From Porticoccaceae bacterium (GTDB taxonomy: Bacteria > Pseudomonadota > Gammaproteobacteria > Pseudomonadales > Porticoccaceae), in the NCBI GenBank assembly GCA_017858135.1, contig JAFMBY010000005.1:1-57669 (forward strand): DNA of 57,669 nucleotides, read 5' to 3'. Made by a program: the position numbers and the translations under genes. Positions within the stretch are counted from its first letter, which is position 1; each line of letters begins with the position of its first letter. Below the pieces are notes generated by a model. The model had not been told where the DNA came from, did no database searches, and saw only the letters and a program-made list of their open reading frames with translations. Shown here one piece after another: positions 1 to 57,669 of the stretch.

Positions 1-586
1 ACATAAAGCCTAAGGATATTAGGCCTACAGTGATAAATACGATGCCCAGCCCCTGCAGGCCTTCTGGAATATCGCTATATTTTAATTTTTCTCGAATTCC
101 GGCGAGAACGACGATTGCCAAGGCCCAAGAGGTACCGGAGCCAAAGCCGTAAACCACACTTTCGGTGAAGTTGTAACCGCGCTCAGCCATCAACAAAGAG
201 CCACCAAGAATGGCACAGTTCACGGTAATCAGCGGCAGAAACACGCCGAGGGCGTTGTACAGTGCCGGCACATACTTGTCGAGAAACATTTCCAGTATCT
301 GCACGATGGCGGCGATAACACCGATAAAACACAGGTAGACCAAAAAGCTCAGATCAACATCTGGCAGACCGGCCCAAGCCAGTGCGCCATCGGATAACAG
401 GTAACCAAGCAGCAGGTTGTTTACTGGTACGGTAATGGTCTGTACTACGATCACTGCAATACCCAAACCGAATGCTGCATTGATCTTCTTCGACAGCGCC
501 AGGTAGGTACACATACCCAAGAACAGACTCAGGGCAATGTTGTCGATAAAGATCGAGCGGACTAACAAACTCAAATAATATTCCAT
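1..586 (-). CDS. nqrE: Na+-translocating NADH:quinone reductase subunit E (3' end missing)
   Basis: This is an integral membrane subunit of the Na+-NQR complex, which oxidises NADH, reduces ubiquinone and pumps Na+ outward. About 195 codons are visible and the reading frame runs off the left edge; the family is about 200 residues, so only a few residues are missing. The translation begins [20 protein letters not shown] and consists of hydrophobic helices, with the paired-Cys segments typical of NqrD/NqrE ([15 protein letters not shown]) that in this family hold an iron centre. Its ATG shares one base with the nqrD stop (TAATG), indicating translational coupling. nqrF would be expected just beyond the window edge. 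Confidence 0.95.
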
Positions 587-1248
587 TACGCAACCTCGCT
601 CGAACGGCTATTCGCGGTGATCTTAAAGTCCGGCTGTTCTACCTGATCCTTCTTGCTGACGCGAAGAACCCAGATAAACAGACCAATTAAGAAGAAGGCG
701 CTGGGGGGCATCAACATCATGCCGTTGGCAACATACCAGCCACCGTCGGTGCTGACCTGGAGGACTTCGTAGCCCCACAACTTGCCGGCACCAAACAGTT
801 CACGAAAGAATGCGACAATCATCAGTACCACACTGTAACCGAGACCATTGCCTATACCGTCTAAGAAGCTCGGCAGCGGTGGGTTTTTCATGGCAAAGGC
901 TTCAGCGCGACCCATCACAATACAGTTGGTAATAATCAGTCCAACAAAGACCGACAGCTGCTTGCTGATATCGTAGGCCACGGCCTTGAGCACCTGGTCG
1001 ACAACAATTACCAGCGAGGCAATGATGGTCATCTGCACAATAATACGGATGCTATTGGGAATATGGTTGCGAATAAGCGACACAAACAGGTTTGAAAATG
1101 CGGTTACCACGGTCAGTGCCAAGCACATTACAAAAGCGACCTTCATACTTGAGGTCACGGCCAGTGCAGAACAGATACCCAGTATCTGCAGTGCAATGGG
1201 ATTGTTGGTGAATACAGGCTCGAGTAGCGTATCTTTCATCTTAGCCAT
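586..1248 (-). CDS. nqrD: Na+-translocating NADH:quinone reductase subunit D
   Basis: Membrane subunit of Na+-NQR, homologous to and pseudo-symmetric with NqrE. The 220 residues match the usual family length. There are about six hydrophobic segments, with the family Cys motifs visible as GICSALAV (near residue 28) and [13 protein letters not shown] (near residue 107). It sits between nqrC (3-bp gap upstream) and nqrE (1-base overlap downstream) in one operon. No irregularities seen. Confidence 0.97.
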
Positions 1249-1251
1249 GGA

Positions 1252-2019
1252 TTATGCCTCCCCTGTTTTCAAATGACTTATCAGTGGTGAGAACCCTGAA
1301 TCACCCAGCCAGTAGCGCACCAGATTATCCACACCACGAGTGGTTAAGGTCGCACCGGCGAGACCATCGATCTGAGACTCGGAACCTGCACGGTTCATAT
1401 CCGCCTTACCTTTTAATACAGTGATCGCCAAGTCGCCGGCGTTGTAGGCTTTCTTGCCCACCCAGCTGGCTTTCCATTTAGGGTTGTCAATCTCACCACC
1501 GAGACCCGGCGTTTCGGCATGCTCATAAAAACCAATACCGGCAACAGTCTCGAGATCGGATTCCAGAGCGATAAAGCCGTACAGCGTTGACCAAAGACCA
1601 TAGCCTTTGATCGGCAGAATGATTTTCTCAAGACCCTGCTCGCCTTCCACTATGTAGACAGTGGCGAAATTGGCACGACGCTTAATCTTGGCAATATCTT
1701 CGTCACCGGAAAGAGCGACCGACTGTGCCGGATCTTTAGAGGCTTTGCGCTGATCATAGACAGCGGGGTCAACTGCATCGCTAAAGCGACCCGTTTCCAT
1801 ATCGACAATACGGGTCGTAATCTGCTGAAACTGAGTCTCAACATCAATACCGGCTTTTAATAAGCCCGCAGAGGCGAGAATATTGGTTTTTAAATCCAAT
1901 ACCTTATTCGCGTCCTGCATCGGTCGCAGTATCACCGCGGCGCTGGATACGACTACTGCGCAGACAACGCAGAGCAGTGCGGCAACGCCAAACGTTTTCT
2001 TAATAGAGTCACTAGCCAC
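1252..2019 (-). CDS. nqrC: Na+-translocating NADH:quinone reductase subunit C
   Basis: Subunit carrying a covalently attached FMN. It has one N-terminal membrane anchor (about residues 9-30) followed by a periplasmic FMN-binding domain. The flavinylation motif is visible as LAGATLTT, with the acceptor threonine at about T224 in this numbering (family consensus S/T-G-A-T; here an Ala replaces the leading Ser/Thr). The start is GTG and overlaps the end of nqrB by 8 bases. FMN attachment in the family needs ApbE, which is not in this window. Confidence 0.97.
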
Positions 2020-3205
2020 GGGCTAATCTCCTTTTGATATTTCCTTGAACCACAGCATGATCGAACAGTGGTGCAAACAGGTTGGCAAACAGAATCGCCA
2101 GCATCATGCCCTCTGGGAAAGCCGGGTTAACCACACGAATCAAGATCACCATGACACCGATCAGCATGCCATACCAGAACTTGCCGGTGTTGGTCATTGC
2201 TGCAGATACGGGGTCGGTAGCCATAAAGATTGCGCCGAAGGCAAATCCGCCGATCACCCAGTGCCAGTAGAATGGCAAGGCAAACATTGGGTTGGTGGAG
2301 TCAATCGTGTTAAACAGCATCGACAGCAGTGCCGAGCCCAGTAGAACACCACCAACGATGCGCCATGAAGCAATACGCATCACCAGCAGCACCACGCCGC
2401 CGAGCATAATGGCTAGGGTCGATGTTTCACCGATGGAGCCGTGAATAGTACCGATAAAGGCTGACATCCAGGTTACGCTCTGCTCGAGACCCGCCATACC
2501 CGCAGTAGCCGCCACAGACAACATGGTTGCGCCAGTGTAACCGTCGACCGCAGTCCATACCGCGTCACCAGACATATAGGCTGGGTAGGCAAAGTAAAGG
2601 AATGCGCGACCGGTGAGGGCTGGGTTGAGGAAGTTCTTACCGGTGCCGCCGAATACTTCCTTACCAATGACAATACCGAAGCTGATACCTACAGCGACCA
2701 TCCACAGCGGCAGATCAGGAGGACAGCAAAGAGCAAAGAGTACCGAGGTGACAAAGAAGCCTTCGTTGACTTCGTGGCCGCGAACACTGGCAAACAAGAC
2801 TTCCCAGAAACCGCCGACTATAAAGGTAACCATGTATATAGGTAGAAAGTAAGCCGCACCGTGAACTAGGTTGTCCCAGACACTGGTCGGATCGTAACCG
2901 GCTAACATGGCGATAAACACACCGCGCCCGCCTTCCTGAGCCAACATGCCCATTTCCAGCATGATGGTATTGGCCTGAAAGCCGACGTTCCACATACCAA
3001 AGAACATAGTTGGGAAGGTCGCCATCCAAACCGTGATCATGACCCGCTTAAGGTCGATGGAATCACGCACATGGGAACTGTTCTTAGTTACATCTGATGG
3101 CTTAAATAAAGCGGTATCAACCGCTTCGTAAAGTGCATACCATTTTTCCCACTTGCCGCCTTTGTGGAAATTAGGTTCTAACTTATCGAGAAGATTACGT
3201 AACAT
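2012..3205 (-). CDS. nqrB: Na+-translocating NADH:quinone reductase subunit B
   Basis: Large polytopic subunit of Na+-NQR that holds a covalent FMN and riboflavin and forms much of the Na+ path. The 397 residues match the family. The flavinylation motif YTGATMLS is visible, with the acceptor at about T227, equivalent to T236 of Vibrio NqrB. The N-terminus ([20 protein letters not shown]) is typical. The gap to nqrA is 4 bases and the gene overlaps nqrC by 8 bases, so it is a tightly coupled operon member. Confidence 0.98.
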
Positions 3206-3209
3206 GGTC

Positions 3210-4550
3210 TTAACCCTCCTTCTCTATTTTGGTCAAATTATCACGCAGGATTGGGCCGTACTCGTGCTTGCCTACACAGACATAGCTGTAGAGGCCGACA
3301 TCGTCTTCGTCCAATTCCAGACAACCGAGTTTCTGTGCCATTTCCGTGTCACCAACAATCAGTGATCGCAACAGCTGAACCGGCAAGATATCCAGAGCAG
3401 TGACATCTTCGTAGCCACCTACAGGCACCATGGCGCGCTCGCTGCCGTTAGTGCTGGAGGTCATATTGAAAAGTTTCTTGCTCAGGGAGGAAACAAAGAT
3501 CGGTAGTGCTGAGTGCTTATCAAAGCCCGCTCTCAGATAGTGCAGGAAGTCGCGCTCGCGGCCTTCACGGATAACCGAGACCTGGCTGTGATAGCGGCCC
3601 AAAAAGGCGAACTCTCCGGCGGCTTTGCGACCCGATAGAACAGAACCGGAAATCACTCGATTCTCATCGTCCTTCAGTTCACCAATCACAAGCTGGTTAA
3701 GGTTGGCACCCAATTGCGTTTTAAGCAGTCTCGGCTTGTTGACCTGAGGGCCGGCCAATGCAACAACTCTAGTACTGTCAATTGCGCCGCTAGTAAACAG
3801 AGCACCGATAGCAATCACATCTTGATAACCAATGGTCCAAACGGTTTTCTCAGCGCTGACAGGATCAATAAAGTGAATATGGGTTCCGGCGAGACCTGCT
3901 GGATGGGGACCAGCAAAGCTGTGAGCCTGAACACCATCAATCGCATCGCCAACTACCGTTGCATCAGCTGCACTGCAAAGATGCACCGGGCCATCGGTCA
4001 AACGTGTCAGCACGGTTAAGCCATTGGCAAAGTCATCGCTGCGTTGAGCAATAATCGGGGCTGGGTCAGCCGCCAGTGGATTAGTATCCATGGCGGTAAC
4101 AAAAATAGATGAGGGACTGGATTCTGGCGCCGGCACTCGAGCAAAAGGACGTGTACGCAATGACACCCACTGGCCAGAGTTAACCAGATTCTCAACCACT
4201 AGACTGCGATCCAGCGAAGCGAGCTGGTCTGAGCTGTATTGAGCAAAGCTTTCAGCCTCTGTGCCGTCTATATCAATCACTAACGACTGAAACACGCGTC
4301 GCTCGCCGCGATTAATGGCGACAACAACCCCTGCTGCAGGAGCCGTGTACTTAACGCCGGTGGTTTTTTTATCGGTAAACAGTAACTGACCCAACTTGAC
4401 GCGATCACCTTCGCGCACAGCCATGGTTGGCTTCATGCCTGGATAGTCAAAACCGACTACCGCAACCTGGCCTATCACTGGGCCATCGTGAACAACCTGC
4501 TCTGGGTTACCAGCGATGGGCAGGTCTAATCCGCGACGGATTTTTATCAT
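3210..4550 (-). CDS. nqrA: Na+-translocating NADH:quinone reductase subunit A
   Basis: Peripheral cytoplasmic subunit of Na+-NQR and first gene of the operon. The 446 residues begin [14 protein letters not shown], the family-typical start, with a biotinyl-lipoyl-like fold region near residues 40-80 and the C-terminal quinone reductase subunit-A region. ATG is preceded closely by an AGGTATCTCCT segment that includes a weak ribosome-binding site. The operon promoter must lie in the 340-base gap upstream (4551-4890). Confidence 0.97.
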
Positions 4551-4890
4551 AGGAGATACCTAATACTCAAAAATTGATATTTGGACTGTCAAACTGAATC
4601 GTCACAAGGTGGACAATTTAGGCCCGTCCTGCGGAGAAATTCAGTTTAGTGTCAGCACACAGAGGGAGTGCAATGTGTACCGCTTAAAGATCGGCGGGAT
4701 TATAAAGGTCTCGGCGCTGTGATTCCAGTCTGAAAGCGGCCAGAACAGCTAAACTTGCCATTATCTCGATAATTTATTTTAGCGGATTAGCGATTTCATC
4801 GAAGCGGCTGAGTAATACTAAAGGCGCTGGCTTCGGAGGCTCGACGCAGTGGCTGCGCCGAACCCCAAAACCCGGGAGTAATTGTCTCAC
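4551..4890. other. Intergenic region between nqrA and the GAPDH-like gene
   Basis: 340 bases without a supported gene. It must carry the nqr promoter (reading left) and the end of the GAPDH transcript. An imperfect hairpin (8-base arms with one mismatch, 4842-4860) lies just downstream of the GAPDH stop but has no T-tract, so I do not call it a terminator. No RNA gene or clear operator was recognised. Confidence 0.5.
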
Positions 4891-6360
4891 TTAAGACGAC
4901 TGCACCTTACTCGGATAACTCGGCCAGCTGACGCCGGCAAATTTTTCCAGACAGCGAACTACCTGGCAGCTATAACCAAATTCATTATCGTACCAGCAAT
5001 AAAGTACACAGCTATTACCGTCGACAATGGTGGCCTGCGAATCCAGCACACAGGCCTGACGCGAACCAACGAAATCAGTGGAGACCGCCTCAGTCGAAAT
5101 GGTGTAGCCAATTTGCTGCTGCAACTCAGAGTGCAGTGCTTTTTGGCGCATAAATTCATTTAGCTCTTCAACGCTAGTCTCACGCCCCAACTGTAGATTG
5201 AGGATCGCCATTGAAACATTGGGAGTCGGCACCCGAATCGCATTACCGGTCAACTTACCTTTGAGCTCGGGTATGGCTTTCGCCACTGCTTTGGCCGCAC
5301 CGGTGGACGTCAACACCATATTCAGCGCCGCACTGCGACCGCGACGCTCGCCTTTGTGGTAGTTGTCGATCAAGTTCTGATCGTTGGTATAGGCATGGAC
5401 GGTTTCGACGTGCCCGCTCTTAATTCCATATTCATCGAGCAGGCACTTGAGCACCGGCACAATGGCATTGGTCGTGCAGGAAGCGGCAGAGATAATCTTG
5501 CGATCAGGCGTAATTTCACTGTCATTGACCCCATAGACAATATTGGGAATATCATCACCAGCAGGTGCGGTCAGCAAGACTTTAGAGGCGCCCGGACGCA
5601 AATGGCCGCCGAGGCCAGCATTATCTTTCCAGACACCGGTATTATCGACAATTAATGCGTTGTTAATGCCGTACTCGGTATAGTCAATTTCTTCCGGCGA
5701 GTTGGCGTAGATCACCTTGACCGGATTGCCGTTGATCACCAGCATATTCTCTTCCTCGAGCGCACGAATCGTTCCCTTGAAGGAGCCATGTACCGAGTCG
5801 CGACGCAATAAAGCGGCACGTTTTTCCAGATCATTGTCGACCTTGCCTTTGCGAATAACGATCGCGCGCAGACGCAACACATCACCGCCACCCGCCTTAT
5901 CAATTAAGATTCGCGCGACCAAACGACCGATGCGTCCAAAGCCATAGAGCACCACATCCTGAGGCTGCGGCAGTGGCTTGATATCAGAGCCGATAATATC
6001 TTTCAGCTCCTCGGCAACAAACTCATCAATGCTGCGACCATTGCCAATACTCTGAAACTTAACCACCATTTTGCCCAGATCGATATGCGCAGGCCCAAGG
6101 TGCAAACGGGCAATAGCTTCGATCATCGGTGAGGAGTCAAATTCAGACAATTCATTCTGCTCGACCTGACGTACACGGCGATGGGATTTCATCAAGTCGG
6201 TGACCGACTTGTTCACCATGCTGTTGCCATACATATAGGTCGACACATTGCGTTCGCGATAGAGCTTGCCAATAATCGGGATCATGCCCTCGGCAAGTGC
6301 TTCACGCTGTTTCCAATCTTTAAAAAAATCGTCGGGGAGGGGTCTCTTCTGGTCAGTCAC
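4891..6360 (-). CDS. Glyceraldehyde-3-phosphate dehydrogenase, long N-terminally extended form
   Basis: NAD(P)-dependent oxidation of glyceraldehyde 3-phosphate to 1,3-bisphosphoglycerate, or the reverse reaction. It has 489 residues against about 335 for the classical enzyme; the extra ~125 residues are N-terminal and precede the Rossmann motif VVLYGFGRIGRLVAR. The catalytic motif SAASCTTNAIVP is intact with Cys at about 295, and the C-terminal WYDNEFGYS motif is present. The start is GTG with an AAAGGA ribosome-binding site 8 bases upstream. This long form next to mfd and nqr matches PA3001 of Pseudomonas as I remember it. Whether it serves glycolysis or gluconeogenesis cannot be read from sequence. 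Confidence 0.93.
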   Translation of the reverse strand: MTDQKRPLPDDFFKDWKQREALAEGMIPIIGKLYRERNVSTYMYGNSMVNKSVTDLMKSHRRVRQVEQNELSEFDSSPMIEAIARLHLGPAHIDLGKMVVKFQSIGNGRSIDEFVAEELKDIIGSDIKPLPQPQDVVLYGFGRIGRLVARILIDKAGGGDVLRLRAIVIRKGKVDNDLEKRAALLRRDSVHGSFKGTIRALEEENMLVINGNPVKVIYANSPEEIDYTEYGINNALIVDNTGVWKDNAGLGGHLRPGASKVLLTAPAGDDIPNIVYGVNDSEITPDRKIISAASCTTNAIVPVLKCLLDEYGIKSGHVETVHAYTNDQNLIDNYHKGERRGRSAALNMVLTSTGAAKAVAKAIPELKGKLTGNAIRVPTPNVSMAILNLQLGRETSVEELNEFMRQKALHSELQQQIGYTISTEAVSTDFVGSRQACVLDSQATIVDGNSCVLYCWYDNEFGYSCQVVRCLEKFAGVSWPSYPSKVQSS

Positions 6361-6568
6361 TGGCCGGTCCTTTTAACGCAGTTTTGTGGGGATCGTTATT
6401 ATCGTAAAGATTAGCCACACAAACAACAAAGAACAACTTTCGACCCGCTTATACAGACTATTGCCTCTATCTATCAATAGCCGACCGCGAGTAAAATAGC
6501 GCGCGCGGCACCCCACGTGCACCATTGGCGCAACCTAAACGCAATATTTAAACGATTATGTAGGTGTT

Positions 6569-9500
6569 ATGACAGTTTCAACTTCGGCGACAGTATCAAA
6601 TTCGGCATCACTTCTGAATTTGGGCTTAAGCGCCAGGCCAGGCGATAAAAATTATTGGGGTGAGCTACAAGCTGCTGGTCGTGCACTGGCCATCGCAGAA
6701 GCCGCGCAACAATTTGACGGACTCAGCGTACTGGTCACCGAAACTGCGCGCGAGGCATCGGCTCAGAGCCGGGCACTGGCATTTTTCAGTGCTCAGCAAC
6801 AACTGCCGATCCTCAACTTCCCGGACTGGGAAACTCTACCCTACGATATTTTCTCGCCGCATCAGGATATTGTCTCGGCGCGCCTGCAGACGCTCTCCAA
6901 TCTGCCCAATGCGCAACACGCCTTATTAATCGTGCCGCTACCGACGCTGATGCACCGACTGGCACCGACTGATTTTATTGCCTCAAGAACATTTGCCTAT
7001 CGCGTCGGCGAACTGCTCGACCGCGACCAACTTCAACAACAGTTATCCCGTGCCGGCTACAACCGTGTCGATACGGTTTATGAGCATGGCGAATACGCCT
7101 TCCGCGGTTCGCTGATCGATATTTATCCAATGGGCGCCAAGCGGCCTTTTCGTATTGACCTGCTCGATGACGAGATCGAGAGCCTGCGGTTATTCGATTC
7201 AGAGTCGCAGCGAACCTCTGAAAATGTCAGTCAGATTGAGTTGCTCCCGGCGCGTGAATTTCCCCTCGACAAACCGGCCTGTAACCAATTTTTAAATAAC
7301 TGGCACACACACTTTGATCAGGACCCAAGTAAATGTCCGGTCTACCGAGATATCAAAGATGGCATCGCACCACAGGGCATCGAATACTACCTGAGCCTGT
7401 TTTTTGATCAAACGGCCAGCCTCTTCGACTACCTGCCCGAGAAGGTACAACTGTTTAGCCATGTTGGAATTGAAGATGCCGCTCTCGCCTTCTGGCAGGA
7501 TACCAATGCCCGCTATGCCGAATATGGGGTTGATCCGACACGTCCGATCTTGCCGCCGAAAGAGCTGTTTCTCGGTGTGGAAGAGGTTTTTCACCAAATT
7601 AAACAGCTTCCGCGTACCGAGATTGACCGACAGCCGAGCAAAGCGGGCGCCGGCAGTGTCAACTTCAATCTACGCGCGGTACCCGATGTCGCGGTTAATT
7701 CCAAACTCAGCAATCCACTATCGAAACTACAGGAGTTTCTCGATGGTTTCAGTGGTCGCGTTTTATTTTGCGCCGAATCAGCCGGACGCCGCGAAGTCCT
7801 CGCTGGGCTACTAAAGAAAATCAATGTGATCGCCACTGAGGTAGACAACTGGCAGGCATTTATTGACAGCAGCGAACGCTTCTCGGTTACCACTTACCCT
7901 ATCGATCAAGGTGTCTACTGCCCAGACCAACACATCTGCCTGATCACTGAGGGCGAACTGTTTGGTCAACAGGTGATGCAGCGTCGGCGTCGTTCCAAGG
8001 CATCCGAGTCGCCCGACCATATTTTCAAAAGTTTGGCTGAGCTACAACACGGTGCCCCAGTGGTACATATGGATCATGGCGTCGGCCGCTTTCAAGGCTT
8101 GGTGACTCTCGAGGTCGATAAGTCGGTGCAGGAATTTCTGATGCTGGTCTATGCCAATGATGCCAAACTCTACGTTCCGGTGTCGTCGCTGCATCTGATC
8201 AGCCGTTTTGGCGGCAGTGATCAGTCAATGGCGCCGCTGCACAAACTCGGCACCGACAAATGGAACAAGGCCAAAGAGAAAGCCGCCAAACAGGTGCGCG
8301 ACACCGCCGTAGAACTGCTCGATATCTACGCTCGACGAGCGGCGCGTCAAGGCTTCGCCTGTGACAACAATGAAGAGGATTACCGCAAGTTCAGTGGCGA
8401 GTTTCCGTTTGAAGAAACTGCCGATCAACTTGAGGCCATCGAGGCCGTGCACCGCGACCTGCTCAGCCCGCAACCTATGGACCGACTGGTTTGTGGCGAT
8501 GTCGGCTTCGGTAAAACCGAAGTCGCCATGCGCGCCGCGTTTACTGCCGTCTCCAGCAGCAAGCAGGTCGTCATTTTGGTACCCACCACACTGCTTGCCC
8601 ACCAGCATCTGCAAAACTTTCGCGACCGCTTTGCCAACTGGCCGGTGACTATTGAAGAACTCTCACGCTTTCGCACAGCACAGGAACAAGAGCAGGTGAT
8701 TGCTGCGACCGAGAGCGGCAAAGTAGATATTCTTATCAGCACGCACAAATTACTCCACGCGCAGATCGACTTTAAACGCTTGGGGCTGCTGATCATTGAC
8801 GAAGAACACCGCTTCGGTGTGCGTCAAAAAGATAAAATTAAATCCCTGCGCAGCTCAGTCGATATTCTTACCATGACCGCGACACCGATTCCGCGCACAC
8901 TTAATTTATCCATGCATGCGGTGCGCGATCTGTCGATTATCGCCACACCGCCAGCGCGGCGCCTGTCGGTCAAAACGTTTATTCGGCAGCAGGAGGACCG
9001 CGTTACCCGCGAGGCGGTGCTGCGTGAAATTTTGCGCGGCGGTCAGGTTTACTTTTTGCACAACGATGTCAAAAGTATTCAGCGTACCGCTGACGAACTG
9101 CAGCAACTAGTGCCGGAGGCACGCATCAATACGGCCCATGGACAGATGCGTGAGCGCGAACTGGAACAGGTGATGTCGGACTTTTATCACCAGCGTTTTA
9201 ATGTGCTGGTCTGCACCACCATTATTGAAACCGGCATCGATATACCCAGCGCCAACACCATTCTGATTGAGCGCGCAGATAAATTTGGTCTGGCCCAGCT
9301 GCATCAATTGCGCGGTCGCGTGGGACGCTCTCACCACCAGGCCTATGCCTACTTATTGACCCCGCCGCCGAAAGCGATGACGGCCGATGCACTGAAACGA
9401 TTGGAAGCCATTTCAGCCGCAGACCATCTCGGCTCTGGATTTACCCTGGCGACCAATGATCTGGAAATTCGCGGCGCCGGCGAACTGCTCGGTGAAGAGC

Positions 9501-10063
9501 AGAGTGGCCATATTCAGGCGATTGGCTTTACCCTTTATCTGGAGATGTTGGAACGCGCGGTGAATGCCATCAAATCAGGCAAACAGCCAGAACTTGGCTC
9601 TGCTTTGGATCAGGGTATCGAGGTCAACCTGCACCTGCCGGCGTTGATTCCCGACGACTACCTGCCCGACGTCAACATGCGTCTGACGCTGTATAAGCGT
9701 CTCGCTAACTGCCAAACTGACAGAGATCTGTATGAATTACAGGTCGAGATGATCGATCGCTTTGGGCTCTTGCCGGACCCGCTTAAAACCTTATTTGAGC
9801 TGGCCAAACTGCGGCAAACAGGCGAACGACTTGGCCTGTTAAAAATTGAAGCGGGGCCCAATGGCGGAAGACTCAAATTTAGCGCCAGCACTCAGGTAGA
9901 ACCGATAACCATTATCAAAATGGTTCAGGCACAGCCGAGTACATTCCGCTTGCAAAATAATGATCAACTGAGTTTCACTATGGCGATGGAAAGTGCTGAA
10001 GAGCGTGTCGACAAGTTAACCGATATTCTCGATCAACTGATGCCCGTCGAGGACGATAGTTGA
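6569..10063 (+). CDS. mfd: Transcription-repair coupling factor
   Basis: ATP-dependent DNA translocase that removes stalled RNA polymerase from lesions and recruits UvrA. The 1164 residues are full length. Domain order is as in the family: N-terminal UvrB-homology region, RNA-polymerase interaction domain with GAPVVHMDHGVGRFQGL near 495-510, then the RecG-like helicase with Walker A GDVGFGKTE, DEEH box (LLIIDEEHRFG) and motif QLRGRVGRS, then the C-terminal UvrA-masking domain. ATG follows an AGGTGTT site. The stop codon is followed within 40 bases by the CsiV-type gene, so the two are probably cotranscribed. Confidence 0.98.
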   Translation: MTVSTSATVSNSASLLNLGLSARPGDKNYWGELQAAGRALAIAEAAQQFDGLSVLVTETAREASAQSRALAFFSAQQQLPILNFPDWETLPYDIFSPHQDIVSARLQTLSNLPNAQHALLIVPLPTLMHRLAPTDFIASRTFAYRVGELLDRDQLQQQLSRAGYNRVDTVYEHGEYAFRGSLIDIYPMGAKRPFRIDLLDDEIESLRLFDSESQRTSENVSQIELLPAREFPLDKPACNQFLNNWHTHFDQDPSKCPVYRDIKDGIAPQGIEYYLSLFFDQTASLFDYLPEKVQLFSHVGIEDAALAFWQDTNARYAEYGVDPTRPILPPKELFLGVEEVFHQIKQLPRTEIDRQPSKAGAGSVNFNLRAVPDVAVNSKLSNPLSKLQEFLDGFSGRVLFCAESAGRREVLAGLLKKINVIATEVDNWQAFIDSSERFSVTTYPIDQGVYCPDQHICLITEGELFGQQVMQRRRRSKASESPDHIFKSLAELQHGAPVVHMDHGVGRFQGLVTLEVDKSVQEFLMLVYANDAKLYVPVSSLHLISRFGGSDQSMAPLHKLGTDKWNKAKEKAAKQVRDTAVELLDIYARRAARQGFACDNNEEDYRKFSGEFPFEETADQLEAIEAVHRDLLSPQPMDRLVCGDVGFGKTEVAMRAAFTAVSSSKQVVILVPTTLLAHQHLQNFRDRFANWPVTIEELSRFRTAQEQEQVIAATESGKVDILISTHKLLHAQIDFKRLGLLIIDEEHRFGVRQKDKIKSLRSSVDILTMTATPIPRTLNLSMHAVRDLSIIATPPARRLSVKTFIRQQEDRVTREAVLREILRGGQVYFLHNDVKSIQRTADELQQLVPEARINTAHGQMRERELEQVMSDFYHQRFNVLVCTTIIETGIDIPSANTILIERADKFGLAQLHQLRGRVGRSHHQAYAYLLTPPPKAMTADALKRLEAISAADHLGSGFTLATNDLEIRGAGELLGEEQSGHIQAIGFTLYLEMLERAVNAIKSGKQPELGSALDQGIEVNLHLPALIPDDYLPDVNMRLTLYKRLANCQTDRDLYELQVEMIDRFGLLPDPLKTLFELAKLRQTGERLGLLKIEAGPNGGRLKFSASTQVEPITIIKMVQAQPSTFRLQNNDQLSFTMAMESAEERVDKLTDILDQLMPVEDDS

Positions 10064-10101
10064 GACCACAGCAGGACCGCGACAGCAAAGGATTTATAAC
10101 A

Positions 10102-11238
10102 ATGACGACTGACAATCAACAGGAACAATCGCGAGGAGTCATCGGCTTCTGGGTTTGCCTGTTATCGCTGATCAGCGGTCTGTGTGTCGCTCAGCAAGAC
10201 AACAACCTGCAGACTGAAGACGGCGCGTCCTGGTATCAGGTTGAAGTGATTATCTTCACACAGCAGGGCTATATCGGTGAAGAGCAACCGCCAAGAACGT
10301 ACAGCCTCGACTTTGCGGAAAATAGCCTCGAACTGATCGACGCCGATCAATTTAGAGAGCACAATTTCCCACTTGCCACCAGCGCTGTTATCTCCTTGCC
10401 TGCCGAGGGAGCAACCCCTTCTGTCATTGTTGACGATCCAGCGCCCATGAATACTGCGCAGGCAGTGCCTGGCGAGCTGGCACTGAACGCAGAAGAACAG
10501 AACCCACCCGACGAATATGATCTAGCTCGCATCAATGCAGAGGACGCTGTCTTTCTGGCTGAAAATCTCATCCAAAGCCAGACCGAGGCCAAACAAGAAT
10601 ATATTCCAGAATATGAGAAAACCTTCGTTAAACTGCAGCGCGATGTGCGCAATCTCAATGAAAGTTCTGCCGCCTTGGATCGCCAGAGTCAATACAACGT
10701 CGTCTTTCACGAAGCTTGGCGCTTTGAGGCAGATGAAAACGGCGAGGATCCCTGGGTTCTTATCAAGGCCGGCAAACCATTTCTCGATCGCTTCGAGCTT
10801 GAAGGCAGCTTGCGGTTTTACAAGTCGCGTTTCTTACACTTTCAGTCCGATCTCTGGCTATTGGAATTTGATCAACAAAACGATTCAGCGAACATGGTCG
10901 AACTGCCAGAATTCCCACTGCAAGCAGAGCCGACATTATCGGACCAACATATCATCGGTGAAATCCAGTTTGATCCAGCTAGTGTGGCAAACTTCTTTGT
11001 TGACGCCGCCGCGAACATTGACCCCTCTAACAGTGAATCACAGATAGTCGCGATAGAGGAACAGCCTAGACAATACCCGCTCAAGTCGCTGTGGACATTT
11101 GATCAATCGAAGCGTCTCGAAGAACAGCAGAGCTACTATATTGACCACCCCAAAATGGGCATTCTGTTGACTATCGCCCCCTATCAGCCAGAGCCGCTCA
11201 ACCCACCCCCAGAAGAGACACTACCGGACGCGCAGTAG
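10102..11238 (+). CDS. csiV: CsiV-family envelope protein
   Basis: Resembles the CsiV family (Pfam CsiV), described in Vibrio cholerae as a peptidoglycan-binding periplasmic protein needed for D-amino-acid-controlled cell shape. A hydrophobic signal segment lies at about residues 14-30, followed by the hallmark WYQVEVIIFTQ and, in the C-terminal half, VVFHEAWRF and GSLRFYKSRFLHFQSDLW. A longer in-frame reading would use TTG at 10060 overlapping the mfd stop; I prefer ATG 10102 because AAAGGA precedes it and a signal peptide follows. Position directly after mfd supports the call. The function in this organism is inferred. Confidence 0.82.
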   Translation: MTTDNQQEQSRGVIGFWVCLLSLISGLCVAQQDNNLQTEDGASWYQVEVIIFTQQGYIGEEQPPRTYSLDFAENSLELIDADQFREHNFPLATSAVISLPAEGATPSVIVDDPAPMNTAQAVPGELALNAEEQNPPDEYDLARINAEDAVFLAENLIQSQTEAKQEYIPEYEKTFVKLQRDVRNLNESSAALDRQSQYNVVFHEAWRFEADENGEDPWVLIKAGKPFLDRFELEGSLRFYKSRFLHFQSDLWLLEFDQQNDSANMVELPEFPLQAEPTLSDQHIIGEIQFDPASVANFFVDAAANIDPSNSESQIVAIEEQPRQYPLKSLWTFDQSKRLEEQQSYYIDHPKMGILLTIAPYQPEPLNPPPEETLPDAQ

Positions 11239-11239
11239 A

Positions 11240-11824
11240 CTACTGCTCTGCACCCTGCTGATGCGTATCAGGCAGAGCCGTTAACGTTTGGCTTAACGTC
11301 TGATTTAAGTCCTGATCGACAAAAATCAAATTGGTCACATCAAAGCCAAGCGTTTCAGCACTGTGTAGAAACTGATTTTTTAGCGTCTCGCTAATCGTTG
11401 GCGTGCGCGACAGCAACCATAGGTAATTGCTGTTATTACCTGAGACAAAGGCATACTGATAGTCCGCTGAATCTAACTCAAAGACGATATAAGAGCCATA
11501 AAACGGCCCAAAGAAAGACACCTTGAGATGTGCTGGCTGATTATCTTTCACCCGGTACGCCCTGCCCTCGGCTTGCTGCCAGACGCCTTCTTCCGCAGAG
11601 TAGCCGCGATTGATCACGCGGATGCCGCCATCCTCGCGCATTGAATAGTCTGCCGTGACATGGCTTAAACCTCGCTCAAACGAGTGATCGAGTCGCGCCA
11701 CTTCGTACCAGGTTCCCAGATAGCGCTGAGTATCCAACTGATCCACCGGCAATACACCTTCAGGTCTGCCAAGACAGCTGGCCAGCGCAGCGCAACTGAG
11801 TAAAATACCGATCCGCACAATCAT
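11240..11824 (-). CDS. blc: Outer-membrane lipoprotein lipocalin (Blc-like)
   Basis: Bacterial lipocalin that binds fatty acids or lysophospholipids at the outer membrane. The N-terminus is a lipoprotein signal (MIVRIGILLSCAALASCLG) with lipobox LASC. The lipocalin signature GTWYEVARLDHSFERG follows, and YLWLLSRTPTISE is the conserved C-terminal strand and turn. ATG at 11824 is chosen over GTG at 11836 because it gives a compact signal peptide; neither has a strong ribosome-binding site. It is convergent with csiV, the two stop codons being 1 base apart with no room for a terminator. Confidence 0.9.
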   Translation of the reverse strand: MIVRIGILLSCAALASCLGRPEGVLPVDQLDTQRYLGTWYEVARLDHSFERGLSHVTADYSMREDGGIRVINRGYSAEEGVWQQAEGRAYRVKDNQPAHLKVSFFGPFYGSYIVFELDSADYQYAFVSGNNSNYLWLLSRTPTISETLKNQFLHSAETLGFDVTNLIFVDQDLNQTLSQTLTALPDTHQQGAEQ

Positions 11825-11881
11825 ATTTTCAACCACATTTAATTTATCAAACTGAAAACACGATTATAGAGCAAATTGCCG

Positions 11882-12808
11882 TTAGTACTTCCACGAGAGG
11901 TTTAAAAAATATCGGCAGTCGGACGACAGGGTGGGCTCATTGGCGACATCATCCTGCCAGTATCGGTCCAACAGCCAAATACCTAGGCCGACAAACAGCA
12001 TATGGATATTGATGTGGCTGATAGCCGTGTTAGTGATTATGACCAGCAGCGGAATGGCCATTAACAGACATCCAAGCAGTAGGTAATTGCTGAAAATATC
12101 TCGACTAAAATCTTGATTAGAATCTTGATGAAAAGCCTTTGCGATTATGCTCAGTCCGAGACGACGCGCCAACAGATAAACAATCAGCACAAGTCCAGCA
12201 GCAGGCAACAGTGCATTCACCGAATCAGTCATGAGCAAAGCAATATTTTTCTGCACAGCTGCAGGTGCAATAAATGGATACATCAGCATATCGCCAGCTA
12301 ACAGCCAGTAGCAAATAAAATACCCCAGTGCGAGCAGGCGCACCAGATTACTGTAGAGACCGGCAAAAAATATTAATGAGATCATGCAACTGTAAATTAA
12401 TAATGCCAAATAGCTAACCTCATCAATCAACCACCAACCTGCCGATGCTGAGACAATTAATAGCGGCGCACCGACACAGAACAGCACATCGGCCAATAGA
12501 TAGAGATTAATATAAAACCAGCGCAATACAGCGCTAGTGAGAGCCCTAAGGTTAGCCGATTCATGGACTATATAGGCGCCGATAGCGGTACCCTTCCACC
12601 ACTGCTTAATACTGTTGCCAGTCTGCTTTAGAGTTGAGCTACGCGATAATATAATCAGCAACAATAGCGACCAGACTTGACTTTGCTTGCAAATCGCAAC
12701 CAAACCACCGAGGCCTCCTGCCATATAGTCGATCAGCACGATGCCGAGCAAACTCCATGCACCAATAACCACTAAGACCGCGAGTGCGCGCTTCAGATAA
12801 GAGAACAC
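11882..12808 (-). CDS. Polytopic inner-membrane protein of unknown function
   Basis: I do not recognise this 308-residue protein. It is strongly hydrophobic, with about seven or eight predicted membrane segments, for example near residues 10-35, 45-60, 100-125, 130-155, 160-180, 195-215 and 245-290. It has a charged C-terminal tail rich in D and W. No catalytic motif is visible. The start is GTG directly after a tiny upstream reading frame, without a clear ribosome-binding site, so translation may be coupled to that frame or the start may be wrong. It is followed by the lipocalin gene 57 bases downstream. Confidence 0.7.
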   Translation of the reverse strand: MFSYLKRALAVLVVIGAWSLLGIVLIDYMAGGLGGLVAICKQSQVWSLLLLIILSRSSTLKQTGNSIKQWWKGTAIGAYIVHESANLRALTSAVLRWFYINLYLLADVLFCVGAPLLIVSASAGWWLIDEVSYLALLIYSCMISLIFFAGLYSNLVRLLALGYFICYWLLAGDMLMYPFIAPAAVQKNIALLMTDSVNALLPAAGLVLIVYLLARRLGLSIIAKAFHQDSNQDFSRDIFSNYLLLGCLLMAIPLLVIITNTAISHINIHMLFVGLGIWLLDRYWQDDVANEPTLSSDCRYFLNLSWKY

Positions 12809-12810
12809 CG

Positions 12811-13002
12811 CTAATGCCCAGCGCCGCTATGGGCGCAATAAGCTGCTATTAACAATGGATTAATAAAATGATTGATCTCACTGATGTGAGACGTTGCACA
12901 CGAGACAGTAGCGTTTGAATTGAGCGCACTAGCCCCAGTAATGGGCCCAGTAGAAAATGGCGAGCAGAAACTCTGGTACGCGAAAAATACTGTCAAATCC
13001 AT
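12811..13002 (-). CDS. Possible small protein or leader peptide (63 aa), doubtful
   Basis: A short frame starting MDLTVFFAYQSF, preceded by a good AAGGAG ribosome-binding site 8 bases before the ATG and ending 2 bases before the GTG of the membrane-protein gene. The composition (many Ser, Asn, Thr) is not obviously that of a folded protein and I recognise no homologue. The strong ribosome-binding site and the abutting downstream start argue that something is translated here, perhaps a coupling leader. A second ATG 5 bases earlier gives only MSWI. Confidence 0.3.
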   Translation of the reverse strand: MDLTVFFAYQSFCSPFSTGPITGASALNSNATVSCATSHISEINHFINPLLIAAYCAHSGAGH

Positions 13003-13103
13003 GACATGATCTCCTTATCCTGCGCAGACTATGTTTAGCTGCGCAATCCCTTTTCAGCATTCACTGAAACATCCCCCACACATCCCTGTTGTTTGCTAGA
13101 TGA

Positions 13104-13130
13104 TACTCAACGAGATAGTACTCAACGAGA
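13104..13130. repeat. 12-bp direct repeat in intergenic DNA
   Basis: TACTCAACGAGA occurs twice (13104-13115 and 13119-13130), separated by 3 bases, a 15-base period. It lies in the 276-base gap upstream of the small frame and membrane protein on the minus strand. It could be an operator for a tandem-binding regulator or a simple duplication. Confidence 0.6.
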
Positions 13131-13278
13131 CACATCCTTATAGACTGTAGTTAACTCGTCGAAACTATTCCAAGGTTTTTTCCCAACATCTAACAACCCA
13201 TGATTTAGACCGGCTAAATCTGTTTTAATCGGTGATTCCCCTCTCGCCTAAGCGCTCTCAGCACTATTGAACTTCTGC

Positions 13279-14379
13279 CTACTGCCCCTTTGCATCACTC
13301 ACTTCAACACCTGCCGGAATGTGCAGTGTCGACGTTGGAAAGGCAACTTCCGCCTGATTTGCGGCAATAATATCAGCCACTTTTAGTAACACGTCCTGCT
13401 TAACCTGATGGTAAGTTGCCCAATCAGTGGTCTTGGTGAACACATAGATAAAAAAGTCTAGGGAGCTGGCAGCAAATTTATTAAAGTTGACCATCATAGT
13501 CTGCTTGGTATCAATATCCGGATGCGCGATGAGCATGGCCTTTACCTGATCGACAATCGCATTGACCTGTTGCAGGTCATCATAGCGAACGCCAATGGTT
13601 TCGTAGATCCTGCGGTTGGTCATACGAGAAGGATTCTCAACCGAAATATTGGCAAAGACAGCATTGGGGATGTACAGCGGACGCTTATCAAAGGTTCTTA
13701 TCCTCGTCAGTCGCCAGCCGATATCCTCAACCGTGCCCTCGATCTCTTTGTCGGGAGAACGCACCCAGTCACCGACCGAAAATGGCCGATCCAGGTAAAT
13801 CATCAAGCCGCCAAAAAAGTTCGCCAGCAGATCCTTGGCAGCAAAGCCCATGGCAATGCCACCGATGCCGCCAAATGCCAGCAGACCGGAGATGCTGTAG
13901 CCAAAAAGCTGCATGGCGATTAATACGCCGGTAATAATGACCGCTGCTCGCAGCAATTTACCTACTGCGCGTACCGTGGTTTCATCCAGCGGCTTGGCAA
14001 TATAGTCTGGGTGCACCAAATTGCGTTCGGCGCGCTTAATAAAGTTAGTCAGAAAGAGTACCGCCAAAAAAATCAGCGCGAGGCGATTAATCGGGTCGAC
14101 CAGATTATAGAGCCCTGAGTTCATCTTCTGCGCGGCAATGCCGGCAGCAAAGTTGACACCCAAAATCCAGGCAAGCCAGATAAGCGGCCGCCTGCACGCC
14201 TCAATCAAGGCGTCGTCCCATACCGTCTGCGTCTTCGACGCCTGCGCCTCGAGCTTATCGACAATACGGTTAATCGCATAACCAGCAGTCAAAGCCAGAA
14301 CCACGATAACAAACAGCTCCAACACCCAGAGATACTGCTCACCTGTCAAATTGACCAACCAGCTTTCTATATTTTTCAT
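13279..14379 (-). CDS. MscS-family mechanosensitive channel
   Basis: Small-conductance mechanosensitive channel family, releasing solutes on hypo-osmotic shock or acting as an ion channel in the inner membrane. The 366 residues show four N-terminal hydrophobic segments and then the pore helix/beta-domain signature: GGIGGIAMGFAAKDLLANFFGG, followed by DRPFSVGDWVRSPDKE and GTVEDIGWRLTRIRTFD. The length and layout are nearer the medium-size YbdG/YnaI-like members than E. coli MscS (286 aa). It precedes no obvious partner; the gap to nagZ is 26 bases, so the two may be cotranscribed. Confidence 0.92.
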   Translation of the reverse strand: MKNIESWLVNLTGEQYLWVLELFVIVVLALTAGYAINRIVDKLEAQASKTQTVWDDALIEACRRPLIWLAWILGVNFAAGIAAQKMNSGLYNLVDPINRLALIFLAVLFLTNFIKRAERNLVHPDYIAKPLDETTVRAVGKLLRAAVIITGVLIAMQLFGYSISGLLAFGGIGGIAMGFAAKDLLANFFGGLMIYLDRPFSVGDWVRSPDKEIEGTVEDIGWRLTRIRTFDKRPLYIPNAVFANISVENPSRMTNRRIYETIGVRYDDLQQVNAIVDQVKAMLIAHPDIDTKQTMMVNFNKFAASSLDFFIYVFTKTTDWATYHQVKQDVLLKVADIIAANQAEVAFPTSTLHIPAGVEVSDAKGQ

Positions 14380-14405
14380 TCGCCCAACCTACTCTGTCTT
14401 TGTCT

Positions 14406-15434
14406 CTAATTATTGGCCGCCAAACCATGCAGCTGCGCCATGGTAGCAACTCTTCTCGGATCATTCTCTAACTGTGCCCACGAGCGCGACATTGTTTTCA
14501 TCATCGCGCCGATCCTCGCACTGCCTTCGATCTCACGCTCATTCATATAATCCAGCACCTCGAGTGCACCAGCCCGATCATTACAGACCAGAATCATGTC
14601 GCAACCGGCATCGAGCGCAAGTTCAGCCTTCTGCACATAGCCTCCGGCAACGTCTGCACCCTTCATGGCCAGATCATCACTGAAGATCACCCCTGTAAAG
14701 CCGAGTTGACCGCGCAGAATATCCTCTAGCCAGAAACGTGAAAATCCTACCGAGTCGGGATCAATCTGGGGAAAAGTGATATGCGCAGGCATCATGCCAC
14801 CAAGCTTGCTTGCTAACGCGACAAAAGGCACAAGATCGTGCTCACTGAGCTGAGTCCAGCTGCGCCGATCTACTGGTGCCTCAAGGTGGCTGTCGGCAAA
14901 AATACCGCCGTGGCCGGGAAAGTGCTTGCCGGTCGCCGTCATGCCAGCTTCATTCATCCCATCAATAAAGGCCGCAGCAATGTCGGTAACCAACTCAGGC
15001 TGATCCGAGAATGCTCGATCGCCGATAATACTGCTGGTGTCACGATCCACATCCAGCACCGGAGCAAAACTTATGTCGAGTCCGCAGGCAATCACTTCAG
15101 ATGCCATTAACCAACCGCAGTCGCGAGCTAGCCTCAGCCCTGCCGATCTATTTGCAATCATTAAATCGCCCAAATGCTGCATCGGCGGCAGCCGCGTAAA
15201 ACCCTCTTTAAAACGCTGCACCCTACCGCCCTCCTGGTCTACGGCGATCAATAGCTGCGGCGCCACAGCTCGTATCTGTGACACCAATGACTGCACCTGC
15301 TGCCGGCTCTCTACATTGCGCGCAAACAAAATCACGCCTCCGACGTGGGGGTTTTGTAATAAACTGCGCTCATCGTCCATCAGTGATGTGCTCGCCAGAT
15401 CGAGCATAAGGCGTCCGTGTAGGGTATTGCTCAT
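14406..15434 (-). CDS. nagZ: Beta-N-acetylglucosaminidase of peptidoglycan recycling
   Basis: Cytoplasmic GH3 enzyme that removes GlcNAc from GlcNAc-anhydroMurNAc-peptides. Visible motifs are LLIAVDQEGGRVQRF, GLDISFAPVLDVD, the catalytic-loop signature ATGKHFPGHGGIFADSHLEAP (His/Asp acid-base dyad) and the nucleophile region FSDDLAMKG. The length of about 342 residues is normal. Three in-frame ATGs lie at 15446, 15440 and 15434; I use the last (MSNTLHGRLMLDL), which aligns best with family N-termini. The nagZ-lexA neighbourhood is as in Pseudomonas, except that psrA is absent. Confidence 0.96.
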   Translation of the reverse strand: MSNTLHGRLMLDLASTSLMDDERSLLQNPHVGGVILFARNVESRQQVQSLVSQIRAVAPQLLIAVDQEGGRVQRFKEGFTRLPPMQHLGDLMIANRSAGLRLARDCGWLMASEVIACGLDISFAPVLDVDRDTSSIIGDRAFSDQPELVTDIAAAFIDGMNEAGMTATGKHFPGHGGIFADSHLEAPVDRRSWTQLSEHDLVPFVALASKLGGMMPAHITFPQIDPDSVGFSRFWLEDILRGQLGFTGVIFSDDLAMKGADVAGGYVQKAELALDAGCDMILVCNDRAGALEVLDYMNEREIEGSARIGAMMKTMSRSWAQLENDPRRVATMAQLHGLAANN

Positions 15435-15742
15435 AAACATGTCCATGGAAATCGGTAAATTTGACGCTCAGCTATCTGCCGGCCGACGATCGACCCGCAG
15501 TTTTTAGAAAACTTTATTCTTTCACAAAGCGCCGCTATTCCATAAGGAAATTTGGTGCCCGGCTAATCTTACCGACTTTAAAAATTATTACTAAGAGTTC
15601 CAGTTAGTTATCACTATAAACTCAAGCAGCCTGTGGAGTTACCCGCGTAACTGATGCACTAATCCTGTCAATGGCGAAGGTGCACAAACGTTGGCATGGT
15701 GCTAACTTTGCAAATGGAAAAAAATGGCAAAGGAGGAAAGTC
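15435..15742. other. Divergent promoter region nagZ / small conserved protein
   Basis: 308 bases between divergently transcribed genes. It is AT-rich around 15575-15630 and ends in a strong AAAGGAGGAAAG ribosome-binding site for the rightward gene. No repeat, RNA gene or identifiable operator was seen. Confidence 0.5.
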
Positions 15743-16039
15743 ATGGCTAAAAGTGTTCCGATTATCAATCAACTGTATCAAGATATAGCCATCAACAGGA
15801 CCTTTGAAGTGCTCGATATCGATGAGTATGAAGCAGTGATGGACTTGCGCTACGATAATGGCGAGGTCCATCAAATTAGTCTTCGTGACTGGTCGAAAAT
15901 GGTGGTGATGCCAGCACGTGAGCCTGCTGTCTGGACACCAATATTGCGACTCAGCGATGACGACGAGATGCACGCAACCTGTGGCGATATCGAGCGATCT
16001 ATTCAGGCAGATTATTTATTTGGCTGGGATGAGTTCTAA
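15743..16039 (+). CDS. Small conserved protein, possibly DUF6763-like
   Basis: 98 residues starting MAKSVPIINQLYQDIA, chosen over the upstream ATG at 15671 because an AAAGGAGGAAAG ribosome-binding site lies 2-7 bases upstream. The sequence has alternating acidic strands (FEVLDIDEYEAVMDLRYDNGEVHQI) and a Trp-rich C-terminal half. It resembles the short DUF6763 proteins I recall from gammaproteobacteria, which read an acidic sheet followed by a LDxW segment. No function is known to me. It stands alone between nagZ and the LOG gene. Confidence 0.7.
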   Translation: MAKSVPIINQLYQDIAINRTFEVLDIDEYEAVMDLRYDNGEVHQISLRDWSKMVVMPAREPAVWTPILRLSDDDEMHATCGDIERSIQADYLFGWDEF

Positions 16040-16180
16040 CGAGAGCCTGTTTGAAAGCAGCCGAGTCAATCGCCTTTAGCGCTAGCTGGTGCGTCCACAA
16101 TCCGCTCACATCGGGGTCACCACCCTCGATTGTGAGCTCTGACTTGGTTTTTTTGAGTTCAGGATTGGGACAATCGCACT

Positions 16181-16834
16181 CTATTCGTCTGCAGCAAATT
16201 CCCCCATACGAATATGTTTAAGAATCACTTGGGCAGCCTCGGCAGCATTATCCACCACCTCGAAAAGATTGAGTTCAGCAGACGTCAAACAACCCTCTGA
16301 CAACATTCGCTCCTGCATCCAATCAACGAGTCCTTGCCAAAATGATCGCCCCACAAGAACGATGGGGAAGGCCTGCACTTTGTGCGTTTGCACCAGGGTC
16401 AATGCCTCGAACAGTTCGTCTAAGGTGCCAAAGCCACCAGGGAAAATCACAAAACCAACGGCATGTTTAACAAACAGGTACTTGCGCACAAAAAAGTAGC
16501 GAAAGTCGAGGCCAATATCTTGATAGGGGTTCGGTGTCTGCTCAAAGGGCAGATCAATATTTAATCCCACTGAGGGTGTCGGTGTGGCAAAACAACCTCG
16601 GTTGGCTCCCTCCATTATGCCTGGACCGCCGCCCGTTATAACCGGTATATTTTCTTCGCCAAGCAACTTGCCCAGTAACTGCGCCTCTCGATAATAACGA
16701 TTAGTGGAATCTAATCGCGCACCCCCAAACACTGTTACCGCTGCCCCTAACTTGAGTAATTTGTCAGTGCCATCAACTAATTCAGACTGTATACGCAGCA
16801 CGCGCCACGCTTCTTGTACTTTTGCTTCGAGCAT
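16181..16834 (-). CDS. LOG-family nucleotide 5'-monophosphate nucleosidase (TIGR00730-like)
   Basis: Rossmann-fold protein of the LOG/'lysine decarboxylase-like' family, whose characterised members cleave the N-glycosidic bond of nucleoside or cytokinin 5'-monophosphates. Signature motifs are ITGGGPGIMEGANRG and FPGGFGTLDELFEALTLVQT, the latter the PGGxGTxxE phosphoribose site. I take the internal ATG at 16834, preceded by AAAAAGGAG at good spacing, rather than the 16882 start. Length is 217 residues. It is divergent from lexA, sharing a 92-base intergenic region with a LexA box, which makes SOS control possible. Confidence 0.88.
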   Translation of the reverse strand: MLEAKVQEAWRVLRIQSELVDGTDKLLKLGAAVTVFGGARLDSTNRYYREAQLLGKLLGEENIPVITGGGPGIMEGANRGCFATPTPSVGLNIDLPFEQTPNPYQDIGLDFRYFFVRKYLFVKHAVGFVIFPGGFGTLDELFEALTLVQTHKVQAFPIVLVGRSFWQGLVDWMQERMLSEGCLTSAELNLFEVVDNAAEAAQVILKHIRMGEFAADE

Positions 16835-16887
16835 AAAAATCTCCTTTTTATCACCTAAATATAGATTAACTTGCGCTAACATGATTA

Positions 16888-16903
16888 CTGTATATAATTA
16901 CAG
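16888..16903. promoter_or_regulatory. LexA (SOS) box
   Basis: CTGTATATAATTACAG fits CTGT-N8-ACAG exactly, and the flanks TA/TTA extend the match to the E. coli consensus TACTGTATATATATACAGTA. It is 24 bases upstream of the lexA ATG, consistent with autoregulation, and 54 bases from the divergent LOG-family ATG. Confidence 0.92.
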
Positions 16904-16926
16904 TTACTTGTTTAGAGGAATTAACC

Positions 16927-17532
16927 ATGCAACGTCTCACTGCTCGACAACAACAAATTTTTGATTTGATTCGCGACAATCTCGATGCCACTGGCTACCC
17001 TCCTACACGCGCAGAGATTGCCCAACAGCTTGGATTTAAGTCGGCCAATGCGGCAGAAGATCATCTCCGTGCGCTGGCTCGAAAAGGTGTAATTGAAATG
17101 ATTCCAGGTGCCTCAAGAGGCATTCGCATTGTTGAGCAGTTCTCCGGTATTCCGATTGTCGGGCGGGTTGCCGCGGGTGAGCCGATTTTGGCCGAGCAAC
17201 ATATTGAAGACTATCAGGAGGTTCCCTCAAGCACCTTCCACCCTCACGCCGATTATTTCTTGCGTGTTCAGGGTCAGAGTATGATTGATGTTGGCATTAT
17301 GGATGGCGATCTACTGGCCGTGCACCAGCAGCCAACGGCGGAAAATCAGCAGATTGTGGTTGCCCGAGTTGATGGCGAAGTGACGGTAAAGCGTCTCAAG
17401 CGCACGCGCAGCAAGCACGAAATACATCTGCTCCCAGAAAACCGCGACTACTCGCCCATTTTGGTCGATCTGCGGGCTCAGGACTTTGCAATTGAAGGAC
17501 TGGCGGTTGGTGTGGTGCGAGTCAGCATCTAA
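16927..17532 (+). CDS. lexA: SOS response repressor
   Basis: Repressor of DNA-damage genes, inactivated by RecA-stimulated self-cleavage. It has an N-terminal winged-helix domain ([18 protein letters not shown], then [20 protein letters not shown] as recognition region). The cleavage site Ala83-Gly84 lies in GRVAAGEP, with catalytic Ser118 in GQSMIDVGI and Lys155 in EVTVKRLKR. The 201 residues match the family. The LexA box lies directly upstream. No sulA-like gene follows, unlike in Pseudomonas. Confidence 0.98.
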
Positions 17533-17561
17533 GGCACTGACTCAGGATACTGATATTAAGC

Positions 17562-17927
17562 CTAAGCGTCTGACATCGGGTTTGACGCAAAAGCGTACTC
17601 TTCCACTACGCTACCTGCAATCACATGCTCTTGCAGGATACGCTCAATAACCTCTGGCGAGCAGCTGTGGTACCAGGTGCCATCTGGGTAACTGAGCATA
17701 ATCGGGCCCTGCCGACAGATACGCAAACAGTCGACTTTGGACCGGTAGACACCACCGTCGATATCCAGCAGCCCGAGTTCGCGAATACGTCGCTTTAAAT
17801 AATCCCACGACCGATTAGCCTGCTCTTCAGGCGCACATTTGCCCGCTGTACAAAGCAGCAGATGCTGCCGATAGCTGCGCACTTTGCGCGCGTCGCTGAG
17901 TTGAGTGAGAATCTCTTCGGTGTTCAT
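17562..17927 (-). CDS. Thioredoxin-like [2Fe-2S] ferredoxin protein
   Basis: About 121 residues with the Cys pattern of thioredoxin-fold ferredoxins: LLLCTAGKCAPEE, then VDCLRICRQGPIM, followed by YPDGTWYHSCSPE. Four cysteines in C-x4-C and C-x3-C spacing would bind one [2Fe-2S] cluster; electron transfer is inferred from the family. The start is taken at 17927 (MNTEEILTQL); the frame is open 33 codons further upstream, but that extension lacks family character. It is convergent with lexA, 29 bases apart. Confidence 0.8.
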   Translation of the reverse strand: MNTEEILTQLSDARKVRSYRQHLLLCTAGKCAPEEQANRSWDYLKRRIRELGLLDIDGGVYRSKVDCLRICRQGPIMLSYPDGTWYHSCSPEVIERILQEHVIAGSVVEEYAFASNPMSDA

Positions 17928-18101
17928 TTGTGTGAGCTCTATTCCAAGAATTCTGTCATCAAGAGTGAAAGCAGATATTTTTGCGGTTATCGAGTCTGGC
18001 ATAACCCTCGGCGTATGCCATCTCAAATGCTGACAATGACAGTTCTATCGGTTTAGGTGACATTTGCAGCAAATCACAAGTCACCTAGCATGACAGCTCC
18101 G

Positions 18102-18347
18102 TTAGTGGACTGTGTGAGACTTTTCCGGCTCGGTGCCATCTGGTAATACGCGCCCTTCGCCAAGATCAAAGGCCATCTGAATCCCTGCATCCATCATACT
18201 CTTAGCAACGTCAATGTGTTTGCCGTCGAGCATAGCCATCACCTCAGGTGAAAAATTAATCGTCACCAGCGTTTCATCCGCCCCAGTGCGTTGCAGTGCA
18301 ACTTCACCGCTTTCTAACATAACTAATTCAAATTCTGCGAGGGGCAT
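18102..18347 (-). CDS. Small conserved protein (81 aa), unknown function
   Basis: Starts MPLAEFELVMLESGEVALQR; a two-strand start, a central NFSPEVMAMLDG segment and a helical middle (DVAKSMMDAGIQMAF). Its place downstream of a DUF6586-like gene and topA matches the small gene PA3009 of Pseudomonas, which supports a real gene although no role is known to me. It is probably cotranscribed with the upstream genes (139-base gap). Confidence 0.75.
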   Translation of the reverse strand: MPLAEFELVMLESGEVALQRTGADETLVTINFSPEVMAMLDGKHIDVAKSMMDAGIQMAFDLGEGRVLPDGTEPEKSHTVH

Positions 18348-18486
18348 AGATAAAGTACCGTCCTATTTAATTAGGGAAGTCAATTAGGGTAGCCACAAAA
18401 GGATGCCACGTAGGGTCATCAAGTAGTGAAATCAAATTCGCGGGTAGTCTAGCAGCTGAGACAATCGCTGTTAACCGTTAAATAAC

Positions 18487-18996
18487 TTAAAACTCGATCA
18501 TCATATCCCGCTGTCTATCAATCAACTCGCGCAGATTCTGCAGCCACACCTGAGCCTGTTCAATACGCCAGTCCATTGCTTCAGGTGCATCGAGAGCTAT
18601 CATCGGCAAGCGATCAATGTCCATTTCCGCTTTGCGAACAACAGGTAAAAGATAAATATGACGATGGGCATTGAGTAACTCACTGAGCCAGGATCCGGGT
18701 TCATTCTGCAGCTGTTGCAGCTCTGTAGCCTCCCCAGGGCACTTGTTCTGTTGCGCCAATAGCGCTACCAACGAGTCGCCATCAGTGACCAGCTCAACCT
18801 CTTTGAGCTTGTAACTCTCAGCCACATTGCGGCAGTGCCACAACCAAGCCTGATGCAATTGCACGACAACAGATTGCGTTACAGCGGCCGCCTGGTGACT
18901 GCTTACACTGGTTATGCCAGCAGATTCGACCATCTGTAGCAGCTGCCTGGCGAACAGGAGTTTCTGGTTAACCGCCGAAATATAGGTCGACACCAC
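18487..18996 (-). CDS. DUF6586-like conserved protein
   Basis: 169 residues, largely helical, beginning with GTG (two GTG codons in tandem; AGGGG just upstream suits the second at 18993 best). The N-terminal NQKLLFARQLLQM segment and overall helical pattern resemble PA3010-type DUF6586 proteins, which also sit immediately downstream of topA. The gap to topA is only 5 bases, indicating an operon. No catalytic motif is visible and the function is unknown. Confidence 0.75.
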   Translation of the reverse strand: MVSTYISAVNQKLLFARQLLQMVESAGITSVSSHQAAAVTQSVVVQLHQAWLWHCRNVAESYKLKEVELVTDGDSLVALLAQQNKCPGEATELQQLQNEPGSWLSELLNAHRHIYLLPVVRKAEMDIDRLPMIALDAPEAMDWRIEQAQVWLQNLRELIDRQRDMMIEF

Positions 18997-19001
18997 AGCC
19001 C

Positions 19002-21671
19002 CTACTTACTGCCTTTTTCTGCTGGGACCCATTTACCACTATTGTAAAATGCACTCCAGCCAGAGGGTTTGCCGTCTTCTTCACTGCGCACATACTGCTC
19101 TTTGGTTTTGCGGCTATAGCGGATAATTGTCGCCAATCCATTGGGATCTTTGACCGGCGCGGTCAACAGAAATTGATACTTTTCGTCAATCTGATCTTTG
19201 TAAGGCAACAACTCCGCAACGCTTGGCGCGCGGGTCTCTCGGTGTTTGGGGAACTGACTGGCAGCCAAAAACAGACCTGAAGCACCATCGCGAAGAACAT
19301 AGTGATCCTCGACTTTTTCACAGCGCAATTCCGGCATTGCAATAGGGTCGACCTTAGGCGGCGCCGCCTGACCGTTGCGCAGTAATTTGCGTGTATTTTT
19401 GCATGGCTCACCCGGCGCTATCTCGCCGGTGCAACCAAAATATTTGCCAAAGCGACCGGTCTTTAACTGCATTTCATTAGTACATTTGTCACATTCGATT
19501 ACTGGACCTTCGTAGCCTTTAATCACATATTGACCAGCTTCGACTTCGAAGCCACTGCAGTCTGGATTGTTACCACAGACATGCAGTTTGCGTTTTTCAT
19601 CGAGTAGGTAGCTATCCATGGCCGTATTACACAGTTTACAGCGATGCTTGTGCATCAATTGTTTCGATTCAGCCTCGTCATCTTCATCAATGTTAACCGC
19701 CTCATCACCGGCGGTTAAATTCACTGTCTGCTTGCAGCGTTCCTTGGGTGGCAGCGCATAGCCAGAACAGCCGAGAAACACACCGGTTCCGGCAGTTCGA
19801 ATCATCATCGGTCGGTTGCAGAGCGTGCAGGGAATATCGGTCTCGGTAGGCGCATTCGGGCGCATGCCGGCCTCCGCTTCTTTGGCACTTTCAACCTTTT
19901 CACTGAAGTCGCGATAGAAGCGGTTGAGCAGGTCTTTCCAGTTCAGAGTTCCATTGGCAATTTCATCGAGGTGCTCTTCCATGGTGGCAGTAAAGCCGTA
20001 GTCCATTAAATCATTAAAGCTCTCGGCCAATCGATCGGTGACAATGTCGCCAATCTTTTCAGCAAAAATACGCTTGTTTTCAATGCGTACATAACCACGA
20101 TCTTGAATCGTAGAGATAATCGCAGCATAGGTCGACGGACGGCCAATACCGCGCTTTTCCAACTCTTTTACCAGCGACGCTTCAGAGAAGCGGGCGATGG
20201 GTTTGGTAAAGTGCTGCTGAGGCACCAGCACCAACATATCCATCTTGTCGCCCTGTTTCAGGTCGGGCAGTTCGCCATCGTCATCGCCCTTGCGGTTGGC
20301 AGGCATCACGGCCAGATAACCGTCAAAACGAGTGACACGACCTTTGGCCGTCATCTCGTAATCGCCGGCTGCCACGGTTATTAATGTGGAGGTAAACTGG
20401 GCAGGAACCATCTGACACGCGACAAACTGCTGCCAGATCAATTGATAGAGCTTTTTCGCGTCGACTTCCATGCCGTCTAAGCTGCCCGGAGAAATATCGA
20501 TATTGGACGGACGTATGGCTTCGTGAGCCTCTTGAGCGCCAGACTTACTGCTGTATACCTTTGGCTCATCGGGCAGATAGCGGGCACCGTGGCGCACTTT
20601 AATATACTCGCGACAGGCGCTGACAGCGTCTTCACTTAAGTTGGTCGAGTCAGTTCGCATGTAGGTGATGTAGCCGCCTTCGTAAAGTCGCTGCGCCATC
20701 ATCATGGTTTTCTTGACGCCAAACCCGAGTCGGGTGCTGGCCGCTTGCTGCAGCGTTGAGGTGATAAACGGTGCCGATGGCTTTGAGGTTGTCGGCTTAT
20801 CTTCACGCTTGACCACCGAGTACTCGGCACCTCTGAGTGCCGCTAGCGCAGTATCAGTTTGTGCTTTATTAACGGGGCGAAAAGCTTTTCCTGAGTGACG
20901 CTTAACTTCAAAGCGAATTTTATCTTCACTGTCGCTGCTCGCTGCCGCGGCCGCGGCTTCAAGGTCAGCCTGCACAGTCCAGTATTCTTCAGGCTGGAAG
21001 GCACGGATTTCTCTCTCGCGCTCAACAATCATTTTCAGCGCAACAGATTGAACACGACCAGCCGACAGTCCACGACCAACTTTTTCCCAGAGCAAGGGTG
21101 AGACCATAAAGCCCACCACCCGATCAAGGAATCGACGTGCCTGCTGAGCATCGACACGGTTGGTATTGAGTACGCCGGGCTTTTCAAAGGCTGCGCGAAT
21201 GGCCTTTTTGGTGATTTCATTAAACACCACACGCTTGTAACGACTGTCATCCCCACCGATAACCTGTGTCAGGTGCCAGGCAATGGCCTCTCCCTCGCGA
21301 TCCAAATCCGTTGCCAGATAAACCGTGTCGGCGTCTTTGGCGAGTTTCTTCAGCTCTGCAACCACTTTTTCTTTGCCCGGCAGCGTCGCGTATTCGGCTT
21401 TCCAGTCATTCTCTGGATCCACACCCATGCTTTTAATCAGCTGCGATTTGGCTTTTGCTGCACGGTGGACAATTTTATCTTCCGGAGACAACTTGCGTGT
21501 TATCGCCGCTTGTCTGGCACGCTCTTTGGGGTCCACAGGGGCACGGTTGCCACCGGTCGGCAAGTCGCGAACATGGCCGACACTGGATTTGACAATAAAG
21601 TCATCACCCAGATAGCGGTTGATCGTTTTGGCTTTGGCGGGTGATTCTACAATTACGAGCGACTTTCCCAT
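19002..21671 (-). CDS. topA: DNA topoisomerase I
   Basis: Type IA topoisomerase that relaxes negative supercoils. The TOPRIM domain starts [20 protein letters not shown] and contains [19 protein letters not shown] (acidic Mg2+ residues). The active-site tyrosine is about Y337 in [13 protein letters not shown]. Three C-terminal zinc ribbons are visible (CTLCNRPM...C...C, CKLCNTAM...C...C, CDKCTNEM...C...C). I take ATG 21671 (MGKSLVIVE) rather than the ATG 14 codons earlier, because the family starts here. The C-terminal region may also contact RNA polymerase, as in E. coli. Confidence 0.98.
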
Positions 21672-21803
21672 GAAGGCTACTTTCCCTAATTGGGCACGCG
21701 CCATCAATGGCACAGTGCTGACGATAAATTTACTTAAAAATAAGTGGCAACATACTCAAGGTGCGCATATATACGTGCTAGAACGCCCTCGGGTCAAGTT
21801 TCA

Positions 21804-22286
21804 TTAACAAATTTCTTTTGCCTGATGTTGTAATTTTTTTAAATTGTGAGCAATTTTTTCCAAATCTGCGGCGTTATCGCGTTCATTCCAGATCATGCCA
21901 ATTCCGGCATCGGTGGCAATAATTGCGCTGACACCAGACGGTAAGTCGTCCAACATTTCCCCTAAAAACGCATCCCATTGCGGCGACGCCTGACTTAATG
22001 TCCATTGCCATCCGGGACAGGCCGAATCCCAACCTCGCTTACTGAAGCGATGCAACACCCAGTTCTGACGACAGTCATCCGTCAGCCAGGGTAATCGATA
22101 ACAGACGCACTCAAGACGCGTCTCATCTTCTCGCGCATCTGGACGCCGATACAAGGTTACCTGCAGCCCAGCACTGCCTGCGGAGCGCCTCAGTTCGGTA
22201 ATCAGCTTCTGACGCGGTGACTGCCTGAACCACATCAGCGGCGACAGAACAATTGCCACTGCCAAAACTATTAACAACCACGTCAT
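21804..22286 (-). CDS. Single-pass membrane-anchored protein, unknown function
   Basis: 160 residues with one N-terminal membrane helix (MTWLLIVLAVAIVLSPLMWF) followed by a basic stretch and a soluble domain containing several Trp residues and conserved-looking TLYRRPDA and WTLSQASP segments. I do not recognise a family with certainty; similar short anchored proteins occur upstream of topA in related genomes in my memory, but this is not verified. The gap to topA is 132 bases, same strand. Confidence 0.65.
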   Translation of the reverse strand: MTWLLIVLAVAIVLSPLMWFRQSPRQKLITELRRSAGSAGLQVTLYRRPDAREDETRLECVCYRLPWLTDDCRQNWVLHRFSKRGWDSACPGWQWTLSQASPQWDAFLGEMLDDLPSGVSAIIATDAGIGMIWNERDNAADLEKIAHNLKKLQHQAKEIC

Positions 22287-22370
22287 TTCATACTACTCTT
22301 ATAGCTAAAGATTTGTGTGTCCAGCGATTAATCATCTCTGGTAAATCAACCAACAACAAGGAGTAATCAC

Positions 22371-22811
22371 ATGTCTACTTATAAACACCTGCTAGTCGGA
22401 CTTGATCTATCGCCAGAATCACAGCAAGTGGTGGACCGCGTCAAGCAGCTTTTCGCTGATCGTGATGTGAAAATCTCACTCTGCCACATCCTCGAACCTC
22501 TCGCTTTCACCTACGGCGGCGACATACCGGTAGATCTATCCGATGTTCAGTTTCAACTGGAGCAACAGGCCAAAGAGCGGCTGAGCACGCTCGCTGAGCA
22601 ACTCAATGTTGCAGACGATAATCAGCATGTAGTACTCGGCCAGCCAGCCAACGAAATGCATCGAATGGCCCGAGAGCAGGACGTCGATTTAATTATCGTC
22701 GGCAGTCATGGTCGCCACGGCTTGGCACTCATATTCGGCTCTACCAGCAACAGTGTCTTGCATGGCGCGCAATGCGATGTGCTGGCTGTCCGCATCACCG
22801 AAGACAACTAA
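22371..22811 (+). CDS. Universal stress protein (UspA family)
   Basis: 146 residues, a single Usp domain starting MSTYKHLLVGLDLSPESQ. The ATP-binding signature G-x2-G-x9-G-S/T is present (VGSHGRHGLALIFGSTSN), so it belongs to the nucleotide-binding branch. The ribosome-binding site AAGGAG is clear, 8 bases upstream. It stands alone, divergent from the membrane-anchored gene, and is followed by a long perfect inverted repeat. Confidence 0.95.
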   Translation: MSTYKHLLVGLDLSPESQQVVDRVKQLFADRDVKISLCHILEPLAFTYGGDIPVDLSDVQFQLEQQAKERLSTLAEQLNVADDNQHVVLGQPANEMHRMAREQDVDLIIVGSHGRHGLALIFGSTSNSVLHGAQCDVLAVRITEDN

Positions 22812-22817
22812 TTGTCC

Positions 22818-22892
22818 GCTGTGGCAAAGCCCCTGCATTAATCTGCAACCCTCACAAAAATTGAGCTTTGTCACCAGGGGCTTTGCCACAGC
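22818..22892. repeat. 18-bp perfect inverted repeat with 39-base loop
   Basis: Arms GCTGTGGCAAAGCCCCTG (22818-22835) and its exact reverse complement (22875-22892), starting 7 bases after the usp stop. There is no T-tract after the second arm, so it is not a standard intrinsic terminator. It could stabilise the usp transcript, terminate both strands, or be a small mobile-repeat remnant. The rest of the gap to slt (22893-23109) shows nothing else. Confidence 0.75.
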
Positions 22893-23109
22893 CTGAGGTT
22901 GCCGCAGTCTGACCTAAAAGGGGCTTCCAACACACCACCCTCTCGCCTTACACTCTCTGGCTGCGCTCGCGTTATTGTTTCAACTCTAACATTCTGATTA
23001 CAACATCAGATACGGTTATCATTATTCATGTTTTTTAATTAAGGCTGCCACTATCTCTCGTCTCTTAACAGTTCATCAGTGGGCAACACGCCATCTACTG
23101 ATCATCGCT

Positions 23110-25083
23110 ATGTCGATGTTTACCTGTGGCGGCGTTGTGGCTAATGTTGCGGTCGTCCGAGCCGACCAGGAGGTGCCCAAATTTTTGGCGCAGCAGCGCC
23201 TACTGTACGCTGAGGCTATCGAACTGATACGCAAAGGCAAGTCGCAGCAGCTCACTGAACAGCGCCAACAGCTCGTCGACTATCCGCTTTACCCCTACCT
23301 GTTATATGCCGACCTTGCCGCCAATATGCGCTATGCTCGACGCCAGGAAATCAATCGCTATCTGAGCGACTATCAGGGCACGGTAAAAGCCCAGCACCTG
23401 CGCAGCCGCTGGCTCAGCTATCTGGCCAAATACAGCTATTGGCCAGCCTTTATGGCGGCCTACGACGCTAAACAAGCCAGTGTTAAACACCAGTGTCAAT
23501 TCCATTTAGCGCGGTATGAACAGAGTAAAAAAGATGCGCAATTAGCGGAGCAAAAAAATGACGCATTAAATGCAGGCGTGGCGCTTTGGAATGTTGGCAA
23601 ATCACAACCCAAAGAGTGTGACAAGCTATTTGATCGCCTGATTGCCAACAACAAGATTACTCAAACACTGGCCTGGCAGCGCTTCAATAAAGCACTGCTC
23701 AACCATCAGTACCCGTTGGCCAAATACCTCCAGCGCTTTCTCAAAAGCCGCCACTATAAAGAACTCGCCAAACTCTATTATCAAGTCGACCGCAATCCCA
23801 ATAGCATCAGCCAGTTCGATAGGTTCACCAGTGAAACACAAGACGAGCTGAGCATCATTGAACATGCACTGGTGCACCTGGCGCGTCGCAATAGTCACGC
23901 CACGTTAAAATACTGGAGTCACTACCAACAGACTCATGAATTTAGCCACCGGGCGCGCAGTGCCATTGTCAGTGCTATTGTTAAAGGCCTCTATCAGCAG
24001 GGGTTTAAAACAATCGCCGACGCGTATTTCGCCGACCATCTGCAACTGCTTAACGACACATCAGAGGGTAGATTGACCGAGTGGAGAATTCGCCAGGCGC
24101 TGCAGGAGAGAGATTGGCCCGGCGTGCGGCTGTGGTTAAAACGTCTGCCAGACACCCTGCAAACTCGCAATGCATGGCGCTATTGGACGATCCGCAGCAT
24201 GCAGAGCGACCCAAGTACCACGGAAAACCCTGCACTTCAGGAGATGACCGAGCGTCTCGCTCGAGAAAGGGACTTTTACGGCTTTTTGGCCAGCGACATG
24301 CTCGACCGAGAGTACAGTATGAATCACAATGCCGTCCCCATTGATGAACAGCGTCTCGCCGCGATTAAAGCACTCCCCGCCATGGCCAGAGCGCGTGAGC
24401 TGATGTTTCACCAAGATATGCTCAATGCCAATCGCGAGTGGTATCAAGCCTCTGCGGGGTTTAGCGACCAAGATTGGCTGGCAGCAGCGATTGTCGCCGG
24501 ACAGTGGCAGTGGCATAGCAAAGCCATTGCCAGCCTCGGCCATGCACAATACTGGGACGACGTTGAGCTGCGCTTCCCGCTCGCCTATGCGAGCCTTATT
24601 GACAACGCGGCGCAGCGCACCGATCTCGACAACTGGTTATTATTTGCACTGGCACGCCAGGAGAGCGCCTTCGAGGCCTCAGCGACGTCACCGGCAGGCG
24701 CGATGGGTTTAATGCAGGTTATGCCTGGAACGGCAAAAAGCACCGCGCGAAAATTTAACATTCCCTATCGCAAACGCTCACAGTTGCACAATCCGGAAAC
24801 CAATATTGCCATTGCCAGCCGCTACTACAGAGAACTTCTCACGCGTTATGAGGGCAGCCGCATTCTCGCCAGCGCTGCCTATAACGCAGGCCCCTATCGG
24901 GTCGATCAATGGCTGGCAAAAAGTGCTGGCAAACTGCCCTTCGATATCTGGATGGAAATTATTCCCTACCGTGAAACCCGCGCCTATGTGCGCAATATTC
25001 TTATGTACGGGATTATCTACTCACGCAAAATGGGCCAACAACCACCGATGCTGCTGCGCGCTGAAACCTATAGGCTACTGTAA
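23110..25083 (+). CDS. slt: Soluble lytic murein transglycosylase
   Basis: Periplasmic exolytic enzyme that cleaves peptidoglycan to 1,6-anhydromuropeptides. A long N-terminal alpha-helical superhelix (about residues 25-490) precedes the C-terminal SLT domain with FALARQESAFEASATSPAGA (catalytic Glu about 518), GLMQVMPGTA and SAAYNAGPYRVDQWL. Length and order match Slt70. The ATG at 23110 leaves a signal peptide without a positively charged n-region; the frame is open upstream and encodes RHLLIIAM just before, but has no standard start codon there. The downstream tatD gene begins 2 bases after the stop. Confidence 0.94.
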   Translation: MSMFTCGGVVANVAVVRADQEVPKFLAQQRLLYAEAIELIRKGKSQQLTEQRQQLVDYPLYPYLLYADLAANMRYARRQEINRYLSDYQGTVKAQHLRSRWLSYLAKYSYWPAFMAAYDAKQASVKHQCQFHLARYEQSKKDAQLAEQKNDALNAGVALWNVGKSQPKECDKLFDRLIANNKITQTLAWQRFNKALLNHQYPLAKYLQRFLKSRHYKELAKLYYQVDRNPNSISQFDRFTSETQDELSIIEHALVHLARRNSHATLKYWSHYQQTHEFSHRARSAIVSAIVKGLYQQGFKTIADAYFADHLQLLNDTSEGRLTEWRIRQALQERDWPGVRLWLKRLPDTLQTRNAWRYWTIRSMQSDPSTTENPALQEMTERLARERDFYGFLASDMLDREYSMNHNAVPIDEQRLAAIKALPAMARARELMFHQDMLNANREWYQASAGFSDQDWLAAAIVAGQWQWHSKAIASLGHAQYWDDVELRFPLAYASLIDNAAQRTDLDNWLLFALARQESAFEASATSPAGAMGLMQVMPGTAKSTARKFNIPYRKRSQLHNPETNIAIASRYYRELLTRYEGSRILASAAYNAGPYRVDQWLAKSAGKLPFDIWMEIIPYRETRAYVRNILMYGIIYSRKMGQQPPMLLRAETYRLL

Positions 25084-25085
25084 CC

Positions 25086-25883
25086 ATGATGATCGATATC
25101 GGCGTTAACCTCTCCAATCCTCGCTTTGATAAAGACCGACAGGCGGTGCTCGAACGCGCTCGCGACGCCGGTGTCGAGAAACTGATTCTCACCGGTACCT
25201 CGGTCAGTGAAAGCCACAGCGTTAGCCAGCTGTGTGCAGAATATTGCGACCGCTTTCCAGAGATGCTCTATGCCACCGCGGGGATTCATCCACACGACGC
25301 CAAATCGCTAAACCAAGAGTCGATAGGCATGCTCAGAGACCTAGCGACACAGCCCCATGTCGTTGCCATCGGTGAGATGGGGCTGGATTTTAACCGTAAC
25401 TTTTCCACCCCGGCGCAACAGGAAAAGGCCTTTGAGGCACAACTCGAACTGGCTGCGGACTTAAAACTTCCGGTGTTTCTGCATGAGCGCGATGCGGCCG
25501 AGCGTCAACTGCAAATTCTGAAAAACTATCGAGATCATTTAGTCGACGCAGTAACGCATTGCTTTACAGGCTCCAGAGATGCTCTCTACGGCTATTTAGA
25601 TCTCGATCTCCATATAGGCATTACCGGATGGGTTTGCGATGATAGGCGCGGCACAGAGCTTCAGGGGCTAGTGGCCGATATCCCCTTGCAGCGTTTAATG
25701 GTGGAAACCGATGCGCCCTACCTACTGCCGAAGACAATGCCCGAGCCGCCGAAAGGCAAACGCAACGAGCCGGCTTTTTTACCTTTGGTGATTGGCAAAA
25801 TTGCCGAACACAGAACTGAATCTGCCGAGCAACTGGCTCAACAGACCACTGATAATACGATGAGGTTTTTTAGACTAGACTAG
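25086..25883 (+). CDS. tatD: TatD-family Mg2+-dependent nuclease
   Basis: Metal-dependent TIM-barrel hydrolase; E. coli TatD is a 3'-5' exonuclease acting on DNA damaged by oxidation. The sequence follows E. coli TatD itself rather than YcfH/YjjV: MMIDIGVNLSNPRFDKDR, ATAGIHPHDAK, AIGEMGLDFNRNFS, THCFTGSRD, GITGWVCDDRRG and VETDAPYLLPK. The last Asp and the His residues are metal ligands. The gene follows slt by 2 bases, so they form an operon. 265 residues, full length. Confidence 0.94.
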   Translation: MMIDIGVNLSNPRFDKDRQAVLERARDAGVEKLILTGTSVSESHSVSQLCAEYCDRFPEMLYATAGIHPHDAKSLNQESIGMLRDLATQPHVVAIGEMGLDFNRNFSTPAQQEKAFEAQLELAADLKLPVFLHERDAAERQLQILKNYRDHLVDAVTHCFTGSRDALYGYLDLDLHIGITGWVCDDRRGTELQGLVADIPLQRLMVETDAPYLLPKTMPEPPKGKRNEPAFLPLVIGKIAEHRTESAEQLAQQTTDNTMRFFRLD

Positions 25884-25922
25884 CTTCAGCGGGACTAAAC
25901 TCGGCGCGGTCAGAAAAATTGC

Positions 25923-26396
25923 TTAATCCTCTGCAGAAACTCTATCACCCACTGCAATCACACCATTGCTGCGGATCTGTGCGCGCAATCCACCCTGATG
26001 GACAAGGTCGGGCAGTAGTCTCACGCCGAGCCGTTTCTGTAGGCTGGCGCAGGGCTCGCAGAGCTGCACGCCATAGAAACTGACATTATTAATGGTAAAG
26101 GTTTTACCCACCAGATCATTGAGACCAATACCCTGGGTGACCAGATTGCGACGAAAGTCGCTGTTGTGAAAACCATGACCATTGCGCTGATTAAATGACT
26201 CAATCACCTCAGATTCAATCAAGGTAATTTCCCAGTCTGGCTGACCTTTGTAATTCGAACGATTTTTGCCCGTCTGAGAAAAATAACGGTCGCCTTCAAT
26301 GCCTTTGCCCGCTTTCAAAGAGACCTTCTGATGCCCCATCACACCGGCACCCTTAGTTGCCGCGACATAGATTCCGAGGATAGTTCCCGCCGCCAT
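25923..26396 (-). CDS. MOSC-domain protein
   Basis: 157 residues of MOSC type, a domain in molybdenum-cofactor sulfurases and YiiM-like proteins that handle Mo-cofactor or N-hydroxylated substrates. Seen are GDRYFSQTGKNRSNYKG near the N-terminal third, a FRRNLVTQGIGLNDLVGKTF core typical of MOSC, and the conserved Cys in VQLCEPCASLQKR. The start is ATG 26396 with AAGGAG 6 bases upstream. It follows the HD-domain gene by 10 bases, so the two form an operon. Confidence 0.88.
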   Translation of the reverse strand: MAAGTILGIYVAATKGAGVMGHQKVSLKAGKGIEGDRYFSQTGKNRSNYKGQPDWEITLIESEVIESFNQRNGHGFHNSDFRRNLVTQGIGLNDLVGKTFTINNVSFYGVQLCEPCASLQKRLGVRLLPDLVHQGGLRAQIRSNGVIAVGDRVSAED

Positions 26397-26406
26397 TACC
26401 GGCTCC

Positions 26407-26979
26407 TTAATGCTCAAAAAAGCTTTTATACATACTGTTTTTGGGCGCACTAAAGACATTGCGCACCATAGGCTCAAATAGACTCAAATCTAACTTAGGC
26501 ATGTCCGGATCAAACGATGGGTCATCGTATTTGGCAATAAAGCGGGCGGTGCGCTTAAAGTTCGGATTGTCGCGATACTGATCGCGCATATTGCGGTCGG
26601 CACCGAGGAAATGGAAAAAATTATAGCCTTGAAAGATAGCGTGATGCTTAATCATCCAGTGATTTTCCTCGGACACAAAAGGCTGCAAAATCACTGCAGC
26701 AACATCGGCGTGATTGGCACTGCCAAGCGTGTCACCAATATCATGCAGCAGTGCACAGACCACATATTCTTCATCTTCACCGGCCTCAGCGGCGCGGTGA
26801 GCAGTCTGTAATGAATGCTGTAAACGGTCGATGGCAAAGCCGCCGTAATCGCCAGTCAACAATTCCATATGCGCTAAAATACGATCAGGCAGTTTCTTGA
26901 AATAAGCGATTTGCTCCGGAAGAATAAGTTGCCAGTCTTCAGCTGTACTCTCTGACATTTTGGAAAATGATGCTTGCAT
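26407..26979 (-). CDS. HD-domain protein, probable mixed-valent diiron oxygenase (PhnZ/MIOX-like)
   Basis: 190 residues. An HD fold with the ligand set of PhnZ and myo-inositol oxygenase: H55 (RLQHSLQTA), H79-D80 (ALLHDIGDT), H90 (SANHADV), H112 or H113 (IKHHAIFQ) and an Asp around 152-153 (AKYDDPSF). Six such ligands distinguish diiron oxygenases from plain HD phosphohydrolases, but the substrate cannot be read; PhnZ acts on an aminophosphonate and MIOX on inositol. ATG 26979 has AAGGGG upstream. It is transcribed with the MOSC gene. Confidence 0.75.
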   Translation of the reverse strand: MQASFSKMSESTAEDWQLILPEQIAYFKKLPDRILAHMELLTGDYGGFAIDRLQHSLQTAHRAAEAGEDEEYVVCALLHDIGDTLGSANHADVAAVILQPFVSEENHWMIKHHAIFQGYNFFHFLGADRNMRDQYRDNPNFKRTARFIAKYDDPSFDPDMPKLDLSLFEPMVRNVFSAPKNSMYKSFFEH

Positions 26980-27129
26980 AATAGCCCCTTATAAAACCCT
27001 TTAAGCCCAGATCCGACACTGCTCGCGTCGAATTTAACCAGTCAGGTTAAACTAATTTTTGTCGTTGCCGAGATACTAGCAGTCCAGCAGATTTTTTTCT
27101 ATGCGGGAATAATCCCTGGCTAAAACGCA

Positions 27130-27153
27130 AACCAGCCCTAAAAAGGGCTGGTT
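27130..27153 (-). terminator. Hairpin terminator of the GH3 gene
   Basis: Perfect 10-bp stem AACCAGCCCT/AGGGCTGGTT with a 4-base loop, 37 bases past the GH3 stop. On the minus strand the stem is followed by TGCGTTTT, a weak T-tract, so Rho-independent termination is likely but not ideal. Confidence 0.6.
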
Positions 27154-27189
27154 GCAGAATATCTCTCGACGTCGAGTCGCGGTCAAAAT

Positions 27190-29679
27190 TTAGCCACAGC
27201 CAACCAGCGCTTTTTCAGCAATATCGTTGGTAATACGGACATCGGAAATCGTCATAGTAAAGGCTTCTGAACTAACCAAAACCAGTGGTGAATCTACCTT
27301 GCTAAGATTAACACCGACATCTTCAAAGCAACTCAACTTCACCCCCATGCGCACGGCTTGCCCCTCGGGGAATGCTTTCAAGATCGGAGTCAGGTTGAGA
27401 CCGCCGGAACAGGGCCATCCACAATCCATGCGCAGAGTCACGGCACCTTGAGGATGTTTGTTAACGATAAACTCCATGACCAGTGACGCATCTTCTGCGT
27501 TCAGAGCCGTGAAATCGGTAGAACTTTCTGACTGCCAGAAAAATTGACTCTCCCGACCGCCTTTCCACTCCAATCGACGCGAGTCCTCTTGAACCGCACC
27601 GTCAACTGTGGTCACTGAGAGGTTGCCGAACTGTGTCGCCGTCATATTGCCAGTGACAGGCTTTTGCCAGTTACTAGCATCACCGACAAAGGTTTTAAAC
27701 GGCGGTCTTGCACTGCCGCTGAACACAATGCGTGCCGCTTTCGAACTATTTAATAGAGCGCTCTCGTTAAGGTTGTCGGCGATGATTTCTTTATCACCAT
27801 AACTCAGCCCCTGGCCTCTCACCAACAGATTGTCAGAGACTGGAAGCCTTTTATTGTCCACGTTGAGCTCACGATTTGGCCAATCAAAAGAGAGTCTGCC
27901 GGTAAAGTCATGGCGCACGGCGCCGTTACTATCGGCCACCAATACATCTGCTACACCCGCACCTTCCGAGCCAGGCAACCAGGCCACAACAAATGCATCC
28001 GATCGATTGAGCTCTGCGTTCATCCACAGTGGTCGACCAGTCAAGAACACCGCTACCACTGGAATGTTCTTTGCTTTCAGCGACGTAATTAAGTCTAAAT
28101 CAGCCGTCCATCCATCGCGATAAAGCAGTGATTCAATGTCGCCAACACCTTCTGCGTAGGGCTCTTCGCCAAACACAACCACCGCGACATCAGGTTTCTT
28201 TGCCCAGCTATCATCCATGCTCAACTCGACAGAGCCGCCATTATTTTCGATCGCTTCTTTAAGGCCAGCATAGATCGAGGTTGCGCCAGGGAAATCACTA
28301 TTCTCATTCTCAGTGCCCTGCCAGGTAATCGTCCAGCCGCCGTTCTGCTTACCGATATTGTCGGCGCCATCGCCGGTCACCAAAACATGCTGCCGACCCT
28401 TCAGTGGCAGCAGCTGGTTTTTGTTTTTCAACAAGACCAGTGACTTGCGCACTGCCTCTCGAGCCACCGCCCGGTGTTCGGCTGAGCCGATCAACGCAGC
28501 GTTACCGACAAGCTCACGAGATGACGGGGCACCCTTCTCAAATAGCCCTGCGCGAATTTTGACCCGCAGAATACGTGTCACCGCATCATCGATACGAGAC
28601 ATTGGGATGTCGCCACTCTCGACTTGCGCCAACGTATTCGCGATCACCGCTTTCCAATCCTCCGGCACCATAATCATATCGATACCAGCATTAATCGATT
28701 GAGCACAGCCTTCAGTCGTACAGCCTTCAACCTGCCCTACGCCGTCCCAGTCGCTGACAACAAATCCATCAAAGCCCAATTGTTCTTTGAGCACAGTGGT
28801 CAGCAACTCTTTGTTGCCATGAATTTTGTCACCATTCCAGCTATTAAAGGATGCCATCACCGTTTGTACACCCGCATCGATGGCTTCGTAATAGCCCTGA
28901 CCATGCTCTTCTAATAGCGTATTGAGGTCTAGGCGTGTGTCGCCTTGATCGATACCGCGAAAGGTTCCGCCATCGCCAATAAAGTGCTTGGCGGTGGCAA
29001 TGACCTTGCTCGAATTGGCCCGCAGTTCATCTCCTGTACCCTGCATGCCGGCGACGATTTCGCCAGCATAGGATTTAACAATCTTGGCATCGCTGCTATA
29101 ACCCTCATAGGTGCGGCCCCAGCGATTATCCTTGACCACCGCTACCGTTGGCGCAAAGATCCAATCAATACCTGTTACCGCCACCTCGGTGGCTGTTATC
29201 GCACCAATTTTGCGTAACAGCTGAGGGTCATTGGCGGCACCAAGCCCAATGTTGTGCGGGAAAAGCGTCGCGCCAATGACATTGTTATGGCCGTGAACAG
29301 CATCGGTTCCCCAGATCACTGGAATAGCCAAACCGCCGTCGGAAACATCCATCGAAGCGTGATAATAACGGTCGCCAAGGTCTATCCACTCTTGGATCGT
29401 TGCGTTTTTGTGCATACTGGGAAAGGAGCCGCCGCCATTGAGCATCGAACCCAAATGATAATTTTTAATGTCGGCAGGCGTAGTAAACTTGATCTCAGGT
29501 TGAACCATTTGGCCAACTTTTTGCTCAATTGACATGCTTGCCAACAAAGCCGCAACACGCTGTTCAATCTCGGCAGCTGACTCTTCAGCGACCAGCTTGA
29601 CTGGCACCATAGTCATAATGACGGCGGCAGATGTCAGTATCAAACCCCTTGTCAGCGAGGGTTTCTTTCCTTTAAACAT
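27190..29679 (-). CDS. Secreted ExoP-type GH3 beta-glucosidase/exo-glucanase
   Basis: 829 residues with an N-terminal signal segment (MFKGKKPSLTRGLILTSAAV). The GH3 N-terminal barrel contains IWGTDAVHGHNNV, KHFIGDGGTFRGIDQGD and the nucleophile motif GFVVSDWDG (Asp about 310). The GH3 C-terminal domain follows (SLVLLKNKNQLLPL). The last ~170 residues form the extra galactose-binding-like domain of ExoP from Pseudoalteromonas, with LRMDCGWPCSG. That family releases glucose from beta-1,3/1,4-glucans and cello-oligosaccharides; specificity here is inferred. Upstream lies the LytS/LytTR pair on the same strand. Confidence 0.93.
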   Translation of the reverse strand: MFKGKKPSLTRGLILTSAAVIMTMVPVKLVAEESAAEIEQRVAALLASMSIEQKVGQMVQPEIKFTTPADIKNYHLGSMLNGGGSFPSMHKNATIQEWIDLGDRYYHASMDVSDGGLAIPVIWGTDAVHGHNNVIGATLFPHNIGLGAANDPQLLRKIGAITATEVAVTGIDWIFAPTVAVVKDNRWGRTYEGYSSDAKIVKSYAGEIVAGMQGTGDELRANSSKVIATAKHFIGDGGTFRGIDQGDTRLDLNTLLEEHGQGYYEAIDAGVQTVMASFNSWNGDKIHGNKELLTTVLKEQLGFDGFVVSDWDGVGQVEGCTTEGCAQSINAGIDMIMVPEDWKAVIANTLAQVESGDIPMSRIDDAVTRILRVKIRAGLFEKGAPSSRELVGNAALIGSAEHRAVAREAVRKSLVLLKNKNQLLPLKGRQHVLVTGDGADNIGKQNGGWTITWQGTENENSDFPGATSIYAGLKEAIENNGGSVELSMDDSWAKKPDVAVVVFGEEPYAEGVGDIESLLYRDGWTADLDLITSLKAKNIPVVAVFLTGRPLWMNAELNRSDAFVVAWLPGSEGAGVADVLVADSNGAVRHDFTGRLSFDWPNRELNVDNKRLPVSDNLLVRGQGLSYGDKEIIADNLNESALLNSSKAARIVFSGSARPPFKTFVGDASNWQKPVTGNMTATQFGNLSVTTVDGAVQEDSRRLEWKGGRESQFFWQSESSTDFTALNAEDASLVMEFIVNKHPQGAVTLRMDCGWPCSGGLNLTPILKAFPEGQAVRMGVKLSCFEDVGVNLSKVDSPLVLVSSEAFTMTISDVRITNDIAEKALVGCG

Positions 29680-29937
29680 ATCTGAGTTTACTCCAGCCGT
29701 GCAGACACAAGGGCATCGAACAACGAATCCTCAGAACCAAATGGATCGTAAGCAGCTACGCCTGCTGCACTGTTCAATGACTTACTGTCACGCTAATTAA
29801 AATTATTTATCGACCGCAATCACATTACGATGCAATGTCGGAAGAATTGAACGGGAGTTTTTCACGGCAGGTGGTTCGGGGGAAGATCATATGCGACCAT
29901 CCGTTAGCCAACTGCGTTAAGCGGGACAAAGTAGTGT

Positions 29938-30741
29938 TTATTGGAACAGCTGACGAATCGATTCGCGGTAATTGCGGCTGACTTTAAGCGTTTGCCCCTC
30001 GGAGAGATGCAGCAAACTACCGCCCTTTTGCAGCGGGGTTATGGTCACAACGCGCTCGATATTGACCACTGTAGAGCGGTGTATACGGGCAAAAATTTTG
30101 TCATCTAATTTTTCCAGCAGCTCTCTCAAGGTACTGCGCACAATATGAGTTTCGCCCAGCGCGTGAACACACATGTAGTCGCCAGCAGCGTCCACCCAGT
30201 CGATATCATCGAAGGGAATCACTTTGACCACACCAGAGTCGCGGATTAGCAACTTTCGTTTCATTCCCTCAGGCAGATCTGTTGACGCGGCAGATCCGGC
30301 CTCGCTGTTTAAACGCTTGGTAATCTCATCGATAGCGCCAAGCAGAGGTGTCTTTCGACCCTCTCCGTCGGGCAAAGAATGACGCTCAACTGCCCGCTCC
30401 ACGGCTCGTTTAATGCGCTCCGGGTCCAGTGGTTTGAGAACATAATCAACAGCGTGCATATCAAACGCATCAATGGCGAACTGATTGAAGGCTGTGGCAA
30501 AAATCACCATCGGCATAACATCGGACTGCATCGCTTTGACCACTTCGAAGCCATTAATGCCTGGCATTTGAATATCTAAAAACATCAAATCGGGCTGCAA
30601 TAAACTAGCGGACGCAATGGCATCGCGACCATTTTTGCATTCGCCAATCAATTCAATATCGTCGATGGCGCCTAAAATAGAGCGCAGCAGATCCAGCGCT
30701 AGAGGCTCATCATCAACAATAATCGTTTTCAGCTTAGACAT
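29938..30741 (-). CDS. LytTR-family response regulator
   Basis: Receiver domain (IIVDDEPLALDLLRSIL, phospho-acceptor Asp about 56 in PDLMFLDIQMPG, conserved Thr/Lys in ATAFNQF and VLKPLDP) joined to a C-terminal LytTR DNA-binding domain (KVIPFDDIDWVDAAGDYMCV, FARIHRSTVVNIERV). I use ATG 30741; the alternative is GTG at 30753. The kinase gene lies directly upstream with a gap of about 33 bases, and the GH3 gene downstream after 258 bases. LytTR proteins bind tandem direct repeats, none of which I could identify here. Confidence 0.93.
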   Translation of the reverse strand: MSKLKTIIVDDEPLALDLLRSILGAIDDIELIGECKNGRDAIASASLLQPDLMFLDIQMPGINGFEVVKAMQSDVMPMVIFATAFNQFAIDAFDMHAVDYVLKPLDPERIKRAVERAVERHSLPDGEGRKTPLLGAIDEITKRLNSEAGSAASTDLPEGMKRKLLIRDSGVVKVIPFDDIDWVDAAGDYMCVHALGETHIVRSTLRELLEKLDDKIFARIHRSTVVNIERVVTITPLQKGGSLLHLSEGQTLKVSRNYRESIRQLFQ

Positions 30742-30774
30742 AATAATTTGCACTCACCCATAGCTAATACCTGC

Positions 30775-31935
30775 TTAGCTACTGTATTTAAATTCACCAC
30801 TGTTCTCTGCCATCTGCTTTTTAAGCGGCAGACGAATATAAATCTTTAGGCCACCCACGTCAGGGCGACGCAATTCAAACTCATAATTTTCACCATAAAA
30901 GGCTGTCAGCCGGTCAACGGTATTTTTCAGACCAATTCCGGCCCCGGAGGCTATGGTCTGTTTACTTCCCTGAATGCCGGGACCAGTATCGCTGACCTCA
31001 ACAATCAAGTGCTCTCCGTCAAGTTCGGCACGTACCATTATTTTACCCCCATTTTCGGCGGGGGCAATCGCATATTTGATCGCGTTCTCAACCAGCGGCT
31101 GCAGCAGCAAACTGGGGATTTTCACATCATAGGCCGCAGGGTCAATATCAAAATCAAGTTCCAGACGGTCAGCGAAACGCGTCTTCTCAATATTGAGATA
31201 CAATTTTAGGGCCTCGACTTCCTGTTCAAGAGTTACCCTCCTGACCGGGTCATTATCCAGTGAATAGCGCAAAAAACTGCTTAACTGCATAATCATTCTA
31301 TTGGCATTGGCCGTATTTTGACCGACCACCAATGCAGAAATGGCATTTAATGTGTTGAATAAAAAATGCGGATTGAGCTGATATCGCAGCATTTTAAGCT
31401 GAGCTTCTTGCGCAACGGTTTCTGCCCGACTGCGCTTGAGCTGCTCTTCTTTGCTCTCTGCCGCAACCCTAAGCAGCGTTTCATGCTCACTTTGCAATAA
31501 TTGATAATACTTTATGCCATGATAAAACGCTGCCCAGCATAAAAAAATCATGATCGAACCAAACAGCCAGCCACCAAAATCCGACCAGACATCGGTCTCG
31601 TCGGTCATCCACAGGAAGGTGCCAATTCGCAAAACGGACCACAGCAGCGAGCAGACCAAAACTGACGCCATCGTCAGTAGTAACCTAAAGGTTAAAGGCT
31701 TGTGCCAGAGATAGTGAAACACCGATCGTAGCGGCCACGAAACCACGATGCCCAACAGCGATTGAACGAGGGTGTGGGAAATATAAGCGAAGCTCTGCTG
31801 GTTGTACCAAAGCGTTAAACTAAAATAGCTAATCAGCGAGAGACTAAACCACCCCATAACCTGCAAAAACAAGAACTGCGTATCGCGATCGCGATACAGC
31901 TTGCCAAATAACGGATAGAGGGTAGTCTCATTCAT
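30775..31935 (-). CDS. LytS-type sensor histidine kinase
   Basis: 386 residues. The N-terminal ~150 residues carry four or five hydrophobic helices without a recognised sensor domain. A short coiled linker (about 155-185) leads to the His_kinase motif LRYQLNPHFLFNTLNAISAL with phospho-accepting His about 190. The ATPase domain has PSLLLQPLVENAIKYA (N box), VSDTGPGIQG and GAGIGLKNTVDRL (G boxes). It is upstream of and likely coupled to the LytTR regulator, forming one two-component system. Confidence 0.93.
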   Translation of the reverse strand: MNETTLYPLFGKLYRDRDTQFLFLQVMGWFSLSLISYFSLTLWYNQQSFAYISHTLVQSLLGIVVSWPLRSVFHYLWHKPLTFRLLLTMASVLVCSLLWSVLRIGTFLWMTDETDVWSDFGGWLFGSIMIFLCWAAFYHGIKYYQLLQSEHETLLRVAAESKEEQLKRSRAETVAQEAQLKMLRYQLNPHFLFNTLNAISALVVGQNTANANRMIMQLSSFLRYSLDNDPVRRVTLEQEVEALKLYLNIEKTRFADRLELDFDIDPAAYDVKIPSLLLQPLVENAIKYAIAPAENGGKIMVRAELDGEHLIVEVSDTGPGIQGSKQTIASGAGIGLKNTVDRLTAFYGENYEFELRRPDVGGLKIYIRLPLKKQMAENSGEFKYSS

Positions 31936-32135
31936 TCAGGCGCCTTTTGTCTCGACCTTATAGTTGTGCCTCCATAATAGAGCTTTAACGTAAAAAGACA
32001 AAGGTCAGTCAAGCAAAACTCTGCTTGAGACTGTCACTTTTAATCGCTCAGTTTGCTGATAAACTGCTGTGCAATCAAAGTAGGCTTACCTGTATGCTCA
32101 ACAGACCCAACCACAATTCGCACTTGATCGACTAT

Positions 32136-32723
32136 ATGGGCATCAATGTGCTCAAGGCATCACACCCGCAGGTGCGCAAGCTCAAGCGCCAGCAGCAGGG
32201 TCACTCGGCGCACGGCAACAAAGTATGGCGGTCGAGCTTTGTGTTAATGGATTATTTGAGTACCTGGGAAATTCCACCGGGTAGCAAGGTGCTTGATGTG
32301 GGTTGTGGCTGGGGACTTGCTGGTGTTTACCTGACCAAGCATTACCAAGCTGAGGTAACGGGCCTGGATATCGATGACTCAGTCGAGCCTTTTTTTAAGC
32401 TCCAGGCAGAGATTAATCAGTGCACCATCAAATTTGAGCAACGCAGTTTTGAATCACTCAATAAACACGATTTGGCGCCTTACCACACACTGATGGGCAC
32501 GGACATTTGCTTCTGGGACGAACTGACAACACCGCTGTTTAATTTGCTGCGCCGAGCCCTCGACGCGGGTTGTCAAAATATTCTGATCGCAGATCCAGGC
32601 AGACCGCCTTTTTGGGCACTGGCTGATCTATGTGTCGCCAAGTTAGATGGCGAGGTGGTCAGCCGAACTATTCAGCAACCGTGGAAGAGTGAAAAATATA
32701 TCCTTCGAATCGGCGACCAATAA
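32136..32723 (+). CDS. Class I SAM-dependent methyltransferase
   Basis: Rossmann methyltransferase with the SAM motif GSKVLDVGCGWGLAGVYL followed by the acidic strand VTGLDIDDS. The substrate is not evident; the motif VLMDYL ahead of the SAM site is seen in the small family related to protein/nicotinamide methyltransferases. I choose ATG 32136 (MGINVLKASHPQVRKLKRQ); ATG 32094 and TTG 32025 are in frame upstream and no ribosome-binding site settles the question. It is divergent from the LytS gene and precedes the TonB receptor by 328 bases. Confidence 0.8.
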   Translation: MGINVLKASHPQVRKLKRQQQGHSAHGNKVWRSSFVLMDYLSTWEIPPGSKVLDVGCGWGLAGVYLTKHYQAEVTGLDIDDSVEPFFKLQAEINQCTIKFEQRSFESLNKHDLAPYHTLMGTDICFWDELTTPLFNLLRRALDAGCQNILIADPGRPPFWALADLCVAKLDGEVVSRTIQQPWKSEKYILRIGDQ

Positions 32724-33051
32724 CGTCACACCCCCGCTCTTATGGCTAACGTTGCGTTAACTGATAGGCCTTTACTGAGTAGCCGTCGAAACGTTGGAGA
32801 GACTCTTTTTACGCAACCGGGCGGGCACCAAACGACCGCTACATTTCAGCACCTAGCCCGGACTTTGACCTCAACTAACGCCATCTGGCGGGTCATGTCT
32901 TCCTTAAACCCAAAAAAATAACCTTTTATCGCATATGGCGTTGTTTGCCGCGCATGAACAGGTAGAGTACTGCTGGGGACGTAGTAAATATAAAAAGCGA
33001 CAGCTAACCTATGTTCATAGATTTTTTTGTTCACCCAGGGGGTTAATCAGT
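32724..33051. other. Leader/promoter region of the TonB-dependent receptor
   Basis: 328 bases without a supported gene. Two AACGTT palindromes lie 42 bases apart (32748-32753 and 32790-32795). The first is embedded in GTTGCGT, which pairs with ACGCAAC about 60 bases later. They are weak operator candidates only. The ribosome-binding site AGGGGG ends about 9 bases before the receptor start at 33052. Confidence 0.35.
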
Positions 33052-36006
33052 ATGTTATTTAAAAAGAGAATTCTTTCTAGTAGCGTTGCCTTAGCGCTAG
33101 TTGGATCAGTTGTTCCAGCTTATGCTCAAGATGGCGCGCTAATTGAAGAAGTTATTGTTGAAGGCGGTATCCGCGGAAGTCTTAAGCGTTCAATGGACGT
33201 TAAAAGAGACTCGGCCGGTGTCGTTGACGCAATTTCGGCAGAAGACATGGGTAAATTCCCAGATACTAACCTGGCAGAGTCGCTGCAGCGTATCACCGGT
33301 GTATCGATCAGCCGTCAGCGCGGTGAAGGCAGTCAGGTTACGGTTCGTGGCTTTGGCCCAGAATACAACTTGGTGACCTTAAACGGTCGTCAGATGCCTA
33401 CTCACAGCAACACTAGCCGTTCTTTTGACTTTGGTGACCTTGCCTCTGAGGGCATTGCTGGCGTTCAGGTATACAAGACTGGTCGTGCCGATGTCCCAAC
33501 GGGTGGTATCGGTTCTTCAATTAATATCTCAACAACACGTCCCCTTGATGCCCCAGGTCAAGTTGCTAGCTTTACTGCGAAAATGGTCAACGATACGTCG
33601 ACCAGAGAGGGCGATGAAGTTACTCCAGAGTTCTCGGCTATCTATTCAAACACATTTGCCGACGACACTATCGGTATCGCCATTACTGCTGTTTCGCAAG
33701 AGCGTAACAATGGCGTAAACGCAGTTGAAACGACTGGCTGGTTTACGCGGACTGGTGATCATAGTGGTGCTGGCGGTATTCCGAATAACGAAAACCAAGT
33801 TAACCGCTCAACCAGCGCTGATGAGTTCTACTCTATCCCTCAGCAAATTGCATACGCAATCAACGAATACGAGTCAAAGCGAACGAATGGACAGCTCGTC
33901 CTGCAATGGGCGCCAAGTGAAACCGTCACTGCATCGCTCGACTACATCCACTCTGAGCTAGAGCTCGATCACACGATGAGTGATCTCTCTGCGTGGTTTA
34001 GTAACTCTGCAGCGGTAAGCCAGTCGAGTGTTTGGAATGACGGCGCGCAGCGTTCACCGCTAATGTATGCCGAGACACACAACTACGCTGACTATGCGAT
34101 GGGCGTGCACAGAGATGGCAGCATCAACGAAAATAACTCGGTTGGTTTGAATCTAGAGTGGCAGGCAATGGATAACCTGAACCTAGAGCTTGACTACCAT
34201 GATTCATCTGCCAAATCTGGCACCAACAGCCCCTACGGCACTAGCTCGCTGGTGACTATGGCGTCCTTTAACAAGGTCGGCTCGGCTGTCTACTACGGTA
34301 AAGAGATGCCGGTTCTCGAATTGAATATGAATTCGGGTGCTGATGGTGCTGAGCGCCCTCTTTATAAGGACGATATGGTCGTCACAGGTAGTGTGTTCGG
34401 CAACCAAGCCGCAGAAATGAATATCGAGCAAACTAAGCTTAGCGGTGTTTATGAAATCTCTGACAGCACCAGCATCGACTTTGGTCTGCAGCTGACAGAA
34501 ATGGATAACCGTTATGTGAGCTCAAATGTTCAGCTCGATAACTGGGGTGGATTCACTCAACCAGGTGAACTGAGTGCAGTGATAGAGCGTTCGTCAATGG
34601 CTGGCCAATTTGATCAGCTCGCTGGTAGCAATGATCCACGCCAACAGACTGAATACTTTACGACCTCACTGGAAGAAATTATCGCCGTTGCTGAAGCAAG
34701 CTATACAGCCCGTGGAGCAGACTACGCAGCAGTTGGTGACTGTGGCACAGGCTACTGCGCCTCTTCCGACTGGACCGTTGACAAAAGAACTGCCGAAGAA
34801 ACCAAAGCCGCGTACATTCAGTTGAACCACTCTTCGTACGTCAACGACTTGCCTATGAACGTGCAATTCGGCCTTCGCTACGAAGAGACCGAGGTTACTT
34901 CATCGGCTCTGGCGCCAACTTATGATGAAGTCTACTGGTTGGGTGGCAATGAGTTTACTATGGTGCCCGCAACTGACGCCGAGGGTAATGCTATCCAAGC
35001 CTTCGACGAATACACCGGTGACTATTCAATTGTTCTGCCAAGTATTGATTTCGATATCGAAATTATTGAAAACCTGGTTTTGAGAGCCTCCTACAGTACA
35101 ACCATGACTCGTCCAAGCTTCACGGATATTCAGGGCGGTATCACCGTTGATGGAACGTCGTTTAAGAATACCGGTGGTTTTGCTGGTGGTGGTAACCCAG
35201 GCTTGCAGCCAATCGAATCAGATAACATCGATTTTTCGGTTGAGTGGTATTATGGTGACGCCAGCTATGTGTCGGTTGGCTACTTCGAAAAAGACGTAGA
35301 GAACTTTATCGGCTCATCGACTCGCGAAGGTGTCACACTGTTTAACCTCAACTGGCCACTGGGCGGCGATTTATATAATCAAGCTGTTGCTGCGAGTGGT
35401 ATCGACCCGCTTAAATACACTGAAGTGGGAGCCTATATCTTTGCCAACTACCCGAATGACCCCGCCATCGTTGGCGATCGTATCTATGGGGTTGACGGTG
35501 ATCCACTGGTAACTTTTGAGGTCGATAGCCCCGCCAACCAGGAAAAGGCTAAGGTTGATGGTGTTGAGCTCAACATCCAGCATAACTTTGGTGATACTGG
35601 CTTCGGTATGATTGCCAATGCTACCTTTGTAAACGCTGATGTCGCTTATGACAATATGAAGATCAACTCTCAGTTTGTTCTTAATGGCCTGAGTGATTCA
35701 GCTAACCTGGTAGCGTTCTACGATAAAGATGGCATTCAGGCACGTTTAGCCTACAACTGGCGTGATGCATTCCTCGCCGGTGTTGGTCAAGGTGCTGGCA
35801 CCTACAGCAACCCAACCAATGTAGAGGCCTATGGTCAGCTCGACATAAGTGCTAGCTATGACTACAGCGACAACCTGACTGTCTTCTTTGCTGGAATCAA
35901 CATCCTAGAAGAGACCTACAACGTCTATGGTCGTGATGAGTTGCAAGTATTGCAGGCTGGCCAAACTGGCGCGCGTTATGATGTTGGTGTACGTTACAGC
36001 TTTTAA
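33052..36006 (+). CDS. TonB-dependent outer-membrane receptor
   Basis: 984 residues from ATG 33052 (MLFKKRILSSSVALALVGSV, signal peptide ending AYAQ). Right after it is the TonB-box-like EEVIVEGG, then the plug domain with KFPDTNLAESLQRITGVSI, GSQVTVRGFGPEYNLVTLNG and VYKTGRADVPTGGIGSSINI. The barrel ends in DVGVRYSF with the terminal Phe that BamA recognises. The upstream start at 32935 is not used, because it lacks a signal peptide. This subfamily occurs in Caulobacter, Xanthomonas and Alteromonadales, often beside the halogenase/SapC genes found here. The substrate is unknown; oligosaccharide or peptide uptake is possible. Confidence 0.96.
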   Translation: MLFKKRILSSSVALALVGSVVPAYAQDGALIEEVIVEGGIRGSLKRSMDVKRDSAGVVDAISAEDMGKFPDTNLAESLQRITGVSISRQRGEGSQVTVRGFGPEYNLVTLNGRQMPTHSNTSRSFDFGDLASEGIAGVQVYKTGRADVPTGGIGSSINISTTRPLDAPGQVASFTAKMVNDTSTREGDEVTPEFSAIYSNTFADDTIGIAITAVSQERNNGVNAVETTGWFTRTGDHSGAGGIPNNENQVNRSTSADEFYSIPQQIAYAINEYESKRTNGQLVLQWAPSETVTASLDYIHSELELDHTMSDLSAWFSNSAAVSQSSVWNDGAQRSPLMYAETHNYADYAMGVHRDGSINENNSVGLNLEWQAMDNLNLELDYHDSSAKSGTNSPYGTSSLVTMASFNKVGSAVYYGKEMPVLELNMNSGADGAERPLYKDDMVVTGSVFGNQAAEMNIEQTKLSGVYEISDSTSIDFGLQLTEMDNRYVSSNVQLDNWGGFTQPGELSAVIERSSMAGQFDQLAGSNDPRQQTEYFTTSLEEIIAVAEASYTARGADYAAVGDCGTGYCASSDWTVDKRTAEETKAAYIQLNHSSYVNDLPMNVQFGLRYEETEVTSSALAPTYDEVYWLGGNEFTMVPATDAEGNAIQAFDEYTGDYSIVLPSIDFDIEIIENLVLRASYSTTMTRPSFTDIQGGITVDGTSFKNTGGFAGGGNPGLQPIESDNIDFSVEWYYGDASYVSVGYFEKDVENFIGSSTREGVTLFNLNWPLGGDLYNQAVAASGIDPLKYTEVGAYIFANYPNDPAIVGDRIYGVDGDPLVTFEVDSPANQEKAKVDGVELNIQHNFGDTGFGMIANATFVNADVAYDNMKINSQFVLNGLSDSANLVAFYDKDGIQARLAYNWRDAFLAGVGQGAGTYSNPTNVEAYGQLDISASYDYSDNLTVFFAGINILEETYNVYGRDELQVLQAGQTGARYDVGVRYSF

Positions 36007-36077
36007 GTAACGCACTCTGTCGTAATGCTCTGCAAACCAATGCAGTTCGGTGAGAAATCACCAGCATGATGAAACCG

Positions 36078-36115
36078 GAAGCCGCTTAAATTTATTTGAG
36101 CGGCTTCTTTCTTTC
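36078..36115 (+). terminator. Rho-independent terminator after the TonB receptor
   Basis: Stem GAAGCCGCT/AGCGGCTTC (36078-36086 and 36099-36107) with a 12-base AT-rich loop, followed by TTTCTTTC. It lies 72 bases after the receptor stop and separates it from the halogenase operon, whose promoter should lie in 36116-36237. A small hairpin AACCC-CGAG-GGGTT (36203-36216) sits shortly before the halogenase start, which lacks an obvious ribosome-binding site. Confidence 0.85.
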
Positions 36116-36237
36116 ATGCGTATACAACATAGGTTTAAATTAAAATATTAACCGCGATGCAAAGCGTAATTATGGGCAACCTTTTGCGTGGATAGCATTC
36201 AAAACCCCGAGGGGTTACAGGCATAATAACCGAACCG

Positions 36238-37809
36238 ATGAATCACACTATCAATAGAATCGTAATCGTTGGCGGCGGCACCGCAGGCTGGCTTAGTGCC
36301 GGTATAATCGCAGCAGAACATCGCATCACAGCTGATAGCACTGGTCACAGCTTTGACTTAACAATCGTTGAGTCTCCCGACATCCCTACCATTGGCGTCG
36401 GTGAAGGCACCTGGCCGTCAATGCGTTCGACACTGCAAAAGATGGGTATTTCAGAAACTGACTTCTTCCGTGAGTGCAGTGCTAGCTTTAAACAAGGCAC
36501 ACTGTTTAAAGGCTGGCGCAACGGTGGCGACGATACCTACTGCCACCCTTTCAGCGCACCCCACGGCTATACCGAGGTCAACCTGGCCCCACACTGGCAG
36601 CCCTCTCGAGACCAAATCGGCTTTGCCGATGCCGTCTCGCCACAGAGTGCACTATTCGCTGACAGGCAGGCGCCGAAGCAAATTTCAACGCCGGAATATG
36701 CCTTTAACGTCAACTACGGCTACCATCTCGACGCCGGCAAGTTTGCCGAGTTTTTACGCAAGCACTGTGTTGAAAAGCTCGGCGTAACCCACATCAAAGC
36801 CAATGTCACTGGCATCAATTCAGCGGAGAATGGTGATATAGCGGCCATCGAGACAGACTCTCACGGTGCGATTGAAGGGGATCTGTTTATTGACTGCAGT
36901 GGTCAGCGAGCTCTACTGATCGGCGATCACTTTGATATTCCGCTGCAGTCAAAACACAATATTCTATTCAATAACACGGCTCTGGCAGCACAGGTTGCCT
37001 ACGACTCGGACAGCGATGCCATTGAGTCCTGCACTCTGTCGACAGCACAGTCAGCCGGATGGATCTGGGATATAGGCCTACCCACTCGGCGCGGTATAGG
37101 CCATGTCTACTCCAGCGATCATAATACTGAAGAGCGTGCCAGCGACGAGCTTTTGAGCTATATCGCTAAGACAGTGAGTAAGAATGCGGCTGCCTCGGCC
37201 ACTATGCGCAAGGTTCACTTCAGCCCTGGGCACAGAGCCAAGTTCTGGCATAAGAACTGTGTTGCCATAGGTATGTCAGCCGGCTTTATCGAGCCACTTG
37301 AGGCCTCAGCACTGGTTCTGGTGGAGCTCTCAGCCAGCATGATCGCCGAGCAACTACCGGCCAACCGCGACGTGATGGACCTGGTTGCCAAACGTTTTAA
37401 TGATAAATTCCTCTATCGCTGGGACCGCATTATTGAATTTCTCAAACTGCACTATATCCTCAGTCAACGACAGGATAGCGAGTACTGGCGCGATAATCGC
37501 GACGCCGCGAGCATCCCCGACAACTTGCGCGACCTGGTCGAGCTGTGGCGCCATCAAAGCCCCTGGCATAGAGATACCAACAGTGCCGACGAAATGTTCC
37601 CTTCAGCCAGCTTTCAGTACGTGCTCTACGGGATGGACTTTGAGACACAGCCCAGCACAACTCAACGGCGTTCAGATGTTATAGCGCAGGCACAGGTGCA
37701 AGCTCTGTTTCAGGAGAATGCTCAACGCCGGGCACAACTGCAGTCCTCGCTGCCAACTAACCGCGACTTAATTAATAAAATTCATACCTACGGGTTCCAA
37801 AAAATTTAA
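36238..37809 (+). CDS. Flavin-dependent halogenase-family protein 1 (tryptophan halogenase family)
   Basis: 523 residues of the PrnA/RebH fold, which use FADH2, O2 and halide to halogenate aromatic substrates. The FAD motif IVIVGGGTAGW is at residues 8-18. The catalytic Lys is K85 in SASFKQGTLFKGW and the conserved Glu is E355 in GFIEPLEASA. The usual WxWxIP motif reads WIWDIG at 275-280, so the proline is replaced by Gly. No Leu/His changes elsewhere suggest pseudogenisation. It is the first gene of a four-gene operon (39 bases to sapC). A flavin reductase is needed in trans and none is in this window. The substrate is unknown. Confidence 0.9.
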   Translation: MNHTINRIVIVGGGTAGWLSAGIIAAEHRITADSTGHSFDLTIVESPDIPTIGVGEGTWPSMRSTLQKMGISETDFFRECSASFKQGTLFKGWRNGGDDTYCHPFSAPHGYTEVNLAPHWQPSRDQIGFADAVSPQSALFADRQAPKQISTPEYAFNVNYGYHLDAGKFAEFLRKHCVEKLGVTHIKANVTGINSAENGDIAAIETDSHGAIEGDLFIDCSGQRALLIGDHFDIPLQSKHNILFNNTALAAQVAYDSDSDAIESCTLSTAQSAGWIWDIGLPTRRGIGHVYSSDHNTEERASDELLSYIAKTVSKNAAASATMRKVHFSPGHRAKFWHKNCVAIGMSAGFIEPLEASALVLVELSASMIAEQLPANRDVMDLVAKRFNDKFLYRWDRIIEFLKLHYILSQRQDSEYWRDNRDAASIPDNLRDLVELWRHQSPWHRDTNSADEMFPSASFQYVLYGMDFETQPSTTQRRSDVIAQAQVQALFQENAQRRAQLQSSLPTNRDLINKIHTYGFQKI

Positions 37810-37848
37810 TATCTGCAATTCACATAACGTGGATTCAGGGGAGTAAAC

Positions 37849-38574
37849 ATGAGCAGTTTTGCCATCGTCGACAGCAGCGTTCACGGGGACTTAAAAGTTA
37901 ATACAAGCAGGGGCGTTGAATTTGGCGATAACCTGATGTTCACCATGACCTATCCAATGGAGTTCAGGGATATACAGTCATGCTATCCCATTTTTTTCAG
38001 CAAAGATCCCGAGACAGGACAATTCTATCCGGTTGCACTGCTCGGCTTTGAAGATCAAACCAACCTCTTTCTCAACGATGACCAGTGGGATGCGACCTAT
38101 ATTCCAATGACGGTGCGCCGACAGCCGTTTCTGATTGGTTTTCAAGCCGACCCCGATAAGGGTGAAGGCGCCACAAAGCCGGTGGTCTCTATCGATATGG
38201 ATAGTCCTCGGGTGTCCAATGGTGATGGTGAGTCGCTGTTTACCGAGGATGGCAAGCCAAGTGAATTTCTGCAAAAAACTATCGGCACACTAGAGGCGAT
38301 TCATCGCGGTCTGGAGCACAATAAAGGCTTTATAACAGCGCTGCTTGAACATGATCTGCTGGAATCCTTCAGCCTCGAGATCACACTCAAGGACGGCTCC
38401 AACAACAAGCTGATGGGCTTCTACACTATCGCAGAAGAAAAACTACAATCGCTCGACGGCGAGACACTGGCAAAATTCAATACTCAGGGTTACCTGCAAT
38501 CTATCTATATGGCAATGGCCTCATTCTCGCGAATTCGCCCGATGATTGATAAGAAAAATGCTGCGCTCGATTGA
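37849..38574 (+). CDS. sapC: SapC-family protein
   Basis: 241 residues of the SapC family (Pfam SapC, named after a Campylobacter S-layer locus), with the typical start SSVHGDLKV and the conserved PIFFSKDPETGQFYPVALLG, followed by QPFLIGF, RVSNGDGESLFTEDGKPS and the C-terminal YTIAEEKL. No signal peptide is visible, so it is probably cytoplasmic. No enzymatic activity is established to my knowledge. A GGGGAGTAAAC ribosome-binding site precedes ATG. It overlaps the cupin gene by 4 bases, a sign of translational coupling. Confidence 0.92.
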   Translation: MSSFAIVDSSVHGDLKVNTSRGVEFGDNLMFTMTYPMEFRDIQSCYPIFFSKDPETGQFYPVALLGFEDQTNLFLNDDQWDATYIPMTVRRQPFLIGFQADPDKGEGATKPVVSIDMDSPRVSNGDGESLFTEDGKPSEFLQKTIGTLEAIHRGLEHNKGFITALLEHDLLESFSLEITLKDGSNNKLMGFYTIAEEKLQSLDGETLAKFNTQGYLQSIYMAMASFSRIRPMIDKKNAALD

Positions 38575-39611
38575 TCCGGCGACCAGGGTTATCGACTGTG
38601 CTTGACATTAATAGCCAAGTGAAGGAAATCCTCGACTGTAGGCCGGATGCGATATCCGACGAAGTCTTGAGCTCAAATCAGCCCTTGGTTCTGCGAGGGC
38701 TCGCCTCCAGCTGGCCCATGGTTACCGCGGCAGAGCACTCTGGGGCCCGAGCGGCTGAATACCTGAGTAACTTTGACAGTGGCAAGCCGCTTACTGCCAT
38801 GGTTGGCAACGCTGAGATGGCGGGTCGAATTTTTTATAATTCTGATCTAAGTGGTTTTAACTTTGAATACCAGCGCCTGCGCCTTGCAGAGGTACTTGAA
38901 CAGCTGTCAAGCAATGCAGGCAACAGCGCGCCGTCGACACTCTATGTTGGCTCAACCAATGTCGATCACTGGCTGCCTGGGTTTCGCCAACATAATGATC
39001 TCAATCTCGGCGAGCGAAATCCAGTTGTCAGCGTCTGGGTAGGCAATCGCAGCCGCATCGCCGCACACTATGACTTTCCGACCAATATCGCCTGCTCTGT
39101 GGCCGGGCGCAGACGGTTTATCCTGTTCCCACCAGATCAACTCGACAATCTCTATATCGGACCTCTGGACGTTACACCTGCTGGGCAACCCATCAGCCTG
39201 GTAGACTTTAATGCGCCCGATTATCAACGCTATCCTAAATTTCGTCAGGCCTTGCAGTCGGCTCAAACCGTTGAACTGGCCCCTGGCGATGCCATCCTTA
39301 TCCCGAGTATGTGGTGGCATCATGTTGAAGCGCTCGACGACTTCAATGTGCTGGTGAATTACTGGTGGCGCAGCACGCCACACTATCTGGGCGGCCCACT
39401 TAATGTTCTTCAGCACGCCATCTTGGGGCTACGTGATCTTCCTGAGGAACAGCGAGAGGTTTGGAAACAGCTATTTGATCATTATGTTTTCAGCCCTGAC
39501 GCAGAGAGTATCAAGCATATCCCAGAGCACGCCAGAGGCGTTCTCAACCCCATAGACGCAGAGACAGCAAAGCAACTCCGCAGTATGCTGGCGCAAAAAC
39601 TCAATCACTAA
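38571..39611 (+). CDS. JmjC/cupin-8 Fe(II)/2-oxoglutarate-dependent oxygenase-like protein
   Basis: 346 residues resembling FIH-type cupin_8 proteins. The Fe(II)-binding H-x-D is visible as AAHYDFPTN (H166, D168) and the second His is in GDAILIPSMWWHHVEAL (H250 or H251), matching FIH's IPMYWWHHIES. Hydroxylation of a peptide or small molecule is the family reaction; its substrate is unknown. The start is uncertain: TTG 38571 overlaps the sapC stop, while GTG 38598 has AGGG upstream and may be the true one. It is the third gene of the operon. Confidence 0.9.
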   Translation: MIRRPGLSTVLDINSQVKEILDCRPDAISDEVLSSNQPLVLRGLASSWPMVTAAEHSGARAAEYLSNFDSGKPLTAMVGNAEMAGRIFYNSDLSGFNFEYQRLRLAEVLEQLSSNAGNSAPSTLYVGSTNVDHWLPGFRQHNDLNLGERNPVVSVWVGNRSRIAAHYDFPTNIACSVAGRRRFILFPPDQLDNLYIGPLDVTPAGQPISLVDFNAPDYQRYPKFRQALQSAQTVELAPGDAILIPSMWWHHVEALDDFNVLVNYWWRSTPHYLGGPLNVLQHAILGLRDLPEEQREVWKQLFDHYVFSPDAESIKHIPEHARGVLNPIDAETAKQLRSMLAQKLNH

Positions 39612-39633
39612 AAGTAGACCTGGAGAGATGACA

Positions 39634-41124
39634 ATGGCAACCGACAATGCAAGAAAAGTTGTTATCGTCGGCGGTGGCACAGCAGGCTGGATGGCTGCCG
39701 CATCACTGACCAAGCTGATCGGACCTAATATCGATGTCAGTGTTATTGAATCTGATGAAATTGGCACAGTGGGCGTGGGTGAAGCAACTATTCCAACCAT
39801 GATGACCCTTCACCAGCTATTAAAAATTGATCAACGGGAATTTATGGCGACCGTGCAGGGCACCTTTAAGTTGGGTATCTCCTTTGAAAACTGGAAACGG
39901 CCGGGGCATAGCTATATCCACTCGTTCGGACGAACCGGGCAAGACTGTTGGGCTGGCGGTTTTCAGCACTTTTGGATGAAAGGTAAGCAGCTCGGTATAA
40001 ACGAAGAATACGGCCGCTACAGTGCCGAACTGATGGCCGCCAAAGCCGGTAAATTTGCTGTACTGCCGAATAACGGGTTGAGCTATGCCTTCCATATGAA
40101 CGCCACTCTCTATGCAAAGTTTTTGCGCAATATGGCCGAACAGAATGGTGGTAAGCGCATCGAAGGCAAAATAGTGCAGGTCGATACCAATAGCAGTAAC
40201 GGCTATATCGATAGTGTCACGCTCGAATCGGGACAAACGGTCAGCGGCGATCTATTTGTTGACTGCAGTGGTTTTCGTGGCCTGTTAATCGATCAGACCC
40301 TACATACAGAATATGAAGACTGGAGTAACTGGCTGCCCTGCGATAGCGCCGTGGCCGTGCAGACTGAGTCTGTTGGCGAACCCATTCCCTACACTAGAGC
40401 GATTGCCCGGGATGCGGGCTGGCAATGGCGTATCCCACTGCAATCTCGGGTTGGCAACGGCATGGTGTTTTGTAGCAAATTTATCTCGGATAACGACGCG
40501 ACTGAAAGCCTGCTGCGGCACGTGGAGGGTACGCCACTCACCACGCCGCGTATTATCAAGTTTCGTACCGGCCAGCGTATGCAGCACTGGAACAAAAACT
40601 GTATCGCGTTGGGCCTTGCCAGTGGTTTTGTTGAACCGCTGGAGTCGACCAGTATTCATCTGATTCAGCGCGGTATTATCCGGCTACTGCAGATGTTCCC
40701 CTACAACGGCATCAAACAACCTGATGTCACCGAATTCAATCGTCAAATGCGCGATGAATTTACCTTTGTAAGGGATTTTATCGTGATGCATTATCATCTT
40801 ACTGAACGCGAGGACACGCCGTTCTGGGCGCACTGTAAAAGCATGCCAATACCAGACACTCTGCGTCATCGCCTCGACCTGTTCAAGCAGACCGGCCATG
40901 TATTCCAGGCTGCAGGGGATGTGTTTGCGGAAAACAACTGGACGCAAGTGATGCTAGGTCAGGGATTGGTTCCTGAGCAGTACCATCCTATTGTCGACAG
41001 TATGAGTGATGAGGAGCTGCGCAACTTCCTTAATGGGCTAGCCGGCAATGTCGATCATCTCGTCAATCAGCTGCCCAGCCATCAGGCTTTTATCGCCAAC
41101 TATTGTCCCGCTGAGCCACTGTAA
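39634..41124 (+). CDS. Flavin-dependent halogenase-family protein 2 (tryptophan 7-halogenase-like)
   Basis: 496 residues with all canonical halogenase motifs: FAD site VVIVGGGTAGWM near 9-20, catalytic Lys K79 in TFKLGISFENW (same number as PrnA K79), complete WQWRIP at 263-268 and Glu E337 in SGFVEPLESTS. It is therefore likely an active halogenating or brominating enzyme. Start ATG 39634 fits the GGAG site 8 bases upstream better than ATG 39628. It is the last gene of the four-gene operon and a distant paralogue of the first gene, not a tandem copy. Confidence 0.93.
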   Translation: MATDNARKVVIVGGGTAGWMAAASLTKLIGPNIDVSVIESDEIGTVGVGEATIPTMMTLHQLLKIDQREFMATVQGTFKLGISFENWKRPGHSYIHSFGRTGQDCWAGGFQHFWMKGKQLGINEEYGRYSAELMAAKAGKFAVLPNNGLSYAFHMNATLYAKFLRNMAEQNGGKRIEGKIVQVDTNSSNGYIDSVTLESGQTVSGDLFVDCSGFRGLLIDQTLHTEYEDWSNWLPCDSAVAVQTESVGEPIPYTRAIARDAGWQWRIPLQSRVGNGMVFCSKFISDNDATESLLRHVEGTPLTTPRIIKFRTGQRMQHWNKNCIALGLASGFVEPLESTSIHLIQRGIIRLLQMFPYNGIKQPDVTEFNRQMRDEFTFVRDFIVMHYHLTEREDTPFWAHCKSMPIPDTLRHRLDLFKQTGHVFQAAGDVFAENNWTQVMLGQGLVPEQYHPIVDSMSDEELRNFLNGLAGNVDHLVNQLPSHQAFIANYCPAEPL

Positions 41125-41206
41125 ATAGGCGGCCAATAGGCAAGCTGTTCATGACCTTATCCAGACACCACTAAACCCAGTCATTGCAAACGAATTTGCC
41201 GACGAA

Positions 41207-41236
41207 AAAAAACCGCGCCCAAAAGCGCGGTTTTTT
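41207..41236. terminator. Strong bidirectional terminator
   Basis: 12-bp perfect stem AAAAAACCGCGC/GCGCGGTTTTTT with a 6-base loop CCAAAA. T-runs follow on both strands, so it serves the halogenase operon (stop 41124, plus) and the repeat lipoprotein (stop 41253, minus), which converge here. Confidence 0.92.
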
Positions 41237-41252
41237 AATCACTCAACGTCTA

Positions 41253-43769
41253 TCAGTCAACTTTTACAAACTTAAACTGCCAGAACACACCTGTGCCCGT
41301 TTCAATGGACACTGTCATGCTGCTTCCGTCAAATGCCATCAACGTAACATTGTAGCTAATTGACTCAGGAACTGCGGGTGGCGTTGCTGCCGACAGTTCA
41401 CCGGCATTCACCGCTTTGGCAAGACCAATATGCGCGCCTGAACCATTGATCGTCAACACACTGTCAGCGTAGGTATAAGTCGCATCAGTGTGCGAGCCAT
41501 CATGCGGCGCGACTGGCGTGCCACAATTTTCTGGATCAGTGCCCTGCCATGGCTCCATCCAAGTCGAATCACCCATATCCTGAGAGAACGAGCCATCGGC
41601 AGCAAACGTATAAGTGTCATCAAACAGACAAGCTCGAGCACCTGTCGCTTCCGCTTCAGAGTTAGACCACCACTCTATACTGCCGAGTGAGGGACCCACA
41701 CCCAGAGCACCTGCGGTCGGAGAAAGCTTCCAGGTACCAACGATTGGTGATGCGACAGCTTCAGCTTCAGCACCGTCTTTAACCAGTTTGAACTGCCAGA
41801 AGACGCCAGTACCAGTCTCAATAGACAGTGTCATGCTGTTGCCATCAAAGGCCAACAACGTCACGTTGTAGGTGATTGACTCAGGAACTGCGGGTGGCGT
41901 TGCCGCCGACAGTTCACCGGCATTCACTGCTTTGGCAAGACCAACATGGGCACCTGAACCATTGATTGTCAGGACATCATTAGCAAAGGTATATGTCGCA
42001 TCGGTATGCGATCCATCATGCGGCGCAACCGGTGTGCCACAGGCTTCTGGATCACTACCCTGCCACGGCTCCAGCCAAGTCGAGTCACCCATATCCTGAG
42101 AGAACGACCCATCGGCAGCAAACGTGTAGGTGTCATCAAAAATACAAGCTCGCGCACCAGTCGCTTCGGCTTCAGAGTTAGACCACCACTCTATACTGCC
42201 AAGTGACGGGCCGACACCCAGAGCACCTGCAATCGGCGCTAATTTCCAAGTTCCGACGATAGGAGACACTTCTTCAACAACTTTGACAAACTTAAAGGTC
42301 CAGAATACACCTGTTCCTGTCTCGATCGTCGCCGTCATATTGAGGCCATCAGAAGACATTAGAGTAATGCTGTAATTGATCGACGTCGGAACCGCAGGTG
42401 GCGTTGCCGCAGACAGTTCACCCGCATTGACCGCCTTGGCCAAACCGATGTGCGCGCCTGAGCCATTAATCGTCAGAACATCATTTTCATACGAGTAGGT
42501 CGCATCTGTAGCAGAACCATCATGTGGGGCTACTGGCGTACCACAGGCTTCTGGGTCAGTGCCCTGCCAAGGTTCCATCCAGGTTGAATCGCCCATATCC
42601 TGAGAGAATGAACCATCCGCAGCAAAGGTGTAGGTGTCGTCAAACAGACAGGCACGTGCGCCGGTTGCTTCAGCTTCTGAATTCGACCACCAGTCGACGC
42701 TACCTGAGAACGGACCAACACCAAGGGCACCAGCCACTGGAGCGAGTTTCCACGTACCAACGATTGGAGACGCCAACACTTTAACCAGTTTAAACTGCCA
42801 GAAGACACCGGTTCCTGTTTCGATTGACAGCGTCATCGAGGTACCGTCAGCAGATAACAGAGAAACTGAATAGCTAACATAGTCGGGAATAGCTGGAGGC
42901 GTTGCAGATGATAGTTCACCCGCATTGACTGCTTTGGCCAAACCAACGTGAGATCCGCGGCCATTAATAGTCAGCGTATCGTTCAGCAGGGTGTAGGTCG
43001 AGTCAGTCTGCGAACCATCATGCGGCGCAACTGGCGTACCACAGGCTTCTGGATCAGCACCCTGCCATGGCTCCAGCCAAGTCGAATCACCCATATCCTG
43101 AGAGAATGAACCATCGGCAGCAAACGTGTAGGTGTCATCAAAGATACAAGCTCGCGCACCAGTCGCTTCGGCTTCAGAGTTAGACCACCACTCTATACTA
43201 CCAGCTGCGGGACCAACGCCCAGCGCACCTGCTATTGGAGCTAACTTCCAGGTTCCTACGATAGGATCATCGACCGCACCAGTAGAACACCCATCAGCAC
43301 AGTAAGTCATTGTCGAGTCATCGGTGGTTTCGGTGACAGTCTCTCCGACTTCACCACTGACATCGGTGAAAGAGATGCTAAAGGTAACGTCGCCATCGAC
43401 ATCGTCTTCATTCATCAGTCGCGTCGCACTCCACGAGCGCACACTACCGTTAACATCGACGCTTACACCACCAATAGTGACAACTGGCGTCATCAGAGCT
43501 TCGTCCGATTCGAACTCAAGCGTTACTTTTTCGCCAAGTGCCGCATAAGGACCTAGGTTACCGCCGTTATAAATGGACACATTCAGCAGAGTTGGCGCTA
43601 CGCCATCAGAGCCCGGCTCAGCAAGATCGTTCTCAGTGACAGTACTTCCACCGCCACCACAAGCCGCAAGCGTTAAAGAAACTGACAGTGCGAAAATTGC
43701 ACCGAAGTGATTTGATTGTCGCAGTTTATTAACCCAACTGAGACTGCTTAAAAGCGATCGATATTGCAT
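41253..43769 (-). CDS. Lipoprotein with four tandem ~165-residue modules
   Basis: 838 residues. The N-terminus is a lipoprotein signal with lipobox LAAC at about 34-37 and a GGGG linker, followed by an Ig-like/cadherin-like region (about 60-165). Then come four tandem modules: residues 169-334, 335-502, 503-674 and 675-838, nearly identical and each starting PIVGTWKL. Every module has two Cys (RAC, ACGTP or NCGTP), the WWSNSEAEATGARAC segment and TGTGVFW near its end. I do not recognise a named family; a carbohydrate-binding or adhesive surface role is inference. It is convergent with the halogenase operon. Confidence 0.85.
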   Translation of the reverse strand: MQYRSLLSSLSWVNKLRQSNHFGAIFALSVSLTLAACGGGGSTVTENDLAEPGSDGVAPTLLNVSIYNGGNLGPYAALGEKVTLEFESDEALMTPVVTIGGVSVDVNGSVRSWSATRLMNEDDVDGDVTFSISFTDVSGEVGETVTETTDDSTMTYCADGCSTGAVDDPIVGTWKLAPIAGALGVGPAAGSIEWWSNSEAEATGARACIFDDTYTFAADGSFSQDMGDSTWLEPWQGADPEACGTPVAPHDGSQTDSTYTLLNDTLTINGRGSHVGLAKAVNAGELSSATPPAIPDYVSYSVSLLSADGTSMTLSIETGTGVFWQFKLVKVLASPIVGTWKLAPVAGALGVGPFSGSVDWWSNSEAEATGARACLFDDTYTFAADGSFSQDMGDSTWMEPWQGTDPEACGTPVAPHDGSATDATYSYENDVLTINGSGAHIGLAKAVNAGELSAATPPAVPTSINYSITLMSSDGLNMTATIETGTGVFWTFKFVKVVEEVSPIVGTWKLAPIAGALGVGPSLGSIEWWSNSEAEATGARACIFDDTYTFAADGSFSQDMGDSTWLEPWQGSDPEACGTPVAPHDGSHTDATYTFANDVLTINGSGAHVGLAKAVNAGELSAATPPAVPESITYNVTLLAFDGNSMTLSIETGTGVFWQFKLVKDGAEAEAVASPIVGTWKLSPTAGALGVGPSLGSIEWWSNSEAEATGARACLFDDTYTFAADGSFSQDMGDSTWMEPWQGTDPENCGTPVAPHDGSHTDATYTYADSVLTINGSGAHIGLAKAVNAGELSAATPPAVPESISYNVTLMAFDGSSMTVSIETGTGVFWQFKFVKVD
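41256..43265 (-). repeat. Four tandem ~500-bp intragenic repeats
   Basis: Units at 43265-42768, 42767-42264, 42263-41748 and 41747-41256 (498, 504, 516 and 492 bases). Long blocks are identical or nearly so in DNA, for example the segment encoding DDTYTFAADGSFSQDMGDST and that encoding GLAKAVNAGELS. Unit lengths keep the frame, so recombination between units would change module number without a frameshift. Confidence 0.93.
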
Positions 43770-43953
43770 AACTCCCCCTGAATGACTTTTTTATAATTCT
43801 AGGAACCTGACATGGCTTCAACAGAATTTGGAAATCTAATTCTCTGCGCCCTGAACTACAAGCTCCAGCACTATACGGCGAATAGGGATTTATATGCGAT
43901 GAACTGGCTATTTTGCAAGCAAACTGCGCTTAATGCAGTGCAAGAGCAGCAGG

Positions 43954-44277
43954 CTAGCGGTCTGATGCACTGCCACCGAGACAGTTGGGCGAGTCCGGCG
44001 CGGCCTTTTTGCTCTCAGCCCACTCTAGCGGAGTATACGTATGCAGCGCCAGCGCGTGGACTGAGCCGGCCAATTCTTCGGAGAGTACGGCGTAAACCGC
44101 CTGATGGCGCTGCACAAGACGCTTGCCAGCAAACTGATCGGTAACCAACACCACCTTAAAATGGCTCTCTGAGCCCGGCGGTACCGAATGCATAAAACTC
44201 TCGTTGGTTAGCTGAAGAAAATCAGGCCCAAACTCAGCGCTCAGTTTGCTATTGATCTGTTGCTCTATCGGGCCCAC
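43954..44277 (-). CDS. bolA: BolA-family protein
   Basis: 107 residues of BolA fold: GPIEQQINSKLSAEFGP, HSVPPGSESHFKVVLV, and the helix-turn motif LVQRHQAVYAVLSEEL followed by VHALALHTYTPLEW. Members work with monothiol glutaredoxins in Fe-S handling or act in stress morphology. GTG 44277 is taken as the start because it lies 4 bases past the oadB stop with GGTGGGA upstream; TTG 44298 and GTG 44292 also fit the frame but overlap oadB. It is coupled to the oad operon. About 110 bases of the 3' flank contain the lipoprotein promoter. Confidence 0.9.
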   Translation of the reverse strand: MGPIEQQINSKLSAEFGPDFLQLTNESFMHSVPPGSESHFKVVLVTDQFAGKRLVQRHQAVYAVLSEELAGSVHALALHTYTPLEWAESKKAAPDSPNCLGGSASDR

Positions 44278-44281
44278 TGGA

Positions 44282-45454
44282 TTACATCCCACCGACAAGA
44301 TTAATCATCACACCAGCGGCCACGGCAGACCCAATCACGCCGGCCACATTGGGGCCCATGGCATGCATCAACAAGAAGTTTTGCGGATTGGATTCGAGAC
44401 CCACTTTGTTAGCAACCCTTGCAGCCATCGGCACAGCGGAGACGCCGGCAGCACCGATCAACGGGTTAACCTTGTGCTTGGCAAAGAGATTCATCAGCTT
44501 GGCCATCAACACGCCTGAGGCTGTACCAATGCAAAATGCCACAGCGCCCAACGCAAGAATACCCATGGTTTCCGGGTTGAGGAATTTCTCAGCACTCATC
44601 TTCGAGCCAACGCCGAGACCGAGAAAAATCGTGACAATATTAATCAATGCATTTTGCGCAGTATCACTGAGACGATTGACCACCCCACACTCGCGCATCA
44701 AATTACCGAAGCAGAACATACCCAATAGTGGCGCGGCATCCGGCAATAACATTGCCACCAATACCAACAGCGCCAGCGGGAATACAATGCGCTCAGCTTT
44801 GGTCACCGGACGCAGCTGTTGCATAGTGATCTGACGTTCAGCGGGCGTGGTCAGTGCACGCATAATCGGCGGTTGGATAATCGGCACCATCGCCATATAG
44901 GAATAGGCAGCTACCGCAATCGCGCCGAGCAGATCGGGCGCCAACTTACTGGTGACAAAAATCGCTGTTGGACCGTCAGCACCGCCGATAATACCGATCG
45001 ACGCAGCCTCGCGAATACTGAAATCGAGAATACCGAAATGGCTCAACGCCACCGCACCCAACACGGTGGTAAAAATACCCACCTGAGCCGCTGCACCCAA
45101 CAATAAGGTTTTTGGGTTGGCCAACAGGGGGCCGAAGTCGGTCATCGCACCGACGCCCATAAAAATCATCAATGGAAATAATCCGGTTTCAATACCACCG
45201 TGATAGATATAGTAGAGCAAGCCGCCAGGGCTTTGCATATGGCCCATGGCATCGTAGACAGGTGCGGCATCAAACCCGGCACCAGGAACATTGGCGAGGA
45301 TCGTGCCAAAGCCGATTGGCACTAGCAGCAGCGGCTCGAAGCCTTTACTGATGGCAAGAAACAGCAAGCCGAGACCGACGATCATCATAATCAATTGATC
45401 GAACTGCATTTGCGCAAGCCCTGAGCTGGCCCACAAACTGATTAAACTTTCCAT
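44282..45454 (-). CDS. oadB: Oxaloacetate decarboxylase, Na+-pumping beta subunit
   Basis: Polytopic membrane subunit that couples decarboxylation of carboxybiotin to Na+ export. The 390 residues carry about nine hydrophobic segments and the family motifs [33 protein letters not shown] and [15 protein letters not shown]. The end [15 protein letters not shown] is also characteristic. The gene sits in the operon oadG-oadA-oadB-bolA. It complements the Na+-NQR found elsewhere in the window. Confidence 0.96.
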
Positions 45455-45467
45455 TTTGAGTGACTCC

Positions 45468-47273
45468 TTAAGCCAGGGTTAGCAGCACATCGCCGACAGT
45501 TACGCTATCGCCACTCTTTGCTCTGACCTCAACAATTTGGCCCGCTTTTGGCGCACTGACCGATGTCTCCATCTTCATCGCCTCAAGAATCACAATGCTT
45601 TCGCCTTCGCTTACCTGCTGTCCGGGCTGCACCAACATCTTGACTACCGTGCCGGCCAGGGGCGCGGCCACTGGGTCGCCACCGGTTGCTGGAACTGCGG
45701 CAGCCGCACTAGCTGTCGTTGCCCCAACACCTGCGCCGGCAATGGCACTAATGTCACCTCCGTTGCTGACAGCCACGGTGTAAGACACGCCTTCAACTTC
45801 CACGGTGTAGATTTCTTCGCCGGCATCATTGGTCTGGACTGTGGTCGTATCTGTGGCCTTGCCTGTGGGCACTGGCTCAAAGGCATCGGGGTTATCTTTA
45901 TTTTGTAAAAACTTAAGACCGACCTGAGGAAATAGTGCGTAGGTCAAGATATCGTCAATCTGACCTTCTCCACCACTGAGCTCAAAACCATGCTCTGCTG
46001 ACAGTCCTTCCAGTTCCAACGTCAGTGCTTCTAGCTCTGGCTCAAGATTATCGGCGGGACGGCAGGTGATTGGCTCTTCACCTTCATCGAGAACCCGCGC
46101 CTGCAACTCAGCATTCATCGGTGCTGGTGTGGCGCCATACTCGCCGCGCAGCACGCCAGAGGTCTCTTTCGAAATCGACTTGTAACGTTCGCCAGTCAGT
46201 ACATTTAAGACGGCCTGGGTACCGACAATCTGTGAGGTTGGGGTAACCAATGGAATAAAACCAAGATCTTCACGCACACGTGGAATTTCAGCTAATACTT
46301 CGTCGAGGCGATCTTCCGCGCCCTGCTGGCGCAGCTGGCCCTCCATATTGGTGAGCATGCCACCAGGCACCTGGGCCACTAGAATACGCGAATCAACACC
46401 GCGCATTGAGCCTTCAAATTCAGAATACTTTTTGCGCACATCTCTAAAGTAAGCGGCAATTTCTTCAAGCTTGACAATATCCAGCCCTGAGTCGCGCTCG
46501 GTGCCTTTAAAGATAGAGACCACGGATTCCGTCGCCGAGTGACCATAGGTCATCGACATCGACGATATGGCGGTATCGACACGGTCAATGCCTGCTTCAA
46601 CACATTTCATAATGGTGCTGGTGGAGAGACCGGTTGTGGCGTGGGCGTGTAACTGAATTGGTATAGAAACAGCCTGTTTAAGCTTGCTGACTAGTTCAAA
46701 ACCCGTATAAGGGGTGAGCAGTCCGGCCATATCTTTAATGCAGATTGAGTGTGCCCCAGCATCTTCAATCTGGCGACCCATATCGACCCAGCGATCCATG
46801 GTGTGCACTGGGCTGACCGTATAAGAAATAGTGCCCTGAGCATGTTTACCTACCTGAACCACCGAACGCAGTGCTGTCTCCAGGTTGCGCATATCGTTCA
46901 TCGCATCAAATACGCGGAACACATCAATACCGTTTATGGCGGCGCGTTCAACAAATTTCTCGACCACATCATCGGCATAGTGACGATAACCGAGAATATT
47001 TTGCCCACGAAACAACATCTGCTGCGGCGTGTTGGGCATCGCCTTTTTGATTTCACGAATACGGTCCCAGGGGTCCTCGCCTAAAAAGCGAATACAGGAA
47101 TCAAATGTCGCCCCACCCCATGACTCCATCGACCAATAACCGATCTGATCAAGCTTTTCAGCGATCGGCAACATATCATCGATGCGCATGCGGGTTGCAA
47201 AAAGAGATTGGTGCGCATCGCGCAGAACAACTTCAGTAATGCCGAGGGCGGCAGGTGTCGAGGGCATATTCAT
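45468..47273 (-). CDS. oadA: Oxaloacetate decarboxylase alpha subunit with biotin carrier domain
   Basis: 601 residues. The carboxyltransferase domain contains [41 protein letters not shown] and [14 protein letters not shown] (Zn-binding His). After a Pro/Ala-rich linker (about 505-525) comes a biotin carrier domain with [14 protein letters not shown], the biotinylated Lys at about 567. The arrangement is the same as in Klebsiella and Vibrio OadA. It lies between oadG (35-base gap) and oadB (13-base gap). A role in pyruvate/oxaloacetate metabolism with Na+ pumping is likely. Confidence 0.96.
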
Positions 47274-47308
47274 GTCCGTTTTGGTAAGTTCATGTAGAGT
47301 TTGTGTTG

Positions 47309-47554
47309 CTACTTCTTGCCGCGGTGTTGATCAATCGCAGCCTGTATCACTTTGACAATTCGCGGCTCAACCGTCGACTGCACTGACCCAGCAGCAGTTG
47401 CACTGACAGCGATCTCTGGCTCATCAATAACGAGTTTATTGACAATCACCGACATCAACGAGGTAACACCCACCAACAGCGTCAAAAATGCGAAGACCGT
47501 GCCCATACCGTAGAGCAGCAAATCCAAACCTTGTGAGACCAGCGTTGATTCCAT
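47309..47554 (-). CDS. oadG: Oxaloacetate decarboxylase gamma subunit
   Basis: 81 residues with one N-terminal membrane segment ([20 protein letters not shown]) followed by a short hydrophilic tail ending HRGKK. The length and the order upstream of oadA match OadG, which stabilises the complex and binds Zn2+. It starts the operon and is divergent from argS, so its promoter lies in 47555-47723. Confidence 0.93.
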
Positions 47555-47723
47555 CGGAAATCCCAGATAATGCGTGATAGTGAGTAAATAGCGGCCACGG
47601 AATGGCCAGACCGCAAAACTATAGCAATACCCCGATTATTTGCAAGTATGGCTTTGCTTTCGGCCGCGGGAAACCTACAATTCGTCTCACCGCGGCACCT
47701 CCCACTCAAGGATCACCATCATT

Positions 47724-49463
47724 ATGCGCATCAAAGAGCTTCTCAATCAGCGGTTTTCCGCCGCCATGCAGGCCGCGGGAATTCCCAGTGAATGCTCCCC
47801 AATACTGGCGCTAAGTGGCAAACCGCAGTTTGGCGACTATCAGGCCAATGGTGCCATGGCTGCGGCAAAGCGCTTAAAGAGCAACCCGCGCGAGTTGGCC
47901 GAAAAAATTATTCAGCTCGTCGAGCTCGACGGTGTCGCCGACAAACTTGAAATTGCCGGTCCAGGATTTATCAACATCCACCTCAGCGATGCGTTCCTCA
48001 CTGCCTGCCTGAGTGAAAATACGCTGCATACGAAGGGTGAATCGGTTCACAGTGGCGATCGCCAAACAGTGGTTGTCGACTACTCCTCACCCAATCTTGC
48101 CAAAGAGATGCATGTCGGCCATCTGCGCTCAACCATTATTGGCGATGCAGTGGCTCAGGTGCTCGAATATCAGGGCCATAAGGTGGTTCGCCAAAATCAT
48201 ATGGGCGACTGGGGAACCCAGTTCGGCATGCTGATCGCAGAACTCGAACAACAACTCAGCGAAGGCGAGCAGGCTGAGTTGGCGCTAGGTGATTTGGAGC
48301 TGTTCTACCAGCAATCAAAAAAACATTTTGATGAGGACCCCGCTTTCGCCGATACCGCTCGCGCCTACGTGGTCAAACTACAGTCTGGCGACGCCCATTG
48401 CAGAACGCTGTGGGAGAAATTTATTCAGGTTTCCGTGGCACACAACCTGGAGATTTATCGGCAGTTGAATGTCGGCTTAAGCGCCGAGCATATTATGCCC
48501 GAGAGCGCCTATAACGATGATCTGCAAAATGTCCTCGACGATCTGATGGCAGCTGGTATCGCCGTCGAGAGTGAAGGCGCAAAAGTGGTCTTTCTCGATG
48601 AACTGGCTGACAAAAACGGCAACCCCTCGGTGATGATTGTGCAAAAATCTGGCGGCGGCTTTCTCTATGCCACGTCCGATCTCGCGGCCATGCGCTATCG
48701 TGTCAATCAACTGCATGCCGACCGTATTCTCTATTTTATTGATGCACGGCAATCTCTGCATATGAAGCAGGTCTTTGCCGCTGCTCGCAAAGCCGGCTTT
48801 GTTTCCGATGCGGTCAGCCTTGAGCACCACCCCTTTGGCACCATGATGGGCAAAGACGGCAAACCGTTTAAAACCCGCAGCGGCGGCACCGTGAAGCTCG
48901 CCGATCTGCTGGTCGAAGCCGTCGAGCGTGCCGAACAGTTATTACGCAGCAAAAATACCGACCTCGGCGATGATGAGATTAAAGCCATTGCTCGCAGCGT
49001 CGGCATCGGTGCAATCAAATACGCCGATCTCAGCAAGACGCGGACCAATGACTATATTTTTGACTGGGACGCAATGCTCTCATTTGATGGCAATACAGCG
49101 CCCTATTTGCAATATGCCTACACGCGTATTCGCAGTATTTTCCGCAAGGCGGGTTTAGATGCGGACACCTTCAGCGCCGATATTTGCCTTACCGCAGCGC
49201 AAGAGAAAACGCTGGTCATGAAGTTGCTGCAGTTTGACGACATCGTCGATCAGGTTGCCGCTGAGGGTTATCCGCATATTCTCTGTAACTATGTCTACGA
49301 ACTCGCCAGTGCTTATATGACGTTTTATGAGCACTGCCCAGTACTCAAAGATGAGGTTGCCGACAATATTCAAAAAAGCCGTTTGCAGCTGTGCAAGCTG
49401 ACCTCGGAAACCATCGCCAAAGGCCTCGAATTACTTGGCATTGAAGTGATGGAAAAAATGTAA
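47724..49463 (+). CDS. argS: Arginyl-tRNA synthetase
   Basis: Attaches arginine to tRNA-Arg. 579 residues from ATG 47724 ([14 protein letters not shown]); the 28 codons before it in the open frame have no family similarity. The HIGH-type signature is [20 protein letters not shown]. As in most ArgS there is no plain KMSKS, but [20 protein letters not shown] occupies that place. The C-terminal anticodon-binding domain includes [22 protein letters not shown] is 11 bases upstream. Full length. Confidence 0.97.
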
Positions 49464-49569
49464 CTAACGTTGGCAGCCAGATTATTTCAGTATCAAGGGC
49501 CTCCGAAATTAAACGCAACTTTTGATCAATTGCTGAAGTCACAATAAGAAAAAAAGGACTCCCCCCGCT

Positions 49570-52266
49570 ATGCGCCTGTCTATTTTAATCAGTCTAATCG
49601 CCCTTCTCTGCGCCTGTAATAGTGATCATCAGAGTATTGATATTAATAGCAACGCAAACGTTCATGTCAGGGTCGCTGAGCGCGGTCTCGATCAGACCAG
49701 CGCAGTGCTGCGCAAACAGCAGGTTAGCAATCCAAGCTATCAAATCGATCTCATGCTCAACGCTGAGGGCACGCCCTTTAGCGGCAGCAACCTGATCAGT
49801 TTTGACTTCCAACCTCGTGGCTATGATCTCAGTGTCGATTTTACCGGCGGTGAAGTCATTGAGGTGCTGATCAATGGTCAGTCAGCCGACTATCAATACA
49901 ATGGCTTTTTCCTCAACTTTGACGAGCGGCAGTTCGAAACCGGCACCAATCAGCTGAAGATTGTCTACACCCATCCCTACAGCAAAGATGGTGCTGGACT
50001 CTATTACTTCAAAGACCCACTCGACCAGACTGTCTACACCTACAGTGACCTCGAACCCTACGATGCCAACCGTATTTTTCCACTATTTGATCAGCCTAAC
50101 CTGAAGGCTCGGTTTACGCTCAATGTCGATGTACCTGCGGCCTGGCAGGTCGTCAGTGCCAATCGCGAATCATCGATTACTAAACAAGCGGATCGAGCGC
50201 TGTGGCAATTTCCCGAGACACTGCCGATCAGCAGCTACATTATTTCTGTGCATGCCGGTGAATACGCCAGCTTCGATCTCGGCGACTACGAGGGCATCGC
50301 CCTGCGTCTATTCTCGCGTCAGTCAAATGCTCAGTACGTGCCAGTGGACGAGTGGAATGAAGTCACCCGACAGGGCTTTGCATTCTTTAACGATTTTTTC
50401 GGTGTCGACTACCCGTTCGGTAAATATGATCAGCTGGCAGTGCCAGACTTTAACTCCGGAGCGATGGAAAATGTCGCCGCGGTCACCTTTGCCGACCGCT
50501 ATTGCTGCGTCCCCGGTGTGCGCAGTATTGCCGAAAAATCTTTTTTGAAAAATGCCATCCTCCACGAACAGGCGCATATGTGGTTTGGCAACCTGGTGAC
50601 CATGGATTGGTGGGACGACATCTGGCTGAATGAGAGTTTTGCCGAAATCGCCGGTTACTTCGCACTGGAAACGGTAAAAGATTTTGACCGTCCATGGCTG
50701 GAATTTCTCTGGCAGCGCAAGACCTGGGGTTATCGCGACGACGAATATGTCACGTCGCACCCGATCAAAGGCAATATTGACACCACCGAACTGGTCATGT
50801 CATCGATTGACGGCATTACTTATGCCAAAGGCGGCTCCGCTCTACGCCAACTTAAATACTATATCGGCGACGCCAATTTCCGTGCCGGCTTGCAGACTTA
50901 TATGCAAAAGTACGCCTATAAAAACACCCAATTCCAAGATCTGCTCGATGAGCTAGCACTGGCTGCCGCCAACGATGCTGATGTCGACATCGATCAGTGG
51001 GCCGATGAGTGGATTAAAACCACCGGCGTCAACCGCGTGGCATCGCAACTGCAATGCACTGATGGGGTGATTGATTCACTGCATCTAATTCAGAGCGGCA
51101 GCCCAATCAATCCACAACTGCGCAGCCACAAGCTACAGGTTGGCCTCTACCAGTTTGCCGATACGCCTGAGGGTCGAACGCTTGCACAACCGAGCATTAT
51201 TCCTGTGTTGATGCGCGGAGAGAGCACCGAGGTCACAGCTGCTAAAGGTCAGGCCTGTCCAGCGCTGGTGCTGCCTAATATTGGCGACTACACCTTTATC
51301 AAGGTAATTCTCGACAAACAAACTCGCGCCACACTGGCCAAGCATATCTCCAGCATTGACGACCCTCATGCCCGAGCACTGTTTTGGTTGGCGCTCTGGG
51401 ATGGTGTCGTGGATGGAGAATATCCGCTCAGCGAATACACTGATATTGCCTTGGCGCACGCCGCGGCCGAAACCAACAACCAGATGATTGACGGAATTGC
51501 TGACTCATTGGCCAGTGCCCATAGTTGGATGGAGCGAATGAATGACCACGGACAGTTCGACAAGCCACTGTCACAGCTATCAGTGCAGATTGTCGCTCTC
51601 GCCGATCAGCGACTGCGTGCCGCAGAACCCGGCAGCGATGAATTTCAGCTCTGGTTTGGTCTCTATAGCAGTGTGATCTATCTGCCCGAGCAGTTGGAGA
51701 TTGCCGTGCAGTGGCTGCGTGACAATAACGCCTACGGCTGGACATTGGATCAGCGCAGCCGCTGGTCACTGTTATCGATCCTCGCCACTTACAATCATCC
51801 AGACAGTCAAAAACTGGTGGCAGCCGAACATGTCATTGATACCTCTGCACGCGGACAACTGCGCTATCTTTCAGTCAACACAGTGATCGCCGATCGCAGC
51901 GAAAAACGGGCCATTATCGAGGCTGTATTAGACCCTGAGAGTGATCAAAGTCTGGCCAGCCGTCGCGCCATGTCTGGCCGCCTATTCGACTTTCGACAGC
52001 CGCAGGCAAGTCGCGAATTGGTCGGCCTGGTTATTCAGCGTCTGATTGATGAAAACAGTACCCTGGATCACGGTATTCGCAACTCGCTGGCCTCTTATAC
52101 CGTGGGATCAGCCTACAGCTGCTCAGCGGACTGGAACCAGCTTGTCGACAGTTATCTGGCTCAGCCGGTCGAACTCAATCCACTGCTGATCAATGGCCTG
52201 CGCGAGTCGCGACAAAACAATAACCGCTGCATCAAAGCGAAGGACTTAATGACCACGTCGGGTTAA
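49570..52266 (+). CDS. M1-family aminopeptidase, predicted lipoprotein
   Basis: 898 residues. The N-terminus MRLSILISLIALLCACNSD has lipobox LCAC, so it is probably envelope-anchored. The exopeptidase motif NSGAMENVAAVTF and the gluzincin motif HEQAHMWFGN (332-336) with the downstream Glu355 (WLNESF) are intact. The catalytic Tyr and the C-terminal helical (ERAP1-like) domain follow. It resembles PepN-type enzymes, but the lipid anchor indicates periplasmic or surface peptide trimming, not cytosolic. It is separated from argS by 106 bases; the ribosome-binding site is AAGGA, 12 bases upstream. Confidence 0.92.
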   Translation: MRLSILISLIALLCACNSDHQSIDINSNANVHVRVAERGLDQTSAVLRKQQVSNPSYQIDLMLNAEGTPFSGSNLISFDFQPRGYDLSVDFTGGEVIEVLINGQSADYQYNGFFLNFDERQFETGTNQLKIVYTHPYSKDGAGLYYFKDPLDQTVYTYSDLEPYDANRIFPLFDQPNLKARFTLNVDVPAAWQVVSANRESSITKQADRALWQFPETLPISSYIISVHAGEYASFDLGDYEGIALRLFSRQSNAQYVPVDEWNEVTRQGFAFFNDFFGVDYPFGKYDQLAVPDFNSGAMENVAAVTFADRYCCVPGVRSIAEKSFLKNAILHEQAHMWFGNLVTMDWWDDIWLNESFAEIAGYFALETVKDFDRPWLEFLWQRKTWGYRDDEYVTSHPIKGNIDTTELVMSSIDGITYAKGGSALRQLKYYIGDANFRAGLQTYMQKYAYKNTQFQDLLDELALAAANDADVDIDQWADEWIKTTGVNRVASQLQCTDGVIDSLHLIQSGSPINPQLRSHKLQVGLYQFADTPEGRTLAQPSIIPVLMRGESTEVTAAKGQACPALVLPNIGDYTFIKVILDKQTRATLAKHISSIDDPHARALFWLALWDGVVDGEYPLSEYTDIALAHAAAETNNQMIDGIADSLASAHSWMERMNDHGQFDKPLSQLSVQIVALADQRLRAAEPGSDEFQLWFGLYSSVIYLPEQLEIAVQWLRDNNAYGWTLDQRSRWSLLSILATYNHPDSQKLVAAEHVIDTSARGQLRYLSVNTVIADRSEKRAIIEAVLDPESDQSLASRRAMSGRLFDFRQPQASRELVGLVIQRLIDENSTLDHGIRNSLASYTVGSAYSCSADWNQLVDSYLAQPVELNPLLINGLRESRQNNNRCIKAKDLMTTSG

Positions 52267-52284
52267 TCGGGTTAGTCGGGTTAA
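52258..52284. repeat. Three 9-bp tandem units covering the stop codon
   Basis: TCGGGTTAA, TCGGGTTAG and TCGGGTTAA follow each other at 52258, 52267 and 52276. The first contains the M1 peptidase stop TAA. Each further unit repeats the in-frame SG-stop. It is followed by AAGGCCCGCTGCTTTTTTT, a possible weak terminator with a 4-bp CGGG/CCCG stem. Confidence 0.7.
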
Positions 52285-52300
52285 AGGCCCGCTGCTTTTT

Positions 52301-52759
52301 TTACTTGCCAATGTGATTGCGATACAGCGCTGTGGTCACCGGATCAAAACAGCAAAATGTCACGGACTCAATAAACGGATTTAGGCGCAGCGCCAGGGTG
52401 ATCTGCTGGATAGCAATCTTGGTCGAACGATTGGCAGGAAAGCCGCACGGGCCATAACTGATTGGCGTGAAGGCGATACTGCGAAAGTTTTGCTGCTTGG
52501 CAACGCTCATGGCATTGCGGTAACAGGACGCCAGCTGCTGATCTTCATCGCAATCACCCCCTCGCCAACGTGGAGCAATAGCCTCGATGACAGTTGCTTC
52601 CGAACCGCGAATAAGCTGCACATCTCCAATAGACAGTACGGCTAGCAAGTCATTTTCAGCGCTGGGCTCAACGCCGTCATTCGCCGCACTACGGGGGCTA
52701 ACAACCGCATCTACATGCAGTCCAGCGATCTTTCCTTGATGAATTTTTATGCGGTGCAC
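52301..52759 (-). CDS. Divergent macro-domain protein
   Basis: 152 residues with a macro-domain layout: MHRIKIHQGKIAGLHVDAVV, then an altered loop where classical members have NAAN, the ATVIEAIAPRW strand (normally VIH-VGP), ASCYRNAMSVAKQQN, and SIAFTPISYGPCGFPANRSTKIAI, the conserved C-terminal ADP-ribose loop. The first loop reads SPRSAAND and is shortened. ADP-ribose binding or hydrolysis is expected for the family, but may be lost here. It is convergent with the M1 gene. Confidence 0.7.
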   Translation of the reverse strand: MHRIKIHQGKIAGLHVDAVVSPRSAANDGVEPSAENDLLAVLSIGDVQLIRGSEATVIEAIAPRWRGGDCDEDQQLASCYRNAMSVAKQQNFRSIAFTPISYGPCGFPANRSTKIAIQQITLALRLNPFIESVTFCCFDPVTTALYRNHIGK

Positions 52760-52881
52760 TGGTTTTTCCGCCCTTCCCCACCTGAAACTAGAATCCGTCA
52801 GTATATGGAAAAGTGCCTAACCGAATGTTGACCGCTGTCCCAACATTCATCACAGGCTGTTATCTACTTCACACCCACTGG

Positions 52882-54372
52882 CTAAGCGCGATCTCGTAAC
52901 TTGGCGCACATATCGTCAAACTGAGTGCCAACACCATCACCCACTGCTGGACTGAGAAGACTGACCAGCACCACCGCGAGCGAGGCGAAAGTAAAGCCCG
53001 GCACCAGCTCGTACAGATCAAATAGGCCGCCACTGAGCTGCGACCAGGCAATCACCGTGACGGCACCCACCAACACACCAGCCAATGCACCCTGAGCGGT
53101 CATCGAACGCCAGTAGAGACTGATTAAAATAGCTGGGCCTAAGGAGGCGCCCAACCCAGCCCAAGCATAGCTGACGACATCCAGCACCTTACTCTCAGGA
53201 TCCATCGCCAGACTCGCCGCGACCACCGCTAAAACGACCACGGCAATGCGACCGATCTGCATACGTTTTTCTGCTGAGAGTGACTTTTTCACCAGCAGCG
53301 GATATAAGTCCTCAGCCAACGCTGCGGAGCACACCAGCAGCTGCGAATCGACGGTACTCATGATCGCCGCGAGAATCGCCGCCAATAGAATACCGGCAAC
53401 AAGAGGATGAAAAACCAAGCTAGTCAAGGTAATAAACACCTTCTCCGGGTCCGCTAGCGGCTCATTCAGATAGGCAACACCACAGAGCCCAACCAAGATC
53501 GCCATCAGATAACCAAAGGATGCCCAGCTCACCCCGATGCCAGCTGCGACCCCGGTCTCATCTGCAGACCTCAGCGCCTTAAATCGAGCGAGAATATGCG
53601 GCTGACCAAAGTAACCCAGGCCCCAGCCCAGCAGGCTGATAATCGCCAGCCAGCCCAACGGCTCGCCTGTGGCACTGGTAAAGAGATTCAATAACTGAGG
53701 ATTCGCTGCATCGATCTGCGCCACAGCTGTCGAGACGCCACCGATATTTCCAATCACCAACACCGGCACGGCGATCAGTGCAATCAACATCAGCGACCCC
53801 TGAAATACATCAGTCCAAGACACCGCTAAAAAGCCACCAAACAGTGTGTAAAACAGAATCAGCACGACACCCACAAAGACCGCAATATAGTAATCAAGAC
53901 CAAACACGACATTAAATAGCTTGCCGCCGGCGATCAATCCTGAGGCCACATAGAAAAGGAAAAACAGCAAAATGCTGAGCGCAGCAATCGACTTCAACCA
54001 GACTTTTGAATCGTTAAAGCGACGCTGTAAATACGCGGGAATCGTCACAGCATCATCAAGCATTTCGGTGTAAATGCGCAGACGTTTGGCCATCAACAGC
54101 CAGTTCGCCGCCACGCCAATCATCAGTCCCAAAGTAATCCAAGCGGCTTCCAAACCCGCCAGATAGGCGTACCCGGGTAGCCCGAGCAAAATCCAGCCGC
54201 TCATATCTGACGCACTGGCACTAATCGCCGAGACTAATGGTGAGAGTTTTCTGCCACCGAGAAAGTAATCGCTGGCATCCTTTGTTTTGGTGTAGGCATA
54301 AACGCCAATTGCCAAGACGATAATCACATAGAGCAAAAAGGCAACGGTGGTGGGCAGTGACAATTGAGACAT
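52882..54372 (-). CDS. putP: Sodium/proline symporter
   Basis: 496 residues of the solute:Na+ symporter family, about thirteen membrane segments. Typical motifs: YFLGGRKLSPLVSAISASASDMSGW, AGLEAAWITLGLMIGVAANW, GGFLAVSWTDVFQG, GYFGQPHILARF and AAIMSTVDSQLLVCSA. These are PutP hallmarks, with the Na+-binding Ser/Asp residues in SDMSGWI and STVDSQLL regions. It starts MSQLSLPTTVAF. A hairpin (52823-52848) downstream lacks a T-tract. It is likely constitutive osmolyte or carbon uptake; Pro specificity is a family inference. Confidence 0.93.
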   Translation of the reverse strand: MSQLSLPTTVAFLLYVIIVLAIGVYAYTKTKDASDYFLGGRKLSPLVSAISASASDMSGWILLGLPGYAYLAGLEAAWITLGLMIGVAANWLLMAKRLRIYTEMLDDAVTIPAYLQRRFNDSKVWLKSIAALSILLFFLFYVASGLIAGGKLFNVVFGLDYYIAVFVGVVLILFYTLFGGFLAVSWTDVFQGSLMLIALIAVPVLVIGNIGGVSTAVAQIDAANPQLLNLFTSATGEPLGWLAIISLLGWGLGYFGQPHILARFKALRSADETGVAAGIGVSWASFGYLMAILVGLCGVAYLNEPLADPEKVFITLTSLVFHPLVAGILLAAILAAIMSTVDSQLLVCSAALAEDLYPLLVKKSLSAEKRMQIGRIAVVVLAVVAASLAMDPESKVLDVVSYAWAGLGASLGPAILISLYWRSMTAQGALAGVLVGAVTVIAWSQLSGGLFDLYELVPGFTFASLAVVLVSLLSPAVGDGVGTQFDDMCAKLRDRA

Positions 54373-54421
54373 GCGATCTCCCTCTTATTTTTTTAAATTG
54401 GCTGGCAGGCTAACATGCAGA

Positions 54422-55258
54422 CTAAAGATTAATCGCCTTAATTTCAGACGACAGGTCAATCTGCTCTCGTTCGATTTGCAGCGTTTCAAAATCGAACAAA
54501 TCAGTATCAGCAAGCTGCGACGGTGAAATATTTTTTAAGGCGCTAAAAATACTCTCCACACGACCCGGATACTGGCGTTCCCATTGTACTAACATCTCTT
54601 TGACGACGTTGCGTTGCAGGCCATCCTGAGAGCCACAGAGATTGCAGGGAATAATCGGGAACTGCTTCAGTTCGGCCAGTGCCACCAGATCAGATTCGCG
54701 ACAGTACGCCAGCGGCCGGATAACAATATTCTTTTTATCATCCGAGAGTAATTTTGGCGGCATGGCTTTGAGTTTGGACTGATAAAACATATTCAAAAAC
54801 AGTGTTTCGACAATATCATCGCGGTGATGACCCAGCGCGACTTTGCTGCAACCAATCTGTTCGGCAAAGCCGTACAGTGTTCCGCGACGCAGGCGTGAGC
54901 AGAGACTGCAATAGGTTTTACCCTCCGGTACCTTGCTGGTAACAATACTGTAGGTATCTTTTTCAAGAATATGATACTCAATGCCGAGCTCATCTAAATA
55001 GGCGGGAAGCACATGCTCTGGAAAGCCGGGTTGCTTCTGGTCGAGATTAACCGCCACCAGATCAAACTTAATCGGCGCACTGGCCTGCAAATTCATCAAA
55101 ATATCCAACATGGCGTAAGAATCTTTGCCGCCGGATAAGCAGACCATAATGCGGTCGCCCTCTTCAACCATATTGTAATCGGCGATCGCTTTACCCACAT
55201 TGCGTCGCAGACGCTTTTGCAGTTTGTTGGCTTCCAGCTGATTTTTGCGGATCGACAT
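54422..55258 (-). CDS. ttcA: tRNA 2-thiocytidine biosynthesis protein
   Basis: ATP- and Fe-S-dependent enzyme that thiolates C32 of some tRNAs. It has the PP-loop [11 protein letters not shown] near residues 39-49 and cysteine pairs for the cluster in [11 protein letters not shown] and [15 protein letters not shown]. The [21 protein letters not shown] segment and the end are typical of TtcA. The 278 residues are normal length. The start [19 protein letters not shown] is conventional. The gene is downstream of DUF547 and divergent from nothing near; its 3' gap to putP is 49 bases. Confidence 0.96.
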
Positions 55259-55401
55259 TGGGGGCTCTGTGTGCGGTTGCGTAAAAGTTGGCCATTGTAA
55301 TTGCAGCGCAGGGATTTCACCAAGCCCGACGTTAAGAGATATTACCTCTCAAGAACAAACAGCGCCGCGATTCCACAAAACGATAGTGCGTAACAATATC
55401 G

Positions 55402-56217
55402 CTACAGCGGCCAAGGCGTCTCCGGCGCATTGATGCGTTGATCGTAGGCGTACTGAATATCACCACTAAAGCCAAGAAGATACAGCGCTTTAGCGTCCTC
55501 GGCATAGTGCGTCAACAGACGCAGTAAGTGTCGATCGTCAGCGCCAAACTGTTCTCGGTACCAGGCAAAAACCGCCGATACACGCAACTCATTCTTGGTC
55601 ACCGTCAAGCCGCGCGGATGACTAATAAATTCGCGCGCATACTGTTTCAGCAGACTATTGGCATTGTCCGCGGTAAATGCCCGAGCATGAATTGCAGGAC
55701 AGCCCATGCTGGCGCAGCTGAGACCAAAAACCACTTTATAGTCATCCCATACTGGTCTGAGAATTTGCTCATCGATATCCGCAGCATTCAATTTCCGCCC
55801 CGCCACGCGAATGCGCCGCTTGCGACTGATTTTGTCCCGATCGACAGTGCTCACCGGGTAGACCTTAAGCAGTCCTTGTAGCGTAAGTGCGTTGTAAAGA
55901 TTTAACCAATAGGCTTTTTGCTCGAGCTTGCGATAGGACCGCGGATCAATTGAGGCCATTGTGACGATATAGTGATCCAGTATTTTGGCATCGCGGCGAG
56001 TGACATCAGCATAGCGAAAGCGATTAATTCCAGACGGATGGTTGCTCACCACATAGGTTTTTAGAAAGCCATCAAACGGCGAATGATCTATACTGTCAGG
56101 ATTCGTTTCGTCGCTATCGTGCCACATAGTCGAGGCGTGAGCCTCCGTTTTTGCAAGTGTGTTTGAGGCACAGACAAGACTTATCAAGATCAGTAAAAAT
56201 AGCTGTAATCGCTGCAT
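55402..56217 (-). CDS. Secreted DUF547 protein
   Basis: 271 residues from ATG 56217 (MQRLQLFLLILISLVCASN), preceded by GGAG at good spacing; a start 28 codons earlier would bury the signal peptide. The DUF547 signature is visible as EQKAYWLNLYNALTLQGLL, FGLSCASMGCPAIHARAF and LKQYAREFISHPRGLTV. Its function is not known; some relatives are predicted extracytoplasmic hydrolases. It is divergent from bioA with a gap of about 170 bases. Confidence 0.9.
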   Translation of the reverse strand: MQRLQLFLLILISLVCASNTLAKTEAHASTMWHDSDETNPDSIDHSPFDGFLKTYVVSNHPSGINRFRYADVTRRDAKILDHYIVTMASIDPRSYRKLEQKAYWLNLYNALTLQGLLKVYPVSTVDRDKISRKRRIRVAGRKLNAADIDEQILRPVWDDYKVVFGLSCASMGCPAIHARAFTADNANSLLKQYAREFISHPRGLTVTKNELRVSAVFAWYREQFGADDRHLLRLLTHYAEDAKALYLLGFSGDIQYAYDQRINAPETPWPL

Positions 56218-56384
56218 AATCAACTCCATTTGAATGTGTTTTCCAAGGTAAAATATTGGTCTCGTTAGGGTGGCGAAATAGCGCTCGCTGGTGATCGGCA
56301 AACAGATCTCAGATAACTCAGCGCCTGCACCAGTGTCTTGGTAACATTGCCCCTGCTAGCAATCAAATTGGAGTCAGTAGAACT

Positions 56385-57669
56385 TTGAACAGCATCACCA
56401 AAATCGAACAGCAACATGCACAACTGCTGCAAAAGGACCAACAATTTGTCTGGCACCCTTACTCCTCACTGACCGATCCAATCCCGGCTTATCAGGTCGT
56501 TTCAGCCAAGGGCGTTTATCTGCAGCTGGCCGATGGCCGCGAGCTGATCGACGGAATGTCATCCTGGTGGTGTGCGATTCACGGCTACAATCATCCCGTG
56601 TTAAATGAAGCGGCAAAAAACCAGATCGACAAGTTCAGCCATGTGATGTTTGGCGGCATTACCCATGCGCCAGCGGTAGAACTCTGTGAGAAGTTGGTGG
56701 CCATCACACCACCCGGGCTGGACAAAGTATTTCTCTCTGACTCCGGCTCAGTGGCCGTTGAGGTGGCGATTAAAATGGCCTTTCAATACTGGATTTCTCA
56801 GGGCCAATCCGCAAAATCGCAGCTGTTAACCCTGCGCAGCGGCTATCACGGCGATACCTTTGCGGCCATGTCGGTGTGCGACCCCAAGACTGGTATGCAC
56901 CATATGTTTGATCAGGTGGTGGCAAAACATCACTTTGCCCCAGCACCGCAGACTGGTGTCCATGAAGAGTGGAACGAAGAGGATATCGCTGAGTTTGCCG
57001 AGATCATTGCCAGCAAAAGTGATCGCTTAGCCGCGGTGATACTCGAGCCTATTGTGCAGGGTGCCGGCGGCATGCGCTTTTATTCGCCAATGTATTTAAA
57101 GCGCGTTCGTGAGCTCTGTGATCAGTACAATGTGCTGTTAATTGCCGACGAGATCGCCACCGGATTTGGCCGCAGTGGAAAATTATTTGCCTGCGAATGG
57201 GCGGGAATTTCACCGGATATTATCTGTCTCGGCAAAGCCATTACTGGCGGTTATATGACATTGGCTGCAACACTATGCAGCGAAGAAGTCAGCCGCGGAA
57301 TCTGTGAAGGTGAGGCAGGCTGCTTTATGCACGGCCCCACGTTTATGGGCAATCCTCTTGCCTGCTCAGTCGCCAATGCCAGCATTGATCTATTGCTGAA
57401 TAGCGATTGGCAGGCCAATATTCAGCGCATCGAACATACGTTAACAACTCAGCTAGCGCCATTTGCGGCACTCGACAGCGTTGCCGAAATCCGCGTGCTC
57501 GGCGCCATTGGTGTGATAGAAATGCACCAGCCAGTCAACCTCGCCGAGATTCAGAAAAAATTTGTCGCAGAGGGTATCTGGGTGCGCCCGTTCGGCAAAT
57601 TGGTCTATGTGATGCCACCCTATATTACTAGCGACGATGAACTAACCACATTGCTCAACGGCATTTACA
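56385..57669 (+). CDS. bioA: Adenosylmethionine-8-amino-7-oxononanoate aminotransferase (3' end at window edge)
   Basis: PLP enzyme of biotin synthesis that transfers the amino group of SAM to KAPA. About 428 codons are visible, close to full length, running off the right edge. Motifs: FVWHPYSSLTDPIPAYQV, SSWWCAIHGYNHP, SGSVAVEVAIKMA, YHGDTFAAMSV, LIADEIATGFGRSG, the PLP Lys in CLGKAITGGYMTLAA, and HGPTFMGNPLACSVA. The start is TTG 56385 with GGAG 11 bases upstream; no ATG lies ahead of the conserved region. It supplies biotin that OadA needs, although this is not evidence of joint regulation. Confidence 0.95.
   Translation, partial: MNSITKIEQQHAQLLQKDQQFVWHPYSSLTDPIPAYQVVSAKGVYLQLADGRELIDGMSSWWCAIHGYNHPVLNEAAKNQIDKFSHVMFGGITHAPAVELCEKLVAITPPGLDKVFLSDSGSVAVEVAIKMAFQYWISQGQSAKSQLLTLRSGYHGDTFAAMSVCDPKTGMHHMFDQVVAKHHFAPAPQTGVHEEWNEEDIAEFAEIIASKSDRLAAVILEPIVQGAGGMRFYSPMYLKRVRELCDQYNVLLIADEIATGFGRSGKLFACEWAGISPDIICLGKAITGGYMTLAATLCSEEVSRGICEGEAGCFMHGPTFMGNPLACSVANASIDLLLNSDWQANIQRIEHTLTTQLAPFAALDSVAEIRVLGAIGVIEMHQPVNLAEIQKKFVAEGIWVRPFGKLVYVMPPYITSDDELTTLLNGIY

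Follow-up and report, generated by a model that had tools for sequence, protein, structure and literature searches.

A cassette of halogenases, SapC and an FIH-like oxygenase inherited with one TonB-dependent receptor family and possibly acting on a receptor-linked protein

Judged from their sequences, the enzymes of a four-gene operon in a marine SAR92-clade bacterium (Porticoccaceae) keep the catalytic residues of halogenases and FIH-like oxygenases and are inherited with one TonB receptor family. The conserved unit is the receptor plus the enzymes; their substrate is probably something connected with the receptor and possibly the receptor itself. A neighbourhood of TonB receptor, SapC, cupin and halogenase genes is of a known kind; the additions made here are the quantified coupling, a two-lineage rule for the halogenases and a fifth part, DUF6445.

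Organization of the operon

The window, a stretch of 57,669 nucleotides, contains on its plus strand genes for a flavin-dependent halogenase-family protein of lineage A (36238..37809; PF04820, 394 bits; 2pyx, 616 bits), a SapC protein (PF07277) of the receptor-linked class (37849..38574; 238 bits), a Cupin_8/JmjC FIH-like Fe(II) oxygenase with a TTG start (38571..39611; 247 bits), and a halogenase-family protein of lineage B, the Xcc4156/BrvH type (39628..41124, likely start 39634; Trp_halogenase, 633 bits). The Pfam scores of all four were far above cut-off. A 39-base gap separates the first halogenase gene from SapC, SapC and Cupin_8 overlap by 4 bases, and the last gap measures 16 bases if the second halogenase gene begins at its first ATG, or 22 bases if it begins at the second ATG (39634), which suits the GGAGAG at 39621 better. 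The operon of the first-pass annotation was thus borne out in its coordinates, families, gaps and overlap, and the active-site motifs were likewise intact (GGGTAGW and the catalytic Lys and Glu in both halogenases, HxD..H in the cupin). Its claim of a terminator on each side held on the left, where an intrinsic terminator with a 14-pair stem and a T tail (36077..36108, plus strand) lies between receptor and operon; on the right, a bidirectional terminator-like perfect inverted repeat (about 41208..41237) was seen by eye and is absent from the terminator-scan list. The scan returned 13 terminator-like sites versus 11.2 (sd 3.2) in shuffles, and of these only the long stem on the left is distinctive.

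Upstream on the plus strand are a class I methyltransferase gene (32025..32723, likely start 32094; PF13649/PF10294) and the TonB-dependent receptor gene (32935..36006), the likely start of which, 33052, was set by eye at the onset of a signal-peptide-like stretch. The receptor contains plug and barrel, scored 625 bits against the 310-bit threshold of TIGR01782, and is the only match over cut-off in its genome. The minus strand carries, by sequence annotation, a GH3 glycosidase gene with an ExoP C-terminal domain (27190..29679) and a LytTR response regulator and His_kinase pair (29938..31935), as well as a gene for a lipoprotein with four repeats, a candidate surface glycan-binding protein (41253..43769).

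Coupling of the enzymes to the receptor

Across eight genomes, 59 of the 67 halogenase-family genes had a TIGR01782 receptor gene no more than 6 kb away, against a chance expectation of 4.3 of 67, and the tie of these families to a TonB receptor is therefore conserved far above chance. Before counting, 10 of 77 PF04820 rows, all below 60 bits, were left out. Matches to this profile also turn up in 5 of 14 control genomes, including E. coli, so rows that weak do not represent halogenases. TIGR01782 rows below cut-off and one second-half row were also left out; this profile matched in 3 of the 14 control genomes, in 2 of them over cut-off. The same distance held for all 22 strong Cupin_8 matches (E up to 1e-15) and for 20 of 26 SapC genes.

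Among 78 receptor-linked SapC genes, a halogenase gene adjoined 70 and a cupin gene 60, and the nearest receptor was on the same strand in 77. The co-occurrence of all four families, as annotated earlier, stood in part: the exact gene order of the window recurred at 30 of the 78, but halogenases also adjoin TIGR01782 receptors without SapC. The genomes hold several parallel copies of the cassette, most of them with a receptor alongside. The distance correlation with the receptor was 0.93 for SapC (56 loci), 0.89 for halogenase A (44), 0.88 for halogenase B (44) and 0.76 for the cupin (47), as computed without factoring out the species tree and without a control gene.

Catalytic residues and relatives of the cassette proteins

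The tree of 130 halogenase-family sequences consisted of two lineages, A (62) and B (68), and the catalytic Lys and Glu were kept in all 130, as K85 and E355 in 62/62 of lineage A and K81 and E339 in 68/68 of lineage B. Wherever the position could be assigned (57 of 57 cases), the lineage B gene was downstream of SapC. Both window halogenases carry GGGxAGW and WxWxI and match the PF04820 profile over its full length. The nearest solved structure of the lineage A enzyme was 2pyx, presumably a protein from Shewanella, which matched over the full length; 2pyx, 9ltb and 9lu2, all of the tryptophan-halogenase family, belong to the same lineage. The lineage B enzyme aligned to Xcc4156 (6y1w) with 649 bits and one single-residue gap, and has the same catalytic residues as the indole-brominating Xcc4156 and BrvH (6frl). 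As many as 17 full halogenase-family genes were found in one genome (G252), a large number for one natural product.

Xcc4156 is described as having an open active site without the substrate-closing loops of free-tryptophan halogenases, and peptides are suggested as substrates (PMC7336383). Because the alignment to this enzyme is near-gapless, the loop of the PrnA and RebH type is probably absent from the window's lineage B enzyme, where short loops are expected. Both relatives brominate in vitro (PMC5945002, PMC7336383); BrvH is reported to brominate indole weakly and not tryptophan, indole possibly not being its natural substrate, and likewise has a second halogenase gene upstream (PMC5945002). 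The native substrates of halogenases of this type are stated to be unknown (PMC7336383), and TonB and SapC are absent from the main text of both papers.

The iron triad H166, D168 and H250 was kept in 77/77 cupins. The best solved relatives of the window cupin were FIH, JMJD5, C2orf60 and JMJD7, and residues 163-281 form the JmjC/cupin core, with its HxD..H triad, shared with FIH, JMJD5 and JMJD7. These three are protein oxygenases, C2orf60/TYW5 being the exception. FIH has a Lys that binds 2-oxoglutarate, whereas the aligned residue is Arg, R181, in 77/77 cupins; R181 could fill this role. In other loci, DUF6445 is a further cassette partner, in which a 2-oxoglutarate-oxygenase motif was read from an alignment (A6) that took in one short-chain dehydrogenase (L120) and served motif reading only.

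In the tree of 124 SapC sequences, 70 of the 72 proteins of one root clade were receptor-linked, as were 8 of the 52 in the second root clade. SapC marks one receptor clade. No solved structural relative of SapC was found up to E 1, and an AlphaFold model from six sequences reached a pLDDT of 57 with no Foldseek match at E 0.001. Orphan SapC genes had no constant partner among 89 of 191 neighbour proteins (30 of 39 loci), FAD-linked oxidases (5/89) and radical SAM proteins (4/89) being present. Pattern scans of viral contigs for SapC and for the second halogenase yielded no confirmed relative.

Receptor residues

Sequence was available for 67 of the 97 receptors, and two more were drawn from loci already included. 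In the SapC-linked clade N318, D220, E232, E650 and W668 were near-invariant, and the window receptor carries all five. The idea that a receptor Trp might be a plain target of halogenation was not supported by column enrichment, which gave no Trp that tracked the halogenases. Outside the SapC clade, no aromatic residue tracked halogenase presence in this analysis: the best aromatic column was Tyr at 409 (difference 0.49), and a single column, Glu at window position 228, exceeded the 95% level of 0.52 from label shuffles that ignore kinship. Inside the clade, W668 was retained in three loci without a halogenase (L020, L026, L055) and, in three receptors accompanied by a halogenase, was replaced by Tyr, Phe or a gap; N318 was retained where the cupin is absent.

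Comparison with known systems

CciT-CciO, PiuA-PiuC and Fiu-YbiX also place a TonB receptor gene beside an Fe(II)/2-oxoglutarate oxygenase gene, but they have iron-type receptors, one oxygenase that is by description of another family, and no halogenase or SapC. Iron import by CciT is reported to need the intracellular oxygenase CciO, for which ligand-side models are proposed (PMC12004947), while a second paper sees CciO playing no part in the transport of iron or copper (PMC12004943). Like the cassette loci, the CUT or polysaccharide utilisation loci known from Xanthomonas, Caulobacter and marine bacteria combine a TonB receptor with glycoside hydrolases and with LacI or sensor genes, the tailoring cassette being the difference; halogenase, SapC, Pass1 and cupin are absent from the main text of the CUT paper (PMC1790865). 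Literature searches found no paper pairing SapC with a halogenase, none combining SapC, tryptophan halogenase and TonB terms, and none joining tryptophan halogenase, TonB-dependent receptor and Xanthomonas; papers retrieved with SapC/DUF6445 family terms concerned saposin C or unrelated topics, as seen from titles and the starts of abstracts.

Possible substrates of the cassette

By gene content (TonB receptor, GH3, sensor pair) the window holds a carbohydrate utilisation locus. In 90 of the 148 proteins neighbouring cassettes (30 loci), LacI was found 9 times, GH3 8, GH16 5, GH20 4 and sulfatase 2, compared with at most 1 each of LacI, GH3, GH16 and GH20 among the 89 proteins sampled near orphan SapC; GH3 was within 12 kb of 23 of the 78 receptor-linked SapC genes. 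Such neighbours speak against natural-product synthesis. The enzymes are the same whether a locus carries GH3, GH16, GH20, sulfatase or GH5-CBM6 genes, so a glycan is an unlikely substrate.

Because the enzyme lineages are constant while the carbohydrases change, we favour, with a probability of roughly 0.38, the view that the cassette is an accessory of the receptor in a carbohydrate-uptake locus and carries out oxidative tailoring of a protein linked to the receptor, in the simplest case the receptor. The enzymes would act in the cytoplasm, with SapC as docking or recognition subunit, a role that we infer for a protein of no confident fold. The enzymes would attach hydroxyl groups and halogen, with sea water supplying the bromide, to residues in a protein that is handled together with the receptor, the simplest target perhaps being the unfolded receptor prior to export, and the modification might tune receptor folding, ligand contact or recognition. 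We counted for this reading the coupling counts, the shared strand, the distance correlations, the number of halogenases in G252, the mostly protein-oxygenase relatives of the cupin, the open site of Xcc4156 and the CciT-CciO precedent, and against it the lack of a tracking aromatic residue, the W668 and N318 patterns and the ligand-side models for CciO; moreover, we know of no modified receptor peptide. Its stronger form is unlikely, namely that the receptor family itself is the substrate and that two halogenase lineages, the FIH-like hydroxylase and elsewhere the DUF6445 oxygenase, guided by SapC, modify the receptor or a co-exported protein in the cytoplasm, the enzyme set varying by receptor as a modular code.

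The earlier suggestion of a peptide or aromatic ligand entering through the receptor was not supported as worded, as the neighbours are often carbohydrate genes (carbohydrases and LacI, with GH3 near the window's cassette) and ORF and Pfam annotation found no inner-membrane importer or ligand-making gene in the window's operon; modification of a peptide or protein is our preferred version of it. It is rather unlikely that the enzymes convert in the cytoplasm, by halogenation and hydroxylation, a small molecule or a short peptide that is either taken up through the receptor or produced and secreted to serve as its ligand: glycan genes vary while the enzymes stay, although the weak activity of BrvH on indole and the models proposed for CciT/CciO agree with it, and the five near-invariant receptor residues could mean one shared ligand element. 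An improbable alternative is a diffusible halogenated signal or inhibitor, its production switched on by glycan sensing and the receptor only co-regulated. The terminator between receptor and operon, the LacI genes near other cassettes and the two-component system near this one fit such a product, but the same annotation showed the operon to lack genes for an exporter, a ligase or scaffold synthesis, the parallel copies mostly each sit beside a receptor, and enzyme distances track receptor distances. It is quite improbable that the halogenase-family proteins have lost halogenation in vivo and work instead as flavin-dependent monooxygenases or redox sensors. The residues after the catalytic Glu, ESTS in lineage B and EASA in lineage A of the window against ESTG in PrnA, could point to such a loss, as could the operon's lack of a flavin reductase gene by Pfam annotation; the universal catalytic Lys and Glu and the in vitro bromination by BrvH and Xcc4156 argue against it.

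Halogenation of a receptor, if shown, would as far as we know be a new kind of protein modification. The tie to the receptor at 59 of 67 genes and the SapC-marked clade make the question of the native substrate testable in culturable bacteria, in which the receptor should be examined. One metatranscriptome paper offers antibiotic synthesis as a reading of such genes (PMC11337851), a reading against which the coupling to a receptor family warns.

Other neighbours of the cassette

The lipoprotein repeat was modelled with a pLDDT of 57 and a pTM of 0.60; the best match had an E of 0.011, followed by several Bacteroides lipocalin-like proteins, a low-confidence hint that the repeat may be lipocalin-like. 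In one locus (L067) CBM60-like modules, under cut-off, take the place of this lipoprotein. The LytTR/His_kinase pair is also near the cassette in L011, L034, L037, L053 and L059. The class I methyltransferase, an accessory in some SAR92-clade loci, is beside the cassette in five loci including the window, and it follows the last halogenase gene in L064 and L034.

Association of halogenase, SapC and Cupin_8 genes with TIGR01782 receptors

The positions of 67 halogenase, 26 SapC and 22 Cupin_8 genes (E-value up to 1e-15) were compared with those of 97 TIGR01782 TonB-dependent receptors over the cut-off in eight genomes from seven genera (two from the genus of the window and six from other genera), which were chosen for holding SapC, a choice biased towards SapC and not towards halogenases adjoining receptors. 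As a result, 59 of the 67 halogenases (4.3 expected by chance), 20 of the 26 SapC and all 22 Cupin_8 genes were located within 6 kb of a receptor, and 57 of the 59 receptor-near halogenases shared the strand of the nearest one. The remaining eight halogenases (8/67) were not near a receptor. A halogenase was found near 42 of the 97 receptors, and 55 were without halogenase, SapC and Cupin_8.

The halogenase tree (n = 130, midpoint root) separated lineage A (62) from lineage B (68). Lineage B lay 3' of SapC in all 57 placeable cases, and lineage A preceded SapC in 43 cases and followed it in 15. The catalytic Lys and Glu were kept in 130/130. In 124/130 the FAD motif started no more than 30 residues into the ORF (later in five, pattern missing in one), leaving scant space for a signal peptide, so the halogenases are most likely cytoplasmic.

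SapC, found in 139 of 397 genomes sampled evenly across the phylum (completeness at least 90) and in 48 of 94 relatives, falls into two classes. In the SapC tree (n = 124), a receptor was located within 4 kb in 70/72 of one root clade and 8/52 of the other. Of the 78 receptor-linked SapC genes (two loci carry two each), 77 were on the same strand as the nearest receptor, 70 were accompanied by a halogenase, 45 by both lineages and 60 by a cupin, and 30 showed the order receptor-A-SapC-cupin-B. The halogenase was absent at eight of the 78. The flank was shorter than 5 kb on one side in eight of the 78, so a few sets may be incomplete.

The operon in the window

Gene calls, translation and Pfam profiles confirmed the four genes, their spacing and their intact motifs as described in the first-pass annotation: halogenase A (36238-37809), SapC (37849-38574), cupin (38571-39611) and halogenase B (39628-41124), all on the plus strand. 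Along its entire length, the first halogenase matched PDB 2pyx (616 bits), and the second matched Xcc4156 (6y1w, 649 bits) and BrvH (6frl, 467 bits), so named in extracts of PMC7336383 and PMC5945002. The closest solved structures to the cupin were FIH, JMJD5, C2orf60 and JMJD7, and no relative of SapC was found among solved structures up to an E-value of 1. A strong terminator separates the receptor (32935-36006, plus strand) from the operon, which is thus either its own transcription unit or reached by read-through.

The genome (2.4 Mb, 139 contigs) contains two halogenase genes, one in each lineage, one SapC gene, and the window receptor as its sole TIGR01782 match over the cut-off. Because the nearest named SapC loci were those of Porticoccaceae Ww453 (88%), HTCC2207 (77%), UBA1989 (74%) and MOLA455 (73%), it was placed in the SAR92 clade.

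With this locus, one more example joins a known neighbourhood type, which the first-pass annotation describes as established. No description of the link of halogenases or SapC with the receptor was found in the open-licence literature searched. Judged on that literature alone, four statements may be new: how strongly the genes are coupled in numbers, the rule for the two lineages, the SapC split and the part played by DUF6445 as a further member. The text available from PMC11337851 interprets halogenase transcripts from Colwellia and from marine phages in terms of bactericidal intermediates or redox modulation of virus-host receptors; at a guess, the genes from Colwellia may be parts of receptor cassettes.

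Carbohydrate genes around the cassettes

The three nearest other genes were surveyed at 30 cassette loci (90 proteins) and at 30 loci of orphan SapC, without a linked receptor (89 proteins). The cassette neighbours included LacI (9), GH3 with ExoP domain (8), GH16 (5), GH20 (4) and sulfatase (2); among the 25 commonest families at the orphan loci, down to those with one member, LacI and GH3 each numbered at most one. GH3 was located within 12 kb of 23/78 receptor-linked SapC genes. Upstream of the window operon lie a GH3 gene and a sensor pair; the gene downstream (41253-43769, minus strand) encodes a lipoprotein whose four repeats, each of about 160 residues, are nearly identical. The lipoprotein at locus L067 resembles it at the N-terminus but carries different, CBM60-like modules (weak, under the cut-off), so that the modules are exchanged while the position of the gene is kept. 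The next gene at both L020 and L055 encodes a GH5 enzyme that carries CBM6 and CBM35 modules. Given these surroundings, the operon most likely belongs to a carbohydrate-uptake locus, the glycan perhaps being a beta-glucan.

An FAD-linked oxidase (PF01565/PF02913; 5/89 orphan neighbours) adjoined orphan SapC at L073:10483-11919 and L087:10488-12020. The window also carries NQR subunits and sodium-transporting oxaloacetate decarboxylase (2012-4550 and 44282-47273, minus strand), pointing to sodium energetics.

Possible targets of the cassette

In the receptor tree (n = 125), a clade with support 1.0 held 76 tips, 74 of which formed the group studied. SapC was located within 6 kb of 70/74 receptors in the group and 8/51 outside, figures inflated by loci collected for SapC; when only receptors from the eight genomes were counted, the values were 19/23 versus 3/46. 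N318, E650, D220, E232 and W668 were near-invariant and special to this group. Trp668 did not strictly track the halogenases, as a halogenation site would be expected to: it was kept at L020, L026 and L055, where the halogenase is absent, and three receptors with a halogenase had Tyr, Phe or a gap. Both halogenases are present in the genomes of L020, L026 and L055, in a second cassette (L025, L028, L039), which makes the test weak. Among receptors outside the group, no aromatic residue tracked halogenases over the label-shuffle level. A single conserved modification site on the receptor is therefore not supported by the alignments. At L110, tandem TIGR01782 receptors with Tyr and Phe at the position of Trp668 precede one halogenase-SapC pair in a common cassette.

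The cassette may tailor a protein partner (probability about 0.4), a reading favoured by three points: the enzyme lineages are constant while the glycan genes of the loci differ, the cupin has relatives that hydroxylate proteins, and lineage B belongs to a type with an open active site and proposed peptide substrates. These two features of lineage B are taken from extracts of PMC7336383. That the cassette instead tailors the receptor's ligand appears somewhat less likely. The CciT/CciO pair shows that an outer-membrane receptor can depend on an oxygenase inside the cell, but the authors' own models are ligand-side (PMC12004947, in part); in the portion available of a second paper, no transport role was seen for CciO (PMC12004943).

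DUF6445 and methyltransferase genes

DUF6445 (PF20043, labelled 'unknown function' in Pfam) accounted for 8/90 cassette neighbours. A profile search of the loci gave 17 matches, each of them no more than 7 kb from halogenase, SapC or receptor genes, a count biased on its own because the loci were collected for SapC or receptors. Seven were in own-genus loci (L031, L032, L041, L042, L046, L049, L063) and ten in others (L077, L080, L081, L088, L098, L111, L113, L119, L124, L204). Coordinate comparison in the eight genomes placed 9/11 DUF6445 genes within 6 kb of a TIGR01782 receptor, and the profile search found none in the window's genome. H116, D118, H208 and R226 were kept in 17/17; this HxD..H..R arrangement is recognisable by eye as a putative 2-oxoglutarate oxygenase pattern.

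The methyltransferase adjoining the window receptor also occurs in four other SAR92-clade loci, in two of them after the last halogenase. At L034, the receptor, lineage B halogenase, lipoprotein, methyltransferase and response regulator are each split over two ORFs, which suggests assembly indels or decay.
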